Positions 1 to 29,200 of a stretch of 29,200 nt of DNA are shown here, piece by piece. The notes under the pieces are model-generated. The model did not search any database. It worked only from the letters and a program-made list of their open reading frames with translations, and was not told where the DNA came from. Every line of letters begins with the position of its first letter. Positions within the stretch are counted from its first letter, which is position 1. The translations under genes were made by a program, and so were the position numbers. The DNA is from a virus, in IMG/VR virus record IMGVR_UViG_3300042113_000560, positions 1 to 29,200 of that record. One strand, written 5' to 3'.

Positions 1-849
1 GGTGCGGAACACGGGGGCATCGGGCACCTCGCCCAGATCCCGCACCGAGATGCCGTAGCGGCCCTGGAACGGGCCCTGCAGCCCGGTGACGCCTTGATCA
101 CCAAAGGTGCAGCAATAGATCGAGCTGGTGCCGCCGGCTTCGTCGTAGCCCATCACCTCGACGCCCTGGGCATCGCGGTCGACGGTGAGGATGTCGCAAT
201 CCTGGTAGCGGTGCACCGTCATCCCGTAGGAGTTGGTGCTGGTCTGGTACACACCACCGCCGATGGAGGCGCGGGCGAGGGCATTGAGCTGGCGGCGCAT
301 CGCCTTGCTCATCACCAGCACCTTGCTGCCGCCGTAGGCATTGACCGAATCGATCAGCTCATCGAGCCGATCAAAGTTGAGCGGTGCACCGGGGATAGCG
401 CCGGCGGCGTTGTTGATCGCCATCGGGTTGCCGGGCGGCAGCCGCTTGCTCAGGCCGTCGAAGGCACGGGGATTGCTGTCGGTGTCGCCATTGATCACGG
501 TCGCCTCCAGCGTCAACCGCATCGAGCGCACCTTCATCTCGATCTGGCTGGCGCGGGCCTCTGGGCCCATCAGATCGACGATCGAGCGGTCCACATCTAC
601 GTCACCGCCAAAGAGGTGCACCGCTTCTGCGCGCTGGTCCACCACGCCGTAGCTCTGGGTGTAGCCCTCGTTCACGGCGCGGAAGCCCACCGAGGGCAGT
701 TCCTGCTCGGCGGAATAGAAGAGGCCGCTACCGGCGATGTTCATGAACGGCAGCCGGGCGAGCAGTTCGCCCTCCGAGAAGGTCTTGAGCACAGCGAGGT
801 GCTCGAGCCGGTGCTCGTATTTGGCTGCCTCGATCAGGGTGAGGCCCAT
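1..849 (-). CDS. Major capsid protein, C-terminus cut by window edge
   Basis: The leftward frame is open from an ATG at 849 to position 1 (283 codons, no stop), so the 3' end lies outside the window. The protein begins MGLTLIEAAKYEHRL and runs through capsid-like segments: an early AEQELPSVGFRAVNEGY stretch, an arginine/glutamate-rich helix, ATVINGDTDSNPRAFDGL, and LDELIDSVNAYGGSKVLVMS followed by MRRQLNALAR. This order is typical of HK97-fold major capsid proteins of the kind encoded after a scaffold gene in siphoviruses; the family call is from pattern memory. An in-frame TAG at 886-888 limits how far upstream it can start, and no Shine-Dalgarno sequence is seen before the ATG. It is separated from the scaffold-like gene by cargo, IS and lysis genes, so its promoter is unclear. 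The long rightward ORF on the opposite strand is a shadow of it. Confidence 0.82.
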   Translation of the reverse strand, partial: MGLTLIEAAKYEHRLEHLAVLKTFSEGELLARLPFMNIAGSGLFYSAEQELPSVGFRAVNEGYTQSYGVVDQRAEAVHLFGGDVDVDRSIVDLMGPEARASQIEMKVRSMRLTLEATVINGDTDSNPRAFDGLSKRLPPGNPMAINNAAGAIPGAPLNFDRLDELIDSVNAYGGSKVLVMSKAMRRQLNALARASIGGGVYQTSTNSYGMTVHRYQDCDILTVDRDAQGVEVMGYDEAGGTSSIYCCTFGDQGVTGLQGPFQGRYGISVRDLGEVPDAPVFRT

Positions 850-877
850 GGCATAGGTGGGGCCGGGCCCCAGTGAT

Positions 878-910
878 GTCAGGGGCTATTGCCGAGGCCG
901 CAGCCCTGAC
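878..910 (-). terminator. Stem-loop after the secreted-protein gene
   Basis: GTCAGGGGCT (878-887) pairs with AGCCCTGAC (902-910) with one bulged base and a 14-base loop, immediately after the leftward stop codon at 911. There is no T-run, so a terminator role is only suggested by position. Confidence 0.35.
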
Positions 911-1576
911 TCAAGGGGCACTGCAGAGAGGATCACTTCTCATTGCCGGGTTGGAGCAGGTCTCCGCCAACCGGATGCGTCTGCGGAGCTCGGCATCGTT
1001 CTTCTCCAGCACAGTGAAGTGTGAGATCGCTCTTGTCCTTCCGGGCTCACTGTGAACCCAGGTGGTGTAGTTGAAGCGTTGGCCGGCATAGAACACGCTG
1101 ACCTGACTCGATCCATTACCTGGCTCATTCACCGTTTTCATGACCTCTGAGCGCATGAAGTCCTCCAACACCTCGGCGCCTAAGACCTCGGCAATCAGAA
1201 GGTGCCCCAAGTCATTACCGTTTTTCTGAAAGATGACCTGACCAGAGCAGCGGTAGGGATCACGTTCACAAGCATCTGGTCTGTAGTCGATGGTTTCGCT
1301 TTCGGAGATGCGGTCGCTATTCAAGAATGCACTGAACGCGAGGCTCCCTCCTGCCGCAGAACCCTGGGAGCTGAGGTCTGGATAGCCATCGGTGTATTTC
1401 CGCTCTGCTTTTGGTCTGGGAAGAATGTGAGTGGCTGCACGCCAGTTCCGCAGTAGTTCACTGCTGCTTTCTCCCGGCAACGCCTGAACGGGCTGCCGGT
1501 CAACCAGTCCAAAGGTCAGGACAGCCGCCGCAACGGCCAGAGCTGAGCATGGCTTTCGCCTGGTTGCAACAGGCAT
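911..1576 (-). CDS. Secreted protein of unknown function (cargo gene)
   Basis: A 221-aa protein starting at ATG 1576. The frame is open further up to 1699, but that extension would run into the IS left end, while the 1576 start gives a proper signal peptide: MPVATRRKPC, a hydrophobic stretch around residues 11-24, and an Ala-rich cleavage site near VQALPG. The mature part carries several cysteines, including a C-terminal pair (ETCSNPAMRSDPLCSAP) that could form disulfides. I recognise no domain. It lies between the capsid gene and an IS5 element and reads in the same direction as the capsid gene. A secreted, cysteine-containing product is odd for a head-gene region and fits lysogenic-conversion cargo; a role in the host envelope is inference. 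Confidence 0.6.
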   Translation of the reverse strand: MPVATRRKPCSALAVAAAVLTFGLVDRQPVQALPGESSSELLRNWRAATHILPRPKAERKYTDGYPDLSSQGSAAGGSLAFSAFLNSDRISESETIDYRPDACERDPYRCSGQVIFQKNGNDLGHLLIAEVLGAEVLEDFMRSEVMKTVNEPGNGSSQVSVFYAGQRFNYTTWVHSEPGRTRAISHFTVLEKNDAELRRRIRLAETCSNPAMRSDPLCSAP

Positions 1577-1655
1577 CTTGCTTAGGGAATCTCTGGACAA
1601 ACGTGTTTGAGCGGCGGCAGTGAGCAGAAAAGGGAGCCTTTGGCCGTGAATTACC

Positions 1656-2810
1656 TCTAAGGCCGTTGTCTGAGCACCTCTGGTTTCCTGTTCAGCCACT
1701 TTGGGCTGGTTTTTGAGACTGAATCGAGCGTTCAGCCATGCTAACCCAGCCCCTGTTCAGGCTGTTGCGAGCAATTGCCGTCGGGCCTGGAACAGATTCG
1801 ATAGTGCTGCCATGACGTGGATCTTGCAGCGGTTCTTGGCCAGGCCGCGCAGCCGGGTCTTCTGGAAACCGAACTGCTGCTTGATCACGCGGAAGGGATG
1901 CTCGACCTTGGAGCGGATGTGGGCCTTGGCTGTCTCGATCAGATCCTGCAGCCTTCCATCTGGTGTATCCAGTAGAGCCCTGCGTTTGCCGGGTCGCATC
2001 GCCACCCTGAATTCCGTTGCCTTGCCTGCCATCTCAGGCCTTTTAGCGATGCCCTGGTAGCCGGCATCGGCGTAGACGACCTGCTCATCGCCGTGCAGGA
2101 GATCAGCAGCCGGGGTGAGGTCGTGAACATTGGCAGCCGTGACCACGACCGAATGAATCAGGCCGGAGTCCTTGTCCACACCGGCGTGGACTTTCATGCC
2201 GAAATACCACTGGTTGCCCTTCTTGGTCTGGTGCATTTCCGGATCCCGCTTCCCTTCCTTGTTCTTGGTGGAACTGGGCGCGGCGATCAAGGTGGCGTCC
2301 ACGATCGTGCCCTGGCGCATCGTCATGCCTTTCTCACTGAGATGGGCTTTGACGGTCTCAAAAACCTGCTCACCAAGGCCATGATTCTCAAGCAGATGGC
2401 GGAAGGTCAAGATCGTCGTTTCATCCGGAATCCGGTCGCTGATCAGCTCGATGCCGGCAAAGCGACGCATGGTGGGTACCTCGATCAGGGCCTCCTCCAT
2501 CGCCGGATCGCTCAGTGAATACCACTGCTGCAGCAAGTGAATGCGCAGCATCGTCGCCAGGGGGTAAGGAGGGCGACCGCCTTTCTTGTTCGCTTTGGGG
2601 TAGTGGGGCTCAATCAGATCGATCAGTGCCTGCCAGGGCACCACCGCCTCCATCTCAGAGAGAAACTTCTCCCGCTTGGTCTGCTTCTTGGCTGTGATCA
2701 GCTCGTAGTCCGAGAAGCCGAGCTGCTTGCCACCCATCAACCCTGTCCCGGCCTGCGATTACAGGCCCATTGTCGCGTGGATCGCCTGGGATTCCCAGAG
2801 TCTCCTTAGA
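1656..2810 (-). mobile_element. IS5-family insertion sequence (ends tentative)
   Basis: The element carries one transposase gene. Its ends are not securely defined. The best inverted match outside the gene is TCTAAGG at 1656-1662 with CCTTAGA at 2804-2810, which would give 1,155 bp, a normal size for IS5. A second candidate is GAGACT near 1716 with AGTCTC near 2799. I could not find a convincing target-site duplication next to either pair. Part of its right end and adjoining flank is repeated in inverted orientation at 8101-8258. Confidence 0.55.
1757..2737 (-). CDS. IS5-family DDE transposase
   Basis: A full-length 326-aa transposase that catalyses cut-and-paste movement of the IS. It follows E. 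coli IS5 InsH closely along its whole length: an N-terminal GFSDYELI segment, PWQALIDLIEPHYPKA, the RPPYPLATMLRIH block, then the catalytic core. The DDE residues are visible as D147 in GTIVDAT, D224 in YADAGYQG, and E279 in KVEHPFRVIK, together with the family signature SSTKNKEGKRDPEMHQTKKG. The ATG at 2737 is preferred over the TTG one codon upstream because it matches the family N-terminus. No frameshift or internal stop is seen, so it may be active. Its first codons are repeated in reverse at 8215-8258. Confidence 0.95.
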   Translation of the reverse strand: MGGKQLGFSDYELITAKKQTKREKFLSEMEAVVPWQALIDLIEPHYPKANKKGGRPPYPLATMLRIHLLQQWYSLSDPAMEEALIEVPTMRRFAGIELISDRIPDETTILTFRHLLENHGLGEQVFETVKAHLSEKGMTMRQGTIVDATLIAAPSSTKNKEGKRDPEMHQTKKGNQWYFGMKVHAGVDKDSGLIHSVVVTAANVHDLTPAADLLHGDEQVVYADAGYQGIAKRPEMAGKATEFRVAMRPGKRRALLDTPDGRLQDLIETAKAHIRSKVEHPFRVIKQQFGFQKTRLRGLAKNRCKIHVMAALSNLFQARRQLLATA

Positions 2811-2855
2811 AGCGCTATCATGACCGTAGAACTGCGGCACGGCAACAGCAGGAAG
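2698..2855 (+). repeat. Source copy of the inverted insert at 8101-8258
   Basis: These 158 bases (first 14 or so codons of the transposase, its upstream region, and about 45 bases of flank beyond the putative IS end) recur as an exact reverse complement at 8101-8258. Because flank sequence is included, the second copy looks templated from this locus and not produced by ordinary IS transposition. Confidence 0.9.
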
Positions 2856-2868
2856 TAGCCCTGCTGCC

Positions 2869-3615
2869 ATGGTCACCAGCCCTGTTGCCTCTAATGCGGC
2901 CACCCCCGCTTCCCAGGCAGCGTTCAGCGCTGAGCGCTGGCGCCAGTTCTGGAATCACTGGAAGGCTGAGCCCCAGCAGCTCGCTGGCATCGAAGAGTTG
3001 CGCCTGGCCGTCATGGCGGCCGATCCGGCGATCCTCACCGAGGTCGCCCCATGGCGGCAGACCTTTTCATCGCCTCCACCCGCGCCAGCCCACGGCAATC
3101 CGCTGCTGGTGGCCTGGGAAAACCAGAACGACAACGCCTCTGGCACCGGCTACCGGGAGTGCTTCTCCAGCAGCTGCGCCATGCTCGCCCGCTACTGGGG
3201 CAAGGTCTCAGGCGACGACAACTACAACGTCATCCGTGCCCGCTACGGCGACACCACCTCGGCAGAAGCACAGCTGGCGGCGTTGCGCTCCCTGGGGCTG
3301 ACCGCCAACTTCGCCACCAATGGCCAGCGCGCAACGCTGGAGGAGCAGATCCATCTGGGCCGGCCAGTTGCGGTGGGCTGGCTGCACCACGGCCCCGCCT
3401 CAGCCCCCAGCGGCGGTGGTCATTGGAGCGTGGTGATCGGTTTCACCGAGGCCGCCGCCATCCACAACGACCCCAATGGTGAGGCCGACCTGGTCCATGG
3501 CGGCTACACCGCCAACACCAATGGGGCAGGGCAGCACTACAGCTGGAAGAACTGGCTGCCGCGCTGGCAGGCCGATGGCCCTGGCACCGGCTGGCTGCTC
3601 ACCTGCCATCCCTGA
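2869..3615 (+). CDS. C39-like (papain-fold) cysteine peptidase, possible endolysin
   Basis: A 248-aa protein with a C-terminal domain resembling the Peptidase_C39_2 group. After a charged N-terminal region (1-80) comes the QNDN segment and the cysteine motif ECFSSSCAML (C98/C103, C103 the likely nucleophile), then GGGHWSVVIGF with H185, and HNDPNG with N200/D201 as the third catalytic position. Such peptidases cleave peptide bonds; next to a small membrane protein this suggests a lysis cassette where it would cut cell-wall peptides, but a processing or bacteriocin-type role is also possible. The ATG at 2869 follows closely on IS-flank sequence, so the native upstream region may have been altered. 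The downstream gene starts 17 bases after the stop. Codons from residue 144 onward are repeated in copy 2 as a headless fragment. Confidence 0.72.
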   Translation: MVTSPVASNAATPASQAAFSAERWRQFWNHWKAEPQQLAGIEELRLAVMAADPAILTEVAPWRQTFSSPPPAPAHGNPLLVAWENQNDNASGTGYRECFSSSCAMLARYWGKVSGDDNYNVIRARYGDTTSAEAQLAALRSLGLTANFATNGQRATLEEQIHLGRPVAVGWLHHGPASAPSGGGHWSVVIGFTEAAAIHNDPNGEADLVHGGYTANTNGAGQHYSWKNWLPRWQADGPGTGWLLTCHP

Positions 3616-3632
3616 CACCAAGGAGCACTGCC

Positions 3633-3890
3633 ATGGCCGGTGGTGAAGGGTTTGATCGCGAGCGGTTCCTGTTGCGCGCAGTGGCCGGGGTGTTCATCGC
3701 CCAATTCACGCTCTATGCCGCTGGCCTGGGCGGTTGCTTCTGGCTTGGTCTGCAGCGGCGGCTTGGCCCGGTGTGCAGCAGCTATGCCGAGAACCTGCAG
3801 CAGACGTTTGAGGCGGCGGTTGGCACCAGCCTGGCCTTGCTCGGTGGCGGCAGCATCGTCAGTGCCCGGCGCCGCGATCCAGACAACTGA
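3633..3890 (+). CDS. Small membrane protein, holin candidate (copy 1)
   Basis: An 85-aa protein with two hydrophobic stretches, roughly residues 16-40 (AVAGVFIAQFTLYAAG and on) and 61-77, separated by a short polar part, and a positively charged C-terminal tail (SARRRDPDN). It has one of the clearest Shine-Dalgarno sequences in the window, AAGGAG seven bases before the ATG. It follows the C39 peptidase by 17 bases on the same strand. Size, topology and neighbour fit a holin or holin-like partner of an endolysin, but no family signature is recognised, so the role is inferred from context. Confidence 0.6.
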   Translation: MAGGEGFDRERFLLRAVAGVFIAQFTLYAAGLGGCFWLGLQRRLGPVCSSYAENLQQTFEAAVGTSLALLGGGSIVSARRRDPDN

Positions 3891-3912
3891 ACCAGGCTGG
3901 CCGCAGCGCTGA

Positions 3913-3931
3913 GAACGGCCGCAGGCCGTTC
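3913..3931. terminator. Stem-loop between convergent genes (copy 1)
   Basis: GAACGGCC (3913-3920) and GGCCGTTC (3924-3931) form a perfect 8-bp stem with a GCA loop, between the ends of the rightward membrane gene and the leftward HD gene. No T-run follows in either direction, so termination would be weak or factor-dependent. Confidence 0.45.
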
Positions 3932-4604
3932 AAGGCTGGGGATGGGCCTCTGGCCGCTCCAGGTAGCTGGCGGCCCACACCGCCGGAGCGATGCCATGGG
4001 GCACCAGACGCCGGTAGGGCTCGCTGCTGAGCAGTTCCTGCACCGCTTCTGCCAGCAGGGCGGTGGAGCGACATTCCGGCAAGCGATGGCTCAGGGCCTG
4101 TTGCACGCGCAGTAGGTACCAGGCACTGCCCTCCAGCCCAGCCGTGAAACGCTCCCAGTCATTGGGGTTGCTGCGCGCATCGAGCACCAGGTCACGGGCG
4201 TTGTGGGCCTTGTCGGCTGCCGTCACCAGCAGAGAGGTCTGCGGCTTCTCCTCCAGTGAGGCGAGATAGCGGGTCTTGCGCAGCAGCCAAGGTTCCTTCT
4301 CGGCGCCGGGCTCCACGGGGCCAGCGGTGTCGGTGCAGTCCACCACGATCGCGGCGACCTCCTCGCCAAAGCGTGCGGTAATCGAGGCCTGGCTCTGGCC
4401 TGCATCCTCGATGGCGTCGTGCAGCAGACCCGCGATTGCCTGGTTTTCGCTGCCGCCGTCCTCCCACACCAGAGCACTCACGGCAATGAGGTGGGCGATG
4501 TAGGGAACCGGTTTGCCCTTGCGCCGCTGACCGCGGTGCAGCTCAGCCGCCCAGCCCAGGGCATCGGTGTAGCGCTGGCTGTGGGCGTTCTCAGGAGCCG
4601 TCAT
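3930..4604 (-). CDS. HD-domain hydrolase, SpoT/MESH1-like (copy 1)
   Basis: A 224-aa HD-superfamily protein resembling the (p)ppGpp-hydrolase domain of RelA/SpoT and small MESH1-type enzymes. The metal-binding pattern is visible: H23 in LHRGQRRKGKPVPYIAHL with H38, the H62-D63 pair in LLHDAIED with E66/D67 close by, and D131 in AADKAHNARD. FGEEVAAIVVDCTD and the KEPWLLRKTRYL segment also match that group. It should hydrolyse a nucleotide phosphate bond; the alarmone is the obvious substrate, but other nucleotides cannot be excluded. The start is ATG 4604, with a GTG two codons upstream as alternative. It is transcribed leftward, convergent with the holin candidate. In a phage it could remove starvation signals during infection (inference). 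Confidence 0.75.
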   Translation of the reverse strand: MTAPENAHSQRYTDALGWAAELHRGQRRKGKPVPYIAHLIAVSALVWEDGGSENQAIAGLLHDAIEDAGQSQASITARFGEEVAAIVVDCTDTAGPVEPGAEKEPWLLRKTRYLASLEEKPQTSLLVTAADKAHNARDLVLDARSNPNDWERFTAGLEGSAWYLLRVQQALSHRLPECRSTALLAEAVQELLSSEPYRRLVPHGIAPAVWAASYLERPEAHPQP

Positions 4605-4611
4605 CGCCACG

Positions 4612-4820
4612 TTCTACAGCCGGTGTTGCGGCTGCTGTCTCAACCTGGCCTCGGCAGCCATCCGGCCATGGGGTCGGCGAGGAATCACCAGCACTGCCCC
4701 GGAGCGCAGGGCTGCGCCCTGCTCGCCCCGCCCTGGCAAGGGCTGACGCGAGCCGCTGCGCGGCCCTTGCCAGGGCGTGTCGTCCGGGGCGATGGGACAG
4801 GTGTTCCTCGCCTCCGTCCC
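4612..4820 (+). promoter_or_regulatory. Structured leader with three hairpins (copy 1)
   Basis: The gap between the divergent HD and 71-aa genes holds three consecutive perfect inverted repeats: 4706-4722 (7-bp stem, 3-base loop), 4730-4776 (GCCCTGGCAAGGGC with its exact complement, 14-bp stem, 19-base loop) and 4792-4822 (ATGGGAC/GTCCCAT, 17-base loop). The last stem includes the first bases of the start codon of the 71-aa gene. A cis-acting leader or small RNA is inferred from structure only. Confidence 0.5.
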
Positions 4821-5036
4821 ATGGCCTCCTCTGCTCCTCTGGCCTGTCCGATCCGTCAGCTGGTGCTGCACAGCTACCCGGCTGGGCTCAAGGTCGCCGC
4901 TGCCGAGCGCGTCACGGTCTTCTATGGCCGCCGCGGCAAGCCCGTGAAGAAGCCGCGCTTCCTGCCAGCTGAGCTGGCCCATCAGCTGGCCCGCAAGCTG
5001 GCAGCCAAGCGCCTCGGCACCGTCTCGGTGCTCTGA
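4821..5036 (+). CDS. Small basic protein of unknown function (copy 1)
   Basis: A 71-aa protein starting at the ATG at 4821, at the end of a hairpin-rich leader. It has a short possible beta segment (IRQLVLHSYPAG, AERVTVFYGRRG) followed by a lysine/arginine-rich helix (HQLARKLAAKRLG). I recognise no family. The start choice is supported by the leader in front and by a good stem-loop terminator 15 bases after the stop, making it a stand-alone rightward transcription unit among leftward genes. The high basic content would suit nucleic-acid binding, but that is a guess. Confidence 0.5.
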   Translation: MASSAPLACPIRQLVLHSYPAGLKVAAAERVTVFYGRRGKPVKKPRFLPAELAHQLARKLAAKRLGTVSVL

Positions 5037-5050
5037 GGCGGCGGCCTTGT

Positions 5051-5072
5051 GGCCCGGCGTTGCCGGGCCTTT
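5051..5072 (+). terminator. Rho-independent-type terminator (copy 1)
   Basis: GGCCCGGC (5051-5058), loop GTT, GCCGGGCC (5062-5069), then TTT and a further T-rich stretch. It closes the rightward 71-aa gene. Confidence 0.65.
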
Positions 5073-5111
5073 CTGCCCTTTTCCAGCTCGTTGCCAAATC
5101 GGTGGCTGATT

Positions 5112-5396
5112 TCAAAGCCAGGGCCGGTAGCGGCTCCGTTGCCTGCGCGCTGCCGCACGAGCGGGAGCTGTGCCGAACTGGGGGCTGCTGCCATCACGGC
5201 GGCGCCGCACCCAAACGCCCTGTCGGATCAGGCGACGGTCGGCCTCATTGGCCTGCTGGATCGCCACCAAGCTGCCGTAGCCGGCTTTCTGCCTGGCCTG
5301 AGCACGATCCCTGGCCTGGCTGCGATTCAGCGCCGGTACCACGGTGGCAGTGGAGCGGCGGCTCCAGAAGGCCAGGTAGTAGTGCCAGCGCGTCAT
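5112..5396 (-). CDS. Small arginine-rich protein after the scaffold gene (copy 1)
   Basis: A 94-aa ORF that starts five bases after the stop of the scaffold-like gene on the same strand, the tight spacing expected in a phage head operon. It begins MTRWHYYLAFWSRR and is strongly basic, with RRRRDG near residue 60 and RQRSRYRPWL at the end. No family is recognised. Long ORFs arise easily at this G+C content, so its reality rests mainly on position and a plausible ATG. Confidence 0.45.
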   Translation of the reverse strand: MTRWHYYLAFWSRRSTATVVPALNRSQARDRAQARQKAGYGSLVAIQQANEADRRLIRQGVWVRRRRDGSSPQFGTAPARAAARRQRSRYRPWL

Positions 5397-5401
5397 GACG
5401 C

Positions 5402-6277
5402 TCAGCTGCGCGGGCTGCGGCCGTTGAGGGCAAAGCCGGCCCGGTAGAGCTCGCTGGCGCTCATCGCCTGCGGATTGATCACCTCCCCAAAACCGCTGGC
5501 ACCGAGGGTGCCGGCTGCAGTGCCCGCGGGCAAAGCGCCCGTGCCCATGGCGCCGCGCTGCTGGAACAGGAAGCCATACACGGGATGGATGCGCAGCTGA
5601 TCGAGGTAGTCGGCCGTGGTCATCGGCCGGCCGTCATCACCCAGCAGGGGCTGGCCCTGAGCGTCCAACGGTTCGAGAGCATCGCTGCCGTCCTTGCTGC
5701 TGCCAAGCCGGAAGCAGTCCCAGAGCATCGAGCGGAACACCTGAAAGAAGGTGCCGCGCCCATCGCCGCCGGTGCGCCCTTCCGCTTCTGAGAAGGCACG
5801 CTCCAGCAGCCGCTCTTTGCGCAGCTCTTGCACCCGCTCATGGGCGGCGTCGCGTTCAGCTGATACGGCGGCCACGCGTTTGGCGGCGGCCTCCTCCATC
5901 TGGCGCTCACGCAGCTCCAGCTGCTGCTCGAGGTGCTGCTTCTGGCGTTCGGCCTCCTGCAGGCGGGCGTACTCCTCGGGGTTGATCTCCGAGAAGCGGG
6001 TCAGCTGCTGCCGCAGCCCGCGCAGTTCCTTTTCGAGGTTGTTGCTGCGGCGGCGCTCGGCCTTGAGGGCTTCGCTGAGGCCAGCCCCACTGGAGCCATC
6101 GCCGCCGGATCCCTGGGTGGATTCATTGGCAGTGGTTGCAGCATCCGACCCAGTGCTGTGCTCGGCCTGAGTGCTGTCCTGCTCGCTGGCCTCCGGTTCA
6201 CGGAGGTCCAGCAAGTCGTTGCCATCACCCGCGTTTCGGGTCGTGCTCGTGTTGGGGGTTGCGGAAGCAGTGGCCAT
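5402..6277 (-). CDS. Head scaffold-like coiled-coil protein (copy 1)
   Basis: A 291-aa protein built like phage scaffolding proteins: a low-complexity acidic/Ser-Thr-rich N-terminus (1-65), a long charged coiled coil from about 68 to 162 (heptads rich in Glu, Arg, Leu, Gln), and a C-terminal part (170-291) ending in SASELYRAGFALNGRSPRS that could contact the coat protein. Scaffolds direct assembly of the capsid shell inside the procapsid and are then lost. It sits downstream of the portal and two head genes on the same strand, which is the standard place. Unusually, the capsid gene is not next but about 4.5 kb further left. A minor structural protein with a coiled coil is the alternative. Confidence 0.65.
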   Translation of the reverse strand: MATASATPNTSTTRNAGDGNDLLDLREPEASEQDSTQAEHSTGSDAATTANESTQGSGGDGSSGAGLSEALKAERRRSNNLEKELRGLRQQLTRFSEINPEEYARLQEAERQKQHLEQQLELRERQMEEAAAKRVAAVSAERDAAHERVQELRKERLLERAFSEAEGRTGGDGRGTFFQVFRSMLWDCFRLGSSKDGSDALEPLDAQGQPLLGDDGRPMTTADYLDQLRIHPVYGFLFQQRGAMGTGALPAGTAAGTLGASGFGEVINPQAMSASELYRAGFALNGRSPRS

Positions 6278-6362
6278 GACCCGTCTCGGCTGTCAGTGGG
6301 ATCGGCAGCCCATCGCGGCGCTGCCATCCCCTGTTGCCGAGATCAAGCGAGGCGGGAGTCAG

Positions 6363-6380
6363 CATGCGTTGCTACGCATG
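6363..6380. promoter_or_regulatory. Palindrome upstream of the secreted cargo gene (copy 1)
   Basis: CATGCGT-TGCT-ACGCATG is a perfect 7-bp inverted repeat in the 227-bp gap between the divergent scaffold and cargo genes; it could be an operator. A weak promoter-like pair (TTGCGC at 6450-6455, TATGAC at 6474-6479, 18-base spacer) lies downstream of it. Confidence 0.35.
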
Positions 6381-6504
6381 AATTCGGAGCACGAAGCTGC
6401 GCGTCTTACAAGGGGAACCTGCTAGATACGACAAGTAGAGAGGAAGGTATTGCGCAATCCTGCTTGCATCGGCTATGACTATGAATAAGCACTTTATGTA
6501 AGGC

Positions 6505-7191
6505 GTGAGACTGCCATTTCTAGCGATATTTCTTCTATTTGCCGCGCCGTTCCTGCCACACGCGGTCCACGCTGATCTAGACGGGGCTGACATAACAGGC
6601 CCCAATGGTCAAACAACGACCGGGCAAGCGTACGAAGCGCGCTGTGGCATCAAAAAAGAGAAGTGCACTGTCAGCTTCAAGGATGAGAAGTTGATCATCA
6701 ATGAAGGCGCGGGTATTTACCGCGATCAATTTGTTTCGGTGGTCCTCACAAGAGAGTGCACCCAAAGAGCCTTGTTAATGCCTTGGGTCACCAGTTGCTT
6801 TCAGAATCAGCTGGACTGGGATTTTACGATTACATACAGAGCGTCTGATGGCAGTCAAAGAGCGGCCCTGATTTCATTCATGCCCCGCTATTTCAATACA
6901 AATCCAACAGATATAGCCAGAGCCTTCGAGCGAGACCTCCAGATCTGGTCCGAGAATGTCCTTCGGCCAATAGGTCCATCCATCCAAATCGAGGCCCCAG
7001 GCAAGCCAGAAGCAAGGCCAAGCAGGAGGCCTTCTGCTGCTGCGCCAATCGTGTCATGCAAGCCTCCCTTAACCGATTACGATTGCAGCTGGAGCAAATA
7101 TCTTGTCGCGAATCCTTCTGTCTCTAACTGGGCCAAAGCAAACCCTCAGATGGCAGAGAAAGAGCGACTGAGATTGGGAGGGCTTGAATAG
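6505..7191 (+). CDS. Secreted protein of unknown function, low-G+C cargo gene (copy 1)
   Basis: A 228-aa protein with a clear signal peptide: MRLPFLAIFLLFAAPFLPHA followed by a VHA-D cleavage site near residue 23. The GTG at 6505 is the only reasonable start because an in-frame TAA lies at 6499. The mature protein has cysteines (EARCGIKKEKCTVSF, TRECTQ, TSCFQNQ, VSCKPPLTDYDCSW) and a proline/arginine-rich linker before the C-terminal part, suggesting an extracytoplasmic, disulfide-bonded protein. It reads against the surrounding head genes and has lower G+C (30 of 60 bases at 6841-6900, against 42 of 60 at 18001-18060), both signs of an acquired moron. No domain is recognised. Confidence 0.75.
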   Translation: MRLPFLAIFLLFAAPFLPHAVHADLDGADITGPNGQTTTGQAYEARCGIKKEKCTVSFKDEKLIINEGAGIYRDQFVSVVLTRECTQRALLMPWVTSCFQNQLDWDFTITYRASDGSQRAALISFMPRYFNTNPTDIARAFERDLQIWSENVLRPIGPSIQIEAPGKPEARPSRRPSAAAPIVSCKPPLTDYDCSWSKYLVANPSVSNWAKANPQMAEKERLRLGGLE

Positions 7192-7230
7192 CTCTTGCTT
7201 CTTGCGCGAAAATCAACCCTTAAAACACTC

Positions 7231-7824
7231 TCACAAAAGCCGATTCGGCTTGAGCGTCCCGAACACCCGCTCACCAATCAGCGGCTGCACCAGGGAGCCG
7301 ATGCCGCCGGAGCCGTAATCGGCGCCGAATTCCAGCACCACAAAGGCGGTGTGCTGGGCGTAGGGATCTACATCAGCAGCGCCCTCAGCGTTGAGCAGGC
7401 TGAGATCCCCCAGCCAGATCAGTCCCTCGCAGGGAGCCACAACGGTGCTGCTGAGCGCACCTCCCGGTGCGACGCTGCCACCGCTGGCAACGCGGCGGCC
7501 GTTCTGCTGCCAGCTCAAGGCGCTGCTCAGCCAGATGGCGCCCGGGTGAGGCGGCAGGCGGGTAGCCCGGCAGACCATGCCGCTGTAGGTGAAGTCGCCG
7601 GTGTCGACCCCAGGGCCGTTCTCCTTGGCGGAGATGTAGTTGGCGCGCACCAGAAAGCACTCGAGCACATGCGCCGCCACCACAGCAGAGGTGGTGTCAC
7701 CGGGGATGGCGTTCTCCGCCAGCAGCAGGCGTGCATTGGCAAACGGCTGCAATGGAGTTGCGGGCCAGGGCCCGGCCGCCTGTGGATGTTGGCCGCTGGT
7801 GAAACGCCTGGGGCTGGTGGTCAT
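7231..7824 (-). CDS. Head-associated structural protein candidate (copy 1)
   Basis: A 197-aa protein without an N-terminal signal. It has a proline-rich start (MTTSPRRFTSGQHPQAAGPW) and then alternating hydrophobic and glycine-rich segments likely to be beta-rich (VVAAHVLECFLVRANY, GDFTYSGMVCRATRLP, TVVAPCEGLIWLGDLSLL, HTAFVVLEFGADYG). It lies between the 175-aa gene downstream of the portal and the scaffold-like gene, three bases after the former, so it belongs to the head operon; a decoration, head-completion or minor capsid role is inferred from position. No family is recognised. The C-terminal codons form a small hairpin (AAGCCGAATCGGCTT on the minus strand) that might help end the transcript. 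Confidence 0.6.
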   Translation of the reverse strand: MTTSPRRFTSGQHPQAAGPWPATPLQPFANARLLLAENAIPGDTTSAVVAAHVLECFLVRANYISAKENGPGVDTGDFTYSGMVCRATRLPPHPGAIWLSSALSWQQNGRRVASGGSVAPGGALSSTVVAPCEGLIWLGDLSLLNAEGAADVDPYAQHTAFVVLEFGADYGSGGIGSLVQPLIGERVFGTLKPNRLL

Positions 7825-7827
7825 CGC

Positions 7828-8104
7828 TCAACCCCGCAGCATCGGCGTTGTTCCCAGCTGCCCTGTGGCCTGGGCGGTGAACTGCACCCAGCTGCTGAGC
7901 CCAGGCAGCAGCAACAGCAGCTGGTCGGCGTAGCGGCGCCGCTGACGCAGCAGTCCCATCGCGGGCGAACTGGGGTTGGCGTAGGTGGTTTCGCTCTCCT
8001 CGCGCAGGAGCGCCGTGTCGTAGGCGATCACATCTGCTTTCTGCAGGGGTGCATCACCAGCAGCGGCGACCGAGCCGGCGATCGGCCCCGAGTGGCTGCG
8101 CTTC
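7828..8104 (-). pseudogene. Truncated copy of the 175-aa head gene
   Basis: This is the 3' part of the gene found intact at 12789-13316. The first 84 codons or so are missing because copy 1 of the duplication ends at 8104 and runs into the inverted IS-derived piece. The reading frame stays open a little into that piece, so a chimeric product could be made, but the native start is lost. Confidence 0.85.
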
Positions 8105-8258
8105 CTGCTGTTGCCGTGCCGCAGTTCTACGGTCATGATAGCGCTTCTAAGGAGACTCTGGGAATCCCAGGCGATCCACGCGACAATGGGCCTGTAATCG
8201 CAGGCCGGGACAGGGTTGATGGGTGGCAAGCAGCTCGGCTTCTCGGACTACGAGCTGA
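8101..8258 (-). repeat. Inverted transposase-end fragment between the two duplicates
   Basis: An exact reverse complement of 2698-2855. It carries the first codons of the IS5 transposase (now reading right, from the ATG at 8218) and the region upstream of it. The four bases CTTC at 8101-8104 belong to both copy 1 and this fragment, a 4-bp microhomology at the junction. At the other end ...GAGCTGA meets CTGACCGCC with no shared base but an adjacent CTGA repeat. Confidence 0.92.
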
Positions 8259-8576
8259 CTGACCGCCAACTTCGCCACCAATGGCCAGCGCGCAACGCTG
8301 GAGGAGCAGATCCATCTGGGCCGGCCAGTTGCGGTGGGCTGGCTGCACCACGGCCCCGCCTCAGCCCCCAGCGGCGGTGGTCATTGGAGCGTGGTGATCG
8401 GTTTCACCGAGGCCGCCGCCATCCACAACGACCCCAATGGTGAGGCCGACCTGGTCCATGGCGGCTACACCGCCAACACCAATGGGGCAGGGCAGCACTA
8501 CAGCTGGAAGAACTGGCTGCCGCGCTGGCAGGCCGATGGCCCTGGCACCGGCTGGCTGCTCACCTGCCATCCCTGA
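8259..8576 (+). pseudogene. C39 peptidase fragment lacking the catalytic cysteine
   Basis: Codons 144-248 of the peptidase at 2869-3615. The histidine (GGGHWSVV) and HNDPNG motifs remain but the cysteine motif is gone, so it cannot be an active peptidase. A GTG at 8334 could still start an 80-aa C-terminal piece. Confidence 0.88.
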
Positions 8577-8593
8577 CACCAAGGAGCACTGCC

Positions 8594-8851
8594 ATGGCCG
8601 GTGGTGAAGGGTTTGATCGCGAGCGGTTCCTGTTGCGCGCAGTGGCCGGGGTGTTCATCGCCCAATTCACGCTCTATGCCGCTGGCCTGGGCGGTTGCTT
8701 CTGGCTTGGTCTGCAGCGGCGGCTTGGCCCGGTGTGCAGCAGCTATGCCGAGAACCTGCAGCAGACGTTTGAGGCGGCGGTTGGCACCAGCCTGGCCTTG
8801 CTCGGTGGCGGCAGCATCGTCAGTGCCCGGCGCCGCGATCCAGACAACTGA
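8594..8851 (+). CDS. Small membrane protein, holin candidate (copy 2)
   Basis: Identical in sequence to the gene at 3633, including its AAGGAG ribosome binding site. Here it lacks an intact peptidase partner upstream. Transcription could come instead from the transposase promoter carried, pointing right, in the inverted fragment at 8101-8258. If both copies are expressed, holin dosage and therefore lysis timing would change (inference). Confidence 0.58.
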   Translation: MAGGEGFDRERFLLRAVAGVFIAQFTLYAAGLGGCFWLGLQRRLGPVCSSYAENLQQTFEAAVGTSLALLGGGSIVSARRRDPDN

Positions 8852-8873
8852 ACCAGGCTGGCCGCAGCGCTGA

Positions 8874-8892
8874 GAACGGCCGCAGGCCGTTC
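8874..8892. terminator. Stem-loop between convergent genes (copy 2)
   Basis: Same 8-bp GAACGGCC/GGCCGTTC hairpin with GCA loop as at 3913-3931. Confidence 0.45.
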
Positions 8893-9565
8893 AAGGCTGG
8901 GGATGGGCCTCTGGCCGCTCCAGGTAGCTGGCGGCCCACACCGCCGGAGCGATGCCATGGGGCACCAGACGCCGGTAGGGCTCGCTGCTGAGCAGTTCCT
9001 GCACCGCTTCTGCCAGCAGGGCGGTGGAGCGACATTCCGGCAAGCGATGGCTCAGGGCCTGTTGCACGCGCAGTAGGTACCAGGCACTGCCCTCCAGCCC
9101 AGCCGTGAAACGCTCCCAGTCATTGGGGTTGCTGCGCGCATCGAGCACCAGGTCACGGGCGTTGTGGGCCTTGTCGGCTGCCGTCACCAGCAGAGAGGTC
9201 TGCGGCTTCTCCTCCAGTGAGGCGAGATAGCGGGTCTTGCGCAGCAGCCAAGGTTCCTTCTCGGCGCCGGGCTCCACGGGGCCAGCGGTGTCGGTGCAGT
9301 CCACCACGATCGCGGCGACCTCCTCGCCAAAGCGTGCGGTAATCGAGGCCTGGCTCTGGCCTGCATCCTCGATGGCGTCGTGCAGCAGACCCGCGATTGC
9401 CTGGTTTTCGCTGCCGCCGTCCTCCCACACCAGAGCACTCACGGCAATGAGGTGGGCGATGTAGGGAACCGGTTTGCCCTTGCGCCGCTGACCGCGGTGC
9501 AGCTCAGCCGCCCAGCCCAGGGCATCGGTGTAGCGCTGGCTGTGGGCGTTCTCAGGAGCCGTCAT
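8891..9565 (-). CDS. HD-domain hydrolase, SpoT/MESH1-like (copy 2)
   Basis: Second, identical 224-aa gene. All metal-binding residues noted for the copy at 3930-4604 are present (H23, H38, H62-D63, D131), so both copies should be functional. The neighbourhood is also the same on both sides: convergent with the membrane gene on the left and divergent from the hairpin leader on the right. The GTG at 9571 is an alternative start. Confidence 0.75.
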   Translation of the reverse strand: MTAPENAHSQRYTDALGWAAELHRGQRRKGKPVPYIAHLIAVSALVWEDGGSENQAIAGLLHDAIEDAGQSQASITARFGEEVAAIVVDCTDTAGPVEPGAEKEPWLLRKTRYLASLEEKPQTSLLVTAADKAHNARDLVLDARSNPNDWERFTAGLEGSAWYLLRVQQALSHRLPECRSTALLAEAVQELLSSEPYRRLVPHGIAPAVWAASYLERPEAHPQP

Positions 9566-9572
9566 CGCCACG

Positions 9573-9781
9573 TTCTACAGCCGGTGTTGCGGCTGCTGTC
9601 TCAACCTGGCCTCGGCAGCCATCCGGCCATGGGGTCGGCGAGGAATCACCAGCACTGCCCCGGAGCGCAGGGCTGCGCCCTGCTCGCCCCGCCCTGGCAA
9701 GGGCTGACGCGAGCCGCTGCGCGGCCCTTGCCAGGGCGTGTCGTCCGGGGCGATGGGACAGGTGTTCCTCGCCTCCGTCCC
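9573..9781 (+). promoter_or_regulatory. Structured leader with three hairpins (copy 2)
   Basis: Stems at 9667-9683, 9691-9704 with 9724-9737, and 9753-9759 with 9777-9783. The last covers the ATG of the 71-aa gene, so opening of this stem could control its translation. Confidence 0.5.
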
Positions 9782-9997
9782 ATGGCCTCCTCTGCTCCTC
9801 TGGCCTGTCCGATCCGTCAGCTGGTGCTGCACAGCTACCCGGCTGGGCTCAAGGTCGCCGCTGCCGAGCGCGTCACGGTCTTCTATGGCCGCCGCGGCAA
9901 GCCCGTGAAGAAGCCGCGCTTCCTGCCAGCTGAGCTGGCCCATCAGCTGGCCCGCAAGCTGGCAGCCAAGCGCCTCGGCACCGTCTCGGTGCTCTGA
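9782..9997 (+). CDS. Small basic protein of unknown function (copy 2)
   Basis: Identical to the 71-aa gene at 4821-5036, with the same leader and terminator, so the whole transcription unit is duplicated. The C-terminal helix carries most of the positive charge. Function unknown. Confidence 0.5.
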   Translation: MASSAPLACPIRQLVLHSYPAGLKVAAAERVTVFYGRRGKPVKKPRFLPAELAHQLARKLAAKRLGTVSVL

Positions 9998-10011
9998 GGC
10001 GGCGGCCTTGT

Positions 10012-10033
10012 GGCCCGGCGTTGCCGGGCCTTT
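10012..10033 (+). terminator. Rho-independent-type terminator (copy 2)
   Basis: GGCCCGGC-GTT-GCCGGGCC followed by TTT, 14 bases after the stop of the 71-aa gene. Confidence 0.65.
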
Positions 10034-10072
10034 CTGCCCTTTTCCAGCTCGTTGCCAAATCGGTGGCTGATT

Positions 10073-10357
10073 TCAAAGCCAGGGCCGGTAGCGGCTCCGT
10101 TGCCTGCGCGCTGCCGCACGAGCGGGAGCTGTGCCGAACTGGGGGCTGCTGCCATCACGGCGGCGCCGCACCCAAACGCCCTGTCGGATCAGGCGACGGT
10201 CGGCCTCATTGGCCTGCTGGATCGCCACCAAGCTGCCGTAGCCGGCTTTCTGCCTGGCCTGAGCACGATCCCTGGCCTGGCTGCGATTCAGCGCCGGTAC
10301 CACGGTGGCAGTGGAGCGGCGGCTCCAGAAGGCCAGGTAGTAGTGCCAGCGCGTCAT
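10073..10357 (-). CDS. Small arginine-rich protein after the scaffold gene (copy 2)
   Basis: Same 94-aa ORF as at 5112-5396. In this copy it belongs to the uninterrupted operon portal, 175-aa, 197-aa, scaffold-like, 94-aa, and so is the one most likely to be expressed with the head genes. Confidence 0.45.
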   Translation of the reverse strand: MTRWHYYLAFWSRRSTATVVPALNRSQARDRAQARQKAGYGSLVAIQQANEADRRLIRQGVWVRRRRDGSSPQFGTAPARAAARRQRSRYRPWL

Positions 10358-10362
10358 GACGC

Positions 10363-11238
10363 TCAGCTGCGCGGGCTGCGGCCGTTGAGGGCAAAGCCGG
10401 CCCGGTAGAGCTCGCTGGCGCTCATCGCCTGCGGATTGATCACCTCCCCAAAACCGCTGGCACCGAGGGTGCCGGCTGCAGTGCCCGCGGGCAAAGCGCC
10501 CGTGCCCATGGCGCCGCGCTGCTGGAACAGGAAGCCATACACGGGATGGATGCGCAGCTGATCGAGGTAGTCGGCCGTGGTCATCGGCCGGCCGTCATCA
10601 CCCAGCAGGGGCTGGCCCTGAGCGTCCAACGGTTCGAGAGCATCGCTGCCGTCCTTGCTGCTGCCAAGCCGGAAGCAGTCCCAGAGCATCGAGCGGAACA
10701 CCTGAAAGAAGGTGCCGCGCCCATCGCCGCCGGTGCGCCCTTCCGCTTCTGAGAAGGCACGCTCCAGCAGCCGCTCTTTGCGCAGCTCTTGCACCCGCTC
10801 ATGGGCGGCGTCGCGTTCAGCTGATACGGCGGCCACGCGTTTGGCGGCGGCCTCCTCCATCTGGCGCTCACGCAGCTCCAGCTGCTGCTCGAGGTGCTGC
10901 TTCTGGCGTTCGGCCTCCTGCAGGCGGGCGTACTCCTCGGGGTTGATCTCCGAGAAGCGGGTCAGCTGCTGCCGCAGCCCGCGCAGTTCCTTTTCGAGGT
11001 TGTTGCTGCGGCGGCGCTCGGCCTTGAGGGCTTCGCTGAGGCCAGCCCCACTGGAGCCATCGCCGCCGGATCCCTGGGTGGATTCATTGGCAGTGGTTGC
11101 AGCATCCGACCCAGTGCTGTGCTCGGCCTGAGTGCTGTCCTGCTCGCTGGCCTCCGGTTCACGGAGGTCCAGCAAGTCGTTGCCATCACCCGCGTTTCGG
11201 GTCGTGCTCGTGTTGGGGGTTGCGGAAGCAGTGGCCAT
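10363..11238 (-). CDS. Head scaffold-like coiled-coil protein (copy 2)
   Basis: Identical to the protein at 5402-6277. This copy is in line with an intact portal and 175-aa head gene upstream on the same strand, though the rightward cargo gene at 11466-12152 lies between, so it may need its own promoter in the 11239-11465 gap. Confidence 0.65.
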   Translation of the reverse strand: MATASATPNTSTTRNAGDGNDLLDLREPEASEQDSTQAEHSTGSDAATTANESTQGSGGDGSSGAGLSEALKAERRRSNNLEKELRGLRQQLTRFSEINPEEYARLQEAERQKQHLEQQLELRERQMEEAAAKRVAAVSAERDAAHERVQELRKERLLERAFSEAEGRTGGDGRGTFFQVFRSMLWDCFRLGSSKDGSDALEPLDAQGQPLLGDDGRPMTTADYLDQLRIHPVYGFLFQQRGAMGTGALPAGTAAGTLGASGFGEVINPQAMSASELYRAGFALNGRSPRS

Positions 11239-11323
11239 GACCCGTCTCGGCTGTCAGTGGGATCGGCAGCCCATCGCGGCGCTGCCATCCCCTGTTGCCG
11301 AGATCAAGCGAGGCGGGAGTCAG

Positions 11324-11341
11324 CATGCGTTGCTACGCATG
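11324..11341. promoter_or_regulatory. Palindrome upstream of the secreted cargo gene (copy 2)
   Basis: Second copy of the CATGCGT-TGCT-ACGCATG inverted repeat seen at 6363-6380. Confidence 0.35.
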
Positions 11342-11465
11342 AATTCGGAGCACGAAGCTGCGCGTCTTACAAGGGGAACCTGCTAGATACGACAAGTAGA
11401 GAGGAAGGTATTGCGCAATCCTGCTTGCATCGGCTATGACTATGAATAAGCACTTTATGTAAGGC

Positions 11466-12152
11466 GTGAGACTGCCATTTCTAGCGATATTTCTTCTATT
11501 TGCCGCGCCGTTCCTGCCACACGCGGTCCACGCTGATCTAGACGGGGCTGACATAACAGGCCCCAATGGTCAAACAACGACCGGGCAAGCGTACGAAGCG
11601 CGCTGTGGCATCAAAAAAGAGAAGTGCACTGTCAGCTTCAAGGATGAGAAGTTGATCATCAATGAAGGCGCGGGTATTTACCGCGATCAATTTGTTTCGG
11701 TGGTCCTCACAAGAGAGTGCACCCAAAGAGCCTTGTTAATGCCTTGGGTCACCAGTTGCTTTCAGAATCAGCTGGACTGGGATTTTACGATTACATACAG
11801 AGCGTCTGATGGCAGTCAAAGAGCGGCCCTGATTTCATTCATGCCCCGCTATTTCAATACAAATCCAACAGATATAGCCAGAGCCTTCGAGCGAGACCTC
11901 CAGATCTGGTCCGAGAATGTCCTTCGGCCAATAGGTCCATCCATCCAAATCGAGGCCCCAGGCAAGCCAGAAGCAAGGCCAAGCAGGAGGCCTTCTGCTG
12001 CTGCGCCAATCGTGTCATGCAAGCCTCCCTTAACCGATTACGATTGCAGCTGGAGCAAATATCTTGTCGCGAATCCTTCTGTCTCTAACTGGGCCAAAGC
12101 AAACCCTCAGATGGCAGAGAAAGAGCGACTGAGATTGGGAGGGCTTGAATAG
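11466..12152 (+). CDS. Secreted protein of unknown function, low-G+C cargo gene (copy 2)
   Basis: Identical to the gene at 6505-7191, with the same GTG start, signal peptide and cysteine pattern. It is inserted between the 197-aa head gene and the scaffold-like gene, on the opposite strand, so it splits what would otherwise be a continuous head operon. Two copies could double the amount of secreted product in a lysogen. Confidence 0.75.
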   Translation: MRLPFLAIFLLFAAPFLPHAVHADLDGADITGPNGQTTTGQAYEARCGIKKEKCTVSFKDEKLIINEGAGIYRDQFVSVVLTRECTQRALLMPWVTSCFQNQLDWDFTITYRASDGSQRAALISFMPRYFNTNPTDIARAFERDLQIWSENVLRPIGPSIQIEAPGKPEARPSRRPSAAAPIVSCKPPLTDYDCSWSKYLVANPSVSNWAKANPQMAEKERLRLGGLE

Positions 12153-12191
12153 CTCTTGCTTCTTGCGCGAAAATCAACCCTTAAAACACTC

Positions 12192-12785
12192 TCACAAAAG
12201 CCGATTCGGCTTGAGCGTCCCGAACACCCGCTCACCAATCAGCGGCTGCACCAGGGAGCCGATGCCGCCGGAGCCGTAATCGGCGCCGAATTCCAGCACC
12301 ACAAAGGCGGTGTGCTGGGCGTAGGGATCTACATCAGCAGCGCCCTCAGCGTTGAGCAGGCTGAGATCCCCCAGCCAGATCAGTCCCTCGCAGGGAGCCA
12401 CAACGGTGCTGCTGAGCGCACCTCCCGGTGCGACGCTGCCACCGCTGGCAACGCGGCGGCCGTTCTGCTGCCAGCTCAAGGCGCTGCTCAGCCAGATGGC
12501 GCCCGGGTGAGGCGGCAGGCGGGTAGCCCGGCAGACCATGCCGCTGTAGGTGAAGTCGCCGGTGTCGACCCCAGGGCCGTTCTCCTTGGCGGAGATGTAG
12601 TTGGCGCGCACCAGAAAGCACTCGAGCACATGCGCCGCCACCACAGCAGAGGTGGTGTCACCGGGGATGGCGTTCTCCGCCAGCAGCAGGCGTGCATTGG
12701 CAAACGGCTGCAATGGAGTTGCGGGCCAGGGCCCGGCCGCCTGTGGATGTTGGCCGCTGGTGAAACGCCTGGGGCTGGTGGTCAT
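12192..12785 (-). CDS. Head-associated structural protein candidate (copy 2)
   Basis: Identical to the 197-aa gene at 7231-7824. Here the upstream 175-aa gene is intact and ends three bases before this ATG, and portal precedes it, which confirms membership of the head operon. Confidence 0.62.
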   Translation of the reverse strand: MTTSPRRFTSGQHPQAAGPWPATPLQPFANARLLLAENAIPGDTTSAVVAAHVLECFLVRANYISAKENGPGVDTGDFTYSGMVCRATRLPPHPGAIWLSSALSWQQNGRRVASGGSVAPGGALSSTVVAPCEGLIWLGDLSLLNAEGAADVDPYAQHTAFVVLEFGADYGSGGIGSLVQPLIGERVFGTLKPNRLL

Positions 12786-12788
12786 CGC

Positions 12789-13316
12789 TCAACCCCGCAG
12801 CATCGGCGTTGTTCCCAGCTGCCCTGTGGCCTGGGCGGTGAACTGCACCCAGCTGCTGAGCCCAGGCAGCAGCAACAGCAGCTGGTCGGCGTAGCGGCGC
12901 CGCTGACGCAGCAGTCCCATCGCGGGCGAACTGGGGTTGGCGTAGGTGGTTTCGCTCTCCTCGCGCAGGAGCGCCGTGTCGTAGGCGATCACATCTGCTT
13001 TCTGCAGGGGTGCATCACCAGCAGCGGCGACCGAGCCGGCGATCGGCCCCGAGTGGCTGCGCTTCTGGATCGCCTGCTCCTGCTCACAGCCACCGGCTAG
13101 CAGCTGCTGATCGATCAGGGCCACCGCATCCAGTAGGGCGCGGGCGCTCAATACCCCGGCCGGGTGTTGGCGCAGTAGATCCGCCATCGCCCGCCCGATG
13201 GCATCCAGACAGGGAACGGTGGCGGGCAGCGCCAGACACTGGCGGATGGCCTCCTGGTCTTGCGGTTGCCACGTCGCACCACCTGGCGCGCTGGGCATGT
13301 TGCTGCTGATGGTCAT
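12789..13316 (-). CDS. Head protein downstream of portal, function unknown
   Basis: The only intact copy of this 175-aa gene. The ATG at 13316 overlaps the portal stop as ATGA, which fixes the start (an upstream extension of 13 codons is open but lies inside portal). The N-terminal half is helical and rich in Ala/Leu/Gln (QEAIRQCLALPATVPCLDAI, LLRQHPAGVLSARALLDAV), the C-terminal half contains a charged helix (GLLRQRRRYADQLLLLLPGL). No family recognised; position suggests a connector or minor head protein. The duplication junction at 13065 lies about codon 84. Confidence 0.65.
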   Translation of the reverse strand: MTISSNMPSAPGGATWQPQDQEAIRQCLALPATVPCLDAIGRAMADLLRQHPAGVLSARALLDAVALIDQQLLAGGCEQEQAIQKRSHSGPIAGSVAAAGDAPLQKADVIAYDTALLREESETTYANPSSPAMGLLRQRRRYADQLLLLLPGLSSWVQFTAQATGQLGTTPMLRG

Positions 13317-14743
13317 GCAGAAGCCGGTGCCACACCGGCTAGATCCCCCAGCCATTGCCGCAGGGCCTGCTCGCTCACGATGCCGCGCTCATGCAGCTGC
13401 AGCATTTCAGCAACGGTCGGTTGAGGCTTGGGCGCTGGGGCCAGCGGGCTGATCTCCACGAGCAGGGCCGGACCCTGCTGCAAGGGAACTGGTTCTCCGG
13501 TGATTGCGCACCAGTGCTGCAGCAGAGAGGAGAACATCGAGGCCTTCTGGATCGCCTGGCTCTGCAGCAGTGCATAGGCCTGCGAGGCCGCCAGGGAAAT
13601 TTCGGTGGCGGTGCGCGGTGCCCCCTGGGCGCCGGATGGGATCAGGGCGTCACGGCGCATGCCCTGGTCGAGGGATTCCAGCCAGGCGCGGTGCTCGGCC
13701 AAGGAGCGGGCCTGGATCTCCACGAACTGGAAGCTGGCCCCATCGGGCAGATCGATCACGGTGTTGGGGCCAAGCACCACCGGCTCGCTGGTGCCACTGC
13801 CCATGGGGCCGACGACCCCTGTGCGCACACCCACCGGCAGCGCTGTTCGGTAGAGCAGCTCCTGGTAGTCGCTCTGGCAGCGGAAGTGGTTGAGGTACTG
13901 GTGCGCCAGGCCTAGATGCGGCAGATCCCCCTCGCCAAAAGCGGCGCCGTCACTCGCGTACCAGATCAAGGGGAGCTGGCGAATGCCGCGGTAGTGCTGC
14001 AACCCTGTGCGTTGCGGTCGCCAGCCGGATGGACCCTTCGGGTCTGCCACCAGCTCGATGGTCTCGACGCTCATGCCCTCGCCATCGAGGGCAACGGATC
14101 CGTAGAGCCATGGATGCTGAGGTCGATCCGGGTCCAGGGGCTCGTCCTGGGCCTTGGGGTTGGGCAGCCGGAAGCTGACCGCGTCAGGCAAGGACTGGGG
14201 GCCAGGCAGGTGCCAGTTCAGGACGTCGCGGCGCTCCAGCAGAGCAAGGCGCGGCAGCGAGAGACGATCACCACGGCGCAGCGCCTGCTGGCGGTCGCCT
14301 TCGCTGGGCCAGAGGTGCTGCGGTGGCAGCACGCCAATCAGTGCTGCACCATCGCGAAGCACCAGCACGTCGGCACGCTCAAGGAACACGCCCAGGTCAG
14401 TGCCGCGTCCATCCACATCACTGATCACCGCCTGCAGCGAAGCCGGAAGCTCACGCCAGTGGCTGGAGGCCAGCATCCCCGCGAAGGTGCGCAGGGCATC
14501 GCGGAAGAAGCCGGAGGGCAGGGCTGCCTCCAGCCGGCGGCGGTAGGCGCTCTCGGGTTCGCGCTCACCGCGGGGCAGGTAGTGCTCTTTGCGGCCAGCG
14601 AGCAGGTCCCAGCAGTCCCAGATCAGCTCAAGGCGGGGGAGCAGTGCGGCCAGGGTGGGGTGAAGCGGCCAAGGGAGAGAGGCTGATGCTGTTGTTGGTC
14701 GCAAGAGGATCGGCGGCGCTGCCTGCTTTTGCCGGCATGGCAA
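13313..14743 (-). CDS. Portal protein, DUF4055 family
   Basis: A protein of about 476 aa that should form the dodecameric DNA-entry ring at the capsid vertex and dock the terminase. The N-terminal region HPTLAALLPRLELIWDCWDLLAGRKEHYLP, the following Y-RRL-A pattern and a downstream MLASSHW segment resemble DUF4055 portals; the C-terminal part has ARSLAEHRAWLESLDQGMRR, TATEISLAASQAYALLQSQA and a final VAEMLQLHERGIVSEQALRQWL helix typical of portals. The start is uncertain: TTG at 14743 is the longest, other weak starts lie just inside. The gene's 5' end abuts the low-G+C HEPN/SEFIR insert, so the original start region may have been changed. Terminase genes upstream support the call. Confidence 0.8.
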   Translation of the reverse strand: MPCRQKQAAPPILLRPTTASASLPWPLHPTLAALLPRLELIWDCWDLLAGRKEHYLPRGEREPESAYRRRLEAALPSGFFRDALRTFAGMLASSHWRELPASLQAVISDVDGRGTDLGVFLERADVLVLRDGAALIGVLPPQHLWPSEGDRQQALRRGDRLSLPRLALLERRDVLNWHLPGPQSLPDAVSFRLPNPKAQDEPLDPDRPQHPWLYGSVALDGEGMSVETIELVADPKGPSGWRPQRTGLQHYRGIRQLPLIWYASDGAAFGEGDLPHLGLAHQYLNHFRCQSDYQELLYRTALPVGVRTGVVGPMGSGTSEPVVLGPNTVIDLPDGASFQFVEIQARSLAEHRAWLESLDQGMRRDALIPSGAQGAPRTATEISLAASQAYALLQSQAIQKASMFSSLLQHWCAITGEPVPLQQGPALLVEISPLAPAPKPQPTVAEMLQLHERGIVSEQALRQWLGDLAGVAPASA

Positions 14744-14949
14744 TCAACAGCTGGCAGGGGTGGTTCTCAGATCCGTTGATGACTCCTACGGTTTGCGCAG
14801 AGTTCCCGAGGAAGCACAGGCATCAGAGCCATGCAAGGCCCAAGGGGCACCGAACAAAGACTGGTCATCCGGTAGAGCCGAGTCTGTCTGGCAGGTTGAT
14901 CGGAAACCATTTAGGGTCAAGCGAGCCTCGTATTGACATCGAGACCGGC

Positions 14950-15540
14950 ATGCCACGCAAGAAGAGCGTCAAGCTTTCCGCAACTAACTTCTGCAACGAA
15001 GTTGACAGCATCAACCAGTTTTTAGCCACCGTTTCCTTGGGGCAATCGGACGAGCACATTTCTTGGCTGCACAATTACGCGATCATTAGGTTATACAAAG
15101 AGTTTGAGGCATTGATGCTGGACGCGTTGGTGGGCGCAGTAAATAACGACACTTCAACAATTGCAGCAACCACTGATGTTCAGTTTCCCAAGCACCTGAC
15201 GGATGAGGTCTGCGAGTTTCTGATTACTGGCACGGGCTACTTCGATTTCAAAGGGCGGTCCGGCTTAATCAAGACACTCAAGTCATTTGTGCCGAGCACT
15301 CACTATCTTTTAGCCTCGATCAAGAAGCCGGAATACAAAGACGCCTTGGAGAGGCTGACTGCGCTCCGAAACTTTGCCGCACATGAGAGTAGCTCCTCAA
15401 AAAGAGCGGCGCTGGAAGCGATCGGCGGTGAAAGAACTTCCTCAAGCGGGTCTTGGCTCAAAAGGAAGGGCCGCTTCCGTCAAATATCTTCGCAGTTAAA
15501 GGCGCTCGCCACGGAGATCTACAGCGCAGCACCGTACTAA
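14950..15540 (+). CDS. HEPN-domain protein, candidate RNase toxin of a defence pair
   Basis: A 196-aa mostly helical protein. The key feature is ALRNFAAHE at residues 138-146, the R-x4-H active-site motif (R140, H145) of HEPN RNases in its usual place at the start of the last long helix; it most resembles HEPN families with an RN..aH sequence such as RiboL-PSP-HEPN. The N-terminal helices (HNYAIIRLYKEFEALMLDAL) also fit. HEPN proteins cut RNA in abortive-infection and toxin systems. ATG 14950 begins the low-G+C coding sequence (25 of 60 bases are G/C at 15061-15120); the longer frame upstream reads through portal-region DNA and is not credible. It is followed 98 bases later by a SEFIR/TIR gene on the same strand. 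Confidence 0.68.
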   Translation: MPRKKSVKLSATNFCNEVDSINQFLATVSLGQSDEHISWLHNYAIIRLYKEFEALMLDALVGAVNNDTSTIAATTDVQFPKHLTDEVCEFLITGTGYFDFKGRSGLIKTLKSFVPSTHYLLASIKKPEYKDALERLTALRNFAAHESSSSKRAALEAIGGERTSSSGSWLKRKGRFRQISSQLKALATEIYSAAPY

Positions 15541-15638
15541 AGTCAACTACTCGAGAAGCCGCCCTGATGAATTGATTGGAAATTGATGTGGAAGCTTAGA
15601 TCAGGCGTTAGCCTTCATCAAGAAAGCAAGTGTAGTCC

Positions 15639-16606
15639 ATGAATGCCAGTCGCCCGCCAAGAGCTTTTTCTCGTACGCATGGGAGAGCACTGAGCTCAAA
15701 TCTTGGGTCAAGCTTCTCTCCACGCGTCTTCGACAAGATGGGGTTGAGGTATTGCTTGATCAGTGGGCTGTCGCCCCAGGAGATCAGCTCCCTTCATTCA
15801 TGGAGAGCGCAATAAGAGATAATGATTTTGCGGTGATAATTTGCACGCCCACCTATAAGATGAAATCAGAAAGGCGCGAAGGTGGCGTCGGCTACGAGGG
15901 AGGCATCATCACGGGAGAGGTTCTTCAGCTAAGAAACAATCGCAAGTTTATTCCTGTTCTTAAGCTTGCGGACTGGAAGACGGCTTCGCCGAGCTGGCTG
16001 CAAGGCAGGTATTACATTGATCTTCGCGGCACCCCCTATAGCGAAGAGCACTATCAGGATCTTCTTGTAACTCTCCTTGGCAACAGGGAGACAGCTCCTG
16101 CAGTTGGGATGCAAGCTGAAACTCGCAAGGCAGTAGAAGCGGATACTGCAGGGGAATTTGCCAATGTTCCACCGGCAACAAGAAGGCCTTCGCCTTTAAA
16201 GATTATTGGAATAATAGCTGATCAAGTTTCTGCGCCAAGGAATGACGGGACCCCCGGCAGCGCTCTATACCGTATTCCCTTCAGGCTGTCACAAAGGCCG
16301 TCTCAGTTCTGGGCAGAGGCTTTTGTAAGGGCTTGGAATATGCCTCCTCAGTTCACGTCAATGCACAGGCCCGGCATTGCAAGAGTTATCGGCAATACCA
16401 TCGTCCTCAATGGGACAACACTTGACGAGGTGGAGAAATATCATCGAGACACCTTGAGGCTCTGCGTCAGGGAAGCAAACAACAGTGAGGAGTCACATGC
16501 GGAAGAGCAGGAAAGGCGTTTCAATGAGGCAATTAGGAAAGAGGCTCAGTGTCGAAAGCAGGTCTCGGATGCCGCCAGCCGAATCCGGTTTGATGATGAT
16601 GGCTAG
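15639..16606 (+). CDS. SEFIR/TIR-domain protein with apparent frameshift near the start
   Basis: About 322 aa if repaired. The N-terminal domain shows SEFIR/TIR boxes: AKSFFSYAWES (from 15656), GVEVLLDQWAVAPGDQL (15740 on), and FAVIICTPTYKMKSERR followed by GGVGYEGGIITGEVL with a conserved-type glutamate. Such domains signal or degrade NAD+ in bacterial immunity. The C-terminal half (IPFRLSQRPSQFWAEAFVRAWN, MHRPGIARVIGNTIVLNGTTLDEVEKYHRDTL) looks like a separate conserved domain of unknown role. The domain frame has no ATG, GTG or TTG before 15752, which would delete box 1. ATG 15639 reads MNASRP and would join the domain frame if one base were added at the CCC near 15652. So either a 1-base deletion, a sequencing error or an unusual start. 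The uninterrupted part is 15752-16606. Confidence 0.68.
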
Positions 16607-16710
16607 TTAGCCACCCCCCTCGAGTAAACAGGCCGCCACAGTCCTCTGCTTATCAACCCCAGGCTCCATATCTGCCACGCAGGGGCCGGGTAAGCCATCG
16701 ATTTATCTCA

Positions 16711-17238
16711 CTACACCACATCCACAACCTGACCAGTTCCCATCTCCACAACTCGCACAGCGCATGCCGCTGAAATCTCTGCCCAGCGCTCCATGCTCAG
16801 CCCGAGCCGTGCAGGGATCTGACTCGCCGGTGTCCCCTCCCGGAGCAACTTCTGCCCCCGAGCATGCAGCTCCCGCCAGCGGCCGGGTACCGAAATCAAG
16901 AACCCCTTGTCACGCAGGTAATGGGTGATCTCGCCATTCACAAACGGCCTGGCGTAGGCGATGAAGTGATTGGGGCTTCGGCCCGGGTGCTGGGTGTTGT
17001 ACCGACGCGAGGCCTTGATCAGCCCGATCGCCGCCAGCTGCTCCAGGTCTTCCCTGGGATGACCAGTGCGGCGGGCGTAATTGGCCGCCACCTTCGCTGC
17101 AAAGGGCAGGTGCTCCACCACCAACGCGTCAGCAGCGGCATGGGGTGAGCGCGCAGGACCTCGCGAAAGCCCCGATGCCGTCACGCGAGCAGTGGCCTGC
17201 TGGGGCCTGGGATGGTGGACGTGTGGTGTGGTGCTCAT
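16711..17238 (-). CDS. Sigma-70-like factor lacking region 4
   Basis: A 175-aa protein. Residues 38-110 match sigma region 2 (LVVEHLPFAAKVAANYARR, PREDLEQLAAIGLIKASRRY, YARPFVNGEITHYLRDKG, the last part resembling group 3 SigB/SigF-type factors), and 112-165 match region 3 (ISVPGRWRELHARGQKLLREG and a short HTH-like tail). Region 4, which reads the -35 box, is absent; normal group 3 factors are about 250 aa. It follows the large terminase by 20 bases on the same strand, within the late operon. A phage-encoded factor for late promoters, or an anti-host competitor for core RNA polymerase, are both possible. The N-terminal 35 residues are low-complexity. Confidence 0.75.
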   Translation of the reverse strand: MSTTPHVHHPRPQQATARVTASGLSRGPARSPHAAADALVVEHLPFAAKVAANYARRTGHPREDLEQLAAIGLIKASRRYNTQHPGRSPNHFIAYARPFVNGEITHYLRDKGFLISVPGRWRELHARGQKLLREGTPASQIPARLGLSMERWAEISAACAVRVVEMGTGQVVDVV

Positions 17239-17258
17239 CAGAAATGGGGGTATGACCC

Positions 17259-18881
17259 TCAGCGGGAGAACAGCAAGGGCCGGGGCGTGGCCTTGCCCTG
17301 GCTGCGCCAGTGCTGGGTCTGCAACCAGATCACGCCCTGGCAGAAGGCATCCACCAGGTCGTCGTGAGCGGCATTGGGGAATCCCAGGAGTTCGTTGATC
17401 AGGGCGTCGTTGCCGCTGCGAAAAGCCAGCTGGCCGCCTTCCATCAGAGGGGCTACGGCATGGGCGCGGCTCACCTTGCTGCCATTGGGTCTGATGGAAA
17501 TCAGCCCAGGGATCTGGCGCTGCAGCAACTGGCAGACGGCCGGGCCATTGGCGGCGTCCTCGATCAGCACCGCACCAGGACTCAAGCCCCGGCCCAGCGA
17601 TGCCAGGGTCTGGCCGAGGAAGTTGACCACCCCCGGTAGGTCGAGGCGGTGGTGCTGGCTCCAGATCACCTCGATCCGGTGGACACCTCCCTCATGCGGT
17701 TCGGCCGGTGAGCGCACCCGGGCGGCACTGGGGTGGAGCTGCTCACCCCGTTCCTTGGCCTTGGCTGCAGGGTGGTGGGCCTCCTGATCCGGCAGCAGGC
17801 CGAGGAGGCAGAAGCCGCAGTAGTCGTTCTCCGCTCCACCCTTGAAGCTCAGATCGCAACTGAGCACCACCGCCGCAAAGGGCCGTTGCGCCGCCCGGCC
17901 GGCTGGGGCAGGGGTGCCCGCTGTGGTGCGGATCCAGGCGCGTTGGAACAGCAGACCCTCTGCGGGTGAGGGCCGCTGCTGGTACAGCGCGTTCCACCAG
18001 TAAGTGCCGGCGCGGATGCGGATCTGCTCCAGCTCCACCAGCGGGAACCGCTGCGGGCAGAGCGGCTCACCGGGCTGGCGCCAATCCGGCTCGATCGTGC
18101 AGGTGGCTGGGAACGTGATCTGCTGCTGGGGCGGTTCAGCAATGGCCGGCAGGTTCAGCACCTGCCAGCGCTGCGGGGCATCGCCGCTCTCCTGCTCCAG
18201 CAGCCAGGCGATCAGGTCGTCCTGGTGCCACCGGGTCAGCACCACCACCTGGGCCGCCCCAGCACTTCCATTCACCCCGGGTTCAGCGCGGGTGAGCCAG
18301 ACGGATTGGAACCACCCGATCAGCTTCTGGCGTTGGCCGGCGGAATTCGCGTCTTCTGGACCCTTGTAGGGGTCATCGATGATCCCCAGGGCGTAGCCCT
18401 TGCCCGTGAAGGGCCCTCGCACACCGGCGGCGATGCAGCCGCCGCGCTCGGGTGTGAGCCAGTTGCCCACGGCAGTGGAGTCCTTGGAGAGGGGGTGGCC
18501 GCAGGTGCGGTAGTAGTGTCGCGCCTCACGGCTATGGGCATAGGCCAGCTCGGCCGAATAGGAGGCGATGGCGCAGAAACGGCTCGGGTAACGGCTCACC
18601 CAATAGGCGGGGAACAGCTTGGAGACCAGCAGTGATTTGCCCAGCCGCGGCGGGCAGCAGACGATCAGGCGGTTGAGATCGCCATCGGCGACCCGTTGCA
18701 GCAGGGCGATCAGCCGTTCGGCCCAGGTGTGAAAGGCGTAGCCGGGATAAGCGGCCACGATGAAATCACGAAATGGCTGAGAGCCGAGCTGGCGCGCGGG
18801 AGCTGTGATGGGCTCTGGTGCACCCAGCAGCCCCGCGTCAGCCCACAGGTCAAAGGCCGGATCCAGCAGAAGGCCACTCAC
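17259..18881 (-). CDS. terL: Terminase large subunit (ATPase and nuclease)
   Basis: A 540-aa motor that packages DNA into the procapsid and cuts the concatemer. The ATPase half shows a Walker A-like PPRLGKS at 77-83 and Walker B ALGIIDDP at 164-171, with VVVLTRWHQDDL (212-223) as the coupling motif. The nuclease half has the three acidic clusters of an RNase H fold: D343 in VVLSCDLSF, E441/D442 in LIEDAANGP, and D507/D508/D511 in HDDLVDAF. Start GTG 18881 overlaps the small-subunit stop as GTGA. Full length, no defects. Confidence 0.95.
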   Translation of the reverse strand: MSGLLLDPAFDLWADAGLLGAPEPITAPARQLGSQPFRDFIVAAYPGYAFHTWAERLIALLQRVADGDLNRLIVCCPPRLGKSLLVSKLFPAYWVSRYPSRFCAIASYSAELAYAHSREARHYYRTCGHPLSKDSTAVGNWLTPERGGCIAAGVRGPFTGKGYALGIIDDPYKGPEDANSAGQRQKLIGWFQSVWLTRAEPGVNGSAGAAQVVVLTRWHQDDLIAWLLEQESGDAPQRWQVLNLPAIAEPPQQQITFPATCTIEPDWRQPGEPLCPQRFPLVELEQIRIRAGTYWWNALYQQRPSPAEGLLFQRAWIRTTAGTPAPAGRAAQRPFAAVVLSCDLSFKGGAENDYCGFCLLGLLPDQEAHHPAAKAKERGEQLHPSAARVRSPAEPHEGGVHRIEVIWSQHHRLDLPGVVNFLGQTLASLGRGLSPGAVLIEDAANGPAVCQLLQRQIPGLISIRPNGSKVSRAHAVAPLMEGGQLAFRSGNDALINELLGFPNAAHDDLVDAFCQGVIWLQTQHWRSQGKATPRPLLFSR

Positions 18882-19408
18882 GGTCGCGCCTCGGGAGGTT
18901 TGATGGGGGCCCGCAGCAGCCCGCCGATCTCGGCGATCACCCGGAACGCGCCGACGGCGGCGTTGAACTGGCCTGCATCCATCGCCCGCCGGGCGCAGTC
19001 GTTGAGCGCAAAGATCTGCTCGGCCTGGTGTCGGCGCCGGTCAGAGATCAGCTCCTCCACCATCCGCTGCCGCGCGAGGGCCAGGTAGCGGCTGATCGTT
19101 TTGATGTTGGTGATTCCCCAGTTCTGGGCTGCTTTTTCCCTCATCTGGGCCAATGGCAGCCGCTGGGCGACCCACAGCTGGGCCTCGGCAATGCGCGTCT
19201 CCACCTCCATGTGGGTGGCGCGGGGCTTGTGGCTCTGGCTGCGGCGCCCCCGCGGTGGGTTGCCCTTACCCACCGGCCGGCTGGGGTCTGCGGCCGGCCA
19301 AACGGGCTGACCATCGGCGTCCTGCTGGGGCGCCGCCTGTCGCAGCTCCTCCAGCAGCACCTGATCGGCATCCACTGGCGCCTCGGTCGCAGGGGCCTTG
19401 CGGCTCAC
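18878..19408 (-). CDS. terS: Terminase small subunit candidate
   Basis: A 176-aa protein encoded directly before the large terminase with a 4-base overlap. The GTG at 19408 is chosen because it overlaps the upstream stop (GTGA); the frame is open 14 codons further. The centre has an HTH-like segment (MREKAAQNWGITNIKTISRYLALARQRM) for binding the packaging site, followed by a helical part (AEQIFALNDCARRAMDAGQFNAAVGAFRVIAEIGGLL) suited to oligomerisation. It would recognise phage DNA and load the large subunit. The N-terminal 75 residues are low-complexity and probably flexible. Confidence 0.78.
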   Translation of the reverse strand: MSRKAPATEAPVDADQVLLEELRQAAPQQDADGQPVWPAADPSRPVGKGNPPRGRRSQSHKPRATHMEVETRIAEAQLWVAQRLPLAQMREKAAQNWGITNIKTISRYLALARQRMVEELISDRRRHQAEQIFALNDCARRAMDAGQFNAAVGAFRVIAEIGGLLRAPIKPPEARP

Positions 19409-19764
19409 AGCAGCCCCTCCCGCAGGAGCAGCCGCACGTAGGCGGCCCACTGCTCAGGGGTGAGCACCACCCGCCAGGTCCCGCCGCGGAAACGCACCAA
19501 CGTCGCCGCAAACGGCACGGCGGCGTGCTCAGCCTGCAGGGCCGCCTCGTCTGGCTTGAGGCGGGCCGCGGCGGCGGTGTTGGCCCAGCTGGCCACCTGA
19601 ATCACATGGGCCGGCACGCCATCGAGGTCGCCGGTGTCACCGCCGGCTGAGGTGGTCCGGCCGGCGCCAAGCTTGCGGCGCACCACCAGGCCCAACAGAT
19701 CGCTCAGCAGCTGGGCCGCTTCCCGCTCGGCCGCATCCCCCTTGCGCTTCTGGGGATTGGCCAT
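19405..19764 (-). CDS. PD-(D/E)XK-like protein with altered catalytic motif
   Basis: A 119-aa protein resembling small phage Holliday-junction-resolvase or PD-(D/E)XK endonucleases: a basic KRKGDAAEREAAQLL start with E13/E15, then RRKLGAGRTTSAGGDTGDLDG where D46 or D48 would be the metal ligand, then the strand where an E-x-K motif is expected. Here that strand reads VIQVASWAN, so Q56 replaces the acid and A58 the lysine. The remaining fold (LVRFRGGTWRVVLTPEQW) is as expected. It may be inactive or use a shifted residue. It lies between a 115-aa gene (3 bases upstream) and the small terminase (4-base overlap). Confidence 0.55.
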   Translation of the reverse strand: MANPQKRKGDAAEREAAQLLSDLLGLVVRRKLGAGRTTSAGGDTGDLDGVPAHVIQVASWANTAAAARLKPDEAALQAEHAAVPFAATLVRFRGGTWRVVLTPEQWAAYVRLLLREGLL

Positions 19765-19767
19765 CTT

Positions 19768-20115
19768 TCAGCTCCGGCCCGGCTTGATCGTCCAGAAGGC
19801 CTTGCCGTATTTGGCGGTGGCGGTGCCGGTGGCGACCGCCAGCCGCTGGGCCTCCTTGAGGGCCTGCTCCTGCTGTTGCAGTGGCTCGGGATAGGCGTAG
19901 CTGGTGCGCCCGGCCGACCAGGAGAAGCTGCAGCCGTTGTGGGAGAAGGAGGCATCCAGCTCGCCGGCCTCCAGGGCACCACTGAGCTCCTCCAGCAGCG
20001 GTGCCAGCTCCACTTCGATGGATTTCTGCTGGGCCTTGAGCACGGTGATGCGATCAAGCAACGCATCGAGTGCGGCGCCGGCCAGGGGAGCAGAGCTGGC
20101 GGTGGTGGCAGCCAT
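19768..20115 (-). CDS. Conserved-looking phage protein of unknown function
   Basis: A 115-aa protein starting at ATG 20115; the open frame above it covers the 20183-20204 inverted repeat and is not likely coding. The first 60 residues form a helix-turn with a coiled-coil-like segment (LDRITVLKAQQKSIEVELAPLLEELSGALE), followed by a short beta part (DASFSHNGCSFSWSAG) and a C-terminal helix. The gene ends three bases before the next start in the same operon. I do not recognise it; position among recombination and packaging genes suggests an accessory factor. Confidence 0.55.
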   Translation of the reverse strand: MAATTASSAPLAGAALDALLDRITVLKAQQKSIEVELAPLLEELSGALEAGELDASFSHNGCSFSWSAGRTSYAYPEPLQQQEQALKEAQRLAVATGTATAKYGKAFWTIKPGRS

Positions 20116-20182
20116 CAACAGAGCCAGCAAAGGAGCGAAGGGCGCAGGCAAGCGACCTGCAACAAACCATAGCGGCTCGATA

Positions 20183-20204
20183 GTCCGAACACATAGGTTC
20201 GGAC
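20183..20204. promoter_or_regulatory. Perfect inverted repeat, possible operator
   Basis: GTCCGAAC-ACATAG-GTTCGGAC, two 8-base arms separated by six bases, in the 95-bp gap upstream of the 115-aa gene. No T-run follows, so an operator or promoter element is more likely than a terminator. Confidence 0.5.
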
Positions 20205-20210
20205 AGTGGA

Positions 20211-20915
20211 TCACCAAGGCCGAAAGCGGCTCACGTAGCCCGCCCACGCCGCTGCCCAAGCCGCCAGGCACTCCTCGCGGGAGTACAGCGGTGAGAAGCG
20301 CGTCTCGCCCGGCCGGGCCCAGATCGTTTGGCCGGCGTCGTAGTGCACGCCCCAGGTCGCCTCCAGGGCCATGTAGCCGCCCAGCTGGGCGCGGGTGCAG
20401 TAACTGCCGGAGCCGGGTCGCGAGAGGGTCTTGAGGTCGGCGAGCACCCGCAGGCCGTTGGCGTGCTGGATGTAGCCGGTGTCGTAGGTGCCGGCCAGGT
20501 TGCGGACCAGGCAGCAGGTGGGCCGCTCTGAGGCGATCACCGTCACCTGCTGCCAGTGGGGGTGGGCCAGCAGCGGCTCGATCCAGGCCCGGTAGTCCGA
20601 GTCCCGCAGCTCCTCAAGCAGCTGGGCCGCCTGCTGCCGGTTGCGGGGCTGCGGATGGAAGCGGCTGTGCAGCAGGGCCTCCAGGGCCAGGTGCACGGTG
20701 TGGCCCCGCGGCTCCCAGACGTGGCGAGTGGCTTCGATGCGGGCCATCGCCCAGTCGCTCTTGGCTGAGCCGACCACGCCGGTGATCGACACCGCGAACA
20801 GGTGCTCCCCCAGCCAGTAGCGGTGCTCCGGGTCGGTGCGCCGCAGGCCGGGGATGGAGCCAAGCCACGCACCGGCTGCAGCGGGGAGAGAGCTGGTTGA
20901 TGCGGACATCGCCAT
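20211..20915 (-). CDS. RecB/Cas4-like PD-(D/E)XK nuclease
   Basis: A 234-aa nuclease-fold protein. The expected order of motifs is visible: GHTVHLALEALL (71-82), VIASERP (127-132), AGTYDTGY with D145 as first metal ligand, VLADLKT with D160-x-K162 as the D/E-x-K motif, and QLGGY (Q177, Y181) of RecB-type nucleases. Phage relatives are 5'-3' exonucleases used with a recombinase, or endonucleases processing replication products; no annealing recombinase is visible next to it. ATG 20915 is used, with GTG 20918 just upstream. It is the first gene left of the repeat-rich gap and is read in the same direction as the primase-helicase. Confidence 0.7.
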   Translation of the reverse strand: MAMSASTSSLPAAAGAWLGSIPGLRRTDPEHRYWLGEHLFAVSITGVVGSAKSDWAMARIEATRHVWEPRGHTVHLALEALLHSRFHPQPRNRQQAAQLLEELRDSDYRAWIEPLLAHPHWQQVTVIASERPTCCLVRNLAGTYDTGYIQHANGLRVLADLKTLSRPGSGSYCTRAQLGGYMALEATWGVHYDAGQTIWARPGETRFSPLYSREECLAAWAAAWAGYVSRFRPW

Positions 20916-20918
20916 CAC

Positions 20919-21282
20919 CAGAGCCTCACGTGAAGCACTAAAAACTTGTGATTCTTTAGAACCCGTTGCGGCGCAGGGGATCTAGGGAGATTTGGAACGC
21001 CTGAAACTTTGTGATTCTTGTGGAACCCTTGCGGCGCAACGGGTTCACAAGTTTCTAGGTTGTTTCTACCCGCCGCGGAGCGTAAGAACGCCTGCGCTGG
21101 AGGGGGTTTCAAAGTTTCCGAAGTTTCCAGCCCTCTTGTGCGCTGGAGGAAGAGGGCACCAGCCCCGGTGAGGGGCAGAGAGGCCCCCCAAGAATCACAA
21201 GTTTCCAGGTTGTTTCCGGCTGCCATGAAGCGCGGGAATGCTTGCCCTGGAAGGGCTCCACAAGAATCCGAAGTTTCCATCC
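20919..21282. repeat. Repeat-rich gap, candidate phage replication origin
   Basis: 364 bp between the nuclease and primase-helicase genes. A core AAGTTTC/GAAACTT (or one-base variants) occurs about seven times, near 20941, 21004, 21049, 21112, 21121, 21200 and 21270. Two units starting near 20941 and 21004 share AACTTGTGATTCTT-like and GAACCC-TTGCGGCGCA parts in direct orientation; two longer ones starting near 21045 and 21195 share CACAAGTTTC-AGGTTGTTTC and then a diverged 40-base tail in the opposite orientation. Iterons of this sort next to a primase-helicase suggest an origin. A 131-codon leftward ORF (20915-21310) covers the gap but encodes only the repeats. Confidence 0.5.
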
Positions 21283-23802
21283 CTAGAGTTCGAACTCCCG
21301 TGCCAGCCATTCCGCACCGGCTGCACTGAGGCCATAGCGCAGGTAGTAGCTCTGGCTGCCGGTGGAAACGCGGGTGGTTGTCACCAGGCCGTCGAGCTTC
21401 CCGAGAAACCGCCCGAGGGTCTTGTAAGAGCTCAGGGCCTCACCCTCAAGCTCTCTCATCAGCCGAGCCTCCGACGGCGCCAGGTCAATGGCCTGCAGCA
21501 GCTCCAGTAGGCCTACCCCGGCCCGGCCATTGGTGTGCAGGGCCTGGAGATAGCGCAGGGCCTCTTTCTGCTTGTCGCTCGCCTTCCGCACCCGTTGGGC
21601 GGCGCGATCCAGATCGCTCTCCTGCTCCTGTTGCTCCTGCAGGTCGTCGTAGGTGCCGAGCCTTGAGAAGGTGCCGGTGTTGCCGTCGGTGGACACCACA
21701 AGATCCGCCGGCGGGCCTGAGCGGGCCTCGCGCACCAGGCGCCGCTGGGGCGAGTCCTTGATCAGCCGGTTGCCCTTGGCCAGGTAGTGGAGGGTGAGGA
21801 TCGTGTTGGCGGCACCGGCAATGGCGTTGTGACCCGAGAGGGCCTCGGTGCCGGTGGTGTCGTTGGCCTTGTTGCAGTGATGGATCAGCAGCAAGGTGCC
21901 GCCGGCATCGGTGATCTGGTGCTTGAGGTCGTAGATCAGCGAACCCATCTCCGGGTCGTTCTCGCCAAAGCAGCAGCTGCGGGTGATCGAGCGCAGCGAA
22001 TCGAGGATCACCACCGCGCCGGGATGGGCGGCCAGGCAGGCGAGCAGGGCATCGAGGTTGGCCTCGGTGGCGCGAAAGCGTCGTGACCACAGCAGCAACG
22101 GGTGATCCCAGATCCCCAGCTGCTGCAGCATCTGGGCGGTGTCGCCATCGCCCTGGTCATCGGTCACCAGGATCACCGGCCGCGGGGCATCCGGTGCCCC
22201 GAACCCGAGAAAGTCCTCGGCGCAGAGCAGGCAGCGGGCCAGGGCATGCACCAGCCGCGTCTTGCCCACCTTGGCCCGCCCGCCCACGATCGAGAGATCG
22301 CGACGGGGAATGCAACCCGGGATCTCCCACTCCACAACAGGTTGCGGCATCGCCAGGCGCTCGGCCTGATCGAGGCCGCGGAAGCGGTTGCCGTTGCGCT
22401 GGTCGTGGGCCTCAAGGATCAGCTGGCCGATCTCCTGCAGCCGCAGGGCCGTCTTGAGTTGGAGGGCGGCATGGGCCTCGCGCACGCGGGCTGAACGGCG
22501 CAGGCTGTTGCGCTCACGGCCCACCAGGGAACGGATGCAGTGCTCCAAGGCATTGAGGCGACGGTTGATCGGTAGGTGCACCTTTCCCCAGCGCACCCGG
22601 GTGTCGGGCCTGGGCGAGAAGCGCTGCGGGCCAGCGCCAGCGCCAGCTCCCCTGCTGCCCCTGGCGTTGCTGCCGCTGGTGCGGTCACTGCTCTTGCCAC
22701 CGGGATGGCGTCCGCCGGTGTCGTTCTGGTTTCGGTGGCTGCCTGCAGCCTGAGCCCCGGGAGGCCTGGGGGTGTGGGCCGGCTCTGGCGGCAGCCAGCC
22801 GTGCTGACGGGCGTGGAACCAGAAGGTCGCCGCGCCGATCTGCTCACCACCAGAGCTGGCCACCTGGCGGATGTCCCAGCCGCAGCTGGCGGAAGGGCTA
22901 TGGGCCTCCATCAGGGCGATCGCCAGCTCTCGGTCATGGCCGGCCTGCTGGCAGGCCTGGATCAGGCCCCAGAGGATGTTGCGGTAGTCGGCGTAGGTGT
23001 TGCTGCCGGCCACCCGGCGGGGGATGGCAGCCAGGGCAGTGCGGATCTGATCGAGCGGCCGCGGCGGCCCGAAGTCTTCATCGCCCAGCTCGGGCAGCGG
23101 AATGCCAGTACCTGGGCCCTCGTTGGGTTGCTCCAAGGGGATGGCGTGCTGCGGCGGCGGGTCTGCAGCGGGTTCGGCAAACTCATCGGGCAGCAGCGCC
23201 AGGGCGATGTCATCCGGCGAGTAGCGCTGGCCGCTCACGTGCACCAGCTCCACCACTGCGGTGGGCTCACCGCTGGCGTCGACATACCAGCAGCCGGGCA
23301 GGCGCATCACCCGCGAGGAGTCCTTGCAATGGGGATCGCCGCCGGCGTAGGCGATCAGCTCCGCCTGCAGCGGTGCCCACTCCTGCGGCGGGATGGGCTG
23401 CTCCAGCAGCCAGTAGCAGTGGGCCGATTTGCCGCCGCTGAGCACGATCAGCGAGGGCTCGGGCAGCCCCAGCTCCCGCCAGGCGTTCAGCTGCCAGTCG
23501 ATCGGCCGGTCGTCCCATTCCACAAAGAACGCCCGGCAGGCGTTGATCTCACGCTTGCTGTCGCCGCCGTCGTTGATCACCAGGTAGACGCCGCGGCCTT
23601 CCCGCTGCCACTGCTCAGCCGCCTCCAGATCAAAGGGGCCTTTGCGAGCCCCGATCCGACCCTTGGCTGGGTTGGCGCGGTGGGGGAAAGCTCGCAGCCG
23701 GGCGCTGGCGGGGTCCTTGCCCAGCAGGGAGAGGAACTGATTGGCGGCGGCGCGGTCGATGCGTGCCTGCGTAGGGGCAGCGGCCGGCTCAGCGCTGGCC
23801 AT
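21283..23802 (-). CDS. Primase-helicase replication protein
   Basis: An 839-aa protein joining priming and unwinding. Residues 70-180 look like a RepB-type archaeo-eukaryotic primase domain: AFFVEWDD (91-98) gives the metal-binding acids and SGGKSAHCYW (122-131) the conserved His motif. Residues 250-335 (IPRRVAGSNTYADYRNILWG and on) match a primase C-terminal domain of the PriCT_2 kind. A low-complexity Gly/Arg/Ser linker (345-400) leads to a RecA-like ATPase with Walker A GGRAKVGKT (507-515), Walker B VVILDS (597-602) and LLLIHHCNK (637-645). The tail (740-839) contains winged-helix-like segments. It overlaps the upstream ribbon-helix-helix gene by 14 bases, so both are probably one operon. 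Full length, ATG start. Confidence 0.88.
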   Translation of the reverse strand: MASAEPAAAPTQARIDRAAANQFLSLLGKDPASARLRAFPHRANPAKGRIGARKGPFDLEAAEQWQREGRGVYLVINDGGDSKREINACRAFFVEWDDRPIDWQLNAWRELGLPEPSLIVLSGGKSAHCYWLLEQPIPPQEWAPLQAELIAYAGGDPHCKDSSRVMRLPGCWYVDASGEPTAVVELVHVSGQRYSPDDIALALLPDEFAEPAADPPPQHAIPLEQPNEGPGTGIPLPELGDEDFGPPRPLDQIRTALAAIPRRVAGSNTYADYRNILWGLIQACQQAGHDRELAIALMEAHSPSASCGWDIRQVASSGGEQIGAATFWFHARQHGWLPPEPAHTPRPPGAQAAGSHRNQNDTGGRHPGGKSSDRTSGSNARGSRGAGAGAGPQRFSPRPDTRVRWGKVHLPINRRLNALEHCIRSLVGRERNSLRRSARVREAHAALQLKTALRLQEIGQLILEAHDQRNGNRFRGLDQAERLAMPQPVVEWEIPGCIPRRDLSIVGGRAKVGKTRLVHALARCLLCAEDFLGFGAPDAPRPVILVTDDQGDGDTAQMLQQLGIWDHPLLLWSRRFRATEANLDALLACLAAHPGAVVILDSLRSITRSCCFGENDPEMGSLIYDLKHQITDAGGTLLLIHHCNKANDTTGTEALSGHNAIAGAANTILTLHYLAKGNRLIKDSPQRRLVREARSGPPADLVVSTDGNTGTFSRLGTYDDLQEQQEQESDLDRAAQRVRKASDKQKEALRYLQALHTNGRAGVGLLELLQAIDLAPSEARLMRELEGEALSSYKTLGRFLGKLDGLVTTTRVSTGSQSYYLRYGLSAAGAEWLAREFEL

Positions 23803-23977
23803 TGAGCCCCTGGCGCTTACCGGGCTTGCTGGTGAGCTGGTCGCGTTCCATCGCCTCGGCCACGATCAGGCGGATCACCGAGGAACGCGAGAGCACACCG
23901 CCGCGGGTGCGCGCATCCAGCCAGTCGCGCTGCTCAAGCGTGAACTGCACGGAGAGCGGGGTCATCATCGAGGGCAT
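23789..23977 (-). CDS. Ribbon-helix-helix DNA-binding protein
   Basis: A 62-aa CopG/Arc-type protein: a short beta strand (TPLSVQFTLEQ), then helix A (RDWLDARTRG) and helix B (SRSSVIRLIVAEAMERDQ). Such proteins bind operators as dimers. It is the first gene of the leftward replication operon and overlaps the primase-helicase start, so it probably regulates that operon. A 14-base palindrome lies 20 bases upstream. Confidence 0.75.
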   Translation of the reverse strand: MPSMMTPLSVQFTLEQRDWLDARTRGGVLSRSSVIRLIVAEAMERDQLTSKPGKRQGLNGQR

Positions 23978-23996
23978 GGGAACCTCGGCATATCGA

Positions 23997-24010
23997 ATCA
24001 GTGCATTGAT
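23997..24010. promoter_or_regulatory. Near-perfect palindrome between divergent genes
   Basis: ATCAGTGCATTGAT matches its reverse complement at 12 of 14 bases. It is in the 76-bp gap between the leftward ribbon-helix-helix gene and the rightward DUF2786 gene, a natural operator position. Confidence 0.4.
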
Positions 24011-24053
24011 GCTGGCACAGGCTCGCTAAGCTGATCAAGCTCATGGGTGGGTC

Positions 24054-24404
24054 ATGGTCGACAGCGCAGCGGCAGCGGATCGGGCGGCGGAGAAGGTCCG
24101 CAAGCTGGTGGCCATGAGCGCCTCACCGCATCTGGAGGAGGCGCGCACCAGTGCCTTCCTGGCCTGTCGCCTGATTCGCGAGCACGGTCTCCAGATCGCC
24201 ACCCACCGTCCGGCTGTCCAGACCACAGCAGCAGCGTCCCCAAGGACAGCAGGCCGGCAGACGGCAGGCGAAACCTCCGGATTTCGGAGGATTCCCGTGC
24301 GCCATCCCGGCCATTGCCGCTGTTGCGGGAGCCCGATCACCCCAGGGGAGTGGGCGCTCTGGTGCCGTGGCAAAGGCTTGCGTCACCCGATCTGCTCCCC
24401 CTGA
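24054..24404 (+). CDS. DUF2786-type protein with C-terminal cysteine cluster
   Basis: A 116-aa protein. Residues 9-46 (AADRAAEKVRKLVAMSASPHLEEARTSAFLACRLIREHGL, in pieces) follow the DUF2786 pattern of two helices with a conserved EEA. A Thr/Ala-rich linker leads to a cysteine-rich end (HCRCCGSPI, WALWCRGKG, HPIC) that could bind zinc. DUF2786 proteins occur often in phages and mobile elements but their role is unknown to me. The gene begins a rightward group and overlaps the next reading frame. Confidence 0.65.
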   Translation: MVDSAAAADRAAEKVRKLVAMSASPHLEEARTSAFLACRLIREHGLQIATHRPAVQTTAAASPRTAGRQTAGETSGFRRIPVRHPGHCRCCGSPITPGEWALWCRGKGLRHPICSP

Positions 24405-24952
24405 GCCGTTGCTGCGCCGCCGAGATCCAGCAGGCCTTGCTGGCCGTTCTGGCAGGGGAGGCCTTCCTGGCGGACAGACCCTGGGGTGAGATCTGGTGGG
24501 GCCGGATGCGGCTCGATCTGGCCAGTGGCTGGCAGCTGCAGATCGACATCGACCGTGATCGGCTTGGGGCCCTGATGCGGGCTCGATCCCCTGATGGGCG
24601 CGACTGGGAGTACGGCTGCCAGCGCGACGACTGGACCCTTGGCCCGGACAGCCGCATCGTCGAGCCCGTGGCATTGCTTGAGCCGGAGCAACGCCAGCAG
24701 CTGGAGCAGCTGCTGCGCGAGGCCATCTGCTGGCCAGCACCGCTGGGCACCTGCGGCTGGGTGGTGCCGATGGGCCATGTGAAACCGTCGCCATACGCCC
24801 GGCGGGGAGGGCGGCGCTCCGTCCACCGCCCCGTCACCAGCGCAGGCCTGGGCAACTCAGGCCGACCGTCCATGACAGGGTCGCCAACGCCCCCCCACAC
24901 CCCTCTGAAACGGACACGCCACCCGTTCATGACTATGAATGGGATGCCTTAG
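24362..24952 (+). CDS. DUF7693-like protein
   Basis: A protein of up to 196 aa overlapping the DUF2786 gene by 43 bases if the GTG at 24362 is used; the frame above that is out of frame with real coding. The recognisable core is EIQQALLAVLAGEAFLADRP, WGEIWWGRMRLDLASGWQLQ, DIDRDRLGALMRARSPDGRD and LLEPEQRQQLEQLLREA, which follows the pattern I associate with DUF7693 (a small domain in mobile-element proteins). The C-terminal 50 residues are low-complexity and basic and run through the palindrome at 24923-24942, so the true coding end may be less meaningful than the core. Function unknown. Confidence 0.55.
   Translation: MPWQRLASPDLLPLSRCCAAEIQQALLAVLAGEAFLADRPWGEIWWGRMRLDLASGWQLQIDIDRDRLGALMRARSPDGRDWEYGCQRDDWTLGPDSRIVEPVALLEPEQRQQLEQLLREAICWPAPLGTCGWVVPMGHVKPSPYARRGGRRSVHRPVTSAGLGNSGRPSMTGSPTPPHTPLKRTRHPFMTMNGMP
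24923..24942. promoter_or_regulatory. Palindrome upstream of the XRE regulator
   Basis: CC-g-TTCAT-GACT-ATGAA-t-GG is a 20-base palindrome with one mismatched pair, 40 bases before the XRE start codon. Candidate autoregulatory operator. Confidence 0.45.
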
Positions 24953-24982
24953 CCTTTCGCTAATGGCCAGATCCCAGACCTG

Positions 24983-25666
24983 ATGAGCTCTGAGTACCGG
25001 TACATCGAGGCCAAGCAGCTCGAAGCCGGTCAGGAGTTCGGCCGGATGCTCAGGCGCTGGCGGGAGCTCAACAACTGGACGCAGTACACGGCCTACAAGT
25101 GGGCCAAGGAGGCTGGCTTTGAGGTGATGGCCCCCAGCACCTTGAGCGTGTTCGAGAACGGCAAGGCGCCCAAGCCACGGCCGGAGAGCTTCTTTGCCCT
25201 GGCCGAAGTCAACCGCCGCCTGGCCGCTAAGGACTTCAGCGGTGTACGCACGCGGGTCCTCAAGGATCAGATCAGCAAGGCCCAGCCCTTGATGGATGAC
25301 GAGGGGCGGGTGTGGGGGCCAGCAGAGTTCTGGAGCTGCCACCTGGGCCTGCTGCCGGTGCCGACCGCCTACCAGGCGCCGGAACTGCCGGCCCAGCCGG
25401 TGGTGGATCAAGCGGAGGCCGCCCGCCTGAGCGAGCAGTGGCGCTCAGAGCTGGTGCAGACCGCCAAGCAGCACGGCCTTGGGGTGATGGAGGCCCTTAC
25501 ATCGGCTGCAAAGGCTGCGCCGGCCAAGCAGCGGCAGGCCTTTCAGGCGATGCTGGCCGGCTTTGATCCCTATTCCGCCGAGCAGCTGCAGGGCCTGTGG
25601 GACGGAGTGGCGTGGCTGCCGCAGCGCTGGCTGGAGGAGTGGTCGAGCAAAACGGGTGCCAACTGA
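24983..25666 (+). CDS. XRE-type helix-turn-helix regulator
   Basis: A 227-aa protein with an N-terminal Cro/CI-like HTH at about residues 16-75: FGRMLRRWRELNNWTQYTAYKWAKEAG and then SVFENGKAPKPRPESFFALAE. The C-terminal 130 residues are helical with no recognised peptidase signature (no LexA-type Ser/Lys pair seen), so this is not a classic SOS-cleavable repressor. It lies at the junction of the early rightward genes, with a palindrome upstream, and is a candidate for the lysogeny regulator. ATG 24983 overlaps the stop of a six-codon ORF (24963-24983). Confidence 0.72.
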   Translation: MSSEYRYIEAKQLEAGQEFGRMLRRWRELNNWTQYTAYKWAKEAGFEVMAPSTLSVFENGKAPKPRPESFFALAEVNRRLAAKDFSGVRTRVLKDQISKAQPLMDDEGRVWGPAEFWSCHLGLLPVPTAYQAPELPAQPVVDQAEAARLSEQWRSELVQTAKQHGLGVMEALTSAAKAAPAKQRQAFQAMLAGFDPYSAEQLQGLWDGVAWLPQRWLEEWSSKTGAN

Positions 25667-25792
25667 GGCACGCAAGATCAGACCCGAGCCGGGATCGGAG
25701 TACGCCATGTCTTGCGTTGCTCAAGATGCAGATTCGGATTAGCGAGCCGTTAATATCCGAGGCAAGCGGGCGCCGGTCCCGCAGTGCCTTCG

Positions 25793-26554
25793 ATGACCAC
25801 CACCCCTTGCGGGCGGATGGAGCCGACGCCAGGTCCCACCTCCGCCTTTGATCTCAATCAGGCTCTGCTGCAGAGCCGTGAGCAGGCCCGTGCCCAGTGG
25901 GCCGAAGGCTTGGCCCAGTTCCAGGCCCAGATGGCCGCAATCGCCGAAACCTCCATGCAGGAGGTGGTTCAGGCGGCGGCGCCGGCCTTTGCCCTGGGCT
26001 TCTCGTTCAGCGCCCAGAAGTTGATCAATGAGGAGCATGAAGTGCTGCGGGTGACGCTGCGGCACCGCGGCGGCGCCGAGGAGTTCAGCGAGGCCCAGGC
26101 GCCCCAGGAGGGCAGCCCGGCCTGGTACGCGCTGACTGCTTCCCTGTTGGCGGGCCTACTGGGCATTCCCGTGGGCGGATCTCCTCGGACTATCGAGCCG
26201 GATCAGGTGCGGCCGCAGCCGCAGCCGTCGGTGCCAGATGTCACGGCAGCGAGCGCTGCATCCCCTGCTGCTGACGACCCTGACTCCGCAGACGACGAGT
26301 GGGACGCCAGCGCTCCCGATGGCCCCGCTGCCAGCGACCCCGGCCTGGAGCCCCTGACGGCAGACGAGATCGCCACCCTGCACAAGTTTCTCGGCGCGAT
26401 GCCGCAGGAGGCCCGCAAGCGGTTCACGATCGAGTTCCGCCACCACTTCCAGGTGCCCAGGGAGGTGCGAACGATCAAGGACCGCATCACCCAGCGGCGC
26501 CACAAGGACTTCATCGACGTGTTCGAGCGCGAACTGGCGGGAGGGACGCCATGA
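25793..26554 (+). CDS. Protein of unknown function, first gene of an overlapping operon
   Basis: A 253-aa protein from ATG 25793 (a GTG nine bases upstream is the alternative). The N-terminal third is helical and coiled-coil-like (LLQSREQARAQWAEGLAQFQ, MAAIAETSMQEVVQAAAPAF), followed by SFSAQKLINEEHEVLRVTLRHRG; the centre is an acidic, Ala/Pro/Asp-rich disordered linker; the C-terminal 70 residues (LTADEIATLHKFLGAMPQEA, RRHKDFIDVFERELAG) form a second helical domain. No family recognised. A TAATAT at 25751-25756 could be a -10 element. It overlaps the next gene by four bases (ATGA). Confidence 0.6.
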   Translation: MTTTPCGRMEPTPGPTSAFDLNQALLQSREQARAQWAEGLAQFQAQMAAIAETSMQEVVQAAAPAFALGFSFSAQKLINEEHEVLRVTLRHRGGAEEFSEAQAPQEGSPAWYALTASLLAGLLGIPVGGSPRTIEPDQVRPQPQPSVPDVTAASAASPAADDPDSADDEWDASAPDGPAASDPGLEPLTADEIATLHKFLGAMPQEARKRFTIEFRHHFQVPREVRTIKDRITQRRHKDFIDVFERELAGGTP

Positions 26555-26790
26555 GCGTCTGCCGCCGCGCCTATGCGCGTCCCCAGCCGCGGTCACAGCA
26601 CGGCCGTCACTACCTCTGCGTCTGCGTGCACAGCGATGTCTACCGGCAGGTGCGTCAGCTGTCGACCGAGCACCAGCTGAGCCTCTCCGGCGCCGCCCAC
26701 CACCTGCTGCGGCTGGGCGCCGGCCTCGAACCCCTGCTTCCCCTGACCTCTTCCCCCTCCACCCTGAACAGCAAGTCCCATGGCGATTGA
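26551..26790 (+). CDS. Ribbon-helix-helix-like small protein
   Basis: A 79-aa protein whose ATG overlaps the previous stop as ATGA. After a basic N-terminus comes a strand-like HYLCVCVHSDVYRQVRQ and two helices (RQLSTEHQLSLSGAAHHLLRLG), a ribbon-helix-helix-type arrangement with an unusual cysteine pair in the strand. The last residues overlap the next gene by 11 bases. Likely a DNA-binding regulator; the family call is tentative. Confidence 0.5.
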   Translation: MSVCRRAYARPQPRSQHGRHYLCVCVHSDVYRQVRQLSTEHQLSLSGAAHHLLRLGAGLEPLLPLTSSPSTLNSKSHGD

Positions 26791-27433
26791 ACTCAACGAC
26801 GGCAGCCGCATCGCGGCGCCGGTGATCCGTCAGCAGCACCTCGGCGAGGTGGCCTATCTGGCGATCGTGCGGCCCGAGCAACGCGACCGGCTGCGCAAGA
26901 ACCTCACCAGCGGCGCGATGGAGCCGATCCCCAACGGCACCGACCGTCAGGGCCGGCCCAAGGTGAAGCAGGAAATGGTCGTGCATGCGATCGCCATGCC
27001 GGGCACAACGATGGAGGCCCGCATCGGCGATGAGGGCGGGGTCCCAGCACCGGGCGACCGGGTGCGCTTGATCCTCAAGGCCAAGGGCTTTGGCGAGTGG
27101 ATCGAGGCAAGGCGCCAGCACCGCCGCGGCCGGCTGAACGTGGGTGATGTGCTGGTGCTGGAGACCCGTTGGGCCCAGCAGTACGACCAGGACGGCAACC
27201 CCAAGGGCCCCAAGATCGAAGACCAGGCCGCCGCCGATGCGGTGCCCCGCAACGTCACGATCGGCTTCTACGGCCCGCTGAGCATCCGCGAGGGCACCGA
27301 CCCCGCCTGGATCGAAGCGGCGGAGCAGGCCTACCGCGCCGATGAGGCGGCGGCCCGTCAGCAGCAGGCGATCCCGCTGGCCGATGGCGACGACTTCGGC
27401 GATGAGTTCGCCGATGAGGAGGTGCCGTTCTGA
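26780..27433 (+). CDS. Putative ssDNA-binding-like protein with SSB-type acidic tail
   Basis: A 217-aa protein. The body starts with beta-like segments (GSRIAAPVIRQQ, GEVAYLAIVRPEQRDR), a basic patch (KARGFGEWIEARRQHRRGR-like region around residues 100-120) and GDVLVLETRWAQQYDQDG. The C-terminus is a flexible acidic tail ending DEFADEEVPF. Bacterial SSB ends in a comparable acidic tip closing in Pro-Phe, which recruits repair and replication proteins, and phage ssDNA-binding proteins such as T7 gp2.5 also have acidic tails with a terminal Phe. So a single-strand-binding role is a reasonable inference, but I do not see a clear SSB OB-fold signature. Confidence 0.5.
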   Translation: MAIELNDGSRIAAPVIRQQHLGEVAYLAIVRPEQRDRLRKNLTSGAMEPIPNGTDRQGRPKVKQEMVVHAIAMPGTTMEARIGDEGGVPAPGDRVRLILKAKGFGEWIEARRQHRRGRLNVGDVLVLETRWAQQYDQDGNPKGPKIEDQAAADAVPRNVTIGFYGPLSIREGTDPAWIEAAEQAYRADEAAARQQQAIPLADGDDFGDEFADEEVPF

Positions 27434-27669
27434 TGGGCTATCCGAATCACCCAGGCCGCATGGAGCGGCCCTCTGCCAAGCCGCAACTGCCGGCCTTCTG
27501 CCGCACCAGGGCTTTGCGTTCACGGATCGGCACCTGCCGGGCTGGTGCCTCCCTGCCTTTGCTCTACGTGCTCCTGGCCCTGCAGCTGAGCACCATTCTG
27601 TTGGTACTGGCCGGGCCCGTGCCCCCCGCTGCGGCTCCGCTGTTGCAGCCGGTGGAGAGCAGGCCATGA
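27433..27669 (+). CDS. Small single-pass membrane protein
   Basis: A 78-aa protein. Its ATG overlaps the stop of the previous gene (TGATG) and its own stop overlaps the next start, so it is translationally coupled on both sides. A basic N-terminal half (GYPNHPGRMERPSAKPQ) is followed by one hydrophobic segment, about residues 42-60 (LPLLYVLLALQLSTILLVLAG), and a Pro-rich tail. By the positive-inside rule the N-terminus would be cytoplasmic. Function unknown. Confidence 0.5.
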   Translation: MGYPNHPGRMERPSAKPQLPAFCRTRALRSRIGTCRAGASLPLLYVLLALQLSTILLVLAGPVPPAAAPLLQPVESRP

Positions 27670-27881
27670 GCGGAGCCGCCAATCGCCGGCTGCTGCGGTT
27701 GCCGGAAGTGAAGGAGAAGGTGGGGCTGTCGCGCACGGCGATCTACAAGCTGATCGCCGAGGGGCAGTTCCCAAGGCAGGTGTGCATCGGTCCACGCACG
27801 GTCGCCTGGTGTCAGGACGACCTGGAGGCCTGGATCGAGCAGCGCATCCAGGCAGAGGTGCAACAACCGAGTGCCCGGTGA
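27666..27881 (+). CDS. AlpA-family excisionase / regulator
   Basis: A 71-aa MerR-like winged-helix protein of the AlpA type: RLPEVKEKVGLSRTAIYKLI gives the HTH (residues 11-30), then FPRQVCIGPRTVAWCQDDLEAWI, the typical AlpA second half. Start ATG 27666 overlaps the previous stop; longer frames upstream read through other genes. AlpA proteins control the partner integrase or promote excision, and this gene faces the integrase from the other side of a terminator. Confidence 0.85.
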   Translation: MSGAANRRLLRLPEVKEKVGLSRTAIYKLIAEGQFPRQVCIGPRTVAWCQDDLEAWIEQRIQAEVQQPSAR

Positions 27882-27918
27882 TCAAGCCAACGGCGCCGCC
27901 GCCGGATCAGCAGACCTG

Positions 27919-27946
27919 GCCGGCCCTGCATGGGGCCGGCTTTTTT
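27919..27946 (+). terminator. Rho-independent terminator
   Basis: GCCGGCCC (27919-27926), loop TGCATG, GGGCCGGC (27933-27940), then six Ts (27941-27946). It ends the rightward early operon and protects the convergent integrase gene. Confidence 0.85.
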
Positions 27947-27982
27947 GTTGGAAGGCGGTGGCCCCCGTAGACGTTGTGTGGC

Positions 27983-29200
27983 TCAGGCGACCTGGTCGAG
28001 CAGGTCGGCCCAGCGCTGCATCATCTCGACGCGCTGCGGCCAGTACTCGGCGCGGTTGTAGGCGGCGGTGACCTTGTTCTTCTCGATATGGGCGAGCTGG
28101 CGATCGACGATGCGCAAGTCGATGCCCAGCTGCTCCTGAATGTTGGTCATGGCCAGGGCTCGGAAGCCGTGGCCGCACATGCGCCCATCGAAGCCCATGC
28201 GCTTGAGGGCCATGTTCACGGTGTTGTTGCTGATGAAGCCGGTGGCGGTGCGCTGGCTCTTGAAGACGAAGCCGCTGGGGCCGCTGATGGCGTGCTGGGC
28301 CTGGAAGAGCGCCGCGGCCTGGCGGGAAAGGGGAACCAGATGCTCGCGGCGGTTGCCCCTGCGGCCCTTCATGCGCTCGGCCGGGATGGTCCAAAGGGCC
28401 TCCTCGAAGTCGAACTCTTCCCAGCGGGCAGCGATCAGTTCACTGGTGCGCACGAAGGTGAGGGCCAGCAGGCCCATGGCATGGAGGGTGGAGGCATCGG
28501 CGCCGATGGCGTTGGCTCGTATGGCGGCCAGCAGTTCGGGCAGCTCACTCCAGGGGATGCAGGGGTAATGGCTGGTGGTCTGCTTGACCGGGGCGTGGCG
28601 CTTGAGGGAATGGGCGGGATTGATGGTGCAGTGGCCGATGGCGACGGCGTAATCGAGAACCTGACTGATCACACCCAGGGAGCGCTTGGCGGTTTCGTTG
28701 GAACCGCGTTGCTCGATCGAGCGCAGCACAGCCAGACAGTCCTGGGCGTTAATGGCATCGATAGCCATCCCGCCGATGGCGGGGAGGATGTCCTTGTTGA
28801 GCTTCTTGAGCACGTCATCGCTGTGCCGCTCGGTCCAGGTGCCGGCCGTCTTGGTGGCGTGCCAGTCGAGCGCAACGGCCTCAAAGGTGAGCTGGGCGTT
28901 TCTGCCCCAGCGGTGATCTTTGCTGCGTTTCTTGGCATCACAAGGATTGATTCCGTCTTCATAGAGAAGACGTTTCTGCTCATCGCGGATGTCGCGGGCA
29001 GCCTTGAGCGAAATCCTGGGGTAGGGGCCGATGCGCAAATCCTGCCGTCGGCCGTCCTTGGTGGGCGGGAAGCGGTGCCGCCAGAGCCAGTACTTCCCGC
29101 CGGCGGGGTCGACCTCCAGGAGCAGGCCAGCACCGTCCGCGACCCGGTACCGCCGAGAACGCCGTGGCAGAGCGCGAACTTCCCTGTCGGTTAGAGCCAA
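27983..29200 (-). CDS. int: P4-type tyrosine integrase (5' end at window edge)
   Basis: A site-specific recombinase of about 405 aa. The N-terminal part (TDREVRALPRRSRRYRVADG, LLLEVDPAGGKYWLWRHRF) is the DUF4102 arm-binding domain; the catalytic domain shows R251 in TFVRTSELIAARW, H344-x-x-R347 in GHGFRALA, H371 in QLAHIEKN and the nucleophile Y381 in AAYNRAEY. It should integrate and excise the prophage. The first codon in the window is TTG at 29200, which fits a family start (xALTD), but a start just outside cannot be excluded. In P4-type elements the integrase 5' end faces the attachment site, so att is expected right of the window. Confidence 0.93.
   Translation of the reverse strand: MALTDREVRALPRRSRRYRVADGAGLLLEVDPAGGKYWLWRHRFPPTKDGRRQDLRIGPYPRISLKAARDIRDEQKRLLYEDGINPCDAKKRSKDHRWGRNAQLTFEAVALDWHATKTAGTWTERHSDDVLKKLNKDILPAIGGMAIDAINAQDCLAVLRSIEQRGSNETAKRSLGVISQVLDYAVAIGHCTINPAHSLKRHAPVKQTTSHYPCIPWSELPELLAAIRANAIGADASTLHAMGLLALTFVRTSELIAARWEEFDFEEALWTIPAERMKGRRGNRREHLVPLSRQAAALFQAQHAISGPSGFVFKSQRTATGFISNNTVNMALKRMGFDGRMCGHGFRALAMTNIQEQLGIDLRIVDRQLAHIEKNKVTAAYNRAEYWPQRVEMMQRWADLLDQVA

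Follow-up and report, generated by a model that had tools for sequence, protein, structure and literature searches.

An exact direct duplication with a locally derived inverted insert in a prophage-like virus record

The virus record IMGVR_UViG_3300042113_000560 contains, within the 29,200-nucleotide stretch analyzed here (positions 1 to 29,200 of the record; hereafter, the window), a segment that is present twice in direct orientation, and the two copies are separated by a short spacer that is an exact reverse complement of a sequence located to the left of the first copy. The same segment occurs only once in related prophages. With a probability of about one half, this arrangement represents a tandem duplication of recent, non-homologous origin in a cyanobacterial prophage, generated by two successive inverted template switches of the FoSTeS/MMBIR type; taking all routes together, it probably arose in vivo.

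Arrangement of the duplicated segment and its gene context

The record shows a prophage-like gene order, in which a replication gene is also present. Close relatives of its insertion sequence (IS) and prophage segments were found in Cyanobium, Vulcanococcus, and Synechococcus genomes, and therefore the host most likely belongs to the Cyanobium/Synechococcus-type cyanobacterial group, as judged from these similarities. A megablast search against phage records gave no matches. The features are as follows.

1–849: major head protein, truncated by the left edge
1582–1585: left target-site duplication TTAG, from the sequence
1586–2805, minus strand: IS5-family insertion sequence, 1220 bp; transposase ORF at 1757–2740 with DUF772 and DDE_Tnp_1 (Pfam); ends placed by comparison
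2698–2855, plus strand: template piece A, composed of 108 bp of the IS right end, TTAG, and 46 bp of prophage flank; exact match
2806–2809: right target-site duplication TTAG, from the sequence
3298–8104, plus strand: first copy (copy 1) of B, the segment present twice, containing the scaffold gene; exact repeat
5402–6277, and again at 10363–11238: scaffold gene (phrog_206)
8101–8104: junction 1 (J1), CTTC, 4-bp microhomology where the two sources overlap
8101–8258, minus strand: A′, the inverted copy of 2698–2855 between both copies of B; exact match
8255–8262: junction 2 (J2), a blunt join with CTGACTGA
8259–13065, plus strand: second copy (copy 2) of B, with no difference from copy 1; exact repeat, ORFs, and Pfam
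13313–14743: portal
17259–18881: terminase
27983–29200: integrase, at the right edge

An exact comparison of the window with itself showed that the two copies of B match over 4807 bp with 0 mismatches at an offset of 4961, and that the spacer matches the reverse complement of A at 158 of 158 positions, an agreement that, for a sequence of this length, is judged to be far beyond chance. No further direct or inverted repeats of at least 20 bp were found within the window besides the B pair and the A/A′ pair. The first-pass annotation had described such a spacer, with flank extending past the IS end, and had placed its template about 440 bases to the left of copy 1; both points are borne out, since 2810–2855 lies outside the IS and its TTAG, and the distance from the end of the template piece (2855) to the start of copy 1 (3298) is 442 bp. 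The insert itself had been placed at 8098–8265, which starts 3 bases early and ends 7 bases late. The joined unit of B and A′ is 4961 bp long and includes the scaffold gene. Each copy of B truncates one gene that is intact at the other: at copy 1, a gene encoding a C39-peptidase-like protein (2869–3615) is whole, whereas the right end of the copy interrupts a 188-aa gene, whose start is missing; at copy 2, the 188-aa gene (12789–13355) is whole, and the left end of the copy interrupts the C39-peptidase-like gene, which lacks its start. The 29 kb are free of N's and show no second anomaly.

Several other genes in the window were also recorded. The protein encoded at 15752–16606 (plus strand) matches PADLOC bSEFIR (4e-40) and Pfam TIR_2 (5e-10), and its gene adjoins an unnamed 298-aa ORF (14644–15540); it is situated in a stretch of approximately 1.9 kb (about 14842–16720) in the portal–terminase interval that is unmatched in close relatives, and is likely to be prophage-borne defense cargo. 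Beside the scaffold gene, a cargo region of approximately 0.9 kb (6341–7238, with a copy at 11302–12199) carries a 228-aa ORF (6505–7191) of no known family; this region is missing in L004, L005, and L007, three of the related prophage loci compared here, and approximately 0.5 kb is present instead in L003 and L008. The duplicated segment also encodes an HD_4-domain protein (3930–4610, minus strand, with a copy at 8891–9571; 5e-19), possibly a prophage-encoded nucleotide hydrolase as predicted from this domain.

Junctions and the source of the insert

The sequence at J1 reads ...GTGGCTGCG[CTTC]CTGCTGTTG, and at J2 it reads ...GAGCTGA|CTGACCGCC, where the overlap is 0 bp and CTGA both ends one source and begins the other (CTGA.CTGA). 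The 4-bp CTTC microhomology at J1 and the CTGA repeat adjoining a J2 devoid of microhomology had both been noted in the first-pass annotation and are seen as described. When random inverted junctions were drawn from the window sequence minus one B and A′, 2.4% of them had an overlap of at least 4, and 0.6% showed a tandem repeat of 4 nt where the sources meet; the J1 overlap and the J2 repeat are thus each suggestive and neither is strong, and the microhomology evidence from these sequences is weak. Folding was unremarkable at three of the four breakpoints, none of which has a strong hairpin, and the fourth, at 3298, falls in the lowest 4%, which is not significant over four sites. As exact strings, J1 and J2 are absent from the other IMG/VR contigs searched. 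Matches to the IS element in related genomes extend approximately 11 bases beyond J2, and a variant IS copy that would give J2 longer homology was therefore considered; no variant with CTGACTGACCGCC was found there, only GAGCTGACCACGGCCAA-like sequence, so this likeness is attributed to chance.

The ends of the IS were placed by comparison with cyanobacterial copies, in which homology ends at 1581–1583 and 2808–2811, and its terminal sequences are GGAATCTCTGG and GGAGACTCTGG. The element at 1586–2805 has the DUF772 DDE transposase, the 4-bp target duplication, and the similar inverted ends of the IS5 family, the ends being alike over the first ~11 bases only; a stricter inverted-repeat scan of the IS ends found none. 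A single IS copy is present in the window. Within the flank at 2810–2855, the portion that begins at about 2838 is prophage sequence also recognizable in L007. The insert includes all 46 bp of this prophage flank, and its template was therefore the locus to the left of copy 1 and not another IS copy. The concern, raised in the first-pass annotation, that the 158-bp piece might be a common repeat applies to one part of it: on its own, the IS end is dispersed as a repeat across many cyanobacterial genomes, but the IS part joined to this flank was not found in what was searched.

Organization in related prophages

Segment B is single in nine related prophages (L003–L008 and, more distantly, L009–L011), in which copies 1 and 2 match the same coordinates of each, and the IS is missing from the matching region. 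Gap-free alignments were obtained around the J1 site (13040–13085) in L003–L011, L122, and L123 and around the J2 site (3280–3320) in L003–L008, L010, and L011. Since the relatives are single-copy and align through both breakpoint sites, the ancestral order is left flank, B, and right flank. Cargo inserts aside, the remainder of the window and relatives such as L006 are colinear, and no other rearrangement is visible.

A scan of 127 loci (129 fetched minus two that are pieces of the window) for near-perfect direct repeats of at least 300 bp identified mostly neighboring IS copies and one 4.3-kb repeat. The latter, in Synechococcus sp. GFB01 Contig39 (L057), consists of 415–4733 and 6653–10975 with 99.7% identity, located 1.9 kb apart around a related IS copy. 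In Xanthomonas hortorum jj2001, a related IS5-type element is arranged in head-to-tail tandem with a 7–8-base overlap (L103, 2751–5085; L108, 4931–7264).

Origin and meaning of the duplication

The anatomy is consistent with two inverted template switches, which would produce precisely this order in the smallest number of steps. Synthesis would reach 8104, where CTTC would let the 3′ end pair with the other strand at 2855; 158 bp would then be copied backwards from 2855 to 2698, and after a switch back at 3298, B would be copied a second time and synthesis would continue into the original flank. Switches made in the opposite order on the other strand would be equally possible, and their order cannot be told from the product, which reads alike on both strands. 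Two perfect 4.8-kb direct repeats are expected to be lost readily by recombination, and hence the duplication is either recent or not real. More than one novel junction and the insertion of nearby sequence at a duplication junction, features expected of template switching of the FoSTeS/MMBIR type, are both present. Partially inverted amplification at lac in E. coli, in which an inverted and a direct duplication are accompanied by two new junctions, is documented and is interpreted by its authors as the product of paired inverted template switches (PMC3161906), and the present arrangement is similar in its two novel junctions, its inverted and direct duplication of nearby DNA, and its short junction homology; however, the inverted parts in E. 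coli span kilobases, show 3–30 bp of microhomology, and were confirmed by array and PCR, whereas a 158-bp part with 4 and 0 bp is seen here in the sequence of one record. The junction homologies of 4 bp at J1 and 0 bp at J2 also count against template switching when compared with the cut-offs of 8–12 bp used for verified spontaneous rearrangements in Salmonella (PMC3411829), as does the unremarkable folding at three of the four breakpoints. The template switching proposed in the first-pass annotation is thus supported as regards the local template, and two switches agree with the anatomy, but a single-event mechanism does not follow, since a chimera or the trimmed triplication discussed below would give the same sequence.

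An artefact is unlikely but carries appreciable weight: a chimera formed in MDA or library making, or a loop B–A′–B resolved by the assembler, would mean that no single DNA molecule ever had the order given in the record. Two 4.8-kb repeats at 100% identity, which short reads cannot span, are typical assembler output on loop resolution, and the repeats in this record match that pattern; a single contig can show perfect repeats of this size when long reads were used, when coverage allowed a genuine duplication to be solved, or when the assembler retained a chimeric edge. Assemblers normally prune such edges if their coverage is low, which argues against an artefact, as do the unbroken sequence and the lack of another anomaly across 29 kb, while the absence of the junction strings from the other IMG/VR contigs searched speaks for one. 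Among MDA chimeras, 85% are inverted, mostly with parts <10 kb apart and with short complementarity (PMC1855051), and the joins here resemble them in these respects; MDA chimeras, however, arise in vitro, and 93.5% of the inverted ones <10 kb have at least 2 bp of pairing, so that the 0-bp overlap at J2 is mildly against MDA; one product would also have to contain two switches separated by 158 bp.

An asymmetric tandem inversion duplication, in which a direct–inverted–direct triplication forms at quasi-palindromes and two later deletions leave 158 bp of the inverted middle copy, is rather improbable. It predicts the direct–inverted–direct order with two asymmetric junctions that is observed, and embedded inverted duplications are, according to the work of Kugelberg et al. 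as cited in PMC3161906, common in lac amplification in E. coli and Salmonella. In contrast to that Salmonella system as outlined there, the inverted copy is tiny and its source, 2698–2855, lies outside the directly repeated segment 3298–8104; embedded inverted copies in lac amplification measure 5.2–42.6 kb with junctions of 3–30 bp (PMC3161906), as against 158 bp and one junction with no overlap, and the two additional deletions and the scarcity of strong hairpins at the breakpoints also weigh against it. An event driven by the IS, in which the IS5-type transposase cut or nicked its right end and repair captured the element end, is very improbable. The inserted piece does span this end, but the breakpoints (2698 and 2855) lie 108 bp inside and 46–50 bp outside it, neither junction is at an IS end or between IS copies as in IS-mediated duplication, both TTAG repeats are retained, and the CTGA at J2 differs from the TTAG/CTAA target. 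It is therefore unlikely that transposition made the breakpoints, and the transposase-induced breaks considered in the first-pass annotation find no support. It is hardly to be expected that the unit of B and A′ stands for a tandem of more than two copies, as a collapsed longer array or a free prophage-derived circle.

Long perfect repeats in virus contigs call for caution, as they need read support before use. The duplication with its short inverted insert is an ordinary member of a rearrangement class already known from bacteria (PMC3161906); no model would change even if it is real, and greater interest would attach only to a larger array. If real, it would provide a clean natural case of a duplication whose inverted insert was templated locally, in a prophage of a cyanobacterium; most studies of this signature have dealt with human copy-number variants and with E. 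coli kept under selection.

Follow-up and report, generated by a model that had tools for sequence, protein, structure and literature searches.

The question raised by this locus is whether the repeat-rich stretch between a primase-helicase gene and a nuclease gene is a replication origin, as an earlier note on the sequence had proposed, or whether the repeats encode a peptide, which the note named as the competing reading. The window, that is, the whole stretch of DNA analyzed, is a 29.2-kb virus record, with relatives in the genomes of picocyanobacteria that include Cyanobium, Synechococcus and Vulcanococcus. The minus strand of the record carries, in order, the primase-helicase gene (23802-21283), the repeat stretch (21282-20919), a PD-(D/E)XK nuclease gene (20918-20211; weak PDDEXK_1 match and a PHROG exonuclease match), a RusA-like gene and the terminase genes. 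The repeat stretch thus begins directly after the primase-helicase gene, as had been stated, and the same gene order was kept in close relatives with contigs of sufficient length. Elsewhere in the record there is an exact direct duplication of 4807 bp (3298-8104 and 8259-13065, a lag of 4961 bp), which is either a true duplication or an assembly artefact. An IS5-family transposase (1757-2740; NF033581, 355 bits) lies near the left edge of the duplicated region. The TIR_2 domain protein encoded at 15752-16606, for which the best PADLOC match was bSEFIR (E 4e-40), is likely the product of an anti-phage defence gene borne by the element.

About seven copies of an AAGTTTC/GAAACTT core, direct and inverted, had been noticed over 364 bp, and the recount gave six exact copies and a near copy, AAAACTT, at 20941. 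GAAACTT was found 10 times in the window, where 1.09 occurrences are expected; six of these fall within 20919-21282 and four in the other 28.8 kb. The two pairs of longer imperfect repeats were also recovered, at 21045-21134 and 21195-21284 (90 nt, 74% identical) and at 20938-20975 and 21001-21038 (38 nt, 79%), and the array holds inverted repeat pairs as well. An 8-mer repeat score, based on repeat pairs, was 63.5 for the 364-bp array, as compared with a mean of 8.26 (sd 6.35) for 1442 windows of the same record and a mean of 3.9 (maximum 18) for 500 dinucleotide shuffles. Outside the array, the score did not exceed 31.5 anywhere in the window. No match was obtained when the array was used as a DNA query against 50,697 phage records.

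While the 7-mer core is real, the repeating unit is better described as a 9-bp word, GRANNCTTN, often present as two or three copies in tandem. The autocorrelation at lag 9 was raised in all 13 arrays tested (z 2.5 to 7.7), with lags 8 and 10 also raised in the window type. The best tandem triplet of the window array was not above control stretches, 28% of which scored equal or higher; the signal is carried by many dispersed imperfect copies, not by one perfect array. Read on the minus strand, the layout consists of four leftward sites followed by two inverted sites. The minus-strand sites are site 1 (21252-21278; GGAAACTTC GGATTCTTG TGGAGCCCT), site 2 (21180-21206; GGAAACTTG TGATTCTTG GGGGGCCTC), site 3 (21102-21128; GGAAACTTC GGAAACTTT GAAACCCCC) and the degenerate site 4 (21039-21056; AGAAACTTG TGAACCCGT). 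Site 5 (21002-21028; TGAAACTTT GTGATTCTTGTGGAACCC) and site 6 (20940-20966; AAAAACTTG TGATTCTTT AGAACCCGT) are inverted and lie on the plus strand. The six full-length arrays of the window type, which are 85-95% identical, aligned without a single indel across 371 columns, and site 6 is invariant in all of them. The sites were more conserved than the spacers, with 131 of 155 and 130 of 195 columns invariant, respectively (Fisher p 1e-4).

Conservation among close relatives was evaluated in a set of 19 primases, comprising that of the window and 18 others 85-96% identical to it. The layout persists throughout this set while the 9-bp word differs, being GGAAACTT in type A, the type of the window, GGATTCTT in type B and NNTTCTTT in type C. 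The distance from arm to arm also differs between the types, from 1 to tens of nucleotides. The type labels were first assigned by eye, and clustering of array k-mers agreed for 18 of the 19. The exception, L034, has a mosaic array, B-like in its first part and C-like in its second, and a winged helix of type C. In L032 the array diverges from the rest some 80 nt short of the contig end, and the contig of L038 ends inside the array. Left out of the set were genes with no usable array (L037 and L061, in which the frame leaves the family past residue 801, and L062, past residue 796), genes interrupted by the end of the contig (L040, L041, L066 and L067) and identical duplicates of rows that were kept. 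In L037 (near 3518) and L062 (near 3880) the primase gene leaves the family inside the winged helix and the array is absent; the other copy in the strain of L037 (L042) is intact and of type A. By the 8-mer score, seven of eight close-family arrays reached or exceeded the 95th percentile for the locus in which they lie, and L063 fell short of it (10%). A further element, CACGTGAGG at 20924-20932 on the minus strand, is kept with no more than a single change in every full-length array of types A, B and C and is probably the ribosome-binding leader of the nuclease.

The analysis was extended to more distant relatives. Primases at about 62% identity (L012 and L013) are accompanied by near-perfect 9-bp triplets of TGGATTCCC, both direct and inverted. 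Among more distant initiators, 11 of 28 exceeded the 95th percentile of controls by the 8-mer score, uncorrected, and a downstream array is not universal in this group. In L016, L018, L025 and their kin, three tandem 11-bp CGAAGGCAAAT units begin a few bases past the end of the primase-helicase gene, and inverted copies lie farther downstream. When contigs were chosen instead by a nuclease about 60% identical (58-62%), the initiator upstream was often another protein, with other repeats in the same place. Examples of the repeats that precede such nucleases are GGTTGGTT in L143, CTGCTGAAC in L144, CCGGACAA in L137 and TGATCACATGG in L135. Two of the four initiator-replaced groups were clearly above controls by 8-mer repeats. 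A best-triplet score separated L012, L013, L016, L079 and L085 from controls, as well as L135, L137, L143 and L144 of the nuclease set, the top match of L137 being a CCCACC run and not its CCGGACAA words. L008 and L058 were not separated by this score (26% and 69% of controls as high).

The proposed initiator is the 839-residue primase-helicase (21283-23802, minus strand), which consists of an AEP primase-polymerase, an AAA_25 domain and a C-terminal winged helix. The N-terminus resembles the AEP domain of the cyanophage S-2L PrimPol (PDB 6zp9, residues 14-172, E 1e-34), the closest solved relative, with 41% identity over residues 15-336. The helicase part was assigned to AAA_25 (PF13481) with 72.9 bits, and no SF3 helicase family was matched in Pfam. 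The earlier description of the primase as RepB-type was not borne out, there being no RepB family match in Pfam, PHROGs or NCBIfam at E 0.01. A full-length structure model was set aside (mean pLDDT 46). The model of the C-terminal part is a winged helix with a pLDDT of about 90 in that part, backed by 15 sequences that are all closely related. Its PDB matches, among them DNA complexes of MepR and of archaeal Orc1, have modest Foldseek E-values, the best being 0.013, and VIA Z scores of at most 9.4. The predicted recognition helix comprises residues 788-801 (21400-21441, minus strand).

The type of the array tracks the sequence of this domain. Over residues 771-839 (21286-21492, minus strand), the identity was 0.914 between primases of the same array type and 0.784 between those of different types. 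The corresponding values elsewhere in the primase were 0.886 and 0.888 for residues 1-350, 0.924 and 0.921 for 351-700, and 0.901 and 0.892 for 701-770. For the nuclease beyond the array they were 0.822 and 0.802, in a test that covered 15 of the 19 loci (the script identified no nuclease for L057, and L032, L034 and L038 had been left out). The same-type excess of 0.124 in residues 771-839 was equalled in none of 5000 label permutations, and the excess was about 0 elsewhere. The Mantel correlation of array k-mers with protein was 0.78 for this segment and 0.09-0.26 for the others. A weaker association is nevertheless present upstream (p 0.03 for residues 736-770; Mantel p 0.016 for 351-700). 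Seven amino-acid columns are diagnostic of type in the 19 primases, namely residues 782, 791, 794, 801, 802, 813 and 815, all within 782-815, as compared with none of the 254 variable columns in 1-770. In the predicted model, all seven lie in or beside three elements: the recognition helix, the short helix ahead of it and the first strand of the wing. The association can be seen within a single strain: Cyanobium FGCU52 carries two close elements of different types, L032 (A) and L033 (B), whose primases are 97.5% identical in residues 1-770 and 73.9% identical in 771-839.

The possibility was considered that word and winged helix merely hitch-hike in one recombination tract, with no functional pairing between them. 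The two are adjacent, and at the nucleotide level the diagnostic sites comprise six silent or other changes and five amino-acid changes, the silent ones falling in residues 772-811. Since silent sites are diagnostic too, a linked tract exists and the association is in part plain linkage. However, the diagnostic residues cluster on the predicted DNA-contact elements, with none in residues 816-839, which are closer to the array, and the nuclease on the other side has only two diagnostic nucleotides of 400 variable ones, both in the first 16 aligned codons beside the array. The placing of the amino-acid changes suggests that the linked tract is also functional, and hitch-hiking as the whole explanation is considered unlikely. 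The reading of the repeats as a conserved peptide fared worse. The leftward open reading frame that spans the array does exist (20915-21310, minus strand), and, as had been reported, its stop overlaps with the start of the nuclease gene at 20918. Every close array has some rightmost frame that is open across it, and an inner frame that begins at an ATG just past the primase gene runs open for 121 codons in all six full-length window-type arrays. This inner frame also has the lowest pN/pS of all six frames, 0.58 as compared with 0.61 for the next lowest; openness of a frame is therefore indecisive by itself. The codon positions, in contrast, are flat, the differences at the first, second and third positions in five comparisons numbering 65/77/87 in the array frame, as against 216/143/883 for the primase and 18/12/131 for the last 121 primase codons; 71% of the changes in the primase of the same genomes are at third positions. 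The ATG of the window ORF itself is followed by TGA at codon 5 in five of seven window-type relatives. The end-anchored frame of types B and C lacks a conserved start, and its differences are spread evenly over the codon phases. The array frame is shifted by 1-nt indels in L036, from Synechococcus sp. WH 5701, in L035, from Cyanobium Cruz-8D1, and in L034. No family in Pfam or PHROGs was matched. The comparison of relatives suggested in the earlier note thus found the repeats and their layout kept and the peptide not; from the codon-position, start and indel tests the ORF was judged not to be coding, and the peptide reading, which is highly improbable, was rejected.

The main rival is that the array is an operator, by which the winged helix or another regulator controls the nuclease and downstream genes while replication begins elsewhere. 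The array does lie just ahead of the nuclease start within a leftward run of genes, and covariation of word and domain would look identical. Against this, a scan of 20800-21400 found no sigma-70-like promoter or terminator, and six multi-word sites at fixed spacing over 364 bp are more than an operator needs. The place right after the initiator gene and the joint replacement of initiator and repeats ahead of a retained nuclease are also better suited to an origin, so that an operator is judged quite unlikely. Alternatively, the functional element could be a DNA stem-loop instead of linear words, as proposed for pRN1, whose origin was mapped to a 100-bp stem-loop immediately past the gene of a primase-helicase that carries a winged helix at its C-terminus (PMC4234260). 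Pairing is feasible between direct sites and the inverted sites that follow them, and the array strand folds better than shuffled sequences (z -3.6). However, the repeats alone account for this folding score, and on that ground a stem-loop was rejected as the main element. With four sites in one orientation and two in the other, moreover, there are direct sites left without a partner, and these keep the word all the same; the arm distance of 1 to tens of nucleotides between types is likewise difficult to reconcile with a stem-loop, which is accordingly thought improbable.

The reading of the array as an iteron origin of the prophage, bound by its own primase-helicase, with winged helix and array exchanged as one cassette, is favored. 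The array covaries only with the winged-helix end, the result expected if that protein reads the origin. The origin reading is very probably correct, and the proposal of the earlier note is supported to that extent. As in iteron origins, copies of a short word occupy an intergenic stretch next to the initiator gene, and the words are conserved as DNA rather than as codons. An AT-rich element beside the iterons is common in such origins, although not universal; none was found here, no 30-bp bin from 20851 to 21360 exceeding 60% AT. The GC-skew check that had been suggested showed no turning point at the array. In the proposed mechanism, the C-terminal winged helix, encoded just before the array, would bind the 9-bp words, and the four leftward and two inverted sites would load the helicase domain, which would open the DNA for priming by the AEP domain. 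The opposed sites could load helicases in both directions. The winged helix and the array would evolve and recombine as a cassette of about 570 bp.

The model is patterned on SaPI Rep and SCCmec Cch2, in both of which the C-terminal domain reads downstream iterons, and on pRN1, in which the origin follows the primase-helicase gene; the array and its initiator may work like these replicons. Phage P4 alpha is also a fused primase-helicase, whose C-terminal DNA-binding part binds short iterons, direct and inverted, in ori and crr. By this description P4 alpha resembles the window protein in its fusion and in the C-terminal iteron reading proposed here, and differs in its bacterial-type primase. 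SaPI Rep is described as an initiator helicase whose C-terminal domain recognizes iterons directly downstream of its gene, and the C-terminal domain of Cch2 is said to bind direct repeats that lie past its helicase gene (PMC7581432). The likeness to SaPI Rep would lie in the C-terminal reading of iterons directly downstream. Unlike SaPI, the window combines an AEP primase and an AAA_25 helicase in one protein and has 9-bp words that are mostly tandem, and its winged helix and array appear to be swapped as a cassette between near-identical initiators. Cch2 is similar in its C-terminal domain and downstream repeats at a putative origin; it differs in having three 5-nt iterons and a separate polymerase, with no fused AEP domain. 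The pRN1 protein orf904 combines AEP primase, helicase and C-terminal winged helix, with an essential origin directly downstream that is described as a stem-loop without iterons (PMC4234260). Both the AEP domain and the C-terminal winged helix are found in the window primase-helicase; the pRN1 helicase is SF3 in contrast to AAA_25 here, and the window protein, which may work alike, is not filed as a member of that family. Two 9-bp words in tandem, with different letters, can be made out in each arm of the pRN1 stem-loop origin (L148, 5031-5350) and of its pRN2 counterpart (L149, 1-220); the lag-9 excess is weak (p 0.03 each) and is a lead only. The S-2L PrimPol differs from the window protein in its helicase part, which has been described as VirE-like, resembling the papillomavirus helicase (PMC8065100). 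Its gene is followed by a 359-nt gene-free stretch with a marginal 8-mer score, 21.0 against a 95th percentile of 20.5.

In the literature searched, which largely excluded subscription journals, no description of the origin of this prophage family was found. What sets this locus apart from an ordinary iteron array is that the origin word and the domain that would read it have apparently been swapped together among otherwise near-identical replication proteins. If winged helix and array move as one cassette, closely related prophages come to bear different origin words, and the one strain with two close elements, FGCU52, does carry two different types. It is conceivable, and not far from an even call, that the cassette constitutes a natural recognition code that sets origin specificity among near-identical prophage initiators, in which case related prophages could share a cell without sharing origins, much like plasmid incompatibility groups. 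If the reading is true, it identifies both the origin and the initiator in a family of picocyanobacterial prophages and supplies a set of near-identical initiators in which few residues on the DNA-reading surface differ while the words that they read differ. The choice of sequence by a winged helix, and a change of origin specificity without loss of function, would then become directly testable with a handful of residues or a single 570-bp cassette.
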